Assembly: GCF_028728065.1 (NCBI RefSeq)
Contig: NZ_CP117811.1
Span: forward strand, 1,736,001-1,800,000
Direction of reading: 5' to 3'
Source: Lentisphaera profundi
GTDB lineage: Bacteria; Verrucomicrobiota; Lentisphaeria; Lentisphaerales; Lentisphaeraceae
Length of the DNA stretch: 64,000 bases
The notes below the pieces were generated by a model. The model saw nothing but the letters and a program-made list of their open reading frames with translations, was not told the origin of the DNA and did no database searches. Positions 1-64,000 of this stretch are shown one piece after another (the stretch's first letter is position 1; the number at the start of each line of letters is the position of its first letter). Position numbers and translations under genes: made by a program.

Positions 1-474
1 ATTTTAGATACACGAAAAACGACTCCGGGCTTACGCGCACTAGAAAAGTACGCCGTTCTTTGTGGCGGTGGCACGAACCACCGATTTGGCCTTTATGACC
101 GTATCATGATTAAAGATAATCACCGCGAATTAGCGGCTGCCGAAGGTGCAGGTGGCATTCTACGTTCGGTGCGTTCTTGCCGATTAGCCTTCCCAGAAAT
201 CGAGATTGAAGTTGAAGCTGACACGCTAGAAGAAGTACAAGAAGCCTTAGACGCCAAAGCTGACTATATTCTTTTAGATAATATGTCAAACGAAGACATG
301 AAAACGGCTGTTTCAATGACGGGAAACAAATGCATCTTAGAAGCAAGCGGTGGCATCACTCAAGAAAGAGTTGCTGAAGTTGCTGCTACGGGCGTAGATT
401 ACATTTCTGTGGGCGCCGTAACTCATTCTGCTGGCTCAATTGATATCTCTTTAGAAATCAAACCAGGCGTTTAA
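1..474 (+). CDS. nadC: Nicotinate-nucleotide pyrophosphorylase (carboxylating), 3' part
   Basis: The frame is open from the first base, so the gene starts outside the window; 157 codons are visible. NadC joins quinolinate and PRPP to give nicotinate mononucleotide, CO2 and PPi in de novo NAD synthesis in the cytoplasm. The visible part holds the family signatures DTRKTTPGLR, then GGGTNHRFGLYDRIMIKDNH, then the barrel segments EIEVEADTLEE, DYILLDNMS, LEASGGI and YISVGAVTHS. The ATG at 106 is an internal methionine, not the start. The stop codon lies one base before the queE start, so the two genes are probably cotranscribed. Confidence 0.95.
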   Translation: MLDTRKTTPGLRALEKYAVLCGGGTNHRFGLYDRIMIKDNHRELAAAEGAGGILRSVRSCRLAFPEIEIEVEADTLEEVQEALDAKADYILLDNMSNEDMKTAVSMTGNKCILEASGGITQERVAEVAATGVDYISVGAVTHSAGSIDISLEIKPGV

Positions 475-475
475 A

Positions 476-1114
476 TTGCTTTATATCACCGAGATTTACA
501 AAAGTTTACAAGGCGAATCCACCTGGTCGGGCTTGCCCTGTACCTTTATTCGCCTTTCAGGATGTAACCTTCGTTGCTCGTGGTGCGATACTGAATATAG
601 CTTTTCAAGTGGTGATCAGATCTCAATAGAAAATATTATTGAACAAGTCAAAGACCTTGACTGTGACTTAGTTGAGGTCACTGGTGGCGAACCCCTCGCC
701 CAAGATGATGCGGGCTTACTAGTCCAAGCATTACTTGATCTCGGTAAAACCGTACTCGTCGAAACAGGGGGCCACATGGATATTGATCTTGTCTCAAATC
801 AATCATTTCGAATCATGGATCTCAAATGTCCCGCGAGTAAGATGACACATAGAAATGACCTTAACAACATAGCTAAACTCACCTCTAAGGATGAAGTTAA
901 GTTTGTTATCCAAAATAAAGACGACTTTTTATGGGCTGAGAAAACAATTCGCGAATACAAAATTGAAAAAAAATGTAATGTAATCATGTCTACAGTTTTT
1001 GGCGTCATGTGCCGCAAAGAATTGGCGACGTTGATTTTGCAATCTGGCCTTAACATTCGTATGCAAATCCAACTACATAAACTCATCTGGAGTGAAGACA
1101 CTCAAGGCGTATAA
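476..1114 (+). CDS. queE: 7-carboxy-7-deazaguanine synthase (radical SAM)
   Basis: QueE converts 6-carboxytetrahydropterin to 7-carboxy-7-deazaguanine in the queuosine pathway. The radical-SAM cluster motif CNLRCSWC is at residues 30-37 (Cys30, Cys34, Cys37), and EVTGGEPL follows at about residue 70. Its 212 residues are normal for the family. The start is a TTG: the nadC stop lies directly upstream, no ATG precedes the conserved N-terminus (LYITEIYKSLQGE), and the first in-frame ATG would remove the cluster. No Shine-Dalgarno sequence is evident, so translation may depend on coupling to nadC. No preQ1 riboswitch was seen. No other queuosine gene is in the window. Confidence 0.93.
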   Translation: MLYITEIYKSLQGESTWSGLPCTFIRLSGCNLRCSWCDTEYSFSSGDQISIENIIEQVKDLDCDLVEVTGGEPLAQDDAGLLVQALLDLGKTVLVETGGHMDIDLVSNQSFRIMDLKCPASKMTHRNDLNNIAKLTSKDEVKFVIQNKDDFLWAEKTIREYKIEKKCNVIMSTVFGVMCRKELATLILQSGLNIRMQIQLHKLIWSEDTQGV

Positions 1115-1129
1115 TATTAAGAGGAATTC

Positions 1130-3433
1130 ATGAGCACCTTAAAAGATAATTTAATTAAAATCGGTTTTAAGGAAGATGAAACCGATACGATTCTTGAGAA
1201 AATGCCTGATGCTGATCAGCAAAACTACGAAGAATTTTCCATGCCCGAGTTAGCACTCAAATCTGGCACACTTAGAAATCAGTATTTAAAAAAAGCACCT
1301 GTTCTAAAAAACAAGCTTAGTATCCCTAGTCCATCCAAGGATGATGATAATACAAATACGATGGTATTTAAACGCTCTGCACTCCCCGCGTCTGTAATAG
1401 ATACAGCTGCAGCTACAAGTAAAGACAAACCCACAATAGATATGAATGCTACGGGTATTGTCTCTCCTGGTTCCAAACTACAAAAAGCGGGTAGCTCCAT
1501 TAATTTACAAAAACCTGGTGGATCCTTACTCGATGCTAAAATTGCCCCAGCTAAACCTGTCTCCAACTTAAATAAACCCGGCTCAAATTTAAAAAAACCA
1601 AGTCCTGCCAGTAATTCTCCTAGTTCCAATCACATGGACGCCGATATGGGTGTCCCCACTATGGCTTTCAAAAGAACTACTTTACCTGGAGCCGCTCAAG
1701 AACTCGATCAAGCAACGAAAAGCTTATCAAAAACACCTGGAAGTAGTTTATCAAGCCTTAGTGGTGCAACTCCTGCTCCTAGCCCTGCTAAAAGTGATTT
1801 TAAACTCAAAGGGAGTTCGCTTAAAAAACCAGCTGATAACAAAGCGTCTGCTGACGACCCATTAGCTTCTATGGATCTAAATACAATGACACTCTCAAAA
1901 AGTGCCATACTGGGTAATGCCATCGATATTTCTTCAAGTGCTCCCTCTAGCAAGCCTGGCAGCTCTCTTCCAAGTGACGCTGTCATCGATAAAACTAATA
2001 CTGATGAGCCAAAAAAAACTGATATTCAACCCGACGTGGCACCCCCTAAAACAAAACCAAAATTAAGCTTAAAGGGTAAGATGGGGACTGTTACCCCACC
2101 TGGTTCAGGCTTAGAACTGCCCAAACCGGGTTCTTCATCAAAAGGACCTATCACCGCTCCTGGATCTGGGCTGAGCCTCAGTGCCGGCTTAGCTTCCAAA
2201 AGTGAAGAAGGCTCGAGTCCTGCACTACAGACTCCTGCTAGTGGTTTACAAGCACCTGGTGGGCTAAAAGCTCCTGGTGGGCTAAAAGCTCCTGGTGGGC
2301 TAAAAGCTCCTGGCGGGCTAAAAGCTCCTGGTGGGCTCACACCTCCACCCCCTCCCATCAATAGTAACACCCCTCCGCCTCCTCCTGGCGGACTCACACT
2401 CAAGTCTGGAACAGATTTACATGCACCGGGTGACCTCGCAGAAGGGCATGACAAAAAATTATCTCTTAGTTCAACTACTCAAGATCAAGCAGAGCCTCAT
2501 GAAGATGTAAGTGAAACGGTAACCACAAGCTTAAATAAACTCAAAAAGAAAAAAAGTACCTCTAAGGGTAAGAAACCACTGGTAGTAATGGCTCTTGTGG
2601 GTGTTTTACTTCTTGGTGGAATCGCTTACTTAGCGATGACTCTATTAGGTGATTCTGATGATGCTGTTGAGATCACTGATGCGTCTGTAAAAAAGGAAAC
2701 GGCTAAGACGCCAGTAAAAAAAGAAGTTGCTAAGTTCAAAGTGTTCGATATCACTGAATCAAAAGAATGGGCAATCACAAGTTCGACTCCCATCAAAATC
2801 GATTTACAGCAGGAAGTTAAGGATGCGTGGGCACTAGAATTCTGGTTAAGTATTCCCGAAAAAATCACAGTTGATAACACGAGAATCATCAGCTTCAAAT
2901 CAAAAGATGAAAAAGTGCTCTCCTTACGAATAAATGAGCGACACCTCTGTACTTTAAATAGTGGTGAACTGAATCAAAAAGCCTCTAAAGCTCTAAGATC
3001 AGGAAAAAGTCAGTATCACATTTCTCTAAGTTGTGCTGATAAAGAAGTTTCACTCTTTATTAACGGTAGCTATATAAATAAAATCCCTATGGACAAAGCT
3101 TTTGATCAATTACTTTTCGGTAGTGACAAAATCAAGCTCGTAATGGACGAACTGATCTTGAGTTCAGTCGCCCACTATTCTTCCGACGAAAGCTTTACCC
3201 CTAGTAGAACTTTCGAACGTTCTGAGGACACGATTGTTTACCTACCTGTTGAAGCACGTAAAGACACCAGTAAACTTGATATTTATTATGCACAAGAAAT
3301 GAAGTCTTTAGATATCGCTCCCGGTTCATGGGTCAATATAAAACAATCAATTCTCGACGTCCAAGCACTCTTAAGTGAGCTTGAGAACGAAGTTGATATC
3401 GACATAAATGAAGATCAAACTTCCGTACGTTAA
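1130..3433 (+). CDS. Single-pass membrane protein with disordered cytoplasmic half and LamG-like domain
   Basis: Not a named family. The 767 residues divide into a short charged N-terminal segment (1-60), a long Pro/Ser/Lys-rich low-complexity region (60-470), a lysine cluster (471-482), one membrane helix (about 483-507) and a C-terminal jelly-roll-like domain (about 535-735, with ALEFWLSIPEK and VSLFINGSYINKI) resembling LamG/concanavalin folds. By the positive-inside rule the disordered half faces the cytoplasm and LamG the periplasm. The disordered part holds five tandem APGGLK/T units (375-404) and three spaced copies of a TM-x-(F/L) motif (from 77, 177 and 252). The start follows the ribosome site aagaggaattc. 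It lies 15 bases after queE and ends at a terminator. Function unknown; recruitment or sensing at the membrane is a guess. Confidence 0.8.
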   Translation: MSTLKDNLIKIGFKEDETDTILEKMPDADQQNYEEFSMPELALKSGTLRNQYLKKAPVLKNKLSIPSPSKDDDNTNTMVFKRSALPASVIDTAAATSKDKPTIDMNATGIVSPGSKLQKAGSSINLQKPGGSLLDAKIAPAKPVSNLNKPGSNLKKPSPASNSPSSNHMDADMGVPTMAFKRTTLPGAAQELDQATKSLSKTPGSSLSSLSGATPAPSPAKSDFKLKGSSLKKPADNKASADDPLASMDLNTMTLSKSAILGNAIDISSSAPSSKPGSSLPSDAVIDKTNTDEPKKTDIQPDVAPPKTKPKLSLKGKMGTVTPPGSGLELPKPGSSSKGPITAPGSGLSLSAGLASKSEEGSSPALQTPASGLQAPGGLKAPGGLKAPGGLKAPGGLKAPGGLTPPPPPINSNTPPPPPGGLTLKSGTDLHAPGDLAEGHDKKLSLSSTTQDQAEPHEDVSETVTTSLNKLKKKKSTSKGKKPLVVMALVGVLLLGGIAYLAMTLLGDSDDAVEITDASVKKETAKTPVKKEVAKFKVFDITESKEWAITSSTPIKIDLQQEVKDAWALEFWLSIPEKITVDNTRIISFKSKDEKVLSLRINERHLCTLNSGELNQKASKALRSGKSQYHISLSCADKEVSLFINGSYINKIPMDKAFDQLLFGSDKIKLVMDELILSSVAHYSSDESFTPSRTFERSEDTIVYLPVEARKDTSKLDIYYAQEMKSLDIAPGSWVNIKQSILDVQALLSELENEVDIDINEDQTSVR
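2252..2341 (+). repeat. Five 18-bp tandem repeats coding APGGL(K/T)
   Basis: The sequence ggtgggctaaaagctcct recurs nearly perfectly with an 18-base period inside the membrane protein gene at 1130. Each unit codes APGGLK, the last APGGLT. The units are almost identical at the DNA level, including third positions, so recent slippage expansion is likely and copy number may vary between strains. Confidence 0.9.
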
Positions 3434-3482
3434 AATAATATTTACTACATAGACTAAGTCAGCAACAATAGACTATACCAAG

Positions 3483-3514
3483 AAAAGCCTCTCATCATTG
3501 AAGAGGCTTTTTTC
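3483..3514 (+). terminator. Rho-independent terminator after the nadC-queE operon
   Basis: Arms AAAAGCCTCT (3483-3492) and AGAGGCTTTT (3502-3511) form a perfect 10-bp stem with a 9-base loop, followed by further T residues. It lies about 50 bases after the stop of the LamG-like gene. Confidence 0.85.
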
Positions 3515-3669
3515 TTTACTCATATTTAAGAATCTAAATTGAATTTATAGCTCGCTAAAATAAGCTTTGATTATTTCATTCATAAATTCACATGCCCTGT
3601 AACATTCAAAAAATCATTGCGCTTATCTGTTTAGATTTTATTATTAAACCTAGATATGTGAGTATTACC

Positions 3670-5418
3670 ATGAAGTTATTCCTAATAAGCCTTCTCTTCC
3701 TACTGATCAGCCAAGCACCAGCGGCACCCAAAGCCATTAATCAAGAAGATCTAAATCAGCGTATGACTTGGTTTAATGATGCCAAATTTGGCATGTTTAT
3801 TCACTGGGGTGCTTACTCGGTCCTAAAGGGCTCATGGCAGGGTAAAGAAATGGAGTTTTATGCCGAATGGATTCAAGCTAAAGCTGATATTCCTAAAGAA
3901 GAGTACGAGCAAGTCGCCGCAGCTTTCAATCCAAAGCAGTTCGATGCCGACGCATGGGTAAAAGCTGCCTCAGACGCAGGGATGAAGTACTTAGTCATTA
4001 CTACCAAGCACCATGAGGGCTTTTGTCTTTGGGATAGCAAGTACACTACATTCGATATAAAAGATACCGCGGGAATTGATCGCGATTTACTTGGAGAACT
4101 AAGTCAATCCTGCAAAAAATACGGCCTCAAATTTGGAACTTATTATTCTATTATTGATTGGCATCATGATTCACAAGTCTCCGTCGAGGGCGCTAAAGGC
4201 CATTGGAATAAATGGGCTAAAATGAAAATGGTTTCACCCGTAAAAAAACGCAAATATATTCAATACATGAAAAACCAATTACAAGAATTGGTGGATAAAT
4301 ATGATACCCAAATTTTTTGGTTTGATGGTGACTGGAATGATTTTTGGACAATGGAAGATGGCCAAGACCTGTATCGTTTTCTTCGTAAAATTCAGCCCAC
4401 TGCCATCATCAATAATCGCGTCGCGAAAAGAAAAGAATTCAAATACGATTTTGGCACTCCCGAAAACCAAACTCCTGGGGAAAAATTAGATTATTTTTGG
4501 GAAGCTTGTTGGACAATTAATCACTCTTGGGGATACAAGGCTCACGACACAAAATGGAAAAGTGGCAAAGTGCTCATCCAAAAATTAATTGATATTAATT
4601 CAAAAGGTGGAAATCTCTTACTGAATGTAGGCCCTACTCCAGAAGGCACTTTTCCCGATGGCTGTATTGAGCGTTTAAATGAAATGGGAAAATGGACTCA
4701 AACTCATGCCAAAGTCTTATACAACACAGAATACGCTCCCGTAAAAGCAAGTGCTTGGGGCCGAGTACTCAAAAAGAATAATAAGCTCTTCCTCCATGTT
4801 TTTGATTGGCCAAATAATAATCAATTACAAATTAACGGCCTTGAAGGTACACTTACAAAAGCTTATGTATTTAATCAGCCACAAGTAGAACTAGAATACG
4901 AAAGCATATCACAGGGCTTTAATATCCACATACCAAGTAAAGCTTATGATGATAATTCTTCTGTAATCGTTTTAGAGTTTGCTGAAGATAGCCTAAGCTT
5001 CCCAAAAAATCCTGATCGAAAAGCGAATTCCAGTAATGATATTAGCCTTCCATTAAGCAAAGCGAGTATTACTGGTAGCAGCATTGTTTATGAAAAACGT
5101 AGCCAAAGCTTACGCTCTTTCAATTCTAATAAAGATAGCGTTAGCTGGAAGCAGGAAATTGTTATTCCCGGCAATTACGAAGTTATCCTAAACACCTCCC
5201 TTAAAGGCTCTGAAAGTACTTTTGAAATGAAATTTAATAATCAGACACTCAAAGGACAATCTAAAAACACCGATAAATGGGGACAGTTTGAAGATATCTC
5301 CCTAGGTAAAATCAATCTGGATCAAATTGGTGCTTATACTATTTCTCTAAGGAAAACTAGCACTAATCACGGTCCATTATTTAAATTAAAATCAATTCGC
5401 CTTCGTCCCATCGAATAG
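3670..5418 (+). CDS. Secreted alpha-L-fucosidase, GH29 family
   Basis: Removes terminal alpha-L-fucose from glycans such as fucoidan side chains by a retaining mechanism. The frame is open from 3592, but the ATG at 3670 is preferred because it begins a clear signal peptide (MKLFLISLLFLLISQAPAAP), giving 582 residues. GH29 motifs are KFGMFIHWGAYS (39-50), ITTKHHEGFCLWDS (110-123), FWFDGDW with the expected nucleophile Asp219, and GGNLLLNVGPTPEG. After the catalytic domain is a beta-rich C-terminal region. It leads an operon with two beta-helix proteins, with 12 bases to the next gene. A fucP-type transporter lies at 21411-22736. Substrate linkage and acid/base residue cannot be read from sequence. 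Confidence 0.92.
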   Translation: MKLFLISLLFLLISQAPAAPKAINQEDLNQRMTWFNDAKFGMFIHWGAYSVLKGSWQGKEMEFYAEWIQAKADIPKEEYEQVAAAFNPKQFDADAWVKAASDAGMKYLVITTKHHEGFCLWDSKYTTFDIKDTAGIDRDLLGELSQSCKKYGLKFGTYYSIIDWHHDSQVSVEGAKGHWNKWAKMKMVSPVKKRKYIQYMKNQLQELVDKYDTQIFWFDGDWNDFWTMEDGQDLYRFLRKIQPTAIINNRVAKRKEFKYDFGTPENQTPGEKLDYFWEACWTINHSWGYKAHDTKWKSGKVLIQKLIDINSKGGNLLLNVGPTPEGTFPDGCIERLNEMGKWTQTHAKVLYNTEYAPVKASAWGRVLKKNNKLFLHVFDWPNNNQLQINGLEGTLTKAYVFNQPQVELEYESISQGFNIHIPSKAYDDNSSVIVLEFAEDSLSFPKNPDRKANSSNDISLPLSKASITGSSIVYEKRSQSLRSFNSNKDSVSWKQEIVIPGNYEVILNTSLKGSESTFEMKFNNQTLKGQSKNTDKWGQFEDISLGKINLDQIGAYTISLRKTSTNHGPLFKLKSIRLRPIE

Positions 5419-5430
5419 GATATTAAAATT

Positions 5431-7869
5431 ATGATTAAATTTCTCCCCATACTTATATGCCTGATAAGTTCATGTCATCAAAACTATTCTACACATATTA
5501 AAACAAGCATAGATAGTCCTGTAAAAAAACATAGCGCAACCCTGAAACTTGATCAGGGTTCTACTTTTGTTCATATCTCCAATAGTAATGATGGCGATGG
5601 TTCTGTAGAAAAGCCTTATAACTCTATTGACACTGCAATTAAAAGCGCTCCTACCAATAGTACGATTTATTTACGAGCAGGAAGATATCGAGAAATTATC
5701 AAACTTAAAAATCTTGATAAAAAAATCAAAATATCTGCTTACCCTGGTGAACAAGTGATCATTGATGGCACTGAAAAACTGAGTCCCAAGTGGGAACATT
5801 ATAAGCAAGACATATACCGCAGTAAAATTAAGCGCGCTCTTTGGCAAGTCTTTGTAGATCATCAATACTCATATCTAGCTCGCTGGCCCAATGCTACTTT
5901 TGAAGACGGTAAAATCTGGCGAATGACGCAAGGCATGCGTAGCCTCAACGGTGGATATAAAAACCAAATTCCCACGGGAAAAAGCCGTCTAGGACTTGCC
6001 TACGACGATCACTTTAAATCACATGATAAAAATGGTTTTAATGAAGGTGACAGTCGTTATAACACGAGTTCTAAAACACAAAGTCTAGCCAGTTCTGGCC
6101 TCGATTTCACTGGTGCTATCGCAGTCTTGAATATAGGTCACTGGTTAACGTGGGCTCGCCCCGTAACAAAGCACGAAGCTGGTAGTGATCATTTTTCCTA
6201 TGACCCAAAAGGTATAAAACTGCGGGAGCTTCAAAGTCATACAGCTTATTATTTATATGGCTTAACTGCCCTAGATCAAGATAATGAATGGTGGTATGAC
6301 AAAGATAATAAATTCCTCTACTACAAGGCTGACAACATAAAAGAGCTTGCTAAGATAGAGTTCTCTACTCGGAAAAATGATTTCATGCTTGACTTAAGTA
6401 AAGTGAAAAATGTCAGTTTCGAAAACCTCCATTTTTTTGCAGCAGGCTACAATGTTCGTGATTGTGAAAATATCCGTTTTGAAAACTGTCGTTTCGACTA
6501 TCTAAGTGCCAACAAATATGTGCTCGGAAAATTTGACTGGTTTAAAGCTTTTAATGGCAACAGCAATAATACCATGTCGGCATTTTTTGGTGGTAAAGAC
6601 AATCAGATTATCAATTGTATTTATTCACGCTCTAATGCTCCTATCACTTTTAGAAGTGATAATACTCTAGTTCAAAATTGTCGCTTTGAAGATATTGAAT
6701 GGGACGTAAACACTAATGGCGGTTCCGGGTCAGTCATGCTTGGAAAAGCTAGTACCATTACTCACAGCACATTATCAAAAACGGGTAATTCAGAAGGAAT
6801 ACGCGCCATAGAAGATTCTGTTACTATCCAGTTTAACCGTGTCTTTGATGCCGGTAATCTACAGCACGATGGTTCTGGCATCAATGTCGGCACCAGAGTT
6901 CAAAAAGGAGCTACTGTCACACATAACTGGGTACATGATTGCAATCGCCAAGGTGTTCGTTTTGATTACCACGGCGAGAACATCTTCCAGAAAGATGGTA
7001 GTGTTTATGGAGATGGCCTCTATGCCTTTAACGTCATTTGGAATACTCAACCTAGCCAAGTAAAAGGTGATCGTCACCTCATTTTCAATAATACGATTAT
7101 CAACTGTAATTATTTTCCCGAACCTACAAATGAGCCTTTTAATTTCAGTGTGCAAGGTTTCAAAGCCATGCATGGTATCATGGGCAATAAAAACTCGATT
7201 ATTCGCAATAACCTTGCGAACATCAGTCATAGAAGCTGGGATCTACGTATGATTGAAAGAAGAGATCAAAATTATAAAAATGGCAGCCGCTATTTCAAAG
7301 ATTTAAATTATAATGTGCTACCCGGTCAACATGATCATAATATGAAAGAAGCTGGTGCGGCTTATAAATATTTGCGGGATCCGCAAAACTTAGATTTCCG
7401 CCCCCAATTAAATAGCCCCTTAATTTCTGCAGGCAAAAACATCGAACAAAAAGAAAATCCCAATGCCTACACCTCCGTCCAAGGCTTTAAAGAATTAGGT
7501 CCGAAAATTGATATTGGCGCCTATCAGAGTCAAGCTAAGCACTACTGGATCCCAGGTCATAAGGCTTTGCGGCCGAGTCAAGCAATCCCCCCTAACCGAG
7601 CTCAACTGAGTAGCACAAAAGTTGACCTTATGTTTCTGGGAACTTACAAAGCCCAAAGTCACAAAATCTATTTCGGCACTAAGCCTTCGAAACTTAAACT
7701 TATGGCTGAACTCAAAGACAGTAATATTTACTCTTGCCCACAATTAAAAAAGGGTGAGCAATATTTTTGGCGTGTCGATACCCTCGTCGATGATGAACTC
7801 ATTACCGGAGAAGTATGGAGTTTTACTATTGATGCAAAGACTGCAGCTAAGCATTTGACCTCTAAATAA
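5431..7869 (+). CDS. Lipoprotein with right-handed parallel beta-helix and C-terminal FN3-like domain
   Basis: Probably an extracytoplasmic polysaccharide-active or polysaccharide-binding protein. The N-terminus MIKFLPILICLISSC fits a lipoprotein signal with lipidation at Cys15. Residues about 45-110 resemble the entry strand of DUF1565-type beta-helices (GDGSVEKPYNSIDTAI, YLRAGRYRE, AYPGEQVIIDGT). Repeated N-x-(I/F)-x-(N/C) ladders fill residues 320-600, as expected for parallel beta-helix coils. The last 90 residues (HKIYFGTKP, YFWRVDTL, VWSFTID) resemble the fibronectin-III-like modules on planctomycete and lentisphaerote secreted enzymes. Position after the GH29 fucosidase suggests action on the same glycan. 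Hydrolase (GH141-like), lyase and binding roles all remain possible; no catalytic residue is identified. Confidence 0.75.
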   Translation: MIKFLPILICLISSCHQNYSTHIKTSIDSPVKKHSATLKLDQGSTFVHISNSNDGDGSVEKPYNSIDTAIKSAPTNSTIYLRAGRYREIIKLKNLDKKIKISAYPGEQVIIDGTEKLSPKWEHYKQDIYRSKIKRALWQVFVDHQYSYLARWPNATFEDGKIWRMTQGMRSLNGGYKNQIPTGKSRLGLAYDDHFKSHDKNGFNEGDSRYNTSSKTQSLASSGLDFTGAIAVLNIGHWLTWARPVTKHEAGSDHFSYDPKGIKLRELQSHTAYYLYGLTALDQDNEWWYDKDNKFLYYKADNIKELAKIEFSTRKNDFMLDLSKVKNVSFENLHFFAAGYNVRDCENIRFENCRFDYLSANKYVLGKFDWFKAFNGNSNNTMSAFFGGKDNQIINCIYSRSNAPITFRSDNTLVQNCRFEDIEWDVNTNGGSGSVMLGKASTITHSTLSKTGNSEGIRAIEDSVTIQFNRVFDAGNLQHDGSGINVGTRVQKGATVTHNWVHDCNRQGVRFDYHGENIFQKDGSVYGDGLYAFNVIWNTQPSQVKGDRHLIFNNTIINCNYFPEPTNEPFNFSVQGFKAMHGIMGNKNSIIRNNLANISHRSWDLRMIERRDQNYKNGSRYFKDLNYNVLPGQHDHNMKEAGAAYKYLRDPQNLDFRPQLNSPLISAGKNIEQKENPNAYTSVQGFKELGPKIDIGAYQSQAKHYWIPGHKALRPSQAIPPNRAQLSSTKVDLMFLGTYKAQSHKIYFGTKPSKLKLMAELKDSNIYSCPQLKKGEQYFWRVDTLVDDELITGEVWSFTIDAKTAAKHLTSK

Positions 7870-7890
7870 CATTTCCTCATAGGTATTATC

Positions 7891-10053
7891 ATGAATAAAA
7901 TTTTCTATCTCCTCATTTTCTGTACTTGCTTGATACAAGCTAAAGAAATCCATGCATATCCAAATAATATCAAGTCAAATTTACGTGTAGCCCATCAACA
8001 ATGGCAAAAACTACGACAAGATAAGTATTCAGGTACTATTGAAATTATTCTTCATCCCGGAATTCATCGATTAAGTGAAACACTGATTTTTAATGAAATT
8101 GGAGCTGAATCCAAAACTATAATACGTTCAAAAAATAGCGCGCCTGCAATTATTAGTGGTTCACGAAAAATTGAGGATTGGCAGCAGACAAAACTGAAAA
8201 ACGGCAAGATTTGGTCCGCATCAGTTCCATGGGCGAAGGATACACATTTTTTCCATGTCTTATTTAAAAATGACAAAATGCTCAAACGCTCAAGTTCTGA
8301 AATGATTGAACTCAGCAATGATGCACCGAGTCGTTTTTATTGCAATACTCTTCAAAGTCGTTTAGAATTTAATAATCATCCAGAAATCACCGCACTTAAG
8401 AATTTTGATGACGTCGAATTATTTGGTCAACCAACTCGAAAATGGTTAGTCAATTACTTGCCTATTGAATCAATCAAAAAGGATAAAACTACACTGAAAA
8501 TACCTGCTACCTACATCATGAGTGGCGAATGGAAGATCGAGAATTCTTTAGAATATCTAGATACTCCTGGTGAATGGTGCCTCAATAATGGTACTCTCTA
8601 TTATTGGCCTGAAGCTACTAAACCAAAGGATATCTTTGCCCCTTACCTAGATGAACTCATCCGCGTGGCCGGTCAAAGTGATGCTTCTCTAAAAGGAGAG
8701 AAGGAAAAACCGGCTTCCAATTTCATCTTCCAAAACCTTACTTTCACCCATGCTGATAGACAAAGTTGGAGCAAAGATGACATCGGCCTTCAACACGACT
8801 GGAATATGTGGGACAAAGCCAATGGCTTATTACGTTTTCGCAGTGCAAAAAATTGCGAAGTTCGCAAATGTAATTTTATTAATTCAGGAAGCGATGGCAT
8901 CCGTTTAGACCTTTTTTGTCAAAATATAAAAATCCACGATAATTACTTTAGTAAATTGGGTGGCACTGGCATACTGCTTGCAGGTTATGGGCCAGGCAAA
9001 AAAGACGTCAATCACCACAATGAAATAGTAAATAATACACTGACTGATATTGGCACCCTCTTCTGGCATTCGCCAGGCATCTTTATTTGGCAAAGTGGTC
9101 ATAACCTCATTGCCAAAAACCACATTTATGATCAGGGCTATAGCGGTATTATTGTCGCCGGTGTGAGGAGACGTTTTTTTGAACAAAAATTCCCTAAAGA
9201 TCAAAGAACAGATAAGAATCCCTTTAAGTTTTGGCAATTCCCAAAAGGCACACGTGAACATCTGCCCTCGATTCGTTGGGCGGAAATCAAAAATATTAAA
9301 GACCCTTTAGACTGGAAGCTTTATGAACCCTACATGCATGCTCGCCATAATGTGATTGAGTTTAACGAAGTACACGACTGTATGAAAAGGCTTCACGATG
9401 GTAATGGCATCTACCTTTCCGCTCATGGCAATGAAAACTTAGTTCGTTATAACCTGGTCTATAATCACCCCAAAGGATCTATGATCCGGACTGATGATGA
9501 TTCTCATCAGTCACTCTTAAGCTTTAATGTCTTATTAGGTACTACTGCTAAAGATGGACTTTGTATGAAAGGTCAAAACACATTTGAAAATAATTTCTTT
9601 TTTAATACGCGCTTCACTACAGGTATGGCAGGAAATAAAGCTGAATACACTTCAAACTTTAGAAAAAACATCTTCTACTCCACAGGAGATATTAATCATT
9701 TCCACTATAAAACTTTTATGATGGGTCCTATGCTCAACGATAATATTTATTATTCTCCAAATACTGAGAATGCACGCAAATTCCTTCGTGACGTTCAAAC
9801 TCTAGGACAAGATAGTCGCAGCCTAGTTGCTGACCCGCAATTTACTGAACTTGATACTGGAGACCTCTCTTTCCTTCCTGATTCACCTGCTCATAAAATG
9901 GGCATCAGAGGATTGAACAAAGAACAATTCCTCAACATTGGTACGAGTCAGGACCCATGGCTCAAACGTAAACAATCTCAACTTCCGATTAAGTGGAATG
10001 ATATGCAAGGGGATTATTATTACTATATCAATAAGATAAAACGCATTCACTGA
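7891..10053 (+). CDS. Secreted right-handed parallel beta-helix protein, GH141-like
   Basis: 720 residues with a signal peptide (MNKIFYLLIFCTCLIQA, cleavage probably before KE). The early segment (IEIILHPGIHRLSETLIF, then APAIISGSRKIEDWQ) resembles proteins assigned to GH141, a beta-helix family with alpha-L-fucosidase and xylanase members; this is recalled resemblance, not a search result. Helical ladders rich in N-x-(I/F)-x-(N/D) span about 270-600 (CEVRKCNFINSGSDGIRLD, NLIAKNHIYDQGYSGIIVAG). It is the third gene of the fucosidase operon, 21 bases after the previous stop, and a terminator follows. It shares its fold but only distant sequence with the preceding gene. A pectate-lyase-like activity cannot be excluded. 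Confidence 0.75.
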   Translation: MNKIFYLLIFCTCLIQAKEIHAYPNNIKSNLRVAHQQWQKLRQDKYSGTIEIILHPGIHRLSETLIFNEIGAESKTIIRSKNSAPAIISGSRKIEDWQQTKLKNGKIWSASVPWAKDTHFFHVLFKNDKMLKRSSSEMIELSNDAPSRFYCNTLQSRLEFNNHPEITALKNFDDVELFGQPTRKWLVNYLPIESIKKDKTTLKIPATYIMSGEWKIENSLEYLDTPGEWCLNNGTLYYWPEATKPKDIFAPYLDELIRVAGQSDASLKGEKEKPASNFIFQNLTFTHADRQSWSKDDIGLQHDWNMWDKANGLLRFRSAKNCEVRKCNFINSGSDGIRLDLFCQNIKIHDNYFSKLGGTGILLAGYGPGKKDVNHHNEIVNNTLTDIGTLFWHSPGIFIWQSGHNLIAKNHIYDQGYSGIIVAGVRRRFFEQKFPKDQRTDKNPFKFWQFPKGTREHLPSIRWAEIKNIKDPLDWKLYEPYMHARHNVIEFNEVHDCMKRLHDGNGIYLSAHGNENLVRYNLVYNHPKGSMIRTDDDSHQSLLSFNVLLGTTAKDGLCMKGQNTFENNFFFNTRFTTGMAGNKAEYTSNFRKNIFYSTGDINHFHYKTFMMGPMLNDNIYYSPNTENARKFLRDVQTLGQDSRSLVADPQFTELDTGDLSFLPDSPAHKMGIRGLNKEQFLNIGTSQDPWLKRKQSQLPIKWNDMQGDYYYYINKIKRIH

Positions 10054-10067
10054 GACTTTTGATAAAC

Positions 10068-10091
10068 AGGCTGCTAACTCAGCCTTTCTTT
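10068..10091 (+). terminator. Terminator of the fucosidase/beta-helix operon
   Basis: Stem AGGCTG (10068-10073) and CAGCCT (10080-10085) with a 6-base loop is followed by TTCTTT, 15 bases after the stop of the GH141-like gene. Confidence 0.7.
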
Positions 10092-10139
10092 AAGCATTAC
10101 TCAATTAGCTTTGATGCACTCCATACGAAAAAGGGACTC

Positions 10140-10670
10140 CTAATGAAGGACACTTAAGGGGTTATAGTGGGTTTTTGCGAAGCTAGTCCGCCCGCCGGAG
10201 GCGCTCCGCCCGCCGGAGGGTACTGCCACACAGGCGGAGAAAAACATATGGGGCTTCGCACCAGTCGCCGGGTCAAGGGCTGGCAAGTCCTTGGTGGGAG
10301 TATGAGGGACTCGTCCCTCATTTAGTCAAACTTGGGGCTCCGCCCCAGTATAAATACCTCCGGTGGCCGAGGAGCCCTCGGGGCCCTACTAAAAAAGGTA
10401 GTAGCACGTATAAAGACCCTTAAGTTCCCGCCCGCGGTGGCTCTCCTAATGAGTGGGAACTTAAGGGTTTTTAAGATGAAGTTGGGCTCTGCCCAATACC
10501 CGCGTAAGGATGCGAAGCACCCTTAAGAATCCCAACGCTTGTCGCTACGCTCCTACACTTAAATCTTAGCAGAAATGAGTACCGTACTATATTCAATTCA
10601 TACTTAATCCATCCGCCTGGTCAAGGAGTGGCAGCTCCTTGCAGGGTTTGGGGCAGAGCCCCATACATAA
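10140..10670. repeat. Cluster of short GC-rich hairpins (REP-like patch), non-coding
   Basis: This stretch is visibly richer in G+C than the AT-rich surroundings and has no convincing gene. It holds a 15-bp direct repeat TCCGCCCGCCGGAGG (10187-10201, 10205-10219) and many perfect small dyads: TGAGGGAC/GTCCCTCA (10303-10320), TGGGGC/GCCCCA (10333-10347 and 10649-10663), CCGAGG/CCTCGG (10367-10381), TTGGGC/GCCCAA (10482-10496), and two related CAAGG/CCTTG hairpins (10274-10293, 10622-10641). Several share three-base loops. This resembles dispersed REP-type palindromes that collect between genes. Short open frames crossing it have no coding character. Confidence 0.65.
10417..10470 (+). other. 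13-bp perfect inverted repeat, possible stem-loop or terminator
   Basis: CCCTTAAGTTCCC (10417-10429) and GGGAACTTAAGGG (10455-10467) are perfect inverted copies separated by 25 bases and followed by a T run. The cttaaggg core also occurs near 10152. It may be a terminator-like hairpin or the ends of a miniature element; no open frame lies inside. Confidence 0.55.
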
Positions 10671-10966
10671 TTAATAAAATAAGCTTAAGTTTTTTTTAAG
10701 CTCATCTTTAAGGGGTTTAATCGGATGAATCTGATGGCTGCTGTGCTGTATGCAATGCATTTCTCAATCATGAAAAACTTTCTACATGGCATACCTTCGG
10801 TACTTATATTTATCTTATTCAAGCACCATGGACTTCATTTCATGCTTCATCGACTTAACTCTAAAAATACATGGGTTCATTATTTTCTGCCATCGTATGC
10901 TCTCACACGAGCAGCATTTTACTTTTATTTTTCTACTCGAGTAGGCTTAAACACCTACGATATAAG
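10671..10966. other. Stretch without a supported gene
   Basis: After the hairpin patch, the sequence returns to AT-rich composition. An open frame of 83 codons at 10725-10976 (plus) has no recognisable motif and unusual composition (many His, Phe and Tyr), so it is not called. The stretch may be decayed remains of the gene whose 3' end survives at 10967-11120. Confidence 0.4.
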
Positions 10967-11120
10967 CTATTTATGAATTTCTCTTTGGAGCTCAGAAAAA
11001 CGAGGAAATGATAAGTCTCCAAACTTTAGTTTTTGAGCTATATGTTTACTCACTTCTTTTGCAATTTCCCATGAGCCTCTACGTGTAAAATGGACATTAA
11101 TGGGGCTTTGTAATAAACAA
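10967..11120 (-). pseudogene. Remnant C-terminus of an SGNH/GDSL-type hydrolase
   Basis: On the minus strand about 50 codons run to a TAG stop and contain INVHFTRRGSWEIAKEVSKH, which resembles the last block of SGNH/GDSL hydrolases (the D-x-(I/V)-H-F-T-x-x-G catalytic His segment). No upstream SGNH blocks are visible: the readable similarity ends where the prepilin-like gene stops at 11122, and the rest of the frame is that gene's 3' end read out of frame. This looks like a truncated gene left by a rearrangement. The similarity is judged by eye on a short segment. The Asp expected before His is replaced by Asn. Confidence 0.35.
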
Positions 11121-11121
11121 G

Positions 11122-11931
11122 CTACTTTCCACAGTCCCACAATGTATTCCGTGTGTCTGTAGATGACCATGGATCTGAACCTGAGCCCTGGTAAGTCGCT
11201 GGGTAATAAATGTAACTCACATGACCGTCGACAAATAAATAATTACTTTTCCAAAGATCATGACTCCAATAAGACTTATCTCCCTGCTTGGCATGAATAT
11301 TTTCAACTGCCATTACTGCTCTGGATTGATGGCCTGTACTATTATTATCATATGGATTCTCTGCCATTGCAATGCTTTCACTCGCTTGATTTACATCTGT
11401 GTACGAACGTGAATAAACCTTATCCGCATCTGTCTCCCAAGGGTTACTCGTCATCCCACGTCCGGCCCATGAAGTAAATGTATAAAGTTGATTGAGTGAA
11501 TACGAACGAGATATTTTATCTAACGCACTGACTTCTCCCCTCGCATCAGAGGGACAACGATAGAGCTGACTGCCACTAGCCTGCTCACTATCCACATCAA
11601 AACCCCAAATTGATTTGTCTACATCACTTAAGTTACGGCTATCGTAGTCACTTAGCTTATCGTCCCACGACCATGCATAATCAACTTGAGTGGAAATGTT
11701 ATGTGAGACGGGATAGTAGCCCTCATTATCCTCTAAATACATAAAAATAACAGTGGCGATTTGTTTTTGATTATTCGTGCATTGAGTTCGCTTTGCAGAC
11801 GCTCTTGCTTTTGCGAGCACGGGTAAAAGAAATGATGATAGGATACCCACTATGGCAATCACCACCAATAACTCAATAAGTGAAAAGGAGGCTGTTTTTT
11901 GCGGTCTTCTATTCAAAATGATTTTAGTCAT
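11122..11931 (-). CDS. Prepilin-like secreted protein with H-x-DG C-terminal motif
   Basis: 269 residues. The N-terminus carries a type IV prepilin/type II pseudopilin signal: basic leader, then F-SLIELLVVIAIVGILSSF with the Glu at +5, expected to be cut by prepilin peptidase and methylated. The C-terminus contains SNYLFVDGHVSYIY with an upstream His, the H-x9-DG type motif (here the spacing reads as ten). Such proteins form very large families in Lentisphaera and planctomycetes, mostly of unknown role; surface display or pseudopilus assembly is the usual inference. It is divergent from the kinase at 12145, with a 26-bp palindrome between. Two Cys residues (TQCTNN, YRCPSD) may form a disulfide. 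Confidence 0.85.
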   Translation of the reverse strand: MTKIILNRRPQKTASFSLIELLVVIAIVGILSSFLLPVLAKARASAKRTQCTNNQKQIATVIFMYLEDNEGYYPVSHNISTQVDYAWSWDDKLSDYDSRNLSDVDKSIWGFDVDSEQASGSQLYRCPSDARGEVSALDKISRSYSLNQLYTFTSWAGRGMTSNPWETDADKVYSRSYTDVNQASESIAMAENPYDNNSTGHQSRAVMAVENIHAKQGDKSYWSHDLWKSNYLFVDGHVSYIYYPATYQGSGSDPWSSTDTRNTLWDCGK

Positions 11932-12007
11932 AATTTATATATCCTTGTTATTATATAAATAGAGAAGCGAAGAGAAATCAAGCTTGTTACAAAAAACATT
12001 GCTTTCA

Positions 12008-12033
12008 TTAATGATAAATCTATTTATCATTAA
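12008..12033. promoter_or_regulatory. 26-bp palindrome between divergent genes, possible operator
   Basis: TTAATGATAAAT and ATTTATCATTAA are perfect 12-base arms around CT. The site lies 77 bases upstream of the prepilin-like start and 112 bases upstream of the kinase start, where it could control both. The symmetry suits a dimeric helix-turn-helix regulator, but no regulator gene is adjacent apart from the sigma factor. Confidence 0.5.
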
Positions 12034-12144
12034 AATGAAGACTTTATAACAAATTTATTTATAAAACATTTAGCTATTAATTTTATTTCAGCATAGGTCT
12101 CGTATTATAGTTTATATGTTTGAACTAGAAGCGAGTGCCTTAGA

Positions 12145-14202
12145 ATGAACAAGAATGAGATTACCAACAATAATTTTTCGAAAATTTTTGATGAAGCCAA
12201 TTCTCTTCTTGTTGATGAAGCCGAAACTCCCATTATTGATTCAATAAAAAATGAAGCTGATCGCTATTCACAACTACAAGAACATGCAGTCGGTGGTCAC
12301 AAAATTATCTACAAATGTCACGATGAATACACCGATCGTTTTGTTGCCCTCGCCTTATTAAAAGACTCTTGTGATCATAAAAAAGAAGAACTTTTCCTCC
12401 GTGAAGGAAGAATCAATTCTCTCCTACAGCACCCGAATATCATCCCTGTTTACGACATGGGTTTTAGAAACAACTCGCCTTTTTTTACGATGAAGTTCAT
12501 CCAGGGGCAAACTCTGGGAAGCCTCATTAAGAATTTAGCCATGGCTAATCAAGAAACGTGTCAGCGAAATGAACTCATTGATATCTTCTTAAAAGTATGT
12601 GATGCCATTGCCTACTGTCACTCAAATGGCATTGCCCACCTAGATTTAAAACCTGACAACATCTGTATTGATGAATATGGTGAAGTCTATGTCTGTGACT
12701 GGGGGCTTGCCATAGTACTAGATGATAGTGCCTACCGCGACGATGCCTTTTCAGATTTAGATAAATACTCACTCAATTCAATTCATCAGGAAAACCAAAC
12801 TATAGATGGTTACCTTAAAGGTACGCCAGGCTATATGGCTCCCGAACAAACTCCCTTGATGAAGGAAAATAAAGGAAGGCACAGTGATATATTTTCCTTA
12901 GGAGCCATGCTCTACACTATCTTAACATTAAAGAAACCATTCCCAGCCGATTCTATAGAGCTTATTTTACAAAAAACTGTGCAAGGTGATTTCACATACC
13001 CCTCCACTTTAATTAAAAATTTACCGGCTCAACTAGAACTCATTTGCCTCAAAGCTTTACAGGTTCCACTTGATCAACGTTACGCGTCTGTGGAGGATTT
13101 TAAAAATGATATATTGGCTTTTCGCAATGGCTTTGCCATCTCAGCAGAAAAAAATTCCAACCTAAAAATCGTTAGTCTTTTAATCAAACGTAACAAAGCT
13201 TTGGTCATTAGTTTATTTTTAGCTTTGGTCATTATCAGCACATCAACTTTTCTCTTCACTGTGAACTTAAAAAAATCTAAAAACACCGCGATTGCCCTCG
13301 CCGAAAAGTTCCGCCAAAAGACTCAAGAAAGTGATCTTCGCGGTTCCTTACTTGCTAAGAAAATTTTTGCTGATGCCAAGATACAATTCCAAAATGATCA
13401 ATTTTATCAAGCCTTAGAACTTGTCAATTATTCATTGGAATTAAATCCGAATAATAGTCTTGCCAAGGAATTAAAAGGACTGCTTTGTTTTATTACGGAA
13501 GATTACCCAACTGCCTTAAGTTCCTTATCTCCTTTAAGTAAAAAAGATCATTTCAGTCAGTTCATCTTAGACTATTTAAGTGAAAATCAGGCGCCAAAAT
13601 CTATCGAAGACTTTTATAAGCTGACGACTAAAGTCAATGAGGAATTCGGTATTTCGAATACTTTGAGTTCTGATTTATTACACCATAAAATCTACTCAAA
13701 GCTAACTTATCAAGAAAGACTCCAGCTTGCATCACTCTTGCTTGCTCTATCCAACGCAGACAATGAAATATCACTTAACTATGATGCTCCCACAAAATAC
13801 CTGAGCCTAGCTAATAACCCCACACTAGTCCAGCCTTATATGTTACAAAATTTTCCTGCTCAAAAAGCCGATTTTTCGAATACATCGATCGTGAATTTTA
13901 TCACTTTCCGCTCGATGCCTTTACTGAGCTTAAATGTCAGCTCAACTCAAATAGCGGATCTAGAGAGCCTCTCGAATACATCACTTCGTGAACTCTATAT
14001 TGCCCATACAAAAATCCGGGATTTGAGTCCTTTGCGAAATTCTACCTTACAAGTTTTGGATATTCGTGGTTTAGAGATACTGGATTACCGAAGCTTATTT
14101 TCCATGCAACAACTTAAAACACTAATCACTTCGCCTGGTCAAATTGACCTTAAACTCAAAAAGAAACTCAACTGGCGCATAAAAATAATCGAAAAAGATT
14201 AA
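12145..14202 (+). CDS. Membrane Ser/Thr protein kinase with TPR-like and leucine-rich C-terminal part
   Basis: 685 residues. The kinase domain spans about 45-330: VALALLKD with the ATP-binding Lys73, HLDLKPDN with catalytic Asp167, DWG at 185-187 in place of DFG, and GTPGYMAPEQ in the activation/P+1 region. The Gly-rich loop is reduced to GGHK, and Arg of HRD is Leu. One membrane helix lies at about 352-373. The outer part has a TPR-like stretch (about 390-470) and leucine-rich repeats near the end (LRELYIAHTKIRDLSPL, LQVLDIRG). Its stop overlaps by three bases the stop of the convergent ECF sigma gene. The kinase at 49764-51719 has the same order of domains. Substrate unknown; the sigma factor or an anti-sigma function is a natural guess. 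Confidence 0.88.
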   Translation: MNKNEITNNNFSKIFDEANSLLVDEAETPIIDSIKNEADRYSQLQEHAVGGHKIIYKCHDEYTDRFVALALLKDSCDHKKEELFLREGRINSLLQHPNIIPVYDMGFRNNSPFFTMKFIQGQTLGSLIKNLAMANQETCQRNELIDIFLKVCDAIAYCHSNGIAHLDLKPDNICIDEYGEVYVCDWGLAIVLDDSAYRDDAFSDLDKYSLNSIHQENQTIDGYLKGTPGYMAPEQTPLMKENKGRHSDIFSLGAMLYTILTLKKPFPADSIELILQKTVQGDFTYPSTLIKNLPAQLELICLKALQVPLDQRYASVEDFKNDILAFRNGFAISAEKNSNLKIVSLLIKRNKALVISLFLALVIISTSTFLFTVNLKKSKNTAIALAEKFRQKTQESDLRGSLLAKKIFADAKIQFQNDQFYQALELVNYSLELNPNNSLAKELKGLLCFITEDYPTALSSLSPLSKKDHFSQFILDYLSENQAPKSIEDFYKLTTKVNEEFGISNTLSSDLLHHKIYSKLTYQERLQLASLLLALSNADNEISLNYDAPTKYLSLANNPTLVQPYMLQNFPAQKADFSNTSIVNFITFRSMPLLSLNVSSTQIADLESLSNTSLRELYIAHTKIRDLSPLRNSTLQVLDIRGLEILDYRSLFSMQQLKTLITSPGQIDLKLKKKLNWRIKIIEKD

Positions 14203-14813
14203 TGACAATCTAATTCCTTGTTTAAGCGGGTGATTTCTTTGATCAAAGCATTTCGCGCTCGTTGTTTGTACACACGAACCGAGCTAGAGGCTATCCCTAT
14301 ACGGCTTTCGATTTCTTCATCAGCAATATCCTGCATTGCCAGTTCAAAAACAGACCTTATTTTATCTGACAATTCATTTTTAATATTCTCATAAGCTTTT
14401 TCGGCAATAAAGACTTTCCATTCTTTTTCAGCAATTTTTTCAATTTCTGGCTCAGTCACACGACTCATACTTTGAAAATCTTCTTCATATTGCACTTCTT
14501 TCTTGGCATTATTACCTGCTTTTGATTTGAGGTAATCTTTCACAATATTACAGGTCACTAAACTTAACCATGTACGAAAACGACATTTATTGGGCCTGTA
14601 TTCAAATTTGGGAAGATCTTTCCAAAGCTTTAATAAAACATTTTGCAGCAGGTCCTCATTAAGCTCATTTTTTAAATTAAAATTGCGTATAATGACATAA
14701 ATATAATTTTTATAGGTCTCAACAAAATCTTCCCAACAATGCTCATCTTCGTGATTTGTTTGAATTCGTTGAATTAAAGTCAACCTAGTTGAGTAATCTT
14801 TCTTCAATGACAC
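14199..14813 (-). CDS. ECF-type RNA polymerase sigma factor
   Basis: 204 residues of the sigma-70 family with regions 2 and 4 only. Region 2 is about residues 20-95 (DLLQNVLLKLWKDLPKF, RFRTWLSLVTCNIVKDYL). Region 4 is about 140-195 and ends in a helix-turn-helix (DEEIESRIGIASSSVRVYKQ). It is convergent with the kinase at 12145 and touches it end to end. It resembles the sigma factor at 51724-52332, including the RIQTNHEDEHCWEDFVETY opening. No anti-sigma gene is adjacent; in planctomycete-type systems the kinase itself is thought to take that signalling role. Its own promoter must lie in 14814-14922. Confidence 0.9.
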   Translation of the reverse strand: MSLKKDYSTRLTLIQRIQTNHEDEHCWEDFVETYKNYIYVIIRNFNLKNELNEDLLQNVLLKLWKDLPKFEYRPNKCRFRTWLSLVTCNIVKDYLKSKAGNNAKKEVQYEEDFQSMSRVTEPEIEKIAEKEWKVFIAEKAYENIKNELSDKIRSVFELAMQDIADEEIESRIGIASSSVRVYKQRARNALIKEITRLNKELDCH

Positions 14814-14854
14814 GCTCCTCTAAATCTTAAATAATATTATATTTACTACTATAT

Positions 14855-14893
14855 AAAAAGGCCCTATTGAATACAATTCAACAGGGCCTTTTT
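14855..14893 (-). terminator. Terminator after ppdK
   Basis: AAAAAGGCCCT (14855-14865) and AGGGCCTTTTT (14883-14893) form an 11-bp stem, with an inner TTGAA/TTCAA pairing in the loop. Read on the minus strand it follows ppdK and ends in a U tract. The symmetry would also let it act in the other direction. Confidence 0.85.
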
Positions 14894-14922
14894 AATAAAT
14901 TAAACTGCGTTTAAAATATTAT

Positions 14923-17736
14923 TTATTCTACTTCTTCAGCTCGAATAGCAGAAAGTGCTGCACTTAAACGCGCCACTGGTACACGGAAAGGAGAACAACT
15001 CACATAGTCCAAGCCATTTCTGTGGAAAAAGTCGATAGAGGCTGGATCGCCACCATGCTCACCACAAATACCAATCTTGAGATCTTTAGAAGTACTTCTA
15101 CCGCCTTTTACACCTAACTGAACCAATTTACCTACACCACTTTGATCTAAAGTTTGGAATGGGTCATCAGGGTAAACTTCAAAATTACCCGTTCCAGTTA
15201 ATGGATCACTTACACCATTTTTGTATGTCGGTAAAAAGTGATTCGCATCATCTCTAGAAATCCCTAGAGTTGTTTGAGTCAAATCATTTGTCCCGAAAGA
15301 GAAGAAGTCTGCGTGTTTCGCAATTTCATCTGCCTGGAGGGCAGCTCTAGGCAGTTCAATCATTGTACCAACTGAATAGCTCACCTTTTGACCGAGTTCT
15401 GCAAATAAATCTTGCGCAACTTTATCAATTAAAGTACGTTGGTGAATCAATTCATTTTCATGCATAATGATCGGCACCATAATCTCGGGCTTACAAGGGA
15501 TGTATGCGCTATTGAGTTCTAAGGCAGCTTCCAGAATAGCTCTAACTTGAACTCGAGTGAGTTCAGGTTTCAAGATCCCCAAGCGGCAACCTCGAAAGCC
15601 CAGCATTGGATTATGCTCTTCCATATCACCCAAGCTCGCCCTTAATTCTGCATCAGTAATTTTCAAAGCTTTTGCAGTCTTTGCTGTATCGGCATCACCA
15701 TGAGGCATAAATTCATGCATGGGTGGATCGAGTAAGCGAACTGTTGCAGGACGTCCATTGAGAGTTTGAAAAAGAGCCGTAAAATCTTCTTTCAAAAAAT
15801 GCTCAATATTACTGAGTGCTAAAGTTTTGATTTGCTCATCTTTAGCCAGCATCACTTGACGTAGTAATAAGAGTTTATCATCAGAGCCAAACATGTGTTC
15901 AACACGTGTTAAACCCACGCCTTCAGCACCAAGGCTAAGGGCTATCTTTAAATCTCTTGAAGTATCTGCATTTGTACGGATTTTAAGACGACGATATTTA
16001 TCTGCCCAAGTCATTATTGTTTGGTACTGCTTACATATTTCAGATTCATTTGGATCAATGACTCCATCAATAATCCCTTGAATAACCTCAGAAGCAGAAG
16101 TTTCGATCTTACAAAAGAAGACTTCACCAGTACTACCATCAAGAGAGATGGCGTCACCTTCTTTTATTTTCTTATCTCCAATAGAGATCTCACCAGTACT
16201 TTCCTTCACTTTTAATGCTGCGAGGCCACAAACACAAGGCTTACCAAACTGTCGTGCTACAACGGCTGCATGAGAAGTCGCTCCACCACGTACGGTTAAA
16301 ACGCCTTCTGCGGCCATCATACCACCAAAATCAGCAGGAGAGGTATCATTACGAACCAGTACACATGGCACACCGAGTTGCTTGTACTCTATGGCTTTTG
16401 CAGATGTAAGTGCTAAGACTCCAGATGCCGCACCTGGCCCAGCATTTAAACCTTTACCCACCATTTCACTCGCCGCATTAGCTTTATCTTCCAAATTGAA
16501 AATAGGAGATAACATTTGTTCAATAGAACTTGGTTCGATACGAGCTAAAGCTGTTTTCTCATCAACTAAGCCCTCTTCTACCATTTCTACTGCCATCCTT
16601 ACTTGAGCAAAGCCACTGCGTTTACCATTGCGAGTTTGTAAGATGTAAAGTTTTTCTTCTTCTACAGTGAACTCAACATCTTGCATATCAGCATAATGTT
16701 TTTCGAGCTTCTCAAAAACATCTGTGAGCTCCACATAAGTTTTAGGCATGGTTTCTTCCATAGATTGACCATCTAAACACTTTTGTGCTGCACTTTCTTT
16801 ACTGATGGGCAATGGCGTACGAACTCCTGCTACTACATCTTCGCCTTGAGCATTAATGAGGTATTCACCAAAATAAGTCTTATCACCAGTAGATGGATTA
16901 CGAGTAAAAGCCACACCTGTAGCAGAACTTGCACCTTTGTTACCAAAGACCATTGCTTGAACATTAACTGCTGTGCCCCAACTTGCAGGAATGTTTTGAA
17001 TTTTGCGATAAAGAACCGCGCGCTCAGTATTCCAAGAATCAAAAACTGCTTCGATGGCAGATCTCAATTGTATTTTGGGATCTTGAGGGAATTCATCACC
17101 ACTTAGTTCAGTATATAATTTTTTAAGCTCAAGACATAATTCTTTTAAGTCTTCCACACTTAATCCAGTATCTTCAGATACGCCTGCTTTGCTCTTGGCT
17201 GCATCAATGAGTTCCTCAAAAGCTTCGGCATCCATGCCTTTAACAACTTCAGAGTACATCACAATAAAGCGACGATAAGAATCATAAGCCATACGAGCAT
17301 TATTTGTCTTATTCGCTAAGCCAATAACGGCAATATCGGTTAATCCTAAATTTAACACGGTATCCATCATACCTGGCATACTTACTCGTGCGCCAGATCG
17401 AACAGAAACTAATAAGGGATTTTCTAAAGACCCGAATTCAGTTGCTGTCTGTTGTTCCATTAAGGTAATAGCTTCGTCTACTTCTATCATCAATGCATCA
17501 GCCAACTGTTGTTGATTGTCATTGTAGTGAGTACACATGCTTGTGGGGATAGTGAAACCAGGAGGAACCGGGATGCCAATAGATGACATTTCAGCAAGGT
17601 TTGCACCTTTGCCGCCCAATAAGTTTCTCATGCTTGCATTACCATCATTTTGCACTTTACCGAAATGGTACACTCTGAATGGATTGATTTCAGTTTCGGT
17701 CCCTGTTGTATTTGTTAAGACCTGCGTTTTCATCAT
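14923..17736 (-). CDS. ppdK: Pyruvate, phosphate dikinase
   Basis: Interconverts pyruvate + ATP + Pi and phosphoenolpyruvate + AMP + PPi in the cytoplasm, either for gluconeogenesis or for PPi-dependent glycolysis. 937 residues, somewhat longer than the usual 875-890. Order of domains: ATP-grasp part (GGKGANLAEMSSIGIPVPPG near residue 42), central phospho-His domain (RGGATSHAAVVARQFGKPC with the phosphorylated His), then the PEP/pyruvate barrel ending in GICGEHGGDP with the catalytic Cys. The start has the ribosome site caaggaaaaa; a small GTATC/GATAC hairpin lies directly upstream (17753-17767). A terminator follows. Single-gene unit. Confidence 0.96.
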   Translation of the reverse strand: MMKTQVLTNTTGTETEINPFRVYHFGKVQNDGNASMRNLLGGKGANLAEMSSIGIPVPPGFTIPTSMCTHYNDNQQQLADALMIEVDEAITLMEQQTATEFGSLENPLLVSVRSGARVSMPGMMDTVLNLGLTDIAVIGLANKTNNARMAYDSYRRFIVMYSEVVKGMDAEAFEELIDAAKSKAGVSEDTGLSVEDLKELCLELKKLYTELSGDEFPQDPKIQLRSAIEAVFDSWNTERAVLYRKIQNIPASWGTAVNVQAMVFGNKGASSATGVAFTRNPSTGDKTYFGEYLINAQGEDVVAGVRTPLPISKESAAQKCLDGQSMEETMPKTYVELTDVFEKLEKHYADMQDVEFTVEEEKLYILQTRNGKRSGFAQVRMAVEMVEEGLVDEKTALARIEPSSIEQMLSPIFNLEDKANAASEMVGKGLNAGPGAASGVLALTSAKAIEYKQLGVPCVLVRNDTSPADFGGMMAAEGVLTVRGGATSHAAVVARQFGKPCVCGLAALKVKESTGEISIGDKKIKEGDAISLDGSTGEVFFCKIETSASEVIQGIIDGVIDPNESEICKQYQTIMTWADKYRRLKIRTNADTSRDLKIALSLGAEGVGLTRVEHMFGSDDKLLLLRQVMLAKDEQIKTLALSNIEHFLKEDFTALFQTLNGRPATVRLLDPPMHEFMPHGDADTAKTAKALKITDAELRASLGDMEEHNPMLGFRGCRLGILKPELTRVQVRAILEAALELNSAYIPCKPEIMVPIIMHENELIHQRTLIDKVAQDLFAELGQKVSYSVGTMIELPRAALQADEIAKHADFFSFGTNDLTQTTLGISRDDANHFLPTYKNGVSDPLTGTGNFEVYPDDPFQTLDQSGVGKLVQLGVKGGRSTSKDLKIGICGEHGGDPASIDFFHRNGLDYVSCSPFRVPVARLSAALSAIRAEEVE

Positions 17737-18204
17737 TTTTTCCTTGTTTGGGGTATCGTTCTGATACGCTTTTAAATCATTGCTGATTTAATTTTGTTGT
17801 GTGGCGAGAAATCAACTTGATTTCTAAATAGCCAGTTTTGCTTGTGGCAAATTCTCTTAGACTCATCTTTTTTTCCGTGTCATGGTTTATGACACAAGAG
17901 TCGTGTTATAATATTTTAAAAGTTGCTTTTTTATAATTTCTCATCTCTTCATTAATTTTTTATTTATGACATAGATAACCGAGACTTAGCCCTAGCCGTT
18001 ACACCTACATGAAAAAAAAATGGTTTTTAATTTCTTTATGCTAAGAAATCCTTAAAACTTCATTAGAATACTTATTTTATCTCAGTCCTCTAATGACTGC
18101 AGCCTTTTATATGGATGCAGAAATAGAGCTAGACTTGTAATCCCCAAACTTTTTATTATTATAAAATCATAAAGGAAACAAGCTGAATTCAAAAAGGAGG
18201 AATT
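17737..18204. other. Intergenic region between divergent ppdK and a small membrane protein
   Basis: 468 bases with no gene seen. It must hold the ppdK promoter (minus) and the promoter for the gene at 18205 (plus). Recognisable structures are a GTATC-N5-GATAC dyad next to the ppdK ribosome site (17753-17767) and the dyad at 17877-17895. The remainder is AT-rich without repeats or RNA-like structure that could be named. Confidence 0.6.
17877..17895. promoter_or_regulatory. Dyad GTGTCAT-N5-ATGACAC, possible operator upstream of ppdK
   Basis: Perfect 7-base arms around five bases, 141 bases upstream of the ppdK start. The form and arm length suit a dimeric regulator; the half-sites are not the classical CRP or FNR ones. 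The partner is unknown. Confidence 0.4.
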
Positions 18205-18654
18205 ATGAAAGACGTTTTGAAATACACACTCATTAGCATCGCAGTATTTTTGATATTATCTGGCGCCTGTATTTATAAAATATATGATAGCCATCAAAAT
18301 TTTCCAGAGTACGCTAAAAAGGATGTTTTACACAAAAAATATCAAGATTACTTAAGTCAAATTGACTCGCTAATGAAATCGAGTAGCTCACAATTAGATT
18401 TTGCGGCCAAGCTAGAAAAACTCGATCATCCCACAAATCTCATCTACCTTTGCCTCATCAAAGAAACTGACTTCAATAATCGTGATAATGATGAAATTGA
18501 AATCATTAAAAATTTCGAATCCGGGTCAAAAAGTACCTACACCAGCAATGGTACCGGCTACGGTCGTATTAATGGAGACGACATCGTCATTATTCGATAT
18601 GACTTAAACGACTTTAAAGGCTTAAAAGAATGTTTGATTTACTTAAAACATTAA
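18205..18654 (+). CDS. Small membrane-anchored protein of unknown function
   Basis: 149 residues, not recognised. An N-terminal hydrophobic helix (about residues 7-27, YTLISIAVFLILSGACIYKI) acts as an uncleaved anchor or signal; the remainder is hydrophilic and charged, ending in a beta-rich segment (DDIVIIRYDLNDFKGL). A strong ribosome site, aaaggaggaatt, supports the start. 72 bases separate it from the next gene on the same strand, which also codes a membrane protein. Confidence 0.6.
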   Translation: MKDVLKYTLISIAVFLILSGACIYKIYDSHQNFPEYAKKDVLHKKYQDYLSQIDSLMKSSSSQLDFAAKLEKLDHPTNLIYLCLIKETDFNNRDNDEIEIIKNFESGSKSTYTSNGTGYGRINGDDIVIIRYDLNDFKGLKECLIYLKH

Positions 18655-18726
18655 CTTTAAAGTTTTTAATTATCTCGCCATGAGTCGATCACCGAGACAA
18701 GTTATACATCTATAGTAACTTATTGA

Positions 18727-19287
18727 ATGAAAGTAAATATCCCCGTTAAAGCACGCTGCTCTCAGTGTTTCAAAGAAGATTCTCAGGAATATACCTATGA
18801 ACAAATGGGGCCCAATATTAGTGTCCTCATCATCTTTATCATCGCCCTTTTCATGTATGGTATTTTTGGGTTTCTCAGCATCATTCTTTTATGCTTTGGC
18901 ACACTGCTTTTCCGCAAGCGCAACCTCATTTTAATTTGCCATAAGTGCAAAAAAGCTCAAAGCCTAGATATGCACGATAAAAGCTTGCTGAATCAATTTA
19001 TACAAAACAAGCATCACCAATTTCTCAGTTTAGATATGGACCAAGAATTAAGTCAAATGAACTTACACTCATTAGAATTTGACGAAGTCATTGCCAAGCA
19101 GTGGGACTGTACTTTTTGTGCTGAGGAAAACCCGGGGCATTTTCATATGTGCTGGAATTGTAGTAACATTAGACTTCCTCCAAGCATAGAAATGAAAGAT
19201 GACTTATATGGCCCTAGTCCACAAACTATGCTCTCAAACCCCCTTAGTCCTAATGAAATAAGATTCGATAAAAATCATTTACAATAA
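18727..19287 (+). CDS. Membrane protein with split zinc ribbon and RanBP2-type zinc finger
   Basis: 186 residues, no named family. Cys11-x2-Cys14 and Cys71-x2-Cys74 look like two halves of a zinc ribbon, placed on either side of a hydrophobic hairpin (about 31-62). A separate cluster at 126-145 follows the RanBP2 finger rule W-x-C-x2-C-x3-N-x6-C-x2-C exactly (Trp126, Cys128, Cys131, Asn135, Cys142, Cys145). RanBP2 fingers bind RNA or protein in known cases; a role here is not known. The ends of the hairpin would put both ribbon halves and the finger on the same side, presumably the cytoplasm. ldhA follows 21 bases later. Confidence 0.65.
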   Translation: MKVNIPVKARCSQCFKEDSQEYTYEQMGPNISVLIIFIIALFMYGIFGFLSIILLCFGTLLFRKRNLILICHKCKKAQSLDMHDKSLLNQFIQNKHHQFLSLDMDQELSQMNLHSLEFDEVIAKQWDCTFCAEENPGHFHMCWNCSNIRLPPSIEMKDDLYGPSPQTMLSNPLSPNEIRFDKNHLQ

Positions 19288-19308
19288 GCCAAGTAAATAG
19301 GAGAAATT

Positions 19309-20292
19309 ATGAAACTCGCACTTTTTAGTTCAAAGCCCTACGATGAAAAATACTTCAATCGCGAAAACAAATTTAATCATGAGATCACCTTTTTTTCTAC
19401 TCGGCTCAATGAACAGACACTAAGTTTAGCCAAAGGCTACACAGCTGTTTGCGTCTTTGTTAATGATAAAATTGATCGCGCTATGATTGCGACTCTCGCA
19501 AAAAATGGAACGCAATTCATTGCACTTCGCTGTGCAGGATTTAATAATATTGATTTCGAGGCATGTAAAGAATTTGGGATAATTGTCTGCCGTGTCCCCG
19601 CTTATTCTCCCTATGCCGTCGCGGAACATACCGCTGCACTTATGCTGACTCTTAATAGGAGAATCACCCGCGCTTATAATCGCGTTAAGGAAGGGAACTT
19701 CTCTTTAGATGGGCTTCTTGGTTTCGATATACATGGGAAAACGATTGGCATCATTGGAACGGGACAGATTGGAGAATGTTTTGCTAATATTATGAATGGC
19801 TTCGGGACCCGCTTACTCTTTGTTGATCCCTTTGAAAGCTCCAAATGCCAAAGCATGGGTGAATACACTGATCTTGATACACTTTTTAAAGAATCTGATA
19901 TCATAAGTTTACACTGCCCTCTAAGGCCCGAAACACATCATTTAATCAATGATGCGAGTATCGCAAAAATGAAAAACAAAGTCATGATACTGAATACTAG
20001 CCGCGGCGCCCTTATCGACACACATGCACTTATTAGGGGATTAAAACAATCACAACTGGGTTCTGTCGGCCTCGATGTTTACGAAGAAGAAGCCGAGCTC
20101 TTTTTTGAAGATTGTTCCGACACGATTATTCAAGACGATACTTTCATGAGGCTCACGACCTTTCCCAATGTCATTATCACTGGACACCAGGCATTTTTCA
20201 CCTCTACCGCCTTATCTAATATTGCCGAAACTACTTTACAAAATTTAGATGATTTAGAGTTCGAGCGACTCTGCTTAAACTTAGTCGAATAA
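19309..20292 (+). CDS. ldhA: D-lactate dehydrogenase (fermentative, NAD-dependent)
   Basis: Reduces pyruvate to D-lactate with NADH. The 327-residue protein follows E. coli LdhA closely along its length: FIALRCAGFNN (70-80), VPAYSPYAVAEHTAALMLTL, the nucleotide loop GTGQIG (150-155), SLHCPLRPETHHLIN, LNTSRGALIDT and the catalytic-His segment ITGHQAF. A ribosome site, taggagaaatt, precedes the ATG. It lies 21 bases after the zinc-finger membrane protein. The next gene converges on it with stop codons touching, without a terminator between. Confidence 0.94.
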   Translation: MKLALFSSKPYDEKYFNRENKFNHEITFFSTRLNEQTLSLAKGYTAVCVFVNDKIDRAMIATLAKNGTQFIALRCAGFNNIDFEACKEFGIIVCRVPAYSPYAVAEHTAALMLTLNRRITRAYNRVKEGNFSLDGLLGFDIHGKTIGIIGTGQIGECFANIMNGFGTRLLFVDPFESSKCQSMGEYTDLDTLFKESDIISLHCPLRPETHHLINDASIAKMKNKVMILNTSRGALIDTHALIRGLKQSQLGSVGLDVYEEEAELFFEDCSDTIIQDDTFMRLTTFPNVIITGHQAFFTSTALSNIAETTLQNLDDLEFERLCLNLVE

Positions 20293-21285
20293 TCACTTGA
20301 GGATTAAGTCTATTGCATCGAGTTCTTCATTCGTGAAATTCAAATTATTGAGACCCGCAACTGCATCTTCAATATGCTTCACTTTACTCGCACCCAAAAT
20401 GACCGATGTCATTGCTGGCTGACGTAAAACCCAGGCTATTGCCATTTGAGATAAGTTCTGCCCTCTTGATTGAGCCAAGTCATTTAGTGCTTTGATTTTT
20501 GCTACATTCACCTCATTCACTAAGCTCGCATCTAGTGCGCCTGCACTCTTAGCTGCTCGTGAATCTGCTGGTATGCCATTTAAATACTTATCCGTCAACA
20601 GACCTTGAGCTAAAGAAGAAAAACTTATACATCCCATACCTTCTTCTTTGACCGCATTCAGTAAATCATCTTCAACCCAACGATCAAACATGCTATATGA
20701 CGGCTGATGAATCAGGCAAGGCGTTCCCAGGTCTTTTAAGATAGCCGCGGCTTTCTTGGTGTTCTCTGCATCGTATGAGGATATACCTGCATAGAGTGCA
20801 CGACCTGAGCGTACAATCGTATCTAATGCTCCCATTGTTTCTTCTAAGGGCGTCTCGGGATCAAAGCGATGAGAATAAAAAACATCGATATAATCTAAGC
20901 CCATACGTTTCAGGCTTTGATCACAGCTCGCTATCATATATTTACGTGAACCCCATTCTCCGTAGGGACCGGGCCACATATCGTAACCGGCTTTTGACGA
21001 AATAATCATCTCATCTCGATACGCGCCCATGCCTTCACTCAAAATTTTGCCAAAGTTACTTTCTGCACTTCCTGCTGGAGGGCCATAATTATTCGCTAAA
21101 TCAAAATGTGTTATCCCTAAATCAAAAGCTCGCTGAGACATGGCTTTGGCATTCTCATAATTATCTATACCACCCCAATTATGCCATAAGCCCAAGGAAA
21201 CGGCGGGTAATTTGAGCCCACTTTTTCCACAGCGATTATAGATCATACTCTCATAACGATTTTCATTAGCTAAATACATGTTCAC
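20293..21285 (-). CDS. yghZ: Aldo/keto reductase, YghZ/L-glyceraldehyde 3-phosphate reductase type
   Basis: NADPH-dependent reductase; E. coli YghZ acts on L-glyceraldehyde 3-phosphate and methylglyoxal. The 330 residues match that subfamily over the whole length (LGLWHNWGG, ITHFDLANNYGPP, WPGPYGEWGSRKY). The catalytic tetrad reads Asp62, Tyr67, Lys98 and His139. The neighbour on the same strand, upstream, is the fucP-type transporter, separated by a terminator. Reduction of L-lactaldehyde from fucose breakdown is possible but only inferred from that neighbourhood. Confidence 0.88.
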   Translation of the reverse strand: MNMYLANENRYESMIYNRCGKSGLKLPAVSLGLWHNWGGIDNYENAKAMSQRAFDLGITHFDLANNYGPPAGSAESNFGKILSEGMGAYRDEMIISSKAGYDMWPGPYGEWGSRKYMIASCDQSLKRMGLDYIDVFYSHRFDPETPLEETMGALDTIVRSGRALYAGISSYDAENTKKAAAILKDLGTPCLIHQPSYSMFDRWVEDDLLNAVKEEGMGCISFSSLAQGLLTDKYLNGIPADSRAAKSAGALDASLVNEVNVAKIKALNDLAQSRGQNLSQMAIAWVLRQPAMTSVILGASKVKHIEDAVAGLNNLNFTNEELDAIDLILK

Positions 21286-21353
21286 TCCTTAAAAATTAAA
21301 CTAGGATCATAATGGCTTACATCTATTTTATAGCAAATCTTATGACGCTAAAC

Positions 21354-21390
21354 AAAAAAAGGCCCCTCAGATATAATCCGAGAGGCCTCT
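21354..21390 (-). terminator. Terminator after the fucP-type gene
   Basis: Read on the minus strand, AGGCCTCTC and GAGGGGCCT pair with one mismatch around an AT-rich loop, followed by a run of seven T. It separates the transporter from the aldo/keto reductase gene. Confidence 0.8.
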
Positions 21391-21410
21391 AAGACATACT
21401 AAGAAAGTCT

Positions 21411-22736
21411 TTAGTCGTGGATAATCCCCACTTCTTCTTCTTTCTTATGAGCAATCACACCATAAATCGCAACTAGAATGAAACTTGCGAAAGGCATGAG
21501 GTAACAGTTGTTAACACCCATTGTATCAATAAGCATACCTTGGATTGGTACGAGTACTGCACCACCAACGATAGACATGATAATACCAGATCCACCAAGT
21601 TTACGGTCATTATCATCAAGACCAGTAAGACCAAGACCATATATAGTTGGGAAACAAAGTGACATACAAGCTGAGATAGCTACGAGTGCATATCCGCCAA
21701 TAGGTCCGCCAACCCAAATAACAACACCACAAAGAATTGCCGCTATTGCTGTAATGATTGTAAGGAGACGTGCAGGATCAATAAACTTCATTAGGAATGT
21801 ACAGATAAAGCGAGAAATAGTAAAAAGAATAAGTCCTACAATCATGTAATTGGATGCATCTTTCGGCTCTGTATATGCATCGTTATTAGTGATGACATAG
21901 TCAATTGTATAAGTCCAAACACCAATTTGGCACCCAACATAGAAAAACTGTGCAACAACTGCCATTACATAATTTTTATTCTTAAAGAGACGACCCACAG
22001 TAGGACCAAAAGCATGTTCTGGTTTATGATCATCTTCGGCTTCTCCGCCTTTAGGGAATTTTTTAATCAAGATGATAATACCAAGAATTAAGCTGACTAA
22101 ACCGATAATTGCATAGGCTATTACGACGTTTGAAAGTTCTTTACCTTGAATCTCAGCAAGTTTTGCTGGAGCCTCTGTTGCCATGGCCGTACGCTCATCT
22201 TCAGTTATTTTTGCGAGTCCACCAAGAATAAGTTCTTTACCTAAGAATAATCCCGCAAGAGAACCGATCGGGTTAAATGATTGTGCAAGGTTAATACGAC
22301 GAGTTGCGGATTCATCTGGACCCATGGAAATTACATAAGGAGCTACACAAGTTTCTAGAGTTGCACAACCTGCTGCAAAAACATAAAATGCGATGAGGAA
22401 GAATGTGAAGCTAGACGCTTGACTGGCAGGGTAACAAAGTGCGGCACCACCGGCATAAATAAATAAGCCCGCAACTACACCCGTTTTATAGGAGAATTTT
22501 TTAATAATGAACGCTGCTGGCAAAGCCATACAGAAATACGCACCGTAGAAAGCCATCTGAATCATAGACGAATGCAATTGTGTCATGCTCATCACACGCT
22601 TAAAAGCAGGAACCAACATATCGGTCATATTATTGGCTGCACCCCATAGTGCAAATGGAATTGTAAGAAGGAGGAAACAAATCCCCATTCCTTTAAACAC
22701 TAAGGCGTTATCGCCCGTTTTAGTCGTATCTGACAT
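21411..22736 (-). CDS. fucP: Sugar:proton symporter of the FucP (L-fucose permease) family
   Basis: Major facilitator protein, 441 residues, about 12 membrane helices, inner membrane. It shows FucP-type sequence: FALWGAANNMTDMLVPAFK (about 28-46) in helix 1, YGAYFCMALPAAFIIKKFSYK in helix 2, and NLAQSFNPIGSLAG in helix 5. E. coli FucP imports L-fucose with a proton. Together with the GH29 fucosidase of 3670-5418 this supports fucose use, although fucI, fucK and fucA are not in the window. Related glucose/galactose porters share the family, so the substrate is probable rather than certain. It is divergent from mrpA. Confidence 0.82.
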   Translation of the reverse strand: MSDTTKTGDNALVFKGMGICFLLLTIPFALWGAANNMTDMLVPAFKRVMSMTQLHSSMIQMAFYGAYFCMALPAAFIIKKFSYKTGVVAGLFIYAGGAALCYPASQASSFTFFLIAFYVFAAGCATLETCVAPYVISMGPDESATRRINLAQSFNPIGSLAGLFLGKELILGGLAKITEDERTAMATEAPAKLAEIQGKELSNVVIAYAIIGLVSLILGIIILIKKFPKGGEAEDDHKPEHAFGPTVGRLFKNKNYVMAVVAQFFYVGCQIGVWTYTIDYVITNNDAYTEPKDASNYMIVGLILFTISRFICTFLMKFIDPARLLTIITAIAAILCGVVIWVGGPIGGYALVAISACMSLCFPTIYGLGLTGLDDNDRKLGGSGIIMSIVGGAVLVPIQGMLIDTMGVNNCYLMPFASFILVAIYGVIAHKKEEEVGIIHD

Positions 22737-23180
22737 AAACCCGTCCTATTATATATTTATATTGACATTTTAATCAAAGGCACTTTTCGTCAAATCCTTT
22801 AACTCAAGTACTTTTAGTAGCGGATAGTTTAAACGGATTGCCCCTAGAGTTCAATCCTTAGAAAGCATTTTTTTACAGTATTTGAGGATTTTAATCATCA
22901 CATATTATACATTAAATGGAAAATTAATTTTTGCTGTTAACATGGGCCCTCTTGTAGTGTAAAGATAATTTTTCCGTACATACGTCATTTAGTTCAATCA
23001 AGTCATTAGAAAAACTCTAAATCCAAATACTTTAATAGGGAATAAATGGCGCTGATTAGTTAAAACTTAAGTAAAGCACTTCATTGCCCTACTATTTAAG
23101 ACATAAATCGCCTTGATTTAATCTTGTAAAACGGGGACTTTCGAATAGAGTCTGCAAGTGTGTCAATTATAGGGTAATTC
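22737..23180. other. Intergenic region between divergent fucP and mrpA
   Basis: 444 AT-rich bases holding the promoters of both transcription units. No gene, RNA or clear dyad was found. A weak GGG, ten bases before the mrpA ATG, is the only ribosome-site candidate. Confidence 0.5.
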
Positions 23181-25484
23181 ATGTTTCTAATACTTTCTGT
23201 CGCCTTGGTTTTCTTGGCCGCTTTTGCGACTCCCGCAATCGCTCGATTCATCCCTCATAATAAGCGTTTCTTATTTGCCCTAGTTCCCATCAGTTCCTGC
23301 TGTTTAATACTGACTAAGGCCAATGATATATCCATGGGCCTGCACTACTCAGAAAACTACACTTGGATCCCTCGTTTTGGCATAGACCTCAATTTTCGTT
23401 TAGATGGCCTCAGTTTCCTAATGGCTTTGCTCATCACAGGAATTGGCGCGCTCATACTCACTTATGCTTCTGGCTACATGAAAGGGCACCAAGCTAACAC
23501 ACGTTTTTACACCCTCATTTTTATATTCATGGCCGCCATGCTGGGCTTAGTACTCTCTGACAACTTGATTATGATGTTTATTTTCTGGGAGTTAACAACT
23601 GTTAGTTCCTTTCTTCTAGTTGGCTTCAATCACGAAGATCCTGAAGCACGAAAAAAAGCTCTACAGGCTCTTATCGTCACTGCTGGTGGAGGCCTTGCAA
23701 TGCTAGCGGGCATACTACTCCTGGGGGAGATTACCGGAACATATCGAATTTCCGAATTAATCCCACAAGCCGACTATATAAGAAACCATGAATTATATAA
23801 AAGTATTGTCATCCTCTTTTGCTTAGGGGCCTTCACCAAATCAGCACAATTCCCCTTCCATTTCTGGTTGCCCAATGCCATGGCAGCTCCTACCCCTGTA
23901 AGTGCTTACTTACATTCCGCTACAATGGTTAAAGCCGGTGTGTACCTTTTAGCGAGACTCACTCCTGTATTAGGGGGAACTGAATTCTGGCTCCTGCTAT
24001 TAGTTTCTGTCGGCGGTTTCACTATGCTACTTTCAGCAAGCCTTGGTTTAATCTACCGAGACCTCAAAAAAATATTGGCTTATTCCACTCTCAGTGTACT
24101 TGGTATTATAACTCTGCTCATTGGCATGGGTACTGAATTCAGCTACAAAGCAGCCATCATGATGCTTTTTGCTCATGCACTCTACAAAGCTACCTTATTT
24201 ATGGTGGCAGGCTCTATCGATCACGAAGTTGGAACGCGTGATATTAATCGACTTAGCGGACTCCGAAAAGTCATGCCATGGACTTTTGCCGCTGCCGCAC
24301 TGGCTGCGCTCTCCCAAGCCGGCTTCCCCCCCTTCACGGGTTTCCTTGCTAAAGAATACTTTTATGGAAGTGCATTAGATCACCCCATGCAAATACTGCT
24401 TATCATTAGCGCATTTATCTCTAGCATGTTCCTTTTTGTGCTTGCCTTTAAAATTGGTTTCCACCCCTTTCTTGGTCCTTTGAATAAAAAACTTGAAGCT
24501 CACGAAGCACCAGTCACGATGCTCATTGGTCCGCTTTGCTTAGCTTTTTTAAGTTTACTCTTTGGTCTTTTCCCTTCCCCTATCGCGAAATACATCCTGA
24601 GTCCTGCACTTGCGAGTTTCACCAATGACTTCCACCCCGTGAAACTTAAACTCTGGCATGGAGTTAACACGGCATTGATTTTGAGTTTAATCACTTTGAC
24701 TTGTGGTTTCATCCTCTATGCACTTCGTAAAAAAATCCGTAAAAATGCCACCAATGTCGACGATAAAATGAATATTCAATTTGACCAAAGCTTTGCCAAA
24801 GGATTGGATTACTTCCTCAAATTTGCCAAGTGGCAAACTCGCTTGGTACAAAGTGGCTCATTAAGAACTTATATGATCATCACCATCTCTGCTTTTGCAG
24901 GCCTACTTCTCTATATTTTACTTTATGTAGGTGGCATGCCTAAAGTCTACACCTTCACCCATGTCAAACCTATTACTGTCGCCTTTGTGGTAGCACTCAT
25001 CATTGTCACTGTAGTCACTTGTACAACTCTATCTCGTCTCACAGCCCTACTCTCACTAGGCGTCATAGGCTTTGGCATCACTTTGATCTATATGTTTTAT
25101 GGAGCACCTGATTTAGCCATCACCCAAATTTTAGTCGAAACCTTAACTGTTGTTATGTTTATGGTCGTAATTCACAAACTCCCAAAATTCAAAGATTTCA
25201 GCAACAGAAGAAAAAAGATTTTTGATGCTATTTTTGCCACTGGAGTTGGGACCACGATAACTTTTCTCGTCATTAAAGCTCAAAGCCTCACACTCGCCGC
25301 CCCCGTCTCACTTGAATATGCTCAGAAAAGTTATCTTGAAGCTCATGGACGAAATGTAGTTAACGTCATCCTCGTCGATTTCCGAGCTTTTGATACCTTT
25401 GGTGAAATCACTGTACTTACAATTGCCGGCCTCGGTGTCATGATCCTAATGCGAAAATCCAAAGACGAGGAAAGTCAACCATGA
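23181..25484 (+). CDS. mrpA: Mrp sodium/proton antiporter subunit A
   Basis: Largest subunit of the seven-part Mrp complex in the inner membrane, exporting Na+ in exchange for H+. 767 residues. The NuoL-like antiporter core spans about 65-420 with the conserved Glu137 (WELTTVSSF) and Lys220 (FTKSAQFPFHFWLP), followed by SAYLHSATMVKAG. The C-terminal part (about 595-765) has the extra membrane helices typical of MrpA (YMFYGAPDLAITQILVETL, FDTFGEITVLTIAG). Its stop overlaps mrpB by ATGA, so translation is coupled. It heads the operon mrpABCDEFG. Confidence 0.95.
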   Translation: MFLILSVALVFLAAFATPAIARFIPHNKRFLFALVPISSCCLILTKANDISMGLHYSENYTWIPRFGIDLNFRLDGLSFLMALLITGIGALILTYASGYMKGHQANTRFYTLIFIFMAAMLGLVLSDNLIMMFIFWELTTVSSFLLVGFNHEDPEARKKALQALIVTAGGGLAMLAGILLLGEITGTYRISELIPQADYIRNHELYKSIVILFCLGAFTKSAQFPFHFWLPNAMAAPTPVSAYLHSATMVKAGVYLLARLTPVLGGTEFWLLLLVSVGGFTMLLSASLGLIYRDLKKILAYSTLSVLGIITLLIGMGTEFSYKAAIMMLFAHALYKATLFMVAGSIDHEVGTRDINRLSGLRKVMPWTFAAAALAALSQAGFPPFTGFLAKEYFYGSALDHPMQILLIISAFISSMFLFVLAFKIGFHPFLGPLNKKLEAHEAPVTMLIGPLCLAFLSLLFGLFPSPIAKYILSPALASFTNDFHPVKLKLWHGVNTALILSLITLTCGFILYALRKKIRKNATNVDDKMNIQFDQSFAKGLDYFLKFAKWQTRLVQSGSLRTYMIITISAFAGLLLYILLYVGGMPKVYTFTHVKPITVAFVVALIIVTVVTCTTLSRLTALLSLGVIGFGITLIYMFYGAPDLAITQILVETLTVVMFMVVIHKLPKFKDFSNRRKKIFDAIFATGVGTTITFLVIKAQSLTLAAPVSLEYAQKSYLEAHGRNVVNVILVDFRAFDTFGEITVLTIAGLGVMILMRKSKDEESQP

Positions 25485-25906
25485 AAACTCCTTCTGTAAT
25501 CATGACTCTTTCTGCAAAGCTTCTTTGCCCTGTCCTTATAACCATGGCCTTTGCCTTCCTTTATAGGGGACATAACGAACCTGGAGGAGGCTTTATTGGT
25601 GGCTTGCTCTTTACCGCTGCTATGATTTTAAAACTTCTTGCTCATGGAGCCACTTACGTTGAAAAGCACATGTGGTTAAAACCCCACAACTTTTTACTTG
25701 TCGGCATAAGCTCAGCCTTTGTTGCCGGAATCATGCCTTTATTTATTGGCAAAGCCTTCCTGCAAAGCTTGTGGTTCCCTACATTCGCACTTCCTATTTT
25801 AGGGGACGTGCACATCGGCACACCTCTTTTGTTTGATATTGGCGTCTTCATGGTGGTCATTGGTTTCGTCCTTACTGTACTCATTGATTTTGAGGAGGCT
25901 CAATAA
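25481..25906 (+). CDS. mrpB: Mrp antiporter subunit B
   Basis: 141 residues, about four membrane helices. The family block RGHNEPGGGFIGGL is present near residue 29, followed by hydrophobic helices (LVGISSAFVAGIMPLFIG) and a final one ending VLIDFEEAQ. MrpB sits next to the C-terminal part of MrpA in the complex. The gene overlaps mrpA by four bases, and its stop shares one base with the mrpC start (TAATG). Confidence 0.93.
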   Translation: MKTPSVIMTLSAKLLCPVLITMAFAFLYRGHNEPGGGFIGGLLFTAAMILKLLAHGATYVEKHMWLKPHNFLLVGISSAFVAGIMPLFIGKAFLQSLWFPTFALPILGDVHIGTPLLFDIGVFMVVIGFVLTVLIDFEEAQ

Positions 25907-26259
25907 TGGAAACTCTCATCGCCATTCTAATCGGAATACTCTTTGCAGGCGGAGTCTATTGCCTATTACAAAGAAGCTTAGTTCGCCTCGTCATTGGCAT
26001 CATGCTTATCGGCCAAGCGGCTAACTTACTTACTTTTGCGGCCTCTGGCCTCACTCGCAAGCATACCGCAATAATTAAAAGCGGAGCTCAAACCCTTGAG
26101 GCTCCTTATGCTGATCCCTTGCCCCAAGCGCTTGTCCTTACTGCCATCGTCATTGGCTTTGGTTTTACCGCTTTTTGCTTAGCACTTCTTCACCGAACTT
26201 ATAAAACTTTGGGCCACGACGATCTCGATAAATTCAACACCACGGACACAGAAAAATGA
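25906..26259 (+). CDS. mrpC: Mrp antiporter subunit C (NuoK-like)
   Basis: 117 residues with three membrane helices, homologous to NuoK of complex I. Typical segments are GGVYCLLQRSLVRLVIGIML, AANLLTFAASGL and DPLPQALVLTAIVIGFGFTA, the last being the signature of this subunit. It overlaps both neighbours (TAATG upstream, ATGA into mrpD), so the four membrane subunits A to D are translated in series. Confidence 0.94.
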   Translation: METLIAILIGILFAGGVYCLLQRSLVRLVIGIMLIGQAANLLTFAASGLTRKHTAIIKSGAQTLEAPYADPLPQALVLTAIVIGFGFTAFCLALLHRTYKTLGHDDLDKFNTTDTEK

Positions 26260-27749
26260 GTCCATTATTACTCCCACTACTTGTCCCCTTTGTTGCTGCG
26301 GTAGCTTGTGCCTTTTTCCAAAAATCACTTAAAACTCAAAGAACCATCAGTTTCATCGCTGCTAGTTTTCATTTAATTGCCTCTTGTTCACTACTACAAA
26401 CCATCCGTACAGACGGCATCCAAGTCTATTTAAATGGTGGCTGGCCGGCAAGGATTGGCATTGCTTTAGTTGGCGACCTCTTCAGCGGCATCATGCTCGT
26501 CATTACTGGACTCATTTCTCTGACCGTGCTGATTTACTCATTCAAAGAAATGGATAATAAATTACAATCACGTGCCTACTTCCCTCTCTTTAACTTTCTA
26601 ATGATGGGCGTCAATGGCTCCTTCATAACTGGCGATATGTTCAACCTTTATGTTTGGTTTGAAGTAATGCTTCTATCCTCCTTTATTTTACTCGCCATGG
26701 GTAAAAAAGCAGACCAATTAGAAGGATCTATAAAATACGTAACCATCAACTTATTTTCTTCTATTCTATTTCTTTCTGGCGCGGCAATTATCTATGCAAA
26801 AACGGGTTCTTTAAACATGGCCGACATTGCTCAAATCATCGCCAATAGCCCCGATGAAAAACTACTCAATTCTACCGCCGTCCTATTGCTAAGTTCTTTT
26901 GGCATAAAATCAGCACTCTTCCCTATGTTCTTGTGGCTACCTGCTTCCTATCACACTCCCGCAGTCTCCATATCTTCCCTATTTGCTGGCCTGCTCACCA
27001 AAGTGGGCGTCTATGCAATGATACGAACTTTTACACTTATTTTCCCTCTCAACAACGGCTTACTCCAAGATCTATTTTACGTCATTGCGATCCTCACCAT
27101 GGTGGTAGGTGTCTTATGTGCTGCCGCTCAATATGAAATCCGAAAAATCCTCTCTGTACATATTGTCAGTCAGATTGGCTACATGGTCCTAGGCATCTCT
27201 TTATTTACACCCCTAGGCATTGCTGGCGCAATTTTTTACCTGCTTCACAACATCATCGTCAAAACCAACCTCTTCCTATTAAGTGGTGTCATACTCCGTA
27301 AGAAAGGTAGCTGTGAGCTCAAAGAGATTGGCGGCCTCTATAAATCTTACCCTTACTTTTCGACCATTTTCGTCCTCTCCGCCTTTGCCCTTGCAGGCAT
27401 CCCCCCTTTATCGGGTTTTTGGGCTAAGTTTATTGTTCTCAAAGCTGCGGCGGATTCAAAAGCTTACTTACTCTTGGGAGTAGGCTTAGCGGTAGGAGTC
27501 GTCACCCTCTTTTCCATGACTAAAATTTGGGCTGAAGCTTTCTGGAAAAAACAACCTGAAGAATTCCCCGGAGAAGGCATTGATACTGGCACTGCACCTT
27601 GGCAAATGATGCTACCGATTCTTTTCCTCACACTCTGCACCTTTGGTCTTGGTATTTTTGGTGAAAGTATTTTTCAGCTTTGTATCGAAACTTCCACCCA
27701 ACTTCTTGATCCCTCGCAATACATTCATGCTGTTCTAGGAGATAGTTAA
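26256..27749 (+). CDS. mrpD: Mrp antiporter subunit D (NuoM/N-like)
   Basis: 497 residues with about 14 membrane helices, the second antiporter-like subunit. Conserved acidic Glu136 lies in VWFEVMLLSSFILLA and Lys218 in FGIKSALFPMFLWLP, as expected for proton translocation; AGLLTKVGVYAMIR follows. The C-terminal domain has the usual SGFWAKF block after FALAGIPPL. The gene overlaps mrpC by four bases and shares one base with mrpE. Confidence 0.95.
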   Translation: MSPLLLPLLVPFVAAVACAFFQKSLKTQRTISFIAASFHLIASCSLLQTIRTDGIQVYLNGGWPARIGIALVGDLFSGIMLVITGLISLTVLIYSFKEMDNKLQSRAYFPLFNFLMMGVNGSFITGDMFNLYVWFEVMLLSSFILLAMGKKADQLEGSIKYVTINLFSSILFLSGAAIIYAKTGSLNMADIAQIIANSPDEKLLNSTAVLLLSSFGIKSALFPMFLWLPASYHTPAVSISSLFAGLLTKVGVYAMIRTFTLIFPLNNGLLQDLFYVIAILTMVVGVLCAAAQYEIRKILSVHIVSQIGYMVLGISLFTPLGIAGAIFYLLHNIIVKTNLFLLSGVILRKKGSCELKEIGGLYKSYPYFSTIFVLSAFALAGIPPLSGFWAKFIVLKAAADSKAYLLLGVGLAVGVVTLFSMTKIWAEAFWKKQPEEFPGEGIDTGTAPWQMMLPILFLTLCTFGLGIFGESIFQLCIETSTQLLDPSQYIHAVLGDS

Positions 27750-28069
27750 TGAAAATAATAAAACTTTTTTCCTTTGCCCTATTCTATATGAAAGAAGTGG
27801 TGATAAGTAATTTCATGGTAGCTTATGATGTTTTAACTAAGAAGCACCATATGACCCCTGGTTTCGTGGCCATCCCCATTCCGGACCTAACCGACCGTCA
27901 ACTTTTGGTTCTATCGAATTTATTAACGATGACACCTGGTTCCATTACTATTGATCTTTCGCTCGATAAGCAAACCCTTTATATCCACGCTATGTACATC
28001 GATAATGTAGAAGATGTACGTACTGAAATCATTGAAAAGTATGTCAACCGCGTACGGGAGGCTTTCTAA
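27749..28069 (+). CDS. mrpE: Mrp antiporter subunit E, short form
   Basis: 106 residues against roughly 155-180 in well-studied MrpE proteins. The N-terminal pair of helices seems reduced to one hydrophobic stretch (LFSFALFYMKEVVISNF); the cytoplasmic part is intact (FVAIPIPDLTDRQLLVLSNL, MTPGSITIDLS, LYIHAMYI). The ATG overlaps the mrpD stop (TAATG), so no longer start exists without running into mrpD. Short forms are known in several phyla, so this is probably functional. It shares one base with mrpF. Confidence 0.88.
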   Translation: MKIIKLFSFALFYMKEVVISNFMVAYDVLTKKHHMTPGFVAIPIPDLTDRQLLVLSNLLTMTPGSITIDLSLDKQTLYIHAMYIDNVEDVRTEIIEKYVNRVREAF

Positions 28070-28350
28070 TGGAAGAGCTATACATATATCCTTGGGCCAT
28101 AACAACCGCCTATATGCTTCTTATCTCCGCCTTGGCTATTGCTACCTGGCGCCTGATTTATGGGCCTAGTTTATTTGATCGCGTCGTTGCTATGGATCTT
28201 ATTTCAGCAGTTGTTATGTGTATTGCGAGTGTCTTTGCAATTGAAACTCGCAATTCAGTTTTTCTGGAAATTTCCGTAGCCATTGCCATTGTAACTTTCT
28301 TAGGGACGATTGCCTTTGCACGTTACTTAGAAGATGAGGAAGCAGAATGA
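28069..28350 (+). CDS. mrpF: Mrp antiporter subunit F
   Basis: 93 residues, three membrane helices. The family pattern WRLIYGPSLFDRVVAMDLIS is at about 26-45, followed by AVVMCIASVFAI and LEISVAIAIVTFLGTIAFARYL. A small structural subunit of the Mrp complex. Overlaps: one base with mrpE, four with mrpG. Confidence 0.93.
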   Translation: MEELYIYPWAITTAYMLLISALAIATWRLIYGPSLFDRVVAMDLISAVVMCIASVFAIETRNSVFLEISVAIAIVTFLGTIAFARYLEDEEAE

Positions 28351-28691
28351 GCCTACTACTCTCTATCATACTTATTATTGGCGCTGCTTTTACCACTATT
28401 GCTGCGATTGGTTTAATTCGTTTCCCGGACTTTTATACTCGTATGCACGCAGCTACAAAAGCAGGTGCCTTTGGAGGCATTATCATCCTACTTCTTTGTG
28501 CCTTTTATTTTGCTAGCCTAAAAGTGGCCATCATTGTTTTTGTCAATATTATATTTTTCTACTTTACCGCCCCGGTTGCCGCTCACATGATTGCGAGGTC
28601 CGCATATATCAATCGCGTCAAGCAATGGAAGGGAAGTAAAGCCGATGAACTTAAGGGTAACATCACCCTAAAACATCATCATGACGATTAA
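28347..28691 (+). CDS. mrpG: Mrp antiporter subunit G
   Basis: 114 residues, three membrane helices. GLIRFPDFYTRMHAATKAG at about 22-40 is the MrpG signature; TAPVAAHMIARSAYI follows. The basic/His-rich tail (LKHHHDD) is cytoplasmic. Last gene of the operon; no strong terminator was found in the 237 bases after it. Confidence 0.93.
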   Translation: MSLLLSIILIIGAAFTTIAAIGLIRFPDFYTRMHAATKAGAFGGIIILLLCAFYFASLKVAIIVFVNIIFFYFTAPVAAHMIARSAYINRVKQWKGSKADELKGNITLKHHHDD

Positions 28692-28943
28692 AATAATCTC
28701 TCTCTGAACACAAGATTCAACTACTTATCGTCGCTTCAATTTCAAGTATTAATCATCACTTTGTCAGTGGCTTCAAAAAACAATACTCTTACTTAGAGTA
28801 AGCCCAATTGATCAAGTCACGTAATCCGCAAAAAATATTGGACTAATTTCCTTTCAAAAAGCTACTTTCTTTAGATTTAAGCTTAAAAGATAATTAAGTC
28901 GCATATAATTTATATTCTATGAATTTTATTGGGAGAGTGTTAT

Positions 28944-31079
28944 ATGAAAAAGTTTATTTTTATCCTTGCCTTAGCTTTATGTGCTAATGCACAGGAAGAC
29001 TTTAAGGGTTGGAAGGAAATGCGGGTGATAAAAAGTGAACGTGGCGACATCTACATAGATGATTTCCTGCAACAGGGCCAAGACACTCTAATGCTCATCA
29101 ATCACCAGCAAGCAAGACTAGACTTCTACAATTTTGTTCCCGAAGGGCAACGCCAACAATCCAAAAGTGATGATTCACCTAATGCACTTCCGATGGCGAA
29201 TGAATTCAAATTAACCGAACTCGCAATTACTCGCCCCATTGAAGCCGTGAAAAACATTACTATCGAAGGAAAATCTGGGCTCTTAGTTCAAACTCTCTAT
29301 CCTGACCAGTTAACTTTTTATAAAAAAATTAAAGATGGCTGGGAAGAAGAACAAACTTGGAAATTAATTGCTGACGAGTTTCATGGTCTCCCTATAATCG
29401 TAGACAATAACACTGCTTACCTATCGGCTAAAAAAGGTATTCAAACCATTACCCTAAACTCAGAAGGACGTGTATCTCATCTCGAACCACGTGATAACGA
29501 CGTCAATCGCGTCTGGTGGTGGCACCTCGATGTAGACGGCGACAAACAGAAAGATATCGTTGAATGGGTCTCGGGGAAACTTAAATATCTAAAAAAATCG
29601 AAACATGGGGAGTTTCTCCCTGCTGTTGAACTTCACGATGAAAATTTTTCTCATGCAGAAATCTCTACAGGTAAAAAGGGTGCAGATTTTTATCTCATCT
29701 CAAATCAGCAAGAAAACCTATTAGGTCACTATCTTTTAAAAGAAGATAAAGAAATCAAAGAATTTGGAAAACAAACTAGCCTCCCAACAGGGAAAGCGAG
29801 TTTGAAACTTAACACCAGTATGATTCTAAATGAAAAAAAATCACTGATCCAAGCTGATACGGCTAACTCACTCTTCAAAATTTACTCTATTGAGAACGAC
29901 TCCTGGAGCGCAATCAATACTTTCCCCGGCATGCGAGATATCCAATCCATTGCCGCACCCCTCGCTCAGTCAGGGACCATTCTCATTCATGTCAAAAACG
30001 CGCCCCAATTATTTTTCTCAGAATGGAAGAATGATCGCTTAAGTTACCCACGTCCTTGGCCTCAAAAGCAGGAGACCGAAAAAGATGAAACTATCTTAAA
30101 TTTAGCTCGTACTGAAGGCATCACTTGGTGGGTTACAAAGAAAGCAAAAAATTTAGAACTTAGAACTTGGAACGCTGACCAAGATAAAATTGAAGTTAGC
30201 ATATTTAAAGGTATTGGAGATAAAGTAGAAGACGTCAACTGGCTTGGAGGCAAGCAAATTATTTATCGCCAAAAATACCGTCAAGAACTGATGTTTGCAC
30301 AAGTTAAGCAAGGTAAAACCATAAGCCAAGAACTTAGCAAGTTCAAAAAAGCTAATATCAACGAGTTCAGTTTCATCATCAAAGAAGATAAACAGAACCA
30401 AGCACTTCGTCTTGTCGGTGGAATAGTTACCTGGCTAAACGACAAACTTGATCCTATTGATCAAATTAATCTCCCCAATAGTAGCAAAATACGATCCTAC
30501 GTGCAAATCAATGATAACGAGGCTCTCGCACTCGATCAAACTGGACGAAATATTCACTCACTTAAAAAAGATAAAAGTGGTATCTATCGCAGCTACAAAG
30601 AAAATGAAGTTATTGGAAGTAACACTATTTTTAAAGATCCCATTTTTGGCTTAAGTTCACTCAATAGCCGTGCCTTAACTTTACTACATAAAGGGAGTTC
30701 TAAAAAACTCACCCTGCAATCTTCTATTGACAAACGACTCATCGATATTGAAGGCGTTAAAAAAACTCATTTCAGTGATTATCGACTCATGGATGTTACT
30801 GGTAATAATAAAAAAGATTTACTGATCATGGATTACCCCAACCGTCGACTCAGTTTATTGGAATTAAAAAATAATAAAGAAGCCACAAAGACTTTATCTT
30901 GGACTGTGTTTGATGACAAAAAATACTCCTATGGCGGAGGCCGTTCATCACGTGATGATAATTCCCAACCTCAAGAAGTCATTAGTGCTGACTTCGATCA
31001 AGATGGCAAACAGGATTTAGTTATGATGTGTCAAGATCGAATCATTTTTTATCTAGCCGAAAAGGAGCTAAGCAAATGA
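28944..31079 (+). CDS. Secreted protein with FG-GAP/VCBS-like repeats
   Basis: 711 residues from the ATG at 28944, which follows gggagag at the right distance; a TTG start at 28929 is possible but poorer. A signal peptide (MKKFIFILALALCANAQ) leads to a long beta-rich protein. Acidic calcium-loop-like motifs of the FG-GAP/VCBS type recur: DVDGDKQKDIVEW, DVTGNNKKDLLIMD and DFDQDGKQDLVMM, suggesting a beta-propeller. Its stop overlaps the next ATG (ATGA), so it is translated with the protease after it. The function is not known; a partner or inhibitor for the protease is one option. Confidence 0.7.
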   Translation: MKKFIFILALALCANAQEDFKGWKEMRVIKSERGDIYIDDFLQQGQDTLMLINHQQARLDFYNFVPEGQRQQSKSDDSPNALPMANEFKLTELAITRPIEAVKNITIEGKSGLLVQTLYPDQLTFYKKIKDGWEEEQTWKLIADEFHGLPIIVDNNTAYLSAKKGIQTITLNSEGRVSHLEPRDNDVNRVWWWHLDVDGDKQKDIVEWVSGKLKYLKKSKHGEFLPAVELHDENFSHAEISTGKKGADFYLISNQQENLLGHYLLKEDKEIKEFGKQTSLPTGKASLKLNTSMILNEKKSLIQADTANSLFKIYSIENDSWSAINTFPGMRDIQSIAAPLAQSGTILIHVKNAPQLFFSEWKNDRLSYPRPWPQKQETEKDETILNLARTEGITWWVTKKAKNLELRTWNADQDKIEVSIFKGIGDKVEDVNWLGGKQIIYRQKYRQELMFAQVKQGKTISQELSKFKKANINEFSFIIKEDKQNQALRLVGGIVTWLNDKLDPIDQINLPNSSKIRSYVQINDNEALALDQTGRNIHSLKKDKSGIYRSYKENEVIGSNTIFKDPIFGLSSLNSRALTLLHKGSSKKLTLQSSIDKRLIDIEGVKKTHFSDYRLMDVTGNNKKDLLIMDYPNRRLSLLELKNNKEATKTLSWTVFDDKKYSYGGGRSSRDDNSQPQEVISADFDQDGKQDLVMMCQDRIIFYLAEKELSK

Positions 31080-32014
31080 AATATTTATTACTAATCCTTC
31101 TCACCTCACTTAGTTTATTTGGAAAAAGTAATACGCAGGAAAAAATCACTTTAAAAAATGGTTCTGTTTTCATTTCAAAAATTTTAAAAGAATACGAATC
31201 CCACCTTATCATTGATGTAGGAAGTGACTTAATAAAAATATCTAAAAGTGATATTCAATTTAGAGTCCCTAGCTCACCCTCACCAAAAAAAACTCAAACG
31301 CAAGATAAGCAATCGGATATATATACCATCGGCCGACGTAACACGGCTCCGGTCAAAGAATTAGTTGATCGCGTTAATGAAAGTGTGGTCATGGTCAAAA
31401 CTCCCCGTGGTCTTGGCAGTGGTGTTATCATATCTGATGATGGCTATCTTTTGACAAACTATCACGTCGTCGAAAAAGAAACCCAAATATCTGTCACGCT
31501 CTACAAAAAAGCCAAAAACACCTTTGAAAAAATAGAACTCAAAAAAGTAAAAATCATTGCTCTTCAGCCCTATAGGGACATCGCACTTCTAAAACTTGAT
31601 CTAAGTGAAAAAGAAGGCCTATCATTCAAACCTGCGCCCTTTTCTCCTGACTTTAAAATTGACCCAGGTAATTTAATTTTCGCAATTGGTAGCCCTTTAG
31701 GTTTAGAGCGTACTGTTACACAAGGAATTGTTAGTTCTAATATGCGTAATATAGGGCAACTTCGTTTCATCCAAACAGACACGGCTATTAATCCAGGTAA
31801 TAGCGGAGGCCCCTTATTTAACTCAAAAGGGGAAATCGTTGGCTTAGTCTGTGCCGGCTCCGCACAATTCCAAGGGCTAGGCTTTGGTATACCTATGTCG
31901 GATATAATTAATTTTTTAACGCACCGCTCTGCTTACCTATACGATGAATCACAACCTCAGAACGGTATCAACTATCATCAACCACCCTACATTGAAAAGA
32001 AGGAATCAAAATGA
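31076..32014 (+). CDS. Secreted trypsin-like (HtrA-type, S1C) serine protease without PDZ
   Basis: 312 residues from the ATG at 31076, with ribosome site aaaggagctaagcaa and a signal peptide (MKYLLLILLTSLSLFG). A small beta domain (about 22-64, ITLKNGSVFISKI to IKISKSDIQF) precedes the protease. Catalytic triad: His130 (LLTNYHVVE), Asp168 (PYRDIALLKLD) and Ser243 (NPGNSGGPLF). The chain ends about 50 residues later, so the PDZ domains of DegP are absent. It is coupled by ATGA overlaps to the propeller-like gene before it and the secreted unknown after it, so all three probably work in the periplasm. Confidence 0.88.
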   Translation: MKYLLLILLTSLSLFGKSNTQEKITLKNGSVFISKILKEYESHLIIDVGSDLIKISKSDIQFRVPSSPSPKKTQTQDKQSDIYTIGRRNTAPVKELVDRVNESVVMVKTPRGLGSGVIISDDGYLLTNYHVVEKETQISVTLYKKAKNTFEKIELKKVKIIALQPYRDIALLKLDLSEKEGLSFKPAPFSPDFKIDPGNLIFAIGSPLGLERTVTQGIVSSNMRNIGQLRFIQTDTAINPGNSGGPLFNSKGEIVGLVCAGSAQFQGLGFGIPMSDIINFLTHRSAYLYDESQPQNGINYHQPPYIEKKESK

Positions 32015-33969
32015 AATTTTTTAAGTCCACCGCATGCCTTGCCTTTGTCGCCAGCTCTTTAAGTTTAAGCGCATCTCCAGAAATATTCCAAGCTTTGCCC
32101 AATGACACTATTGCAGCCATGCGCATTGATTTGAGTAAAGAAAATCTTTCTGCTATTAAACAAGAAACTCAGCTGGGAAAAATTTTCAGCAACCCCAAGC
32201 GCATTGATAAAATTAAAAACATTTTCGAAGATCTCTTAAAGCAACAAGGCGAGTATGAGGATTTCAAAAAGAACTTAAACGAACTAGGCCTCAATGACGG
32301 TGACCTACATGCTTTAATCAATAGTCGCTTTGGTATATCATTCGCCATGTCCGATAAAATCCCGAATAAGAATATCGGCCTCGTCTTTTTATGGCTAAAA
32401 AATGATCCCGCTGTCATCAATCGTTTCTATCAGGGTTTCAGTAAAAATTACACTCCAGAAAACACAGAAAAACGCCTTGATCAAAACTTTGCTGACAATG
32501 ACGTAATCACCATAATGGATCAAGCTAACTCAGAGTTCAGCCATATCATCAACTTAGGTGATGGACACTTAGTTTTAGCCATTGCTACCGATATGAATAA
32601 AGATATTAGCACTGACAGCTTTGGTGATTCAGATATTAACGTGGATGACTTTGAGCCACAATCACTTCATAAGTTTCACTCCCTTATAAAAAATGAGTTC
32701 AAACTTCAAACTCAATTCTTTCAAGAAAATCTTGCTAAGTCAGATCTAGATTCTACTACTGAAAATAGTAATCAAATGGATGATGAAACATTTGCAGTGC
32801 TCAAAGAAATTAGCGAAGCCTATACAAGCCAACTCATTGCTAATAAAAAGTCTTCAGGATCCGAATTTTATAGCAAGGCTCTACAAGGAAAAGGCATGAG
32901 ACAGAACATGCCTGAGGGTGACTTAATCATGGAAGTCCTCGCTGACCTGAGAAATATCAAAATGGATACTAAAACAAAAGATATCTTTTCTAAGTTTGGT
33001 AAATTATCCACTATCGGAACATGGCTTTCGTATCAGAATAATTTAAGTTATTCGAATCTTTTTCTTAGCCTACCGGAAAACCAACGCGGCTACCTGGAAC
33101 TCCTCAATCAACCTCACATCGATGGCAAGCCCGAAGCTTGGGTTCCTAAAGATTTACAAACGTATAGCCAAGTGGCAATGGACTTACCATTCACATGGAA
33201 CAAAGTTAAAGGCATCATGGTTAAAGAAAATGTCCCTAATGCTAGTCAAATGGAGCAACAAATCAACTCTCAACTTCAGATGACATTTCAGTCTGATTTA
33301 AATTCTTTATTAAATAGCTTTGGCAAAAAAGTTGAAATACTAGAGTTTAAAACCAATAACCCCTTCCAATCTACAGTTTATAATGGTAGTGCTGCCATTG
33401 TCCTAGGTTTTAACAATGCTGAACTTATGAATAAAATTATGATGACACTAAAAGGCTTAGCTGGAATGTCAGCACCTGGCACTCTAATCGACTCACAACT
33501 TTTAGGCTTCAATGGCTTTAAAATTGATCCAACAAAAGCTAACGGCATGGCCTTCTCTGTTCACTATGGCAAAAACAAACTCGTCATTAGCTTAGGCGAC
33601 AAAACAGACGAAAGAGTCATCACTCTTCTCAACACCCCGCCTGCCTACGCTGACAGCCTTGTAAACTCACCTGAATACAATGATTTCCAGAGTAAACATA
33701 CTCCTGATAAAGTCTTGTTAAGCAGCTTTAATGATGCAGGAAAAACTATGAGTCAATTAGTTGCTGGCTTCAACTCTACTGAGGTACTTGAAAACTTTGT
33801 CGCTCTCAGTGGCGAGGATGATGTTATGGAAATCATTAATAAACTTAAAGAAATTTTGCCCAGTGAAACTGAAATTCTTAACTTATTAAACTTAGCTTGC
33901 TCAAGTGCTCATTTTTCACAAGACGGACTTATTTTCAAAAGTACTTCCCAGCTCCCACAAGCCAAGTAA
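32011..33969 (+). CDS. Secreted protein of unknown function, DUF3352-like in character
   Basis: 652 residues with a signal peptide (MKFFKSTACLAFVASSLSLSASP). The opening ALPNDTIAAMRIDLS and alternating amphipathic segments are like secreted proteins often labelled DUF3352, but this is an impression of style only. No catalytic motif or membrane helix after the signal. The ATG overlaps the protease stop by four bases (ATGA). A long stem-loop follows. The smaller proteins at 56965-59090 have a similar make-up (PASNKLVMLFDI) but no clear alignment was made. Confidence 0.6.
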   Translation: MKFFKSTACLAFVASSLSLSASPEIFQALPNDTIAAMRIDLSKENLSAIKQETQLGKIFSNPKRIDKIKNIFEDLLKQQGEYEDFKKNLNELGLNDGDLHALINSRFGISFAMSDKIPNKNIGLVFLWLKNDPAVINRFYQGFSKNYTPENTEKRLDQNFADNDVITIMDQANSEFSHIINLGDGHLVLAIATDMNKDISTDSFGDSDINVDDFEPQSLHKFHSLIKNEFKLQTQFFQENLAKSDLDSTTENSNQMDDETFAVLKEISEAYTSQLIANKKSSGSEFYSKALQGKGMRQNMPEGDLIMEVLADLRNIKMDTKTKDIFSKFGKLSTIGTWLSYQNNLSYSNLFLSLPENQRGYLELLNQPHIDGKPEAWVPKDLQTYSQVAMDLPFTWNKVKGIMVKENVPNASQMEQQINSQLQMTFQSDLNSLLNSFGKKVEILEFKTNNPFQSTVYNGSAAIVLGFNNAELMNKIMMTLKGLAGMSAPGTLIDSQLLGFNGFKIDPTKANGMAFSVHYGKNKLVISLGDKTDERVITLLNTPPAYADSLVNSPEYNDFQSKHTPDKVLLSSFNDAGKTMSQLVAGFNSTEVLENFVALSGEDDVMEIINKLKEILPSETEILNLLNLACSSAHFSQDGLIFKSTSQLPQAK

Positions 33970-33992
33970 ACTCCGCTTCACTCAGATACGAA

Positions 33993-34040
33993 AGCCCCAA
34001 ATAAATACATTTTAAGCTAAAAGTGTTTTCATTTGGGGCT
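33993..34040 (+). terminator. Stem-loop after the protease operon
   Basis: AGCCCCAAAT (33993-34002) and ATTTGGGGCT (34031-34040) pair perfectly; the loop contains a smaller TTTTA/TAAAA pairing. No T run follows, so this may stabilise the transcript end rather than terminate by itself. Confidence 0.5.
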
Positions 34041-34082
34041 CTCACATTATATTGCGCAAATTAAATTATATGTAGGTTATGA

Positions 34083-35510
34083 ATGTACGCTGAAATTGCT
34101 CAAGTTTTGAATTCAATTGGTCAACCAAAAGTTCTCATCGTCGGAGATATCATGCTCGACGAATTTCTTAGTGGTTCAGTCAATCGCATTTCTCCCGAAG
34201 CCCCCACTCCTGTCCTAGCTTACCAAGAGAGCAACTGCCAACTTGGGGGTGCTGGTTTCACCTCAAACGTCCTTGCACAACTCAATGCTGATGTAGAAAT
34301 TTGCGCCGTCACGGGCAATGATGAAACTCGCCAATCAGTTATTAAACTATTGGACTCACTTAAAGTCAAACACCGTTGTTTAGTTCAAGATGACTCTCGC
34401 CCTACAACCCGCAAACAGCGCGTCATGGCACAGGACAAGGATATCTCCTCAGGCCAACAGCAGATTTTACGTATTGACTATGAATCTAAAGAAGCCATTT
34501 CCAGTACAATTGAAAATCAAATTATTTCCTTCTTAGACGAAAAAGAAAAAGAATTTGACGCCATCATCATCTCGGATTACCAAAAAGGCGTTCTGACAGA
34601 GAACGTCTTACAACGACTACGAGTATCCGCTAAGCATTGCACGGTTATTGCTGATCCCGCAAAAGGCGCTCCTATAGAACGCTATAAAGGCATTACTGCC
34701 ATGAAGCCTAACCGCCATGAATGCGAAGCTGCCGTTGGTTTTCCCATCTCTACAAAAGAAGATATTATTAGAGCAGGTAAAATCTTATTAGAGAAAGCCG
34801 ACTTACAGTATGCTTTAATCAGTTTGGATACTGACGGCATCTTCTACATCAATCGTAAGCATGAATTCCTTTTTGTTCCTACTCAACCGCTACAAGTCTA
34901 TGACGTAGCAGGTGCTGGAGATAGTGTAATTTCTATCATGGCCCTATTGTCGACTGTAGATATAGCTCCACGATATTTATTGGAAACGGCCAACGCTGCA
35001 GCAGGAATCATGATTTCTCAGCAGAGTCCTAAGCACATCAGTCGTGAAGACCTCGTTCATCGCATGGTTATTGATAAGGATGAATTCAATAATAAAATTA
35101 AAAATATTGATGAGCTAGAGATCATCCTTAAATCATCTAGCACGAAGAATAAAGATATCTACTTCACTAATGGCTACTACGACAATGTATCTAGGGAACG
35201 TATCCTCTACCTTGAAAAACTAAATGAATTCGATGGCATCCGTATTGTTGCTATCAATAGTGATACATCCATTAAGAATCAAGGTCACGAACCACAGTTA
35301 CGTGAAAACGATCGCCTTCGCCTATTGCAATTATTCGACTGCATTGATTATATTTTGATTTTTGATGAAGCTGATTGCACACAGGCTTTGGAGCGTTTAA
35401 AACCTCATTATTTCCTCAAAGGAAAAAACTTTGAAGGCAAAACAATCACTGAATCAAAAACCCTAGAAAAAATTAATTGTCAAATAAAATTTATCGACAT
35501 CTATTCTTAG
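34083..35510 (+). CDS. hldE: HldE-like protein: heptose-7-phosphate kinase with degenerate nucleotidyltransferase domain
   Basis: HldE normally makes ADP-heptose for LPS in two steps: a ribokinase-family kinase and a cytidylyltransferase-fold adenylyltransferase. Here, 475 residues keep both domains. The kinase (about 1-325) has RISPEAPTPV (35-44), LGGAGFTSNV, KPNRHE and DVAGAGDS with catalytic Asp280. In the second domain (about 355-475), FTNG (361-364) is present, but the HxGH motif expected at 370-373 reads SRER, and the later RPI-type segment is also altered; VAINSDTS and FLKG remain. The kinase half looks active, the transferase half probably not. A single-gene unit; a separate active transferase may be encoded elsewhere. 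Confidence 0.82.
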   Translation: MYAEIAQVLNSIGQPKVLIVGDIMLDEFLSGSVNRISPEAPTPVLAYQESNCQLGGAGFTSNVLAQLNADVEICAVTGNDETRQSVIKLLDSLKVKHRCLVQDDSRPTTRKQRVMAQDKDISSGQQQILRIDYESKEAISSTIENQIISFLDEKEKEFDAIIISDYQKGVLTENVLQRLRVSAKHCTVIADPAKGAPIERYKGITAMKPNRHECEAAVGFPISTKEDIIRAGKILLEKADLQYALISLDTDGIFYINRKHEFLFVPTQPLQVYDVAGAGDSVISIMALLSTVDIAPRYLLETANAAAGIMISQQSPKHISREDLVHRMVIDKDEFNNKIKNIDELEIILKSSSTKNKDIYFTNGYYDNVSRERILYLEKLNEFDGIRIVAINSDTSIKNQGHEPQLRENDRLRLLQLFDCIDYILIFDEADCTQALERLKPHYFLKGKNFEGKTITESKTLEKINCQIKFIDIYS

Positions 35511-35568
35511 CTACTTTAAACTTAGCTTGTAGAGGCTAGGTTGCAGATCAAATTAAACAAAAGAGATT

Positions 35569-36546
35569 ATGTACTGGTATTATAAATACATATTAATGGT
35601 TGTCGCTCTCATAGGAATTGGCTTAGGGGTCTATAAGATCCTACCCAAAGACTTATTCGACTCTGCATCTACAAGCGAAAGTACACAGGCTCCAGAAGCT
35701 GCAAATACTGCTGTGCATCAAGCGAACACTGACAGCAAACGCAACTCCCCAGAAGTCATAAGTACTAGCTCGGACAAAACAAAAGCGCCCGCTACTATTA
35801 ATCCTAAGAAAAAAATACCAAAAAACACCCCTTTATTTGATGAAAAATATCAACAGGGTTTAGCAATGAAAAATAAAGGCATGCTTGATTCCGCCTATAA
35901 TATCCTCATCGAGTCTTTGGATCATTGCGATACCTACTCGAGTCAATGGACTCAATCTGCAGAGCTAATTAATGAGATCAACCTCTACATCTACAAAAAT
36001 GCAGTTCCTTCCAAACGCAAACAAAGCCATAAAGTGAAAAATGGTCAATCTCTCTGGGATTTTGCTGCTGAAAACACCACGATTCGAGCTGTACAAGTAA
36101 GTAATAAGATACCCATTGAATCCTCGGTCATCCACATCAATCAAATACTCACTTTTTTTGGTGGTAATTGGGAAATTAAAGCTTCCAAAAATCACTTTAC
36201 ATTGCAGCTCCTATTAGATAGAAAGCTCTTTCGTTATTATAAAATAGGCATTGGCAAAGATAACAGAACTCCCGTGGGCGTATTCATGATTAAAGGCAAG
36301 AAACGCGAGCCCAGCTGGAAAGGTTATCCCTTTGGACATCCTGAAAATGTACTCGGCTCTCGCTGGATGCGACTCACTAAAATCTCTGACGGTTCAAACG
36401 AAGGCTATGGTATCCACGGCACTAGTGAGCCCGAATCTATTGGCACCGCTTCAAGCCTAGGATGTATTCGCATGAAAAACGAAGACGTCGAAGAACTTTT
36501 TAATTTTATCCCTGACAACAAAATCAAAGTGACAATTGAGGACTAA
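35569..36546 (+). CDS. L,D-transpeptidase (YkuD) with LysM-like domain
   Basis: 325 residues. An N-terminal membrane anchor (about 5-25) is followed by a Ser/Thr/Lys-rich linker (30-90), a short helical segment (95-140), a LysM-like part (HKVKNGQSLWDFAAENTT, about 149-190) and the YkuD domain (about 200-325). Catalytic site: His283 (GIHGTS) and Cys299 (SSLGCIRM). Such enzymes cross-link peptidoglycan or attach proteins to it in the periplasm. Five bases separate it from accA, so they are probably cotranscribed. Confidence 0.88.
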   Translation: MYWYYKYILMVVALIGIGLGVYKILPKDLFDSASTSESTQAPEAANTAVHQANTDSKRNSPEVISTSSDKTKAPATINPKKKIPKNTPLFDEKYQQGLAMKNKGMLDSAYNILIESLDHCDTYSSQWTQSAELINEINLYIYKNAVPSKRKQSHKVKNGQSLWDFAAENTTIRAVQVSNKIPIESSVIHINQILTFFGGNWEIKASKNHFTLQLLLDRKLFRYYKIGIGKDNRTPVGVFMIKGKKREPSWKGYPFGHPENVLGSRWMRLTKISDGSNEGYGIHGTSEPESIGTASSLGCIRMKNEDVEELFNFIPDNKIKVTIED

Positions 36547-36551
36547 TAACT

Positions 36552-37514
36552 ATGGAAAACTTTGTACTAGAATTTGAAAAACCCATCATTGAACTAAAAT
36601 CAAAACTCAGTGAGATTCAAGAATTTGGCGAAAGTAATAATATCGATATGAGCCGACAAGTCAATGAACTTGAAACTCAAATCAAAACTAAAAGCGAAGA
36701 CATATTCAACTCATTAACACCTTGGCAGCGAGTTCAGGTTGCGCGTCATCCGCAACGCCCATACTCCTTAGATTATTTAAATATCTTCACTAGTGATTTC
36801 ATCGAATTAAAAGGTGATCGTCGCCATGGTAACGACGCCGCCATCATTGGGGGATTTGCCAAACTTCGCGATGGTCGCAAAGTGATGGTCATTGCACAAC
36901 AAAAAGGCCGTGACTTAAAAGAACGTAGTTTAAGAAATTTCGGTATGGCGCATCCTGAAGGATACCGTAAAGCCCTGCGATTAATGCAACTCGCTGACAA
37001 AGTAGGATGCCCAATTATCACATTTATTGATACTCCTGGAGCCTACCCTGGCATTGCTTCTGAAGAGCGTCACGTTGGCGAAGCCATTGCAGTAAACCTC
37101 TTAGAAATGTTTAAAATTCGTGTCCCCATTATCTCTATCGTCATTGGTGAAGGTGGTTCTGGTGGAGCTCTAGGAATTGGCGTTGCCAATAAAGTCCTTA
37201 TTATGGAAAATGCTTATTATTCAGTTATCAGCCCAGAAGGTTGTGCTGGCATCATCTGGAAAGATGGCGCAAAAGCACCTGAGGCGGCAGCGGCAATGAA
37301 AATTTCTGCTAAAGAACTACTCGAACTCAAAGTTGTTGATGATATTGTAATGGAACCACTTGGTGGAGCACACAAAAATCATGAGCAAGCGGCTAACGCT
37401 TTATACGATATGATTAACAGCCAATTATCTGAGCTCTCAGAAATGAGTGAGCAAGAAATTCTAGATCAACGCTATAATCGCTTTAGACAAATTGGTTCTT
37501 TCCTAGAGAATTAA
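36552..37514 (+). CDS. accA: Acetyl-CoA carboxylase carboxyltransferase subunit alpha
   Basis: Transfers the carboxyl group from carboxybiotin to acetyl-CoA, with AccD, as the first step in fatty acid synthesis. 320 residues, normal length. Signature blocks: WQRVQVARHPQRPY (about 58-71), FGMAHPEGYRKALRLMQLAD, FIDTPGAYPG, IGEGGSGGALGIGVANKV and SVISPEGCAGIIWKD. A helical N-terminal stretch is typical. No accD nearby. Ends at a strong terminator. Confidence 0.96.
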   Translation: MENFVLEFEKPIIELKSKLSEIQEFGESNNIDMSRQVNELETQIKTKSEDIFNSLTPWQRVQVARHPQRPYSLDYLNIFTSDFIELKGDRRHGNDAAIIGGFAKLRDGRKVMVIAQQKGRDLKERSLRNFGMAHPEGYRKALRLMQLADKVGCPIITFIDTPGAYPGIASEERHVGEAIAVNLLEMFKIRVPIISIVIGEGGSGGALGIGVANKVLIMENAYYSVISPEGCAGIIWKDGAKAPEAAAAMKISAKELLELKVVDDIVMEPLGGAHKNHEQAANALYDMINSQLSELSEMSEQEILDQRYNRFRQIGSFLEN

Positions 37515-37551
37515 TCAAAAAATTTGGATTTCAACCCTAAGTTAACATATT

Positions 37552-37580
37552 AAAAGCGATCATATTTGATCGCTTTTTTT
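37552..37580 (+). terminator. Terminator after accA
   Basis: AAAAGCGATC and GATCGCTTTT form a perfect 10-bp stem with the loop ATATTT, followed by additional T residues. Confidence 0.9.
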
Positions 37581-37606
37581 AATTATATGATTGATAGGAA
37601 ACTCCA

Positions 37607-38194
37607 ATGAAAAAACTTTTTTATCTACTAGCCCTATGCCTTAGTCCTATTCTTTTCGCAAACTCGGCTCCAGAGTTCGAACTTAAGGACTCTGAAGGAA
37701 ATAGTCATAAACTTTCAGACTACAAGGGAAAGATAGTCGTCATGGAATTCATCAATTACGACTGTCCTTTTGTCAAAAAACACTATGATGCGTCGGGCAA
37801 CATCCCAAAACTTCAAAAACACTATAAAGACGAGGGTGTCATTTGGCTATCTATTTGCTCTTCTGGAAAAGGCAAACAAGGGAACTACTCTGCAGCTGAA
37901 CTAAAAAAAATCCAACAAAGTAATGGTGCTTCACCTAGTGCCTACTTATTAGATGAAGATGGTATTGTTGGAAAAGCCTTTAGTGCAAAAGTCACGCCAC
38001 ATATTTTTATCGTAGATAAATCCGGAAAACTTGTATATCAAGGAGGCATTGACAGTAAAAAAAGTACCCAAGCTAGTGATATCGACAAAGCTGAACCCTA
38101 TGTAAAAAACGCCCTCGATGAACTCATACAAGGAAAGCCCGTCAGCAAAGAAAAAACAAAACACTACGGTTGCGGCGTAAAGTACGCTAAGTAA
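37607..38194 (+). CDS. Secreted redoxin (AhpC/TSA-like thioredoxin fold)
   Basis: 195 residues with a signal peptide (MKKLFYLLALCLSPILFANS). The thioredoxin-like domain contains NYDCPFVKKHY with the single site Cys53 rather than a CxxC pair, and the cis-Pro region KVTPHIFIVD. The tail KHYGCGVKYAK carries a second Cys (189), a common end in this redoxin subfamily; the two could form a disulfide. It is two bases from the DsbD N-domain gene, suggesting joint extracytoplasmic thiol chemistry. Confidence 0.82.
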   Translation: MKKLFYLLALCLSPILFANSAPEFELKDSEGNSHKLSDYKGKIVVMEFINYDCPFVKKHYDASGNIPKLQKHYKDEGVIWLSICSSGKGKQGNYSAAELKKIQQSNGASPSAYLLDEDGIVGKAFSAKVTPHIFIVDKSGKLVYQGGIDSKKSTQASDIDKAEPYVKNALDELIQGKPVSKEKTKHYGCGVKYAK

Positions 38195-38196
38195 TC

Positions 38197-38928
38197 ATGC
38201 TCAATAAACTAATCACACTCATATTTCTAATCACAAGTTTCTCTGCTTTTGCAGATAAACTTGTGGATGCAGAAATCATTTTACCACGAAGCTATGCCGC
38301 TCCAGGTCAAGTTCGCCAAATAATTATAAAAGTCAATGTAAAAAAAGGCTGGCATACATACTGGAAAAATCCGGGTGAAAGTGGCATAGCTCCTGATTTC
38401 ACTTGGCATGGCGATAATTATGAAATAAAAAATATCCATTGGCCAAGCCCTAAATACTATGAGAACACTGGTATTGTCAACTATGTTTATGATGGTGAGA
38501 TTCTATTCATTGCCAACCTTGTGATTAAACCTGGCACTAAGGATGGACAAATCACTATAAAAGCGGACGCTGATTTTTTAGTGTGTAAAGGAAACTGTGT
38601 TATGCAGAACCTAAAACTAACTAGTATTATAACAGTAGACTCAAAGAACCGCATTGAAACGATGCAGATCCATCCCCTCCTCTCACAAGCCATGGATCAA
38701 CTCCCCAGGTACCCTTCAAAACCAGCATTAAAACAACGCGGCAAAAAATTCAGTCTCACTTTACCAAAGAAACTAAACAATAAACCTGCATTCTTTGCGT
38801 TTAGAGAAGATGGCGTGGTTAGTAAAAAATCATCTTTAAAAGAAGGTGAACTTACATTTGAAAGCAATGAAGAAACAGAGCTGAAAGGTCTTCTTATTTT
38901 CGAAGATCAATCTTTGATTATAGATTGA
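38197..38928 (+). CDS. Stand-alone DsbD N-terminal-domain protein
   Basis: 243 residues with a signal peptide (MLNKLITLIFLITSFSAFA). The mature part matches the N-terminal immunoglobulin-like domain of ScsB/DsbD proteins: GWHTYWKNPGESG (51-63), ADFLVCKGNC with Cys130 and Cys134 as the likely redox pair. The membrane electron-transfer domain and the C-terminal thioredoxin domain are absent, so it needs a separate reductant. The redoxin directly upstream (two-base gap) is a plausible partner. Convergent with thiD. Confidence 0.8.
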   Translation: MLNKLITLIFLITSFSAFADKLVDAEIILPRSYAAPGQVRQIIIKVNVKKGWHTYWKNPGESGIAPDFTWHGDNYEIKNIHWPSPKYYENTGIVNYVYDGEILFIANLVIKPGTKDGQITIKADADFLVCKGNCVMQNLKLTSIITVDSKNRIETMQIHPLLSQAMDQLPRYPSKPALKQRGKKFSLTLPKKLNNKPAFFAFREDGVVSKKSSLKEGELTFESNEETELKGLLIFEDQSLIID

Positions 38929-38961
38929 CGCCATCCCCAGAGCTCTCTAAAGACACTCAAG

Positions 38962-39780
38962 TCAAAGGAGTTTCACCACTTCGACTTGAACTTCTTTATG
39001 TTCCATAGACAAAGGCGCCATAACAGCACGACCATCATCTAGAACCCTACTTGAAGATAAACAGCGGTAAAGATATTTTTTTGCTTCTATCGCGGCATCA
39101 AGCTGACTTAAGCCATTCGCTAAACCAGCACATATTGCCGCACTTAAGCGACAGCCCGTACCATGACTCGCCCTAATCTGCAATGCTTCCGTTTTTATTT
39201 CCCACAATCCTTGTGAATTAATAAATAAATCTGTCGATGGCGCTAATAAATTATGCCCGCCTTTGAGATAGGTCGGCACCGCATATTTCATGAAATATTC
39301 TTGCAGCATCTCCATCCCCGAAAGTGATCCATCACAAGCAGACAAGTATTCTAACTCAGGGTAATTAGGAGTTACAACGGAGGCCTCTGGTATCAATTGA
39401 TCTTTCATAAGAGACCAAGCCGTGACTTCCAACAATTTTGTCCCTGATGTAGAAAGCATAAGAGGATCAACAACTAAATCTATATCCTTTGGCTTCATAG
39501 TAAGTAACGATTCTATATAATCGCCCCCCACTAACACCCCTGTTTTCATACAACGTGGCGAAAAATCACTAAAAACAACTTCTAGCTGATCCTTAAAAGC
39601 AGTTATTGAAACTGGATTTACTGATTGTACGCGCAAAGGACTCTGGGCAGTATTAGCACTAATGACTGATAAGGCGTGGCACTTGTAGTGATTAAAAACC
39701 TGTAAATCTGCCTGCACACCTGCCTCGCCTCCACTATCACTTCCTGCCACACTAAGGCAAGTATTGACCTTCATATCCAT
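38962..39780 (-). CDS. thiD: Hydroxymethylpyrimidine/phosphomethylpyrimidine kinase
   Basis: Phosphorylates HMP and HMP-P in thiamine synthesis; ribokinase fold. 272 residues. CLSVAGSDSGGEAGVQADLQ near the start is the family signature with one unusual change (SGG-E-AG where SSGGAG is usual). The end has SHGTGCRLSAAICAGLANG with the anion-hole motif. Other blocks: VVDPLMLSTSG and VVTPNYPE. No thiamine riboswitch or other thi gene was seen nearby. Confidence 0.9.
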   Translation of the reverse strand: MDMKVNTCLSVAGSDSGGEAGVQADLQVFNHYKCHALSVISANTAQSPLRVQSVNPVSITAFKDQLEVVFSDFSPRCMKTGVLVGGDYIESLLTMKPKDIDLVVDPLMLSTSGTKLLEVTAWSLMKDQLIPEASVVTPNYPELEYLSACDGSLSGMEMLQEYFMKYAVPTYLKGGHNLLAPSTDLFINSQGLWEIKTEALQIRASHGTGCRLSAAICAGLANGLSQLDAAIEAKKYLYRCLSSSRVLDDGRAVMAPLSMEHKEVQVEVVKLL

Positions 39781-39972
39781 TCAAAGCCTCTCATTCAAAT
39801 TTTATCTTATATGCTTAACATTAACTGAATCCATACAACAAACACATATTTTAACAAATTTTTATCAAATTTTATAGCTTTACGAGTCAATTTAAACTGA
39901 CAACTGGTGATTTTTAACTGAATACACTTAATTTAATACTGAGTATTGAAATACAATTTGGGAATAATCACT

Positions 39973-41028
39973 ATGATTGAAATGCACGACTTACTGCAAC
40001 TTGTCATTGACGAAGGCGCAAGTGACCTCCACATAACTGTGGGTGTAGCACCAATGCTACGAATTAACGGCTCTCTAAATGCACTAGAAACTGAAGCACT
40101 TGCTGCTGAAGATACAGAGCGGCTAATGAAGTCAATTACTTCAGATAAAAATCGCGTAGGCGTCAGTGAACACGGCGGTGCCGATTTTGGTTTTGCTTTT
40201 GGTGAACAAGCCCGTTTTCGTGTCTCCGTTTTTAAGCAAAAAAACACTTACGCAATGGTTTTACGTACTATTTCCAATACCCTTCTAACTCTTGAACAAA
40301 TCGGGCTACCGCCTGCCATCAAAGACTTACTCTACACCCCTCGTGGACTCATCCTCGTAACTGGCCCAACTGGCTCGGGAAAATCCACGACTCTCGCATC
40401 AATGATAAACGTGATTAATCACGAACGCGACTGCCATATCCTCACAGTAGAAGATCCTATCGAATTTTATCACCCCCACAGAACTTCAATCGTAAATCAA
40501 CGCGAAATCGGCCCTGATGTCCCTTCTTTCTCCGAAGCGCTTAAAAGAGCACTTCGCCAAGACCCTGACGTTATTCTTGTAGGCGAAATGCGCGACCTTG
40601 AAACTGTATCAGCCGCGGTTACCGCTGCTGAAACGGGTCACTTAGTTTTTGGTACACTGCATACTACCGGCGCCGCTGAAACTATAGATAGAATTATTGA
40701 TGTTTTCCCAACAGACCAACAAGAACAAGTCAGAGCTCAATTAGCCTCAGGACTCGTCGCCGTGATTTCACAAGCACTTTTACCTAAAGTCGGCGGTGGC
40801 CGTGTTGCTGCTTTTGAAATTCTAATCTCTACTGACTCTATCAAGTCCCTCATTCGTGACAACAAAACCTTCCAAATTGTTTCTGAAATTCAAACAGGAC
40901 AAAAATACGGCATGAATACTTTAGATGCTCACCTACTTCAGCTCTACGAAGAAGAAAAAATTTCTTACGCCGACATGATTGTAAAATGTCAAGACGTCAA
41001 AGCTATCAACAGCAATCTCAACCTTTAA
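39973..41028 (+). CDS. pilT: Twitching motility/type IV pilus retraction ATPase
   Basis: Hexameric ATPase that pulls back type IV pili at the inner membrane. The ATG at 39973 is preferred (351 residues; the family opening LLQLVIDEGASDLHI follows); a TTG at 39946 gives a longer N-terminus without support. Walker A is GPTGSGKSTT, the Asp box TVEDPIEF, Walker B DPDVILVGEMRD, and the His box HLVFGTLHT. The next gene, pilC, is nine bases downstream. No pilB or major pilin in the window. Confidence 0.93.
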   Translation: MIEMHDLLQLVIDEGASDLHITVGVAPMLRINGSLNALETEALAAEDTERLMKSITSDKNRVGVSEHGGADFGFAFGEQARFRVSVFKQKNTYAMVLRTISNTLLTLEQIGLPPAIKDLLYTPRGLILVTGPTGSGKSTTLASMINVINHERDCHILTVEDPIEFYHPHRTSIVNQREIGPDVPSFSEALKRALRQDPDVILVGEMRDLETVSAAVTAAETGHLVFGTLHTTGAAETIDRIIDVFPTDQQEQVRAQLASGLVAVISQALLPKVGGGRVAAFEILISTDSIKSLIRDNKTFQIVSEIQTGQKYGMNTLDAHLLQLYEEEKISYADMIVKCQDVKAINSNLNL

Positions 41029-41037
41029 GGATCTCTC

Positions 41038-42282
41038 ATGGCTAAATTTAAATATGTAGCAATGGATGCTACTGGCAAAGAGCATAAAGGTATCATTCAA
41101 GCGGACAGTGAGGCAGATGCGGGAGCTCAGCTTAAGCAACAGAGTATGATCCCCACCTCAATCACTCAAGAATCTGCTGCTAAGAAGAAGAAAAAGAAAG
41201 GTGCAGGTGGTGGCATGGGAGCCATCACGATCGGCACGCCAAAACTAACGTCAAAAGCACTCACAGTTTTCACTAGACAACTGGCCACCCTACTCGGAGC
41301 GGGCCTGCCCATGGTAAGAGCCATCAGAACTCTTGCTAAACAGGCTAAAAAAGATGTCGTCCTTAGACAGATACTCACTCAAATTGCCGACTCTATTGAA
41401 GGTGGTAACGGCTTCTCCGATGCCTTAGCTGCCCAACCAAAATCTTTCAATAAACTCTATGTCAATATGATTAGAGCAGGTGAAGCTTCCGGCGCAATGG
41501 AAGCGGTACTCAATCGTCTTGCTGAATTCATGGAGAAATCAGAAAAATTAAAAAGAAAAGTAAAGGCCGCACTCATGTATCCTTGCTCAGTTCTTTTTAT
41601 TGCTCTTGTTATCACATGGGGTCTAATGACTTTTATTGTACCTAAATTTAAAGAGATTTTTGATGATCTCCTGGCTGGAGAGCCACTTCCGGGCATTACT
41701 GAATTCGTAGTCCAACTCTCCACCTTCATCAATACGATGTGGTATATCCCTCTTGGAGGAATCATCCTCTTTGTTGTTGTCTTTAAAGCTATAAGGAACA
41801 CAAAAGGTGGCGCATATGCCATCGACATGATCTTGCTTAAAATGCCTCCATTAGGCGGAATGGTAACTAAAGTGAATACTGCTCAGTTTTGTCGAGTTCT
41901 CTCCACCCTATTAGGCTCCGGAGTTGCCATCCTCAACGCTCTAGAAATCGTAAGGAACACCACTCAAAATAAAGTTGTTGTAAGAGCCGTACAAACTGTC
42001 CACGACTCAGTTAAAGAAGGTGAAAGTGTAAGTAAACCCCTTAGTCAATCTGGCATTTTCCCTTTAATGATGGTCTCCATGGTTGAAGTAGGAGAAGAAA
42101 CTGGTGCGATGCCAGAAATGATGCTCCGAGTTGCCGATATTTACGAAGAAGAGGTTGATGTTGCCGTTGACGGACTCACCTCCTTAATTGAACCGATAAT
42201 GATTGTATTCCTTGCTGTTGTGGTGGGTGGTATTGTTATTGCGATGTTCATGCCCATGATCAAACTTATGCAGACAATGTAA
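41038..42282 (+). CDS. pilC: Type IV pilus/type II secretion inner-membrane platform protein
   Basis: 414 residues with two T2SSF domains (about 75-200 and 280-405) and three membrane helices, as in PilC/GspF. Typical sequence: LTVFTRQLATLLGAGLPMV, MYPCSVLFIALVITWGLM, QFCRVLSTLLGSGVAILNAL and GEETGAMPEMMLRVADIY. It works with the ATPase encoded nine bases upstream. A short linker rich in Lys and Gly separates the N-terminal domain from the first F domain. The next gene starts 33 bases later. Confidence 0.93.
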   Translation: MAKFKYVAMDATGKEHKGIIQADSEADAGAQLKQQSMIPTSITQESAAKKKKKKGAGGGMGAITIGTPKLTSKALTVFTRQLATLLGAGLPMVRAIRTLAKQAKKDVVLRQILTQIADSIEGGNGFSDALAAQPKSFNKLYVNMIRAGEASGAMEAVLNRLAEFMEKSEKLKRKVKAALMYPCSVLFIALVITWGLMTFIVPKFKEIFDDLLAGEPLPGITEFVVQLSTFINTMWYIPLGGIILFVVVFKAIRNTKGGAYAIDMILLKMPPLGGMVTKVNTAQFCRVLSTLLGSGVAILNALEIVRNTTQNKVVVRAVQTVHDSVKEGESVSKPLSQSGIFPLMMVSMVEVGEETGAMPEMMLRVADIYEEEVDVAVDGLTSLIEPIMIVFLAVVVGGIVIAMFMPMIKLMQTM

Positions 42283-42315
42283 TAGAAACTTAATAAAAAA
42301 GACCTATTTATATAC

Positions 42316-45300
42316 ATGAAAAAACTTATATACACAGGACTGTCTACAACGGCAGTTTTCAGCCCTAATCTTTTCGCAGAAACTCAGACTGAGCTAGATG
42401 CGGACATGAAGCTCATTAAAGCTTATATTGAGAACTCTGATAAATTTGATTTCACCAAAGAATTAAATTTTCAAATTAAATTAGCGAAATCAACATATAA
42501 GAAGCAAAAAGATGCTCTTACTAAAATTGACATAATGCTTGCTTTCTCAAAGAAACGCAACACTTCTGCAAGAAAAGCTCTTACCGATTTCGGCATGACA
42601 GACCCGAAATCGGAAGACATTCTTTACTTTTTTATGGAAAAGGCTCAAGATGCAAAAGACAAAAAAAGCTTGGCTATTGCAGGAAAACTATTCTTCGAAT
42701 CAAGCTTTAAAGAGAAGTTAAACAAAGAGCACCCCTACTACGATATACTTTCGGAAGCCGCCTACTCATACAATTTTGAACTTACCAAGAACGACAAAAA
42801 CAAATCGAAAAGTTTTGAAGCTTGGTGGAAAGCTAAAGGCCTACCTCCCATTGCTCCTCCTGGTCAATCTCCGTCAGAAACTCTTTTTACTCAAACTTAT
42901 GTTATCCTTGACAATGCTTTAGACATCTTCACAAAAAGAAAAACTGGTGAAATCAACAGAGCTGAAATCACAACTCAAATCAAACTCATTAAGGATCTCG
43001 AATTTCAACAATCAAACGACGAAATTGATCCATGGTTTCTGCTTTGTGTAAGTGAAGCCGCACGAGGCATGGCCCTACTCGGCGACGACCAAGAAGCTCT
43101 TACTTGGCTTGGGCATTATTACACTAAGTTCAGTGACGTTGACAAAGCGGTTAAAGCAAATGCAAAGAAAGTAAATAAACCTGAATTAGTTAATACTTCC
43201 ATCATGTCTAATTTTCTTTATGCGAAAGCTTGTATTTACTGGGCAAAAGCACAAAGAGCGGCAAGCTCTGGCAATAACTCTCAAGCCCAAACAAACTTAG
43301 TTGATAAAGGCACGAAAAACGCTGCTGTTAATATGTATTTACTAGTGATGCGCTATCCGCAATCTCGCGGTGCGATCAAAACTATTTTTGAATACGATGA
43401 TGTTTGGAAACTCTATGCTAAAGTAGGTGGAACGAAAGCAAAAAAAGACTTGCCTACTGATAAAAAGCTCATTTTCATGGCTCACTATTCTAAGAAAAAC
43501 TATGAAAAAGCTCTAGGCATTGCTGATGACTACATAAAATCACAAAAAGACATGAATAACAAAGGAGAAGTTCTTTGGTTAGGTTTTTATGCCGCAACAC
43601 AAATTGACAATTTTAAAAAAGCAGAAGAGTACTACAAAATCCTGCAAGATGAATTCTCTAGTAACTCAGCGCTAAGAGCTGCATATTTAGACAAGGCCAC
43701 TGCTTGGAGAAAAAGCTTCTACAAAGATCGTGCCAATGAAATTAAAAATGATGCAAGTAAAAAAGCTGCTTACGCAATCCTCTCTAGCATTAAGTTATCT
43801 GACCCCAACAATCCTACCGATGCTTTATATGCAATTGTAGATGACGTCAAATACGCTTTCAGCACCTATAACAAAGATCGCAAAGCTGGAAAAATCAAAG
43901 CCAAAGAAGTTTTAATACTTATTGATGCATACATCAAAAAATTCCCGAATGTAAGTCAAGTAACCATGGCCTATTCTTTAAGAGGAAAAATAGCTGAGAT
44001 TTCTCAAGATTACGATGTTGCTCTCGCTTCATACAAGGAATTCCTCAAGCGGGAAAGTGGTATTGACACTAAAGGTAAATACAAAAAAGCTGAAGCCTAC
44101 TACCACATGGCTTACAACTTGCTTAAACTTAACAAAATCGAGGGTGCTGACGGAATGCTAGCTGCCGTTGAGACTTATAAAACTTTTGTCGCTAAAAACG
44201 ACCTGAGTGATGCAAGTGACAAACAAATTAAAACATTACAAGATTTTAATGCCGGCTTAGATATCTGGAAAATTGATATTGATTACAAAAAATTAAGTGA
44301 ACTCAAATCTGCATTTAACGAGTCAAGTAAAAAACTCGCAGCATCTCCTGATGACGCGACACTCATGCAAGCTCACAAACAGCAACTAGAAAAACTCCAG
44401 AAAATGTCGACTAAAGTAGCAGAAAGCTATATCAATTGGACAAAGAAAAATAGTAAGAGCAGCCAAATACCTTCAACTCTCGCAAAAGTTGGTGGAATTT
44501 ATCAAGATGCAAAAATGGATAGAGAATCGCAAAAAATCTTTACTGAAATTGCTGAAAAGTATCCTGACAGTCCTGTACTTTCACAGATTCAAATGCGACT
44601 TGTCATCTCTTATATCAATAATAAACAAATTGGTGCCGCCGCAAAAGAAGCCGCAAAACTTGACTTCACAAAAATGCCTGTCAGTACACTCCAGTACATT
44701 GTTTCAAAATTTCTTTATCCTTCTAAGCCTGATACAAGAAAACTATCAGAGAATGATTTTGAAAAGGCTACGCAAATAGTTATTAAGGCCTCTAATCAAA
44801 TTATCAAAAATACTGATAAAGAGGAAACTAAACATCGTTACGCTTTTTATGCTGGTAGAGCTCATTTCCTTATTGATGAAAAACTGGAAGCTGGAAAGCT
44901 CTTCGACATCATTAAAAATGAAGCTCCTAATTCACCTTACAGTCTTGAGATCTCATTCTTAGATGTAGAAATCATGATTGAAAAAGGTAAATATACAGAA
45001 GCAGATAAAATCATTGCTAACCTTGAAAACCTCGTTAAGTCTTATGGTACTCAACTACAGCATGCTAAAGTAAGAACTTTAAGTGGTAAGGTTGGTTATG
45101 GCGCAAAGCAGCAAAACTTTGTTCTCAAGGGAAAAACACAATGCTTTCTCGTTTATATCAGCCAATTTCCGCCTGATGTGGAAGAGGTAGAATCTAAAGA
45201 AATCATGGAACATGCTACATTTTATTTGATAATGTGTAAAGTTTTACTCGGTGAAGACATTAAAAAACTAAGAACTGAGTTCTTACAAAAATATCCCTCT

Positions 45301-45345
45301 TCTTCTTTCCGTACTCAAGTTTTAACTCCGCCACCAGCACTTTAA
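42316..45345 (+). CDS. Large secreted TPR-type repeat protein
   Basis: 1009 residues with a signal peptide (MKKLIYTGLSTTAVFSPNLFA) and an otherwise mostly helical chain of TPR-like hairpins. Recognisable repeat cores include NYEKALGIADDYI, YDVALASYKEFLKR, KAEAYYHMAYNLLKL, DRESQKIFTEIAEKYPDSP and AGKLFDIIKNEAPNSPYS. No enzyme motif. It stands between pilC and the exbB/exbD genes with short gaps, so it is likely a periplasmic partner in the same machine. Comparable long TPR proteins accompany ExbBD-type motors in other PVC and delta-type genomes; function unproven. Confidence 0.72.
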   Translation: MKKLIYTGLSTTAVFSPNLFAETQTELDADMKLIKAYIENSDKFDFTKELNFQIKLAKSTYKKQKDALTKIDIMLAFSKKRNTSARKALTDFGMTDPKSEDILYFFMEKAQDAKDKKSLAIAGKLFFESSFKEKLNKEHPYYDILSEAAYSYNFELTKNDKNKSKSFEAWWKAKGLPPIAPPGQSPSETLFTQTYVILDNALDIFTKRKTGEINRAEITTQIKLIKDLEFQQSNDEIDPWFLLCVSEAARGMALLGDDQEALTWLGHYYTKFSDVDKAVKANAKKVNKPELVNTSIMSNFLYAKACIYWAKAQRAASSGNNSQAQTNLVDKGTKNAAVNMYLLVMRYPQSRGAIKTIFEYDDVWKLYAKVGGTKAKKDLPTDKKLIFMAHYSKKNYEKALGIADDYIKSQKDMNNKGEVLWLGFYAATQIDNFKKAEEYYKILQDEFSSNSALRAAYLDKATAWRKSFYKDRANEIKNDASKKAAYAILSSIKLSDPNNPTDALYAIVDDVKYAFSTYNKDRKAGKIKAKEVLILIDAYIKKFPNVSQVTMAYSLRGKIAEISQDYDVALASYKEFLKRESGIDTKGKYKKAEAYYHMAYNLLKLNKIEGADGMLAAVETYKTFVAKNDLSDASDKQIKTLQDFNAGLDIWKIDIDYKKLSELKSAFNESSKKLAASPDDATLMQAHKQQLEKLQKMSTKVAESYINWTKKNSKSSQIPSTLAKVGGIYQDAKMDRESQKIFTEIAEKYPDSPVLSQIQMRLVISYINNKQIGAAAKEAAKLDFTKMPVSTLQYIVSKFLYPSKPDTRKLSENDFEKATQIVIKASNQIIKNTDKEETKHRYAFYAGRAHFLIDEKLEAGKLFDIIKNEAPNSPYSLEISFLDVEIMIEKGKYTEADKIIANLENLVKSYGTQLQHAKVRTLSGKVGYGAKQQNFVLKGKTQCFLVYISQFPPDVEEVESKEIMEHATFYLIMCKVLLGEDIKKLRTEFLQKYPSSSFRTQVLTPPPAL

Positions 45346-45361
45346 TAAGGATAATTTTACA

Positions 45362-46090
45362 ATGAAAATAACACTTTACACAATCTTATTCTTTACTGGC
45401 CTTAGCTCTTTTGCCCAAGTCACTATTGGCCTCAAAAATGGCACAACTGTTGAAGGCCAAGAAATCGGTGAAAAAACAGGAAAAATCACCTTAACCATCG
45501 CCGGTGGCGCTAAGCGCACTATTGAGAAGAAAGATATTAAATATATTGATTCTCCCCAACCAAAATATATTTCATCATTAATTAAGTATACTAATGCAGG
45601 AAAATACGATGCGGTTTTAAAAACTGAGCAAAACCTCAAAGAAGTAAGCCTATTCGGCTGGGGTCAAATTGGTCATCTCTACTATAGCCGCGCTCTGCTT
45701 GCTAAAGGAAAGGTTGAAGAGGCTCGTAAAATGCTCAAACGTGCTCGTTTTGCTGCAATACATACTAGTAATAGAGTCCTTGATGATACAATCATCATGG
45801 CAGCGCTTATTGATATTGAAGTCCACGACAAAAAACTAGCTGATGCAGAAACATACATCCAGAAAATCTCTGAAAAATCATTCGATTCTTCGGGTCAAAA
45901 ATATTACTACATGGCCAAGGGAAATTACTATCGAGCCAAGGGAGATGCCAATCAAGCTCTTGCTTGCTACTTTAAGGTAATTCTACTCGAATCGCCAAAA
46001 GACTTTGAAAGACGGCGTGCATTAGAAAAAGTTAAGGAGATTTATACAGAATTTAATGATCCTCGCCTAGAAGAACTCAACAAACTTTAA
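45362..46090 (+). CDS. Secreted small TPR protein with N-terminal beta domain
   Basis: 242 residues; signal peptide MKITLYTILFFTGLSSFA. A small beta domain follows (about 22-62, TIGLKNGTTVEGQEIGEK to KRTIEKKDIKYI), similar in pattern to the one before the protease at 31076. The rest is TPR-like (about 70-240, GHLYYSRALLAKGKVEEARK, YYYMAKGNYYRAKGDANQA). 16 bases after the large TPR gene and 46 before exbB. Probably a periplasmic accessory of the Exb motor. Confidence 0.72.
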   Translation: MKITLYTILFFTGLSSFAQVTIGLKNGTTVEGQEIGEKTGKITLTIAGGAKRTIEKKDIKYIDSPQPKYISSLIKYTNAGKYDAVLKTEQNLKEVSLFGWGQIGHLYYSRALLAKGKVEEARKMLKRARFAAIHTSNRVLDDTIIMAALIDIEVHDKKLADAETYIQKISEKSFDSSGQKYYYMAKGNYYRAKGDANQALACYFKVILLESPKDFERRRALEKVKEIYTEFNDPRLEELNKL

Positions 46091-46136
46091 TATACTAAAC
46101 GATGAATTTTATAAAGAACGTAACAGGAGCCAATAA

Positions 46137-46913
46137 ATGTTAAACAACAAACTGAAATACACACTCGCATCACTAACTCTTTCGATGAGTACTTTTGCGC
46201 AGGATGCCGCAGAAGCAGTCGCCGAAGTTGCACCACAAAACACAACATCAGGTTTTAAAGATATCATTTTTGGCGGCGGCGCCGTGGGTATATTTATCTG
46301 GGTTTTAATTCTACTTTGCTCACTCGGCATGCTCGCTTTCATTATTGACTCAGTACTGATCCTTAACCGCGAAAAAATCCTCCCCGCACACCTCCAAGAT
46401 GCCGTCGAAGATTCTCTCAATGATGGCGATCTTGAATCTGCTATTGCAGCTTGTGAAGAAACCCCTAGCCCTCTTTCTAATATCCTTCTAGCGGCTTTCG
46501 CTAATATCGCTGAAGGTTACGATGTGATTCAAGATTCAGTATCTTCGGCTGCTGACTTGGAAAATGAAAAAATCCTTCAACGTATTAACTACCTTAACGT
46601 ATTTGGCCAAATGGGTCCAATGTTAGGTCTACTAGGTACTGTATCTGGTATGGTAGGCGCTTTTGCTGGTCTCGCAAATATGACTGGTGCTGCTAAAGCA
46701 TCTTTCCTTGCACAGCAAATTTCAATTGCCCTATGGACAACAGTTGCAGGCCTATTAATTTCAATACCTGCACTCCTTGGTTATACACTTGCGAGAAATG
46801 CCGCAATCAAAATCACTATTGAAACACAATCCACAGTACTTGACCTCATCAAGAAGCTTAAAGACGCTGAAGTTGATGAAGAAGAATACGAAGACGAAGA
46901 AGAATACGAATAA
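46137..46913 (+). CDS. exbB: MotA/TolQ/ExbB-type proton channel
   Basis: 258 residues. A signal-peptide-like N-terminus (ending STFAQ) and a short periplasmic segment precede the first membrane helix (VGIFIWVLILLCSLGMLAFI, about 51-70). The conserved channel region is LNVFGQMGPMLGLLGTVSGM (about 150-169) and the third helix (ALWTTVAGLLISIPALLGY). The acidic tail (EEEYEDEEEYE) is unusual. With the two ExbD proteins downstream it forms a proton-driven motor powering envelope transport or an outer-membrane process. The gene has a clear ribosome site (aacaggagccaata). Confidence 0.92.
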   Translation: MLNNKLKYTLASLTLSMSTFAQDAAEAVAEVAPQNTTSGFKDIIFGGGAVGIFIWVLILLCSLGMLAFIIDSVLILNREKILPAHLQDAVEDSLNDGDLESAIAACEETPSPLSNILLAAFANIAEGYDVIQDSVSSAADLENEKILQRINYLNVFGQMGPMLGLLGTVSGMVGAFAGLANMTGAAKASFLAQQISIALWTTVAGLLISIPALLGYTLARNAAIKITIETQSTVLDLIKKLKDAEVDEEEYEDEEEYE

Positions 46914-46925
46914 CAAGGATTTATA

Positions 46926-47342
46926 ATGGCTGATAGCAAAGATCAAAAAGCGGAAGGCGCACCGATATCCTCCCTGATTGATGTGGTATTTCTACTTATT
47001 ATGTTCTTCGTAGCTACCGCACAAATGGACCAGGAAGGTTTCGACCAAAATGTTCAACTTGCAATTGCCTTTGATATGGAAAAAATTACACAAAGAGCAC
47101 AATCTCAATTTCCTATCAGCATCCTTAAGGATGGCGTAATATCCACGGGTCCTGGGACCACTGGTGATATTGCAGGTCTTAAAAGAGAACTAAGCAAACA
47201 TGTCGGTACCTACGGAAACGAAGTTACCGTTATTATTCGTCCGGATAAAAACGTAAAACTCTCTCTCATTGACGAAGTAATGAGCACTGTTGGAGAATGT
47301 GGTGTAGCGAAAATTAATATTTCCGCAAAACTGGAGCAATAA
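46926..47342 (+). CDS. exbD: ExbD/TolR-type motor protein, first copy
   Basis: 138 residues: short cytoplasmic start, one membrane helix (ISSLIDVVFLLIMFFVAT, about 14-31) with the essential Asp19, and a periplasmic domain (VTVIIRPDKNVKLSLIDEVM). It moves protons with ExbB. 12 bases after exbB and one base before the second exbD, so all three are coupled. The tail (GVAKINISAKLEQ) matches the usual ExbD end strand. Confidence 0.92.
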   Translation: MADSKDQKAEGAPISSLIDVVFLLIMFFVATAQMDQEGFDQNVQLAIAFDMEKITQRAQSQFPISILKDGVISTGPGTTGDIAGLKRELSKHVGTYGNEVTVIIRPDKNVKLSLIDEVMSTVGECGVAKINISAKLEQ

Positions 47343-47343
47343 A

Positions 47344-47766
47344 ATGGGAAAAAAACGTAAAAAAAAGCGCACTGAAACAGAAGCGGAAGTACCTCTTTCT
47401 GCAATGATTGATGTTACTTTCCTGCTCCTCACATACTTTATTATGACTCAAACTGAGGTTATTGAAGAAGCTTACATTGCCATGAATATGGTTGCTCCTA
47501 ACCCTGGGCCACCTCCTGAGGTAAAGCCTACAATTTTTGACATTAAAGTTTTTAGTGAAAACTACTATTGTCAGGGTCGAGCATTCAAAGAAATCGATAG
47601 TTTAGCCGTTTATCTAGCTGATTTTGCTAGAGAAACACAAGGCTCTGAAATAACTATTGATTTAAAACTCCAAGGAAAAGCTAAAACTCAACGCTTAGTT
47701 GATTTATTAGATGTCCTTGCTAAAGAAGGTCTAGAGAAAAAAATTAATATTGCTTTTCTGCATTAA
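47344..47766 (+). CDS. exbD: ExbD/TolR-type motor protein, second copy
   Basis: 140 residues. A strongly basic start (KKRKKKRTE) fixes the N-terminus in the cytoplasm; the helix VPLSAMIDVTFLLLTYFIMT holds Asp23. The periplasmic part ends ...EGLEKKINIAFLH. It differs clearly from the first copy, so the two probably form a heterodimer in the ExbB pore, as ExbB-ExbD1-ExbD2 sets do. Ends at a terminator. Confidence 0.92.
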   Translation: MGKKRKKKRTETEAEVPLSAMIDVTFLLLTYFIMTQTEVIEEAYIAMNMVAPNPGPPPEVKPTIFDIKVFSENYYCQGRAFKEIDSLAVYLADFARETQGSEITIDLKLQGKAKTQRLVDLLDVLAKEGLEKKINIAFLH

Positions 47767-47790
47767 TTAATTTTTCACTCAAACTTTATA

Positions 47791-47824
47791 AAAACGATAG
47801 AACTATTAGTTCTATCGTTTTTTG
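47791..47824 (+). terminator. Terminator of the pilT-exbD region
   Basis: AAAACGATAGAAC and GTTCTATCGTTTT are perfect 13-base arms around TATTA, followed by more T residues, 24 bases after the second exbD stop. Confidence 0.9.
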
Positions 47825-48022
47825 TTGTCTACACATGCTTCATGGCTAATAATAATTACTTGATCATGTTCATTAAATCAGTTTTAGTTATTCAAACAAT
47901 CCCTATCTAGTTTAACTAGACCCTATTCCAAGCCTTAGAGCTATACTACAAAAACAGCCTTTCTATACAGGGTTATTGCACAGAGAAATACACCATTCCA
48001 TTTCTGAATAGTAGCTACTAGA

Positions 48023-48044
48023 TTTTTTTTTTGGGGGGGGGGGG
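48023..48044 (+). repeat. Homopolymer junction T10 followed by G12
   Basis: Ten T residues (48023-48032) are followed directly by twelve G residues (48033-48044) in an otherwise AT-rich spacer. Such tracts slip easily in replication and are also prone to sequencing length errors. Confidence 0.9.
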
Positions 48045-48053
48045 AGATTAAAA

Positions 48054-48109
48054 GGTGACTGCCTGAAATGGAGGGGAGGTATGGAGGAAAGGAGGATCAG
48101 ACAGCCACC
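48054..48109 (+). other. Hairpin with purine-rich loop carrying repeated GGA motifs
   Basis: GGTGACTGCCTGA (48054-48066) and TCAGACAGCCACC (48097-48109) pair with two non-Watson-Crick positions. The 30-base loop is almost all purine and contains the GGA trinucleotide five times, three or more as GGAGG. It resembles both Shine-Dalgarno sequences and CsrA-type binding sites. No promoter or terminator is evident, so an independent small RNA is not claimed. Confidence 0.35.
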
Positions 48110-48172
48110 GTAGCTAACATATTGATTTAAACTAAAATTTCAATAACTTATCATAATAAAAAGGACATTTTA

Positions 48173-49663
48173 TTATCGCCTATATGTCAGCTTACTTTTC
48201 TGTGCAAAATATTCTAAACCCAAAGCACTTTCATGGCCAGCTAAACCAAAAAGCAAGGGGCTGAAATCAATCCCTTGAATTGCCCTGGCTCGCCATTCTG
48301 TTTTTCTATACGAAGCTCTCCAAGGAATCCTAAGCCCGTTAAGCTCATAGATTAGATCTTTGTTATTCAATAATATATCAAAATCAAGTTCTGCCTGTGT
48401 AGCGAAGGGAATAAAGCCCCCTACACTAGGCATACAAAGAACCATATCTGAATTTCTTTCTGTTGAGTCGACCCCATACCCCCTAATTGAAGCTCCTGCA
48501 CTACTGCCCCATAACCCTTTCTTACTTAATTGATCATACCACCACATTCGGTCGACCTTCATCGCCTGTAAACTCTCTTTAATAAACACGGGATCTTTAA
48601 CTCTATAAGGACTCAAATACAAAGGAAACTGAAAAGTAAATAAAGGCAAAAAATGCCCCGGACTATCAGTAATCACACCATGATCTTTATAAAACTTTTT
48701 ACGCCAAGCTTGATTCATATCAGTTTCTTTTTCATTCAATGAAAAAGAAACGTAATCTGCTAATAACAAATATTCATTAAACAATCGAGTTTTTGCTCCA
48801 CCCACTCCATGCTCATCTTGCGTAAGGTAATAATGATGATCATCAAATCGACATAACTCCCAATTCACAGAATCCCATAGCTCCTGAGTCAAAGACTGAA
48901 TTTTTTTATTATCGGGGAATTGATTGCGGCAAAAGGTCGCTCCTGCTACTAACAAGGCTGTATCAATTGTACTAAATTCTGACTTCCCCCAGCGCCCTCC
49001 ATCCCTTGCATCAATAAAATGATAAAAAAGACCAGACTTATTCCTCTTTAAATGTATCCCCGAGGTCTTAGCTAGGCACGTTTCTAAAGTTTCAATTATC
49101 TTAGGCTCTACTTCATTATCAAATGACAATTCAGCTGATATGGCTAATGCCACCAACCCTATCCCTGTACTAGCTGTGGAAACCCGGTAATCTTCTTTTT
49201 GTGGGATAGTTATCAAATCTAAGTATAGGCCTTTTTCTGCCCTTAATAAGCCATAAAAAGCACAAGCATCTTTAAGGTATGACTGATACTTACTATCTTG
49301 ATATTTGGGAGGGCGGACATGCTTCATTTTCTCATTGGTGACAATTTCTAGTTCTTTTACTTCGCCATTATCCTTGCTCATATTATTAAAGCTCATGACA
49401 AGAGCTATACAGATAGCCACACAAACACTCAAAAATATAAATACAGGGAACTGTTTATTTTTTAGCGCTCGACTCTTGTGAGTTTTCCGAGGACTGTTAA
49501 AAGACTCTTTAACTCCTCCTTCAGTACAAGTCAGCTTATCGGGTACTGCATAAAGAACCGCATTGAACTTCTTATCACAATTCCCACATTGAATGCGCAT
49601 TCCACTAATATCTCTTTGGTGCTCGAGAAGGCTTCCACAAAACTCACATTTAAATCTATACAT
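48173..49663 (-). CDS. Membrane protein with zinc ribbon and glycoamylase-like domain
   Basis: 496 residues from the ATG at 49663; a TTG three codons earlier is less likely. An N-terminal zinc ribbon (CEFC ... CGNC, within the first 35 residues) faces the cytoplasm, followed by one membrane helix (about 68-88, FPVFIFLSVCVAICIALVM). The outer part (about 120-490) matches the glycoamylase-like family PF10091 by pattern: SGLFYHFIDARDGG, STIDTALLVAGA, PLFTFQFPLY, MPSVGGFIPFA and LFGLAGHESALGLEYF. Relatives in this fold cut beta-1,2-glucans (GH144). It lies 100 bases after the kinase stop on the same strand, so it may belong to the sigma/kinase unit. Confidence 0.72.
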   Translation of the reverse strand: MYRFKCEFCGSLLEHQRDISGMRIQCGNCDKKFNAVLYAVPDKLTCTEGGVKESFNSPRKTHKSRALKNKQFPVFIFLSVCVAICIALVMSFNNMSKDNGEVKELEIVTNEKMKHVRPPKYQDSKYQSYLKDACAFYGLLRAEKGLYLDLITIPQKEDYRVSTASTGIGLVALAISAELSFDNEVEPKIIETLETCLAKTSGIHLKRNKSGLFYHFIDARDGGRWGKSEFSTIDTALLVAGATFCRNQFPDNKKIQSLTQELWDSVNWELCRFDDHHYYLTQDEHGVGGAKTRLFNEYLLLADYVSFSLNEKETDMNQAWRKKFYKDHGVITDSPGHFLPLFTFQFPLYLSPYRVKDPVFIKESLQAMKVDRMWWYDQLSKKGLWGSSAGASIRGYGVDSTERNSDMVLCMPSVGGFIPFATQAELDFDILLNNKDLIYELNGLRIPWRASYRKTEWRARAIQGIDFSPLLFGLAGHESALGLEYFAQKSKLTYRR

Positions 49664-49763
49664 ATATCTCAAAGCTCATTGTCTATTAATCCCAAACTCA
49701 TCACTAATCTTCACCCTACATTACGTCACTCAATGACTTATTATGACAAGCCCTCCTGGCTCA

Positions 49764-51719
49764 TTACTCCCGTATCAAAGAAATATGGGCAGGTATTTTT
49801 CCCTTAAAGTCAATAAAATCACTTTTTCCGATCACCAGCTTTTTGAGGTAACGCAATTTTAAAACTTCATTGAGATTTCTAATATTTGTATTTTTCATTC
49901 GTAACTCTGTGATCGGCATTATTTTAAGATCTAGAGCAATGGATATCCCTGAGTTCGATATATCCATAATTTTAATCGGTAAATTCCTTAAACCTGAGAG
50001 TGAATAAAGTTTTGGATTGTCACTCAAATTCACGTCTAAAAAATCATTTTTTAGATATTTAATCGACATTTTTAAATTGGGGGCTGCATGTCGATTAGTT
50101 AATTTAAGTAAAGCACTTGCGATAGCAACTCGATCTTCGAGTACTTTGGTATGTTGCTCTGCGTAACCCGCCAATAAATAAGAAAGCTGTACATGATTCA
50201 ACTCTTTCATTAACTCATTTAATTTATTTATCTGGAGTAACTCAGAATCATCCTTTTGCAGTGCATAATATTGTGATAATTGATATATTTTAACACTAGC
50301 TCTAAGCTTACTTGGGACATTTTTCATTGCTTCTAAAACTTGATTAAACTCCTGCCTAGAAAAATGAACTTTTGACTTCACTAACCAACCTTCCACTAAA
50401 TCTGGATCACGTAACACAGTTCGATTAGCCAATTCCAGGGCTTTATCGAAATCGTACGCGTATTGTTGGTTAAACTCCTCTTCCGTTAAGGTTGCTAAAC
50501 GCGGTGCTGCTTCTTTACCAATGATTCTTGTTTGTTCTTTTTCATTTTTATACAGCTCTAATGCATGCAAGGCTTCTTGCTCATTTTTCAATGCTCGTTT
50601 TTCGCTCACCATAATTTGAACGACACCGTAAATTGCAAAAAACATGAAAACAATTAATATCGCGGTAATATCTCTGTGACGCTTCATCAACAACAATAGT
50701 GACGTAGCGAAGCCCGCCTTTTCTGCATCAGTAGCAAAACCATTAAGCCATTTACTTATATCTTTCAAAAAATCATCCACAGATTGATAGCGATCTTTTT
50801 GCTTCAATGATAAAGCTTTCATTGCGACCGCTTCCAGGCTAATAGAGACGTAGTCATCCTTAAACTTTGACGGTTTTATCACTTCGCCTCTCAAAGTTTT
50901 TTCTAAAGACTCCATCGTGTCCTTACACTCAATGGGTTTAAGCCCACAAAGCATATAATAAAGAATCCCACCTAAAGCATAGACATCCGTTGTTTCATTT
51001 TTATCACCAAATATTGGATCAATTTGCTCAGGGGCTAAATAACCAGGAGATCCCTTAACAACACCATTCAGGGTTGCATCATTATACACTTCGGGATCTA
51101 GTAAACTCAAAGAGGGACTTTCATTATTTTCATCTAAAATTTTTGCTATGCCCCAATCAAAGATCATAACTTCACCATAGGCACCTACCCCAATATTAGC
51201 AGGTTTTAAATCTAAATGAACAATTCCATTGGCATGCGCATAGGATATAGCCTGACAAACTTTGATCATGATTTGTACTATATCATGATCTTTAACGCCC
51301 TCTTTAAGGGACTCAGATTCATACCACTCATCCATAGGTAGACCCTGGAAAAGTTTCATAGTAAAAAAGGGCTGTCCTTCATCATCTAGACCCATATCAT
51401 AAACAGGCATGATATTCGGGTGCTGAAGCGATGCAGTTAAACGAGCCTCTTTAATAAATCGATCTATATTATCAACATTGTCGGCATCGAGTAATTTAGC
51501 CACGGCCACATCACGCAAGGTGAAACGATCGAGACAGCGACTGACTTTTTTCATTCCCCCATGATCTATGGCTGTATCATTTTGGTAGCGTTCGTGGGAA
51601 TTACTTATTTCATTATAAAAGAGCGCATCCTCTGCTTCTTTAGCTTCAAATGCTTCGTGAAAATGTGAATTTAAAGATTTGAAATTATGAAAAAAATCTT
51701 GATTGTTTTTTTCTTCCAT
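49764..51719 (-). CDS. Membrane Ser/Thr protein kinase with leucine-rich C-terminal part (second copy)
   Basis: 651 residues, clearly paralogous to the kinase at 12145. Kinase domain about 50-335: HGGMKKV in place of a full Gly loop, VAVAKLLD with Lys75, HLDLKPAN with Asp170, DWG at 188-190, and GSPGYLAPEQ. One membrane helix at about 350-372 (ITAILIVFMFFAIYGVVQIMV). The outer part has TPR-like segments and ends in leucine-rich repeats (LYSLSGLRNLPIKIMDIS, ITELRMKNTNIRNLNEV). It starts four bases after the stop of the ECF sigma gene on the same strand, so both are made together. Confidence 0.9.
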   Translation of the reverse strand: MEEKNNQDFFHNFKSLNSHFHEAFEAKEAEDALFYNEISNSHERYQNDTAIDHGGMKKVSRCLDRFTLRDVAVAKLLDADNVDNIDRFIKEARLTASLQHPNIMPVYDMGLDDEGQPFFTMKLFQGLPMDEWYESESLKEGVKDHDIVQIMIKVCQAISYAHANGIVHLDLKPANIGVGAYGEVMIFDWGIAKILDENNESPSLSLLDPEVYNDATLNGVVKGSPGYLAPEQIDPIFGDKNETTDVYALGGILYYMLCGLKPIECKDTMESLEKTLRGEVIKPSKFKDDYVSISLEAVAMKALSLKQKDRYQSVDDFLKDISKWLNGFATDAEKAGFATSLLLLMKRHRDITAILIVFMFFAIYGVVQIMVSEKRALKNEQEALHALELYKNEKEQTRIIGKEAAPRLATLTEEEFNQQYAYDFDKALELANRTVLRDPDLVEGWLVKSKVHFSRQEFNQVLEAMKNVPSKLRASVKIYQLSQYYALQKDDSELLQINKLNELMKELNHVQLSYLLAGYAEQHTKVLEDRVAIASALLKLTNRHAAPNLKMSIKYLKNDFLDVNLSDNPKLYSLSGLRNLPIKIMDISNSGISIALDLKIMPITELRMKNTNIRNLNEVLKLRYLKKLVIGKSDFIDFKGKIPAHISLIRE

Positions 51720-51723
51720 ATTT

Positions 51724-52332
51724 TTAACTCAGCTCGTAATAAAGCCGTCTAATTTCTTCGTGAAACTTTTTCGTCACCCGTTTATTATAAACATAAACCG
51801 TATTTAAAGGCATATCGAGTTCTTCGCTCACTTCCTTTGCTACCCTACCCTGGTTAATCTCTGTAAAACAGGTCATTACTTTATCAGAAAATTTATCTTT
51901 AATATTATTCAAAGCCAAATTACTAATGTAATTCTCCCATTCCTTTTCCGCATATTTTTCAATATCTGGCTGATCGGTACGCTCGGGGTCCCATATATCT
52001 AGATCGCTAGCTTTTTCTTTTCTATCTTGACGCCTTTTATAGGAGCGAAAAAAGTCTTTCACTGTATTTCCCGTCACCATACAGAGCCAACCACGAAAAC
52101 GCTTTTTCTTATCATATTCAAATTCAGGTAACTTATCCCAAACTTTCAACATAACTTTTTGTACGAGCTCTTCCGAATCATGGTGATTTGCCCCCATACC
52201 GCGACAGATTATATAAACATACTGACGGTAATAGTAGACAAAATCTTCCCACGATTCTTCATCATGCCGATTACGAATACGCTGAAGCAAGGTCTCTCTA
52301 GTGCTACACTGGTCTTTATTATTTTCACTCAT
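51724..52332 (-). CDS. ECF-type RNA polymerase sigma factor (second copy)
   Basis: 202 residues with sigma regions 2 (EELVQKVMLKVWDKLPEF, FRGWLCMVTGNTVKDFF) and 4 (VAKEVSELDM-like helix-turn-helix ending YVYNKRVTKKF). It opens with LLQRIRNRHDEESWEDFVYY, matching the sigma factor at 14199. It is the first gene of a unit sigma-kinase-(glycoamylase-like). Partner promoter sequences cannot be read here. Confidence 0.9.
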   Translation of the reverse strand: MSENNKDQCSTRETLLQRIRNRHDEESWEDFVYYYRQYVYIICRGMGANHHDSEELVQKVMLKVWDKLPEFEYDKKKRFRGWLCMVTGNTVKDFFRSYKRRQDRKEKASDLDIWDPERTDQPDIEKYAEKEWENYISNLALNNIKDKFSDKVMTCFTEINQGRVAKEVSEELDMPLNTVYVYNKRVTKKFHEEIRRLYYELS

Positions 52333-52448
52333 AGGTAAAGCTAGGCTCTTCTAGCTTGAAATTCAATTAAAACTGAGTCATTGCAGTAAGTCAAAACTAA
52401 AGTTTTTATTAAAGCATTCCATTTTAATAGAAATATATCGTTTCTTAT

Positions 52449-52481
52449 AAAAAAAAAGAAGTCCCATTAATGGGACTTCTT
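52449..52481 (-). terminator. Terminator after secG
   Basis: AAGAAGTCCCATT and AATGGGACTTCTT (52456-52481) form one uninterrupted palindrome; on the minus strand it runs into a T tract (complement of the A run at 52449-52457). It ends the hydrolase-tpiA-secG unit. Confidence 0.88.
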
Positions 52482-52519
52482 AAAATTGGTGAGAAATACT
52501 ATTCTACCACTATCTGATT

Positions 52520-52903
52520 TTATTCAGCTGATTTTTCTTCTTCAACTTTTTCAGATGTAGCATCAGTTTCTGATTTCACTTCTTCAACTTTCGCAGGGAT
52601 AGCTTCTTCAGCTTTCGCAGGAACTTGTAATTCAAGTGTTGATTTCGTATTTTTTTCTTGGAGCTTTTCTGCATTTTCAGTTGCGGTCATTTTTCCAAAG
52701 AAAAGAATCGTCACAATAAAAAGACCAAACATCCACCAAGTAGCTTTTGCTAAAAAATCATTTGAGCTAGCACCCAAAACATCTGAAGTCATTCCTGAAG
52801 CTAAACCTCCAAGACCACCATCGGCTTTCGAGGGTTGCATTAGCACTGATACTATGATCAAAACAGCAAGCAATACAACAATCGCAAGTAATACTGAACT
52901 CAT
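52520..52903 (-). CDS. secG: Preprotein translocase subunit SecG with acidic tail
   Basis: Auxiliary membrane subunit of the SecYEG channel. Two membrane helices (about 2-20 and 55-72) flank the conserved loop QPSKADGGLGGL... SNDFLAKATW. The ATG at 52903 is chosen because GGAGA lies six bases upstream; the ATG two codons earlier abuts that site. After the second helix there is a Lys/Glu/Ala-rich tail of about 50 residues, longer than in typical SecG. It follows tpiA by 65 bases on the same strand. Confidence 0.9.
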   Translation of the reverse strand: MSSVLLAIVVLLAVLIIVSVLMQPSKADGGLGGLASGMTSDVLGASSNDFLAKATWWMFGLFIVTILFFGKMTATENAEKLQEKNTKSTLELQVPAKAEEAIPAKVEEVKSETDATSEKVEEEKSAE

Positions 52904-52968
52904 TAACATTCTCCGTGTAATAATTATAGGGCAGACTTTAAAGCCCGACCTATAATTTACAAGCTCAA

Positions 52969-53739
52969 TTAACTAAGAGCTGCAGCGTTTAAAATAAGTG
53001 CTGAGAAATCTTCTGCAGTGAGGCTTGCACCACCCACTAAAGCACCATCAATATCTTCGCAAGACATCAATTCTGCAACATTACCAGCTTTCACTGATCC
53101 ACCATACTGAATAATGACCTTATCAGCAACGGCTTGACCATAAAGAGCTGCAAATTCACTGCGGATATAGGCATGTGTATCTTGTGCTTGTGCAGGACTA
53201 GCTGTTACGCCAGTACCAATGGCCCAGACTGGCTCATAAGCTACAACAAGATCAGTCATTTGGTCAGCTGATATACCAGCAAAACCTTCGACGATCTGTC
53301 CTTTAAGAACTGTTTCCATATTACCACTTTCACGCTCTTGAAGAGTTTCACCGATACAAACGAAAGGTTTGATACCTGCCGCTAAAGAAGCTTTTGTACG
53401 AAGGTTAACTGTCTCGTTAGTTTCGCCAAAGTACTGACGACGCTCAGAGTGACCAATAATAACAAGCTCAATACCAGCTTCTTTTAACATAGCAGCTGAA
53501 AGCTCACCAGTATAAGCACCTGATTCAGCGAAATGCACATTTTGTGATCCAATACCAATTGGAGAACCTTCTGCAGCCGCTTGGCCTGCAGCAATAGAAA
53601 GAAATGGAGGAAATAAAGCTACATCCAGTGTACCGTTAAAATCTGCGAGCTTCTCTTTAAGATCTGCTACTGTTTGTGATGTTTCGGCAGCTGTTTTATT
53701 TAGCTTCCAATTACCTGCAATAAACAAGCGTCTTTTCAT
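52969..53739 (-). CDS. tpiA: Triose-phosphate isomerase
   Basis: Interconverts dihydroxyacetone phosphate and glyceraldehyde 3-phosphate in glycolysis. 256 residues. Active-site residues are all in place: Asn10 and Lys12 (AGNWKLNK), His97 (IIGHSERRQYFGE) and Glu169 (VVAYEPVWAIGTG), with the phosphate loop QYGGSVKAGN and GALVGGASL at the end. 15 bases after the alpha/beta hydrolase, so probably in one transcript with it and secG. Confidence 0.97.
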   Translation of the reverse strand: MKRRLFIAGNWKLNKTAAETSQTVADLKEKLADFNGTLDVALFPPFLSIAAGQAAAEGSPIGIGSQNVHFAESGAYTGELSAAMLKEAGIELVIIGHSERRQYFGETNETVNLRTKASLAAGIKPFVCIGETLQERESGNMETVLKGQIVEGFAGISADQMTDLVVAYEPVWAIGTGVTASPAQAQDTHAYIRSEFAALYGQAVADKVIIQYGGSVKAGNVAELMSCEDIDGALVGGASLTAEDFSALILNAAALS

Positions 53740-53754
53740 ATTATTTTCCTTAGT

Positions 53755-54627
53755 CTATTTTTTGTTAATAAAGTCTTTAATTATTTGAATGATTTCCTTA
53801 GGCTTATCTTCTATGAGGTAGTGCCCTGCATCCATTTCATTCACTTCTGCTTTGGGAAAAAACTCTTTCCACTGAGCTAAAAAAGTCATATCAAAACACC
53901 AATCATGCTTGCCCCAAATGATTGTCATCGGGAGTTCTTTGAGTTTATCCAAGCCATTTTCAACGGCTAATAAAGTTTGATAAGAACGATGACTTTCCGC
54001 TAAAGGAATATCGAGAACAAACTCATGCGTCGCTATGCGGTTCTCCCAGTTATTATAGGGAAGTAAAAAGCCATGCTTAATTTCATCACTCAAAGGTTGC
54101 ACAGTGGTCATAAAAGTTGCGGATCCCGCAAAAGCATTAAAAGCTCTGACGGCAACTTTACCAAAAAAGGGAATGCGACACAAAGCAATGCGCTTGGGAA
54201 TATTATGTGAACGAAAGGCCGCAGTATTAAAAACAACCATGCGTTTAATTCTATCTGGATGGCGAGTTGCCATTCCTGTGCCAATAGCTCCGCCCCAATC
54301 ATGTACACAGAGGGTGATATCTTTTAAATCTAGTTCTAACACTAGCTTTTCCAAATTCGAGATATGATTCTCTAAAGTATATTCATATTGCTGAGGTTTA
54401 TCTGACATACCACAACCAATATTATCCAGAGCTATAGTTCTATGCGTTTGAGAAAATTCTTTTATAAGATCGCGATAAAAAAATGACCACGTAGGGTTTC
54501 CATGAACCATGAGCATAATCTGCCCTTGACCCTCATCCACGTAAGAAAGTTTATAATCTCCGTCTACTGTTAATGCTTTCGGTTCAAAGGGATATAAATC
54601 TTTGATTTCCTGTAATTTTTCTTTCAT
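53755..54627 (-). CDS. Alpha/beta hydrolase of the haloalkane dehalogenase type
   Basis: 290 residues. The oxyanion motif is MVHGNPTWSFFYR (40-52); the nucleophile elbow reads VHDWGGAIG with Asp110 instead of Ser; the last block DAGHYLIEDKP holds the catalytic His. This Asp-nucleophile group includes haloalkane dehalogenases and OleB beta-lactone decarboxylases. The opening (YPFEPKALTVDGDYKLSYVD) reminds of OleB proteins from PVC bacteria, but oleA, oleC and oleD are not adjacent, so the substrate is open. It is upstream of tpiA by 15 bases. Confidence 0.82.
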   Translation of the reverse strand: MKEKLQEIKDLYPFEPKALTVDGDYKLSYVDEGQGQIMLMVHGNPTWSFFYRDLIKEFSQTHRTIALDNIGCGMSDKPQQYEYTLENHISNLEKLVLELDLKDITLCVHDWGGAIGTGMATRHPDRIKRMVVFNTAAFRSHNIPKRIALCRIPFFGKVAVRAFNAFAGSATFMTTVQPLSDEIKHGFLLPYNNWENRIATHEFVLDIPLAESHRSYQTLLAVENGLDKLKELPMTIIWGKHDWCFDMTFLAQWKEFFPKAEVNEMDAGHYLIEDKPKEIIQIIKDFINKK

Positions 54628-54774
54628 TCAAAACCAAACTATTAATTTCTATAATCGAGAAATGAAAGTAATTGCATTTCATATTTATTCTGCCCTGCAA
54701 CAGGCTTTTTTGGAAGCTTTCTTAGTAGAACTCCTGTCATAGATCAAAAAGAAATTCAACTTTGACGAAATAAT

Positions 54775-55125
54775 TCACAATTCTAATATTTTTTTATTGA
54801 GCATATCTTTAAAAAGCTGCCATTGTCCGATATGCGGATGAACGACAAATTTAATATGCGGGGCATCTTTTCTAAGCTTTTCGCTTATCTCCGGGATATC
54901 TTCACGGACATGACGTCCTTCAAGGACAAACAGGGGAAGAATATGGACTTCATCATCCTCTTTACATTGATTTAAAACATCAGAGAAGAATGGCTGTTGC
55001 AACTCGAGGTAGGCAATATGAGAACTCACACCTTCTTCGAGATCCACACTTTTAATAATTTCTTCAATTTCACCTATTTTAGGCTTACGACTTCCATGAA
55101 GTAGAAAAATACAGCTTTTTTTCAA
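54775..55125 (-). CDS. cbiX: CbiX/SirB-type chelatase-like protein, short form
   Basis: 116 residues, the size of single-domain CbiX of archaea. LLHGSRKPK with His10 and GRHVREDIPEI with His72 are the two metal-site motifs; the segment HILPLFVLEG lies between. Known members insert Co2+ or Fe2+ into sirohydrochlorin. No cobalamin or siroheme gene is near, so the true substrate is uncertain. Divergent from the serine hydrolase at 55191 with 65 bases between. Confidence 0.8.
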   Translation of the reverse strand: MKKSCIFLLHGSRKPKIGEIEEIIKSVDLEEGVSSHIAYLELQQPFFSDVLNQCKEDDEVHILPLFVLEGRHVREDIPEISEKLRKDAPHIKFVVHPHIGQWQLFKDMLNKKILEL

Positions 55126-55190
55126 AGGAGCTCCTTTTTTATTTATCGCTAATTCTGCTAAGTTAATAAAAATAAATTAATGGATCAATA

Positions 55191-56306
55191 ATGTTCGGCT
55201 TAGACCAATTTTCAAACACACACAAAATTATAAATGAAGGGATCAACGAAAAACTTCATTTTGGTGCACAAGTTTACATCTCGCAAGATTCACAAATCCT
55301 TGCGGATTTCGCAATTGGCAAAAATCACCCGGATGCCATTGATCCCCTGACAGAACTTAAGCCTAGCACCATACTCCCATGGATGTCGTGCTCAAAAATG
55401 CTTACTGCCGTAGCTATCGCCATCTTAAATGAGCGTAGGATGCTAGGTTACGATCAATTAGTCGGTGACATCATCCCGGAGTTCTCCTGTAATGGCAAAG
55501 AATCTATTACTATTAAACACCTTCTTACCCATACATCAGGCATCCGACTCCTCCCCCTTCAATGGGATAAGCTCTCATGGGAAGCCACTGTTGCGGCCAT
55601 CGCAAAAATGCCTATCGAAAGCAATTGGGTTCCAGGAGAAAAAGCCGGTTACCACATTGGGACTAGCTGGTTAATCCTCGGAGAAATTATACGTATTCTC
55701 GACGGTAGACCTGTGGAGCAATTCTTAAATGAAGAAATTTTTACCCCACTAAATATGGAGCATAGCGGGATTAGTATAAGTAAAGATTTTTATCTTAACT
55801 CAGGCCTAGACATCTCAGGACTGTATCGCACTGATACTAAAAGCCCCTACTCGTCTTTAGAGAAATACTTAGACAGCCTCAATCTCGTCCGTCCCGGCGC
55901 CACAGGACGCGGGCCCATTAAAGAACTTGGCCAGTTCATGGAAATGCTACTCAACAAAGGCTCCTACGCCAACAAACGCATATTGAGTGAACGAAGCGTC
56001 GAAGAACTTAGCTCTAGACAAAGAGAAGGTTTACTTGATTTAACTTTTAATAAAACGATTGACTGGGGCTTAGGTTTCATGATCGATTCTAAATGTCACA
56101 ATCGTTCTTATCCATATAGTTTTGGCACTTATTGTTCGGAAGAGACTTTCGGGCACAATGGTAATCAGTCCTCCACTGCCTATGTCGATCCCGAGCATGA
56201 TTTAGTTGTATGTTTTGTTTTCAATGGCATGCCAGGTGAATACGAGCATAACAAAAGATTAAAACTCATGAATGACTCTATTTACCAAGACCTTGGCTTA
56301 GATTAA
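55191..56306 (+). CDS. Serine hydrolase, beta-lactamase class C/esterase family
   Basis: 371 residues without an obvious signal peptide. SxxK motif: SCSK at 66-69 (PWMSCSKMLTAVAIAI). The Tyr motif is the AGYHIGTSWLILGEIIR region, and the C-terminal HxG-like block is FGHNGNQSSTAYVDPEHDL. HLLTHTSGIRLLPLQWD is the usual family segment. Such proteins are esterases, D-aminopeptidases or penicillin-binding relatives; cytoplasmic location favours an esterase. Single-gene unit with a shared terminator. Confidence 0.87.
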   Translation: MFGLDQFSNTHKIINEGINEKLHFGAQVYISQDSQILADFAIGKNHPDAIDPLTELKPSTILPWMSCSKMLTAVAIAILNERRMLGYDQLVGDIIPEFSCNGKESITIKHLLTHTSGIRLLPLQWDKLSWEATVAAIAKMPIESNWVPGEKAGYHIGTSWLILGEIIRILDGRPVEQFLNEEIFTPLNMEHSGISISKDFYLNSGLDISGLYRTDTKSPYSSLEKYLDSLNLVRPGATGRGPIKELGQFMEMLLNKGSYANKRILSERSVEELSSRQREGLLDLTFNKTIDWGLGFMIDSKCHNRSYPYSFGTYCSEETFGHNGNQSSTAYVDPEHDLVVCFVFNGMPGEYEHNKRLKLMNDSIYQDLGLD

Positions 56307-56312
56307 AAAAAT

Positions 56313-56340
56313 AAAGGCCGAAGTAAAATTCGGCCTTTTT
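56313..56340. terminator. Bidirectional terminator between convergent genes
   Basis: AAAGGCCGAA (56313-56322) and TTCGGCCTTT (56329-56338) with a 6-base loop; T run on the plus side and, by symmetry, A/T run on the other. It serves the serine hydrolase (plus) and the LURP-one-like gene (minus). Confidence 0.88.
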
Positions 56341-56359
56341 AGAGTCTTTGATAGTTCGA

Positions 56360-56944
56360 TTATTCCTTTAAAACCATATCAATACACATAACTGCGGCTA
56401 GTATCAATTTTCTAACTGGAGCATCTTCTGATACGTCAGACGAAATACTTAAGGCATAATTATCTGCACTCGTAAACATTTCTTTACCTAAACCAGCCCA
56501 TTCTTTAGAGACCTGAGCTAATTCGCGTTCGCCTGCTAAAAATCTAAAGTTCCAACCTGTCCATGTGCCTTTCAAGTTACACAGTGTATTTCCCGATGGA
56601 TCCTGGACGTCAAACTTACCCCCAATAGAGAAGAATTTTTGTTTGAAACCACCAATCAAATTGCCTTCACCATCATGTACTTTTACATCAGAAAGAAAAA
56701 TTGAAATTCCGCGACTAACTCTTAAAAGTAAATTTCCTTGAGCATCACTAATTTCAATATTAAAAGGAGTCATGCGTTTATAATCACTAAAACGCAATAA
56801 CTTGGTGATAAAACCTAAGTTATTTTCTCGACATTCTATGATAATCTCATTCGTATAAGGGTCGTGGATATCATAATTATTTGCTGCTTTAAACATCCCT
56901 ACATGTTCTTTGACTAAAAAAAGATTTTTAGCTAACACACCCAT
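56360..56944 (-). CDS. LURP-one-related/scramblase-like (tubby C2 fold) protein
   Basis: 194 residues. Sequence shows repeated beta strands with D-x-x-G-N turns: YDIHDPYTNEIIIE, FNIEISDAQGNLLLRVSRG, VKVHDGEGNLIGGFKQKF, KFDVQDPSGNTLCNLKGTW and a final amphipathic/hydrophobic helix (KLILAAVMCIDMVLKE). This pattern is that of the LOR/phospholipid-scramblase-like family; bacterial members have no settled function. It follows the secreted gene at 56965 by 20 bases on the same strand. Confidence 0.75.
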   Translation of the reverse strand: MGVLAKNLFLVKEHVGMFKAANNYDIHDPYTNEIIIECRENNLGFITKLLRFSDYKRMTPFNIEISDAQGNLLLRVSRGISIFLSDVKVHDGEGNLIGGFKQKFFSIGGKFDVQDPSGNTLCNLKGTWTGWNFRFLAGERELAQVSKEWAGLGKEMFTSADNYALSISSDVSEDAPVRKLILAAVMCIDMVLKE

Positions 56945-56964
56945 AACAATCCCTCCATTTAATA

Positions 56965-58011
56965 TTATTCAATTTCTTCCGGAATATCTAAATCTTCTTC
57001 CTCATCAAGCTCTTCTCCAGTATCATCTGAAACTCCGTTCATCTGATCACGTGTATATTCAATCATACTTTTCAGCTCGTCATCCTTGAGCTCATAAGTG
57101 ATTTTAAGTACGTTAGCTCCACCACTAAGAAGTACTTTTCCATGTTTGATATGATCTTTTCTCTGATTGCGCAATTGCTTGATTTTACCTTCAAAAGCTA
57201 TACGTGCATCCGTTGAGTAACATTCGAACTTCAAACTCAACTTTAAACCCTTGTCTTCTTTGTAGTCTAAATTAAACATCATGCCATTTATAGATTCAAA
57301 ATCAACACCTTGACTAGCTGGATTAAGAGCTATCATTTGCCCCAGTGTCGTACTAATAAAATCTTCAAAACTAAAGGCTAAAAAGAATAAAGATGGTTCA
57401 TCATCCATAATCTTCATCATCTGAGAAGATGAGGTCACACTAAGCATCTTATCGAACTTCACTGTACTTAAAACTTCTTTTATGGACTTTGATCCACCTA
57501 AGACTAAGCTATCATCTGTAAGGTTCGTCAATAATACATCTTTCTTAAAAGATACTTCCACTGCTTCCTCAGCTTCAACATCTTCTATAATATCTTGCTT
57601 GACTTCGGGAATCTGAACAATATACACAGGATGATTATTAAATTTAGTTTCTTGAGCTTTAGCTCCTGCTCTAAGTTTAAGGCCTGAATGCAAAACTTTT
57701 TCGGCAAATATCGGCGCTTTACTTTTTAAAATGAGGAAAGCAGAATCATTTTTCGGATTAGCTAAATCTCCACTACCTGCAATTAGTAAAGAACTCAATT
57801 GACTTAGCTCTATCCCTAGATAGTCCTCAAAAGATTCGATTTGTCCATCGGCTTCAGACACTCCAAATTTTTCTTGAAAAGCGATAATGGCTTCTAAGTC
57901 TACACCGATAATAAGCTTATTACTGATGGGAATATTTTTAAGATATAGTTTCGGGTTTTCTGCTTGCACATTAAAGGCAAGTAAAATCAGAGCAATGACT
58001 GCTAGTCTCAT
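56965..58011 (-). CDS. Secreted protein of unknown function, paralogue of the upstream gene
   Basis: 348 residues, signal peptide MRLAVIALILLAFNVQA, ribosome site aaggattccattc. Beta/alpha alternation and no catalytic motif. It aligns by eye with the gene at 58110: ISNKLIIGVDLEAI vs ASNKLVMLFDIAKS; NDSAFLILKSKAPIFAEKVL vs ENSAIMLVELSKSIDLDKVI; the LVLGG/LLAVGA segments; and SLFFLAFS vs GVFALAID. The tail is strongly acidic (EELDEEEDLD). A hairpin separates it from its paralogue; the LURP-one-like gene follows. Confidence 0.65.
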   Translation of the reverse strand: MRLAVIALILLAFNVQAENPKLYLKNIPISNKLIIGVDLEAIIAFQEKFGVSEADGQIESFEDYLGIELSQLSSLLIAGSGDLANPKNDSAFLILKSKAPIFAEKVLHSGLKLRAGAKAQETKFNNHPVYIVQIPEVKQDIIEDVEAEEAVEVSFKKDVLLTNLTDDSLVLGGSKSIKEVLSTVKFDKMLSVTSSSQMMKIMDDEPSLFFLAFSFEDFISTTLGQMIALNPASQGVDFESINGMMFNLDYKEDKGLKLSLKFECYSTDARIAFEGKIKQLRNQRKDHIKHGKVLLSGGANVLKITYELKDDELKSMIEYTRDQMNGVSDDTGEELDEEEDLDIPEEIE

Positions 58012-58051
58012 GAATGGAATCCTTATTAAAATAACTAATTGGTGTATACAA

Positions 58052-58085
58052 TAATGGCAAGATGAAATAGGTCATCTTGCCATTA
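58052..58085 (-). other. Perfect 14-bp hairpin between paralogous genes
   Basis: TAATGGCAAGATGA (58052-58065) and TCATCTTGCCATTA (58072-58085) pair perfectly with a 6-base loop. No T run follows on either strand. It may be an mRNA processing or stabilising element, or a weak terminator between the two secreted-protein genes. Confidence 0.6.
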
Positions 58086-58109
58086 ATCTAAGCCTATGTT
58101 ATTTTAAGC

Positions 58110-59090
58110 TTATTTAAGAGGATTCTGTCCCGTAGCAGGCTGAACAGAGGCTCCACCTGCGTTTTGTAGCTGCTTCATTGCTTCAACTTGTAGACGAATT
58201 TCTTCTAAACGAGCCTTGGATAAATGAAGCTGAACTTTTACCATGCTCTGGTCAACGGCTATACTCATCTCATTTGCCTTGATAGGCGATTGGGGTTTTT
58301 GAAGCTGAGGCGCTACCATCATATTATACATAAACATGAGACCTGCTGCTTGCTCTGCTTTAAAACATTCTGCGTTTAAATTAACAAAAAGTTCACCTTT
58401 GTTCATATCTCCGCTCAGAGCAATCCCCTTGACACTACTCATAGGATTAGGCTGCTGACCAGGCTGTGGATCCGGCTGGTCAGAGGTATCAATTGCAAGA
58501 GCAAAAACACCCTTATTATCTTTCAACAACTTCATTAAATTAGCATTGCTTGTTAAATTAGCCGTACTCGCTACCTGCATCTGTGATTTCACAGCAGCCG
58601 GTGCACCTACAGCCAATAGCTTATCTTTTAACAAAACCATTGCTAGTTCATCCATGCCGACATTAGATTTCTGTTCATTTTTAAGAAGGTATAAACTCTG
58701 GCCCTTAAAGTCCTGTTTCTGGAAATTAACACCTTTATTAGTTTTGATTCCCGCTGCAATGACTTTATCTAAATCTATTGACTTAGATAGCTCAACCAAC
58801 ATGATAGCTGAGTTTTCATTAGGCTGACCAGTGGCGACATCAATATCCATGCTCATAGCGAGTTTTTCACAATCTTTGATACTAAAACCTGTAGCTTTAA
58901 TAAACTGCTGTACTTGCGGGTCTTGATTTGCCGCATCCAAACCTTCCGCAATCAAAGGGATCTGTAAGCTTTTGGCGATATCAAAAAGCATGACCAATTT
59001 ATTACTTGCAGGCATTAATTTAAGCATTTCTTGAGAAGCACTTACAGTCGTCACTAGAAGTAACACAGCTAACATTACTAATTTTTTCAT
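58110..59090 (-). CDS. Secreted protein of unknown function
   Basis: 326 residues, signal peptide MKKLVMLAVLLLVTTVSA, ribosome site ggagaaatgaa. Paralogue of the gene at 56965 (see the parallel segments given there), with a Pro/Gln-rich insertion (DQPDPQPGQQPNP) and a Gln/Ala-rich C-terminus instead of the acidic tail. No motif suggests an activity. It follows rho by 64 bases, with a hairpin between. Confidence 0.62.
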   Translation of the reverse strand: MKKLVMLAVLLLVTTVSASQEMLKLMPASNKLVMLFDIAKSLQIPLIAEGLDAANQDPQVQQFIKATGFSIKDCEKLAMSMDIDVATGQPNENSAIMLVELSKSIDLDKVIAAGIKTNKGVNFQKQDFKGQSLYLLKNEQKSNVGMDELAMVLLKDKLLAVGAPAAVKSQMQVASTANLTSNANLMKLLKDNKGVFALAIDTSDQPDPQPGQQPNPMSSVKGIALSGDMNKGELFVNLNAECFKAEQAAGLMFMYNMMVAPQLQKPQSPIKANEMSIAVDQSMVKVQLHLSKARLEEIRLQVEAMKQLQNAGGASVQPATGQNPLK

Positions 59091-59119
59091 TTCATTTCTC
59101 CTATAAAATAATATATAAA

Positions 59120-59139
59120 GCTCGCTCTTAAGAGCGAGC
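59120..59139 (-). terminator. Hairpin after rho, probable terminator
   Basis: GCTCGCTCTT/AAGAGCGAGC is a perfect 20-base palindrome 16 bases after the rho stop; on the minus strand it is followed by TTTATATAT, a weak T tract. Confidence 0.6.
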
Positions 59140-59154
59140 AGGTTTTTAAATTTA

Positions 59155-61227
59155 TTAAATGTTCATCGTCATTAAGAATTCAACATTTGACTTGGTTTTC
59201 TTTACACCATTAAGAAGAACTTTAATGCCCTCAGTTGTTGGCATAGAAATCACCGTACGTCTCAACTTCCACATAAGTTCTTTTTCTTTAGGATCAAGAA
59301 GAAGCTCTTCTTTACGTGCACCTGATTTTTCGACATTAATGGCTGGGAAGATACGTTTATCAATCATCGACCTATCTAGGCAGATCTCCATATTACCCGT
59401 ACCTTTAAATTCTTCGAAAATCACTTCATCCATTTTTGAACCTGTATCAACAAGTGCTGTAGCTAAGATCGTTAGACTACCGCCCTCTTGAACTCGGCGA
59501 GCTGCACCAAAAAAGCGCTTAGGCTTATGCAATGCATTGGAATCCACTCCACCTGAGAGGATCTTACCTGAGTGAGGCTGAACTGTATTATAGGCTCGAG
59601 CTAAACGTGTAATACTATCTAAAAGCACAACGACGTTCTTACCGTGCTCCACCATTCTTTTAGCTTTTTCAATTACCATTTCAGCAACTTGTACATGACG
59701 TGTTGGTGGTTCGTCAAAAGTCGAACTTATCACCTCACCTTTCACATTACGCTTCATATCAGTCACTTCTTCAGGACGTTCATCAATCAAAAGTACAATG
59801 AGGTGAAAATCAGGATTATTAACTGCAATAGAATTGGCAATGCTCTGCATAAGTACAGTTTTACCTGTACGTGGCGGGGCCACAATCAAACCACGCTGAC
59901 CTGCGCCTACTGGCAAGACTAAATCCAGGACACGCATACTATAGTTGGTTGGCGTCGTCTCCATGTGCATTCGATATTCAGGAAAATCTGGCGTTAGTGA
60001 TTCGAATGGGATTTTATTTTTCTTCTCTTTCGGATCTTCACCATTGATTGCATCAACTTTAATCATTGCGAAGAAACGCTCTTGATCCTTTGCTGCACGA
60101 ACGGCACCCATAACGGTATCACCAGTACGCAAAGAAAAACGCTTTACTTGGTTTGGACTAAGGTAGATGTCCTCTGGACTTGGCATATAGCTGTATTCGG
60201 CCGAACGTAAAAAACCATAACCCTCTTTGCAAACTTCTAAAACTCCGCCACCATACAAAATTCCTTGGTCCGAGGCTTGAGCTTGGAGAATTTGATAAAC
60301 TAACTGCTGCTTACCAATCGAACCAACACCCTCAATTTCCAACTCGTTTGCAAGCTCATTAAGTTCTTGCATTGATTTTTGTTGAATCTCTGTGAGATTT
60401 GCGCCTGGAGTACCGCCCTCGAAAGCCGCTTCTTCTTCTTCAATCATTATATCTTGTTCATGATATGGATTGCGTTTTTTATTGTGATTGCGGTTCTGAT
60501 TCTGGTTTTTGTTATTGCTCTTCCAGTTCTTATTGCGATTATTGGGATTGTTGTTGTTGCGATTATTATTGTTGTTGTTACGATTATTATTGTTGTTGTT
60601 GCGATTTTGATTCGGGTTTGAATTTTGATTCGGGTTTGAATTTTGATTCGGGTTTGAATTTTGATTCGGGTTTGAATTTTGATTCGGGTTTGAATTTTGA
60701 TTCGGGTTTGAATTTTGATTCGGGTTTGAATTTTGATTCGGGTTTGAATTTTGATTCGGGTTTGAATTTCTTTGCTGATTTTGACCAGAACCCGACGACT
60801 GAGCAGAATTATTTCCTGTCTTAGCCACTTCCGGTTTATGATTCTCTTGTGAGTTAGCCGCTTTAGGATTAACCGTTTGTGTTTCTTTAAGTGGAGCTTT
60901 TTCCTTCACTTGTGAATCTTGCTTAGCTACTGGTTTCACTGTTGATTCATTAGTCTTAACTTGAGGAGCTGAGCTACTGCTTGACACTGGAGCTTTTTTC
61001 TCTGTAACTTTCTCTTGAATTTTCACAGCTGGGGGAGCCGTTTTTAGTGCCGACGGAGCACTAGCTTTCTTTGCTGCGGGGGATGCCACTTTCTTAGCAG
61101 CAGGTTTCTTTACTGCTGGCTTTTTTACTACTGGTGTTGCTTCCGCGCTAGCGTTTACTTCTTTAGCCTTAGGTGGACGTCCTCTTTTCTTCGGAGCCGT
61201 AGGTTGTTCAGCATTTTCTTCAGACAT
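59155..61227 (-). CDS. rho: Transcription termination factor Rho with long disordered N-terminal insertion
   Basis: Hexameric RNA-dependent helicase that ends transcription. 690 residues, against about 420 in E. coli. Residues 1-130 are Lys/Ala/Pro-rich; about 150-255 is almost entirely Asn, Gln, Pro, Arg and Ser, with a tandem NPNQNS repeat and N-runs broken by Arg. The core begins near 270: LTEIQQKSMQELNELANELE, the RNA-binding segment EGYGFLRS and Walker A APPRTGKT, then LIDERPEEVTDM and the R-loop/Q-loop parts (SGGVDSNALHKPKRFFGAAR). The core appears intact. Its ATG directly abuts the coaE stop. Such insertions occur in Bacteroidota and other phyla and can promote condensates. Confidence 0.95.
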   Translation of the reverse strand: MSEENAEQPTAPKKRGRPPKAKEVNASAEATPVVKKPAVKKPAAKKVASPAAKKASAPSALKTAPPAVKIQEKVTEKKAPVSSSSSAPQVKTNESTVKPVAKQDSQVKEKAPLKETQTVNPKAANSQENHKPEVAKTGNNSAQSSGSGQNQQRNSNPNQNSNPNQNSNPNQNSNPNQNSNPNQNSNPNQNSNPNQNSNPNQNSNPNQNRNNNNNNRNNNNNNRNNNNPNNRNKNWKSNNKNQNQNRNHNKKRNPYHEQDIMIEEEEAAFEGGTPGANLTEIQQKSMQELNELANELEIEGVGSIGKQQLVYQILQAQASDQGILYGGGVLEVCKEGYGFLRSAEYSYMPSPEDIYLSPNQVKRFSLRTGDTVMGAVRAAKDQERFFAMIKVDAINGEDPKEKKNKIPFESLTPDFPEYRMHMETTPTNYSMRVLDLVLPVGAGQRGLIVAPPRTGKTVLMQSIANSIAVNNPDFHLIVLLIDERPEEVTDMKRNVKGEVISSTFDEPPTRHVQVAEMVIEKAKRMVEHGKNVVVLLDSITRLARAYNTVQPHSGKILSGGVDSNALHKPKRFFGAARRVQEGGSLTILATALVDTGSKMDEVIFEEFKGTGNMEICLDRSMIDKRIFPAINVEKSGARKEELLLDPKEKELMWKLRRTVISMPTTEGIKVLLNGVKKTKSNVEFLMTMNI
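60603..60770 (-). repeat. Nine-copy 18-bp tandem repeat coding NPNQNS in rho
   Basis: The minus-strand coding unit is aattcaaacccgaatcaa; the plus-strand core gattcggg recurs every 18 bases from 60609 to 60753, nine times, without a visible substitution. It encodes successive NPNQNS units in the disordered part of Rho. Perfect identity points to recent expansion. It is followed, towards the core, by Asn runs coded by ttg/att-rich triplets. Confidence 0.92.
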
Positions 61228-61821
61228 TCAAATATCCTTGTTCTTATATGTATTTTTAAATTTTTGACTTAGCTCTTTGCACTGAGCTCTTAAATTTTCT
61301 ATATCAAAATCGTTTATAATGGCAAATCCAGACCTTTCTAATTTTTCATCTTGCGACATCTGGGCTGCTATTCTTGCTTGACTTTCTTCTGGGGTAAAAC
61401 CTCTATCCTTTAAGCGATTGATTCTTATGTCATTGGGGCACCACACGCAAACCGTGGCATCAAAACTCGTGTCCCATCCTGCTTCATGAAGTAAAGGCAC
61501 TGCTACAATATTTATTTTCTCTTCTTGATAATTATTCTTAACTTCGTCTCGGACTTTTTGATGAAGCTCTTTATTGAGCCACTTTAGTTCGACTTCATTT
61601 CCAAAAACTAGCTTGGCAATCTTTTTCTTATCTATCTTTCCTTCAGTAACAATACTTTGACCAAAACGACCAAGTAAGTTTTTTTTAAACTCTTCACATG
61701 ACTGATAAATTTCACTCACTACATCATCGCAGTCTTGAACACTAAAACCAAGTTCATGAAAAAAATTTAAAGCAGTACTTTTCCCGGAGCCGATGCCACC
61801 GGTAAGACCGATTTTAATCAC
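61228..61821 (-). CDS. coaE: Dephospho-CoA kinase
   Basis: Last step of CoA synthesis: ATP phosphorylates the ribose 3'-hydroxyl of dephospho-CoA. 197 residues. P-loop GGIGSGKST at 8-16; other blocks are QDCDDVVSEIY, NIVAVPLLHEAGWD and NRLKDRGFTPEESQARIAAQM (lid region). The stop is followed immediately by the rho start, so the pair is cotranscribed and possibly coupled. Confidence 0.93.
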   Translation of the reverse strand: MIKIGLTGGIGSGKSTALNFFHELGFSVQDCDDVVSEIYQSCEEFKKNLLGRFGQSIVTEGKIDKKKIAKLVFGNEVELKWLNKELHQKVRDEVKNNYQEEKINIVAVPLLHEAGWDTSFDATVCVWCPNDIRINRLKDRGFTPEESQARIAAQMSQDEKLERSGFAIINDFDIENLRAQCKELSQKFKNTYKNKDI

Positions 61822-61884
61822 ATTAAATCTCTCAAATTGGGGGAGAATAAAAACGTAGTTGTCATTTCAACTAAAATTAACGAC

Positions 61885-61926
61885 AAAAGCCGTATAACAT
61901 TATAAGAATAATATTACACGGCTTTT
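61885..61926 (-). terminator. Hairpin between tyrS and coaE, probable terminator
   Basis: AAAAGCCGT (61885-61893) and ACGGCTTTT (61918-61926) form a 9-bp stem around an AT-rich loop with further TAT/ATA pairing. On the minus strand a short T run is part of the stem. It follows the tyrS stop by 34 bases. Confidence 0.65.
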
Positions 61927-61960
61927 GTTTTACAAGCTTTTTAGAGTCTTTTTCTTTAGG

Positions 61961-63235
61961 CTAAGTGAACTTTATTACGGAAAAGTCCTTTTTTCCTTTC
62001 CTAAGAACTAAATACCTTTGATGGATAAGATCATCCTGTACAGGCTTGTACCTAATATCTTTTACTTTTTCATTGTTCAAGCTAATGCCATTACCTTGAA
62101 CCATCTTACGAGCTTCGCCCGAAGATTTACATAAAGTACTTGCAGTCAATAAGGATAACACACCCTCTACTTCATCCAAAGAACTAAAACTAGGGGCTTC
62201 CGTTGCCTTATGCAATGCTTCCATTGTCACTGCATCAACTTCACGAATATCTTCTCGACCAAAAAGTGCGTCCGCAGCAAAAATAGCTTTTTCAACTTCA
62301 GGTTCACCATGAATCATCGCGGTCATTTCCCAAGCTAATGTCTTTTGCGCTTTACGCAAATGAGGCTCTTCTGCAACTGATTTCTCAAGCTCTTCTACCA
62401 CATCTTGAGACAAGAACGTAAAGAACTTAATAAAGTGCATCACATCAGCATCTGCCACATTGAACCAATATTGATAAAAATCATAGGGACAAGTTTGCTT
62501 AGGATCTAACCAAATAGAGCCCCCGGCAGTCTTACCAAATTTAGTACCATCAGATTTCATAATGAGCGGAACCGTCAAACAAAAAGCTCGACTATCAGTT
62601 GAACGGCGAATTAAATCCATTCCCGAGGTCATATTGCCCCACTGATCACTGCCACCAATCTGCAGGGTACAATTATGCTCACGATTTAAGTGCAAGAAGT
62701 CATAGGCCTGTAAAACCATGTAACTAAACTCAGTATACGACAGACCCGCATCTTTACTCTTTAAGCGCGAAGAAACTGAGTCTCTATTCATCATCACATT
62801 AACCGAAAAGTTTTTACCTATATCGCGTAAATACTCAATGATATTGATTTTCGAGATCCAATCATAATTATTAACCAAAGTTGCTGTGTCACTACTAAAA
62901 TCAATAATTTGCTTAAGCTGCGACTTAATACAGTCAACATTATGGGCTATATCATCTGAACTTAAAAGGTTGCGCTCCTGACTTTTGCCACTAGGATCAC
63001 CAATCATGCCAGTTGCTCCACCTGCTAAAGGCAAAACACTGTGACCATAATTCTGAAAACGTCGTAAAGTAATCAAAGGAACTAGGTGGCCTATATGTAG
63101 ACTGTCCGCAGTTGGATCAAATCCACAGTACACACTAACCTTAGCATCCGTAAGATATGAACGGAGTTCATCTTGACCTGATTCTTGGAAAATAAGTCCA
63201 CGCCACTTAAGCTCGTCGTATATATTATCAGCCAT
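61961..63235 (-). CDS. tyrS: Tyrosyl-tRNA synthetase
   Basis: Charges tRNA-Tyr. 424 residues, class I synthetase. HIGH at 47-50 (SLHIGHLVPL), the KMSKS-type motif as KFGKT (SDGTKFGKTAGG), tyrosine pocket segments GFDPTADSLH and QIGGSDQWGNM, and the S4-like RNA-binding tail (SGEARKMVQGNGISLNNEKV). It starts two bases after the asd stop on the same strand, giving an asd-tyrS unit. Confidence 0.96.
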   Translation of the reverse strand: MADNIYDELKWRGLIFQESGQDELRSYLTDAKVSVYCGFDPTADSLHIGHLVPLITLRRFQNYGHSVLPLAGGATGMIGDPSGKSQERNLLSSDDIAHNVDCIKSQLKQIIDFSSDTATLVNNYDWISKINIIEYLRDIGKNFSVNVMMNRDSVSSRLKSKDAGLSYTEFSYMVLQAYDFLHLNREHNCTLQIGGSDQWGNMTSGMDLIRRSTDSRAFCLTVPLIMKSDGTKFGKTAGGSIWLDPKQTCPYDFYQYWFNVADADVMHFIKFFTFLSQDVVEELEKSVAEEPHLRKAQKTLAWEMTAMIHGEPEVEKAIFAADALFGREDIREVDAVTMEALHKATEAPSFSSLDEVEGVLSLLTASTLCKSSGEARKMVQGNGISLNNEKVKDIRYKPVQDDLIHQRYLVLRKGKKDFSVIKFT

Positions 63236-63237
63236 TC

Positions 63238-64000
63238 TTAGTTCTCTAAAAGAAGCTCAGCAATTTGCACTGCATTTAAAGCTGCCCCTTTACGTACTTG
63301 ATCGCCAACTAACCATAACTCTAAGCCATTATCGATAGTAACATCACGACGTAAACGACCAACATAAACAGGATCTTTTCCAGACACATCTAAAGGAGTT
63401 GCCCAAAGGTTCTCATCGCGGTTCTCAAAAACCTCTACACCTGGAGAATCTTTTAAAACTTCATAAGCTTCTTCTATTGTGTAAGGATTATTAAACTCAA
63501 TATTTAAACTTTCAGAGTGCGCACGCATAATAGGAACGCGTATACAAGTAGCTGTCACTTTTGAATCTTCATGAAAGATTTTACTCGTTTCATTCATCAT
63601 CTTTAACTCTTCTTCTACATAGCCATTTTCTTGCATCGGAGAATTATGTGGGAACAAATTAAAAGCGTAAGGCTGATCAATCACTGTATTAGTAAACTCT
63701 TCACCTTTAAGTTTCGCTGCTGTTTCTTGCTCAAGTTCTTGCATCGCCAAGGCACCTGCACCTGAAGCGGCCTGATACGTCGAGCATACAGTTCTTTTCA
63801 CACCAAACTTTTTATGAAGAGGCCACAGTGCCAAAACCATAAGAATTGTTGAGCAATTTGGATTTGCAATAATACCTTTATTCCATTTGATATCTTCTGG
63901 ATTAATCTCTGGAACGACTAAAGGAACTTCTGGATCCATTCTATAATGTGACGTATTGTCAACGACTATAGCACCTGCTTTTACTGCTGAAGGAGCAAAC
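63238..64000 (-). CDS. asd: Aspartate-semialdehyde dehydrogenase, 5' end outside window
   Basis: Reduces aspartyl-4-phosphate to aspartate semialdehyde in the synthesis of lysine, diaminopimelate, threonine and methionine. The frame continues to the window edge (FAPSAVKAGAIVVDNTSHYR before Met-Asp-Pro), so the ATG at 63939 is internal. Visible: the catalytic Cys in IANPNCSTI, STYQAASGAGALAM, and the substrate-binding parts TCIRVPIMRAHSE and VGDQVRKGAALNAVQ. About 254 residues of roughly 335 are present. Confidence 0.95.
   Translation of the reverse strand, partial: FAPSAVKAGAIVVDNTSHYRMDPEVPLVVPEINPEDIKWNKGIIANPNCSTILMVLALWPLHKKFGVKRTVCSTYQAASGAGALAMQELEQETAAKLKGEEFTNTVIDQPYAFNLFPHNSPMQENGYVEEELKMMNETSKIFHEDSKVTATCIRVPIMRAHSESLNIEFNNPYTIEEAYEVLKDSPGVEVFENRDENLWATPLDVSGKDPVYVGRLRRDVTIDNGLELWLVGDQVRKGAALNAVQIAELLLEN

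Follow-up and report, generated by a model that had tools for sequence, protein, structure and literature searches.

The locus studied here, at which a gene for a membrane Ser/Thr kinase and a gene for an ECF sigma factor converge tail to tail, raises the question of whether the two proteins work together and, if they do, how such a kinase might control its sigma factor. The window, by which we mean the whole stretch of 64,000 nucleotides analysed (positions 1,736,001 to 1,800,000 of contig NZ_CP117811.1 of Lentisphaera profundi, whose genome comprises 5.46 Mb in two contigs), contains this pair and a second one. ECF sigma factors with a neighbouring Ser/Thr kinase are already known as a kind of system; new here are the WNK-like active site of the kinases, the kept acidic motif and N-terminal Ser/Thr signature of the sigma factors, and the scale on which the pairs occur.

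Organisation of the two pairs in the window

The genes of the two pairs are as follows:

12145-14202 (+): membrane Ser/Thr kinase of pair 1, with a WNK-like active site (685 aa ORF; PF00069, 126 bits; AlphaFold pLDDT 85)
14199-14813 (-): ECF sigma factor of pair 1, convergent with the kinase (204 aa ORF, GTG start; TIGR02937, 60.3 bits)
49764-51719 (-): kinase of pair 2, with the WNK-like pattern GGMK/VAVA/HLD (651 aa ORF; Pkinase, 108 bits)
51724-52332 (-): ECF sigma factor of pair 2, in tandem with and upstream of its own kinase (202 aa ORF; TIGR02937, 64.9 bits)

The open reading frames bore out the arrangement given in the preliminary description, which had pair 1 tail to tail with overlapping stops (the overlap is of four bases) and its paralogues head to tail, the sigma gene of pair 2 being followed after a 4-base gap by the kinase gene on the same strand. 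Both sigma factors scored above the TIGR02937 cut-off of 42.9 bits (NCBIfam) and are thus ECF sigma factors by this model; Sigma70_r2 was above the Pfam cut-off in both, and region 4 was found below the cut-off only. Both kinases scored above the cut-off of Pfam Pkinase (PF00069), the Hanks-type family model.

Four parts were distinguished in the kinase of pair 1:

12256-13146 (+): kinase domain, residues ~38-334 (profile alignment to PknB; best Foldseek matches are PknB structures)
13201-13257 (+): transmembrane segment, residues ~353-371 (hydropathy peak 2.49, preceding basic patch; model helix 351-416)
13402-13752 (+): TPR-like helical hairpins, residues ~420-536 (AlphaFold helices; weak TPR-type Pfam match)
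13777-14193 (+): leucine-rich-repeat (LRR) solenoid, residues ~545-683 (AlphaFold; Z ~15 with internalin, Roco and SDS22 repeats)

Hydropathy and AlphaFold models confirmed the order that had been read for both kinases, namely kinase, membrane helix, TPR-like part and leucine-rich end, the model of the pair 1 kinase showing a kinase domain, one helix that forms membrane segment and stalk, hairpins of TPR type and a solenoid of LRRs. PknB structures matched this model at a target-normalised TM-score of up to 0.88 (Foldseek). Because Foldseek with the full-length model returned matches to kinases only, the outer part was modelled separately (residues 396-685, pLDDT 94, pTM 0.87), and its LRR part aligned with the internalin, Roco and SDS22 repeats in VIA-align; these structure matches were generic and indicated no ligand. 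A single transmembrane segment was present in 37/37 kinases of our alignment, in most of them with a basic patch ahead of it (hydropathy). Since the kinase needs ATP, the LRR part is predicted to lie outside the membrane, so that these proteins would be single-pass kinases whose WNK-like kinase domain lies in the cytoplasm and whose TPR/LRR domain lies beyond the cytoplasmic membrane. The outer part differs from the PASTA domains of PknB-type kinases. Planctomycetota have receptor kinases that are likewise single-pass proteins with periplasmic repeat domains (TPR, WD40), but as described they have neither a link to a neighbouring ECF gene nor a loss of the VAIK lysine (PMC11032199).

Copy number and co-inheritance of kinase and sigma genes

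The original description, which gave the pair one paralogous module at a distance of 37 kb, is true but falls far short, there being about 60 such pairs in the genome. Genome-wide searches found ~60 sigma paralogues and >70 kinase homologues, and a reading confined to two modules was dropped. A kinase of the same family lay within 1 kb of 48 of the 60 sigma genes, well beyond what coincidence would give. Counted by hits, 33 of these 48 pairs were tandem (sigma, then kinase), 11 convergent and 4 divergent, where the tandem figure includes the two halves of one broken sigma gene and one of the 48 hits is a decayed copy. Several more sigma genes had an unpaired kinase 4-13 kb off with other genes between them; by distance profile this kinase ranked 1-4 of 28 for 6 of 7 sigma factors, a weak ranking, as some divergent kinases correlate with many sigma factors. 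Two decayed modules (G000, C2:734917-737607 and C2:1238097-1240723), with a stop-containing or split sigma gene and broken kinase frames, show that pairs turn over.

Among 44 adjacent pairs, distances between sigma factors mirrored those between whole kinases (Mantel r 0.77), and also those between kinase domains (r 0.72) and between C-terminal parts (r 0.68), none of 5000 permutations being as high in any of the three comparisons; exact nearest neighbours of sigma and kinase agreed in 16 of the 44 pairs. The mismatch of trees that would have spoken against the pair was therefore not seen. These mirrored distances show co-inheritance and not interaction, because joint duplication of two genes gives the same result. 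In a maximum-likelihood tree built quickly from the 99 sigma-adjacent kinases we counted at least 15 changes of orientation, and adjacency has therefore outlived repeated rearrangement, even into convergent layouts, where a common operon is impossible.

A survey of other genomes, as had been suggested at the outset, showed that the pairing recurs in Lentisphaeria and Kiritimatiellae and in a small number of other Verrucomicrobiota. It was found in Lentisphaera marina and oceanic Lentisphaerales, in Pontiella and further Kiritimatiellae, in an Akkermansiaceae MAG and in class-level relatives, and tandem, convergent and divergent pairs all occurred across many genomes. L. marina had 55 such sigma factors, an ALOHA Lentisphaerales MAG had 65 and Pontiella sulfatireligans had 27; in most of the remaining genomes that carry them there were one or a few. 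The proposal that the two proteins work together, first drawn from a comparison of two modules, has to be restated for some 60 pairs but is supported by co-inheritance, recurrent adjacency and the changes of orientation, and we consider it highly probable that the kinase and sigma genes form a functional pair.

The kinase active site and the N-terminal motif of the sigma factors

Alignment of the pair 1 kinase drew attention to these active-site positions:

12301-12303 (+): codon of Lys53, within GGHK of the glycine-rich loop, proposed to stand in for the catalytic lysine (invariant in 37 kinases)
12352-12354 (+): codon of Ala70 at the expected VAIK lysine (VALA; aligned to the PknB VAVK lysine, invariant in 37 kinases)
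12637-12645 (+): HLD motif, residues 165-167, with the HRD Arg changed to Leu (kinase alignments)
12697-12705 (+): residues 185-187, DWG where DFG is usual (kinase alignments)

In the alignment to PknB, Lys53 lies 17 residues before Ala70. Lys53, Glu87, Asp167 (catalytic), Asn172 and Asp185 (metal-binding) were invariant in 37/37 aligned kinases. When all 99 sigma-adjacent kinases were compared, 86 lacked the VAIK lysine, and so fell outside the beta-3 lysine definition of Hanks-type kinases, and had a lysine in the glycine-rich loop; the exact K/A/E/HLD/DWG pattern was present in 80 of these 86 WNK-like kinases, and the rest of the 99 consisted of 12 canonical kinases and one left unassigned. 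The HRD arginine was changed in most of the 99. On their tree the lysine pattern required only two changes, against a mean of 12.4 after shuffling. The canonical kinases include those of this genome's two most divergent pairs and those of relatives from other Lentisphaeria families; the WNK-like form is thus not needed for pairing, because some relatives of these sigma factors keep a canonical kinase. Of the 58 WNK-like kinases in this genome, 54 had a sigma gene within 15 kb, compared with 8 of 16 canonical ones (Fisher p 0.0003), and one WNK-like kinase scored as far from a sigma gene actually has one that the gene caller missed (C1:433641). Kinases of this type without such a sigma factor within 15 kb, which might have argued against the pair, are therefore few.

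Wnk kinases are described in the microbial kinome paper as the sole functional ePK family without K72, and their K55 as required for catalysis (PMC1821047). The pair 1 kinase has the same pattern as the eukaryotic WNK kinases, Lys53 being the loop lysine (position 55) and Ala70 replacing the beta-3 lysine (position 72). WNK1 keeps the HRD arginine, which is mostly Leu here. PknB-type kinases share the fold and are the closest solved relatives, from which the kinases described here differ by the replacement of the VAIK lysine, mostly by Ala, by their glycine-rich loop lysine and by the HLD and DWG motifs. The likeness to eukaryotic WNK is probably convergent, since no WNK was among the best 60 structures listed and the closest were bacterial PknB kinases. 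We propose that Lys53 stands in for the lost VAIK lysine, and the invariance of Asp167, Asn172, Asp185 and Glu87 favours an active enzyme.

The same substitutions may instead mean that the domain is a pseudokinase, which would hold and release the sigma factor by binding, in an anti-sigma-like or scaffold role tuned by the outer TPR/LRR part, without phosphotransfer. The missing VAIK lysine and altered HRD arginine agree with this reading, and a 2025 review, as far as its relevant part goes, treats loss of the beta-3 lysine, a standard criterion, as pointing to a pseudokinase and mentions WNK solely as an example from eukaryotes (PMC12599244). The one-to-one pairs and the mirroring of distances would fit binding equally well. 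However, dead kinases rarely keep all five of the residues found invariant here, and in sister pairs the same sigma motif goes with a canonical kinase, so that we regard a pseudokinase as unlikely. If the kinases are indeed active, they would represent a second origin, in bacteria, of the WNK solution to loss of the catalytic lysine, and pseudokinase filters based on the beta-3 lysine would throw out such kinases. We found no account of sigma-paired WNK-like kinases of this sort in the open-licence literature. A kinase pattern of other bacteria, GEGGKKRVYLAHD...VAFALIK, may be WNK-like too; a search of plasmids gave no close match to it.

Three loci of other Lentisphaeria (L198, L199 and L200) have sigma factors close to these beside canonical VAxK/HRD/DFG kinases and make a natural before/after set for the lysine shift. 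At the loci L071, L078 and L080 the kinases are 1224-1253 aa long, with a long outer part, and canonical where typed, and those of L071 and L078 are encoded directly upstream of the sigma gene, the reverse of the usual order.

On the side of the sigma factor, one short feature was common to the partners of these kinases:

14778-14789 (-): codons of Thr9-Thr12 of the pair 1 sigma factor, motif T-R-x-[T/S]-L-L, candidate phospho-acceptor (conservation in kinase-adjacent sigma factors)

Thr9 was present in 99/99 kinase-adjacent sigma factors and Ser or Thr occupied position 12 in 99/99, the motif being kept whether the partner kinase was WNK-like or canonical. It was missing from most of 36 ECF sigma factors without such a kinase, a comparison set that is mostly from Bacteroidota and distant from the kinase-adjacent sigma factors. 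An exchange limited to Ser and Thr at position 12 is the pattern expected of a phospho-acceptor, although a helix cap could look similar. We therefore propose, from conservation, that each module is a one-to-one cognate signalling pair in which the kinase phosphorylates its partner sigma factor, most likely at Ser/Thr12 (or Thr9). Both the kinase activity and the phosphorylation of this motif are plausible but unproven. If this proposal is right, the ~60 matched pairs in one genome should allow partner specificity to be read from covariation.

Kinase and sigma factor might also belong to one pathway in which the kinase phosphorylates another protein, for example a regulator encoded nearby or a factor for surface assembly, while control of the sigma factor comes mainly from transcription of its own gene. 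That the sigma factor is phosphorylated directly is, after all, a proposal, and 15 of the 48 pairs (by hits) are convergent or divergent, so that kinase and sigma factor need not share a transcript. Nevertheless, the sigma gene is constant beside the kinase gene and no third gene was constant beside the pairs in our neighbour tally, and position 12 is restricted to Ser or Thr in every partner sigma factor; this alternative seems to us quite unlikely.

Direct phosphorylation of an ECF sigma factor by the neighbouring kinase has been demonstrated in ECF43, where, according to the accounts cited, the phosphothreonine substitutes for an absent acidic charge in region 2.2 (PMC8999054, PMC13147305). 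The ECF43 systems (EcfP/PknT of Vibrio parahaemolyticus and EcfK/PknS of Xanthomonas citri) resemble the present ones in that the ECF gene adjoins the gene of a membrane-bound Ser/Thr kinase whose outer domain varies. They differ in lacking the acidic DAED of region 2.2, whose charge the phospho-Thr provides, whereas the partner sigma factors found here keep acidic residues (Asp or Glu at position 54 in 99/99, and mostly acidic residues at 51 and 53). EcfK also uses linker sites, while here the invariant Ser/Thr positions lie in the N-terminal motif, and the present kinases are set apart by their WNK-like site and their ~60 copies. The charge-replacement mechanism of ECF43 was rejected for these pairs because the acidic residues of region 2.2 are retained. 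Since the sigma factor already has the acidic region 2.2 for binding RNA polymerase, phosphorylation would most likely alter its conformation, release or stability and not supply a missing charge. Taken as a whole, an active bacterial WNK-type kinase that evolved independently, serves dozens of sensors per genome and in each case phosphorylates the TRx[T/S]LL motif of its own sigma factor, unlike ECF43, appears to us a serious possibility with slightly less than an even chance of being right.

The retained acidic region has a further consequence, for the unmodified sigma factor should then bind polymerase, unlike that of ECF43, and phosphorylation could serve to turn it off, the kinase keeping the sigma factor inactive until a signal stops the kinase. 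As both characterised ECF-kinase cases are activations, we think this decidedly unlikely. A 2022 review, in the part that deals with kinase-linked ECF groups, states that groups other than ECF43 keep the acidic motif, may work by different mechanisms and have yet to be characterised in this respect (PMC8999054); direct phosphorylation of the N-terminal motif, as preferred here, would offer a testable answer to the question that it left open. The planctomycete groups ECF59, ECF61, ECF62 and ECF217, predicted to be kinase-regulated, share with the present sigma factors a kinase neighbour, a DAED-like motif and membership of the PVC superphylum, but as described there, and we liken them by description only, they have neither a WNK-like kinase nor such a copy number (PMC8999054).

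Genes around the pairs

Two features near pair 1 bear on what the sigma factor might control:

3592-10053 (+): possible target row, alpha-L-fucosidase and two beta-helix-type proteins (PF01120, 315 bits; PF13229 in the third)
11122-11931 (-): pseudopilin-like DUF1559 protein beside pair 1 (PF07596 and PF07963; a type enriched near sigma genes)

The genes of the fucosidase/beta-helix row are 12 and 21 bases apart, and the row is proposed as a target by position only. Throughout the genome, a pseudopilin-like gene lay within 10 kb of 40 of the 60 sigma genes, compared with 18.6 expected (0/2000 circular shifts), and such genes made up 21/114 immediate neighbours against 4/289 in controls. This DUF1559 family is very large, occurring at ~127 places in the genome, and also clusters with sulfatases. 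Among the matches listed (PF00884 hits, at least 150 or so in the genome), a sulfatase lay within 5 kb of 21 of the 60 sigma genes compared with 11.3 expected (2/2000 circular shifts), a modest enrichment, and no excess was detected within 3 kb. Since the pseudopilin-like genes were enriched and sulfatases within 3 kb were not, a strictly sulfatase-centred reading was weakened. Cytochromes of planctomycete type, GDSL lipases and fucosidases also appeared in the Pfam tally of neighbours, and all of these are associations only. When the regions ahead of sigma, kinase, sulfatase and pseudopilin genes were compared, shared bipartite promoter words showed no excess over shuffles, and no motif was common to the five apparent L. 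marina orthologues compared; because no shared promoter motif was found, the link from sigma factor to neighbouring genes rests on position.

We suggest that the kinase would be activated by a signal, probably one connected with polysaccharide outside the cell or with surface structures, and that the active sigma factor would then switch on catabolic genes close by (those for pseudopilin-like proteins, sulfatases and glycoside hydrolases), with one island for each pair. That the module is a cognate switch of periplasmic sensor, WNK-like kinase and sigma factor, in which the kinase phosphorylates its own sigma factor and nearby polysaccharide genes are switched on, is the reading to which we incline, if only by a little over an even chance.

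Pair 2 adjoins an uncharacterised protein and housekeeping genes, with no obvious catabolic island. The protein beside it (48173-49672, -) has an N-terminal zinc-ribbon-like region and no Pfam or NCBIfam family match above the cut-off. Elsewhere in the window, positions 1130-3433 (+) encode a protein of 767 aa that contains GGLKAP repeats in tandem and matched no Pfam family, and positions 59155-61227 (-) encode the transcription terminator Rho with a long N-terminal low-complexity stretch, in which repeated NPNQNS and Asn-rich runs give a prion-like composition.
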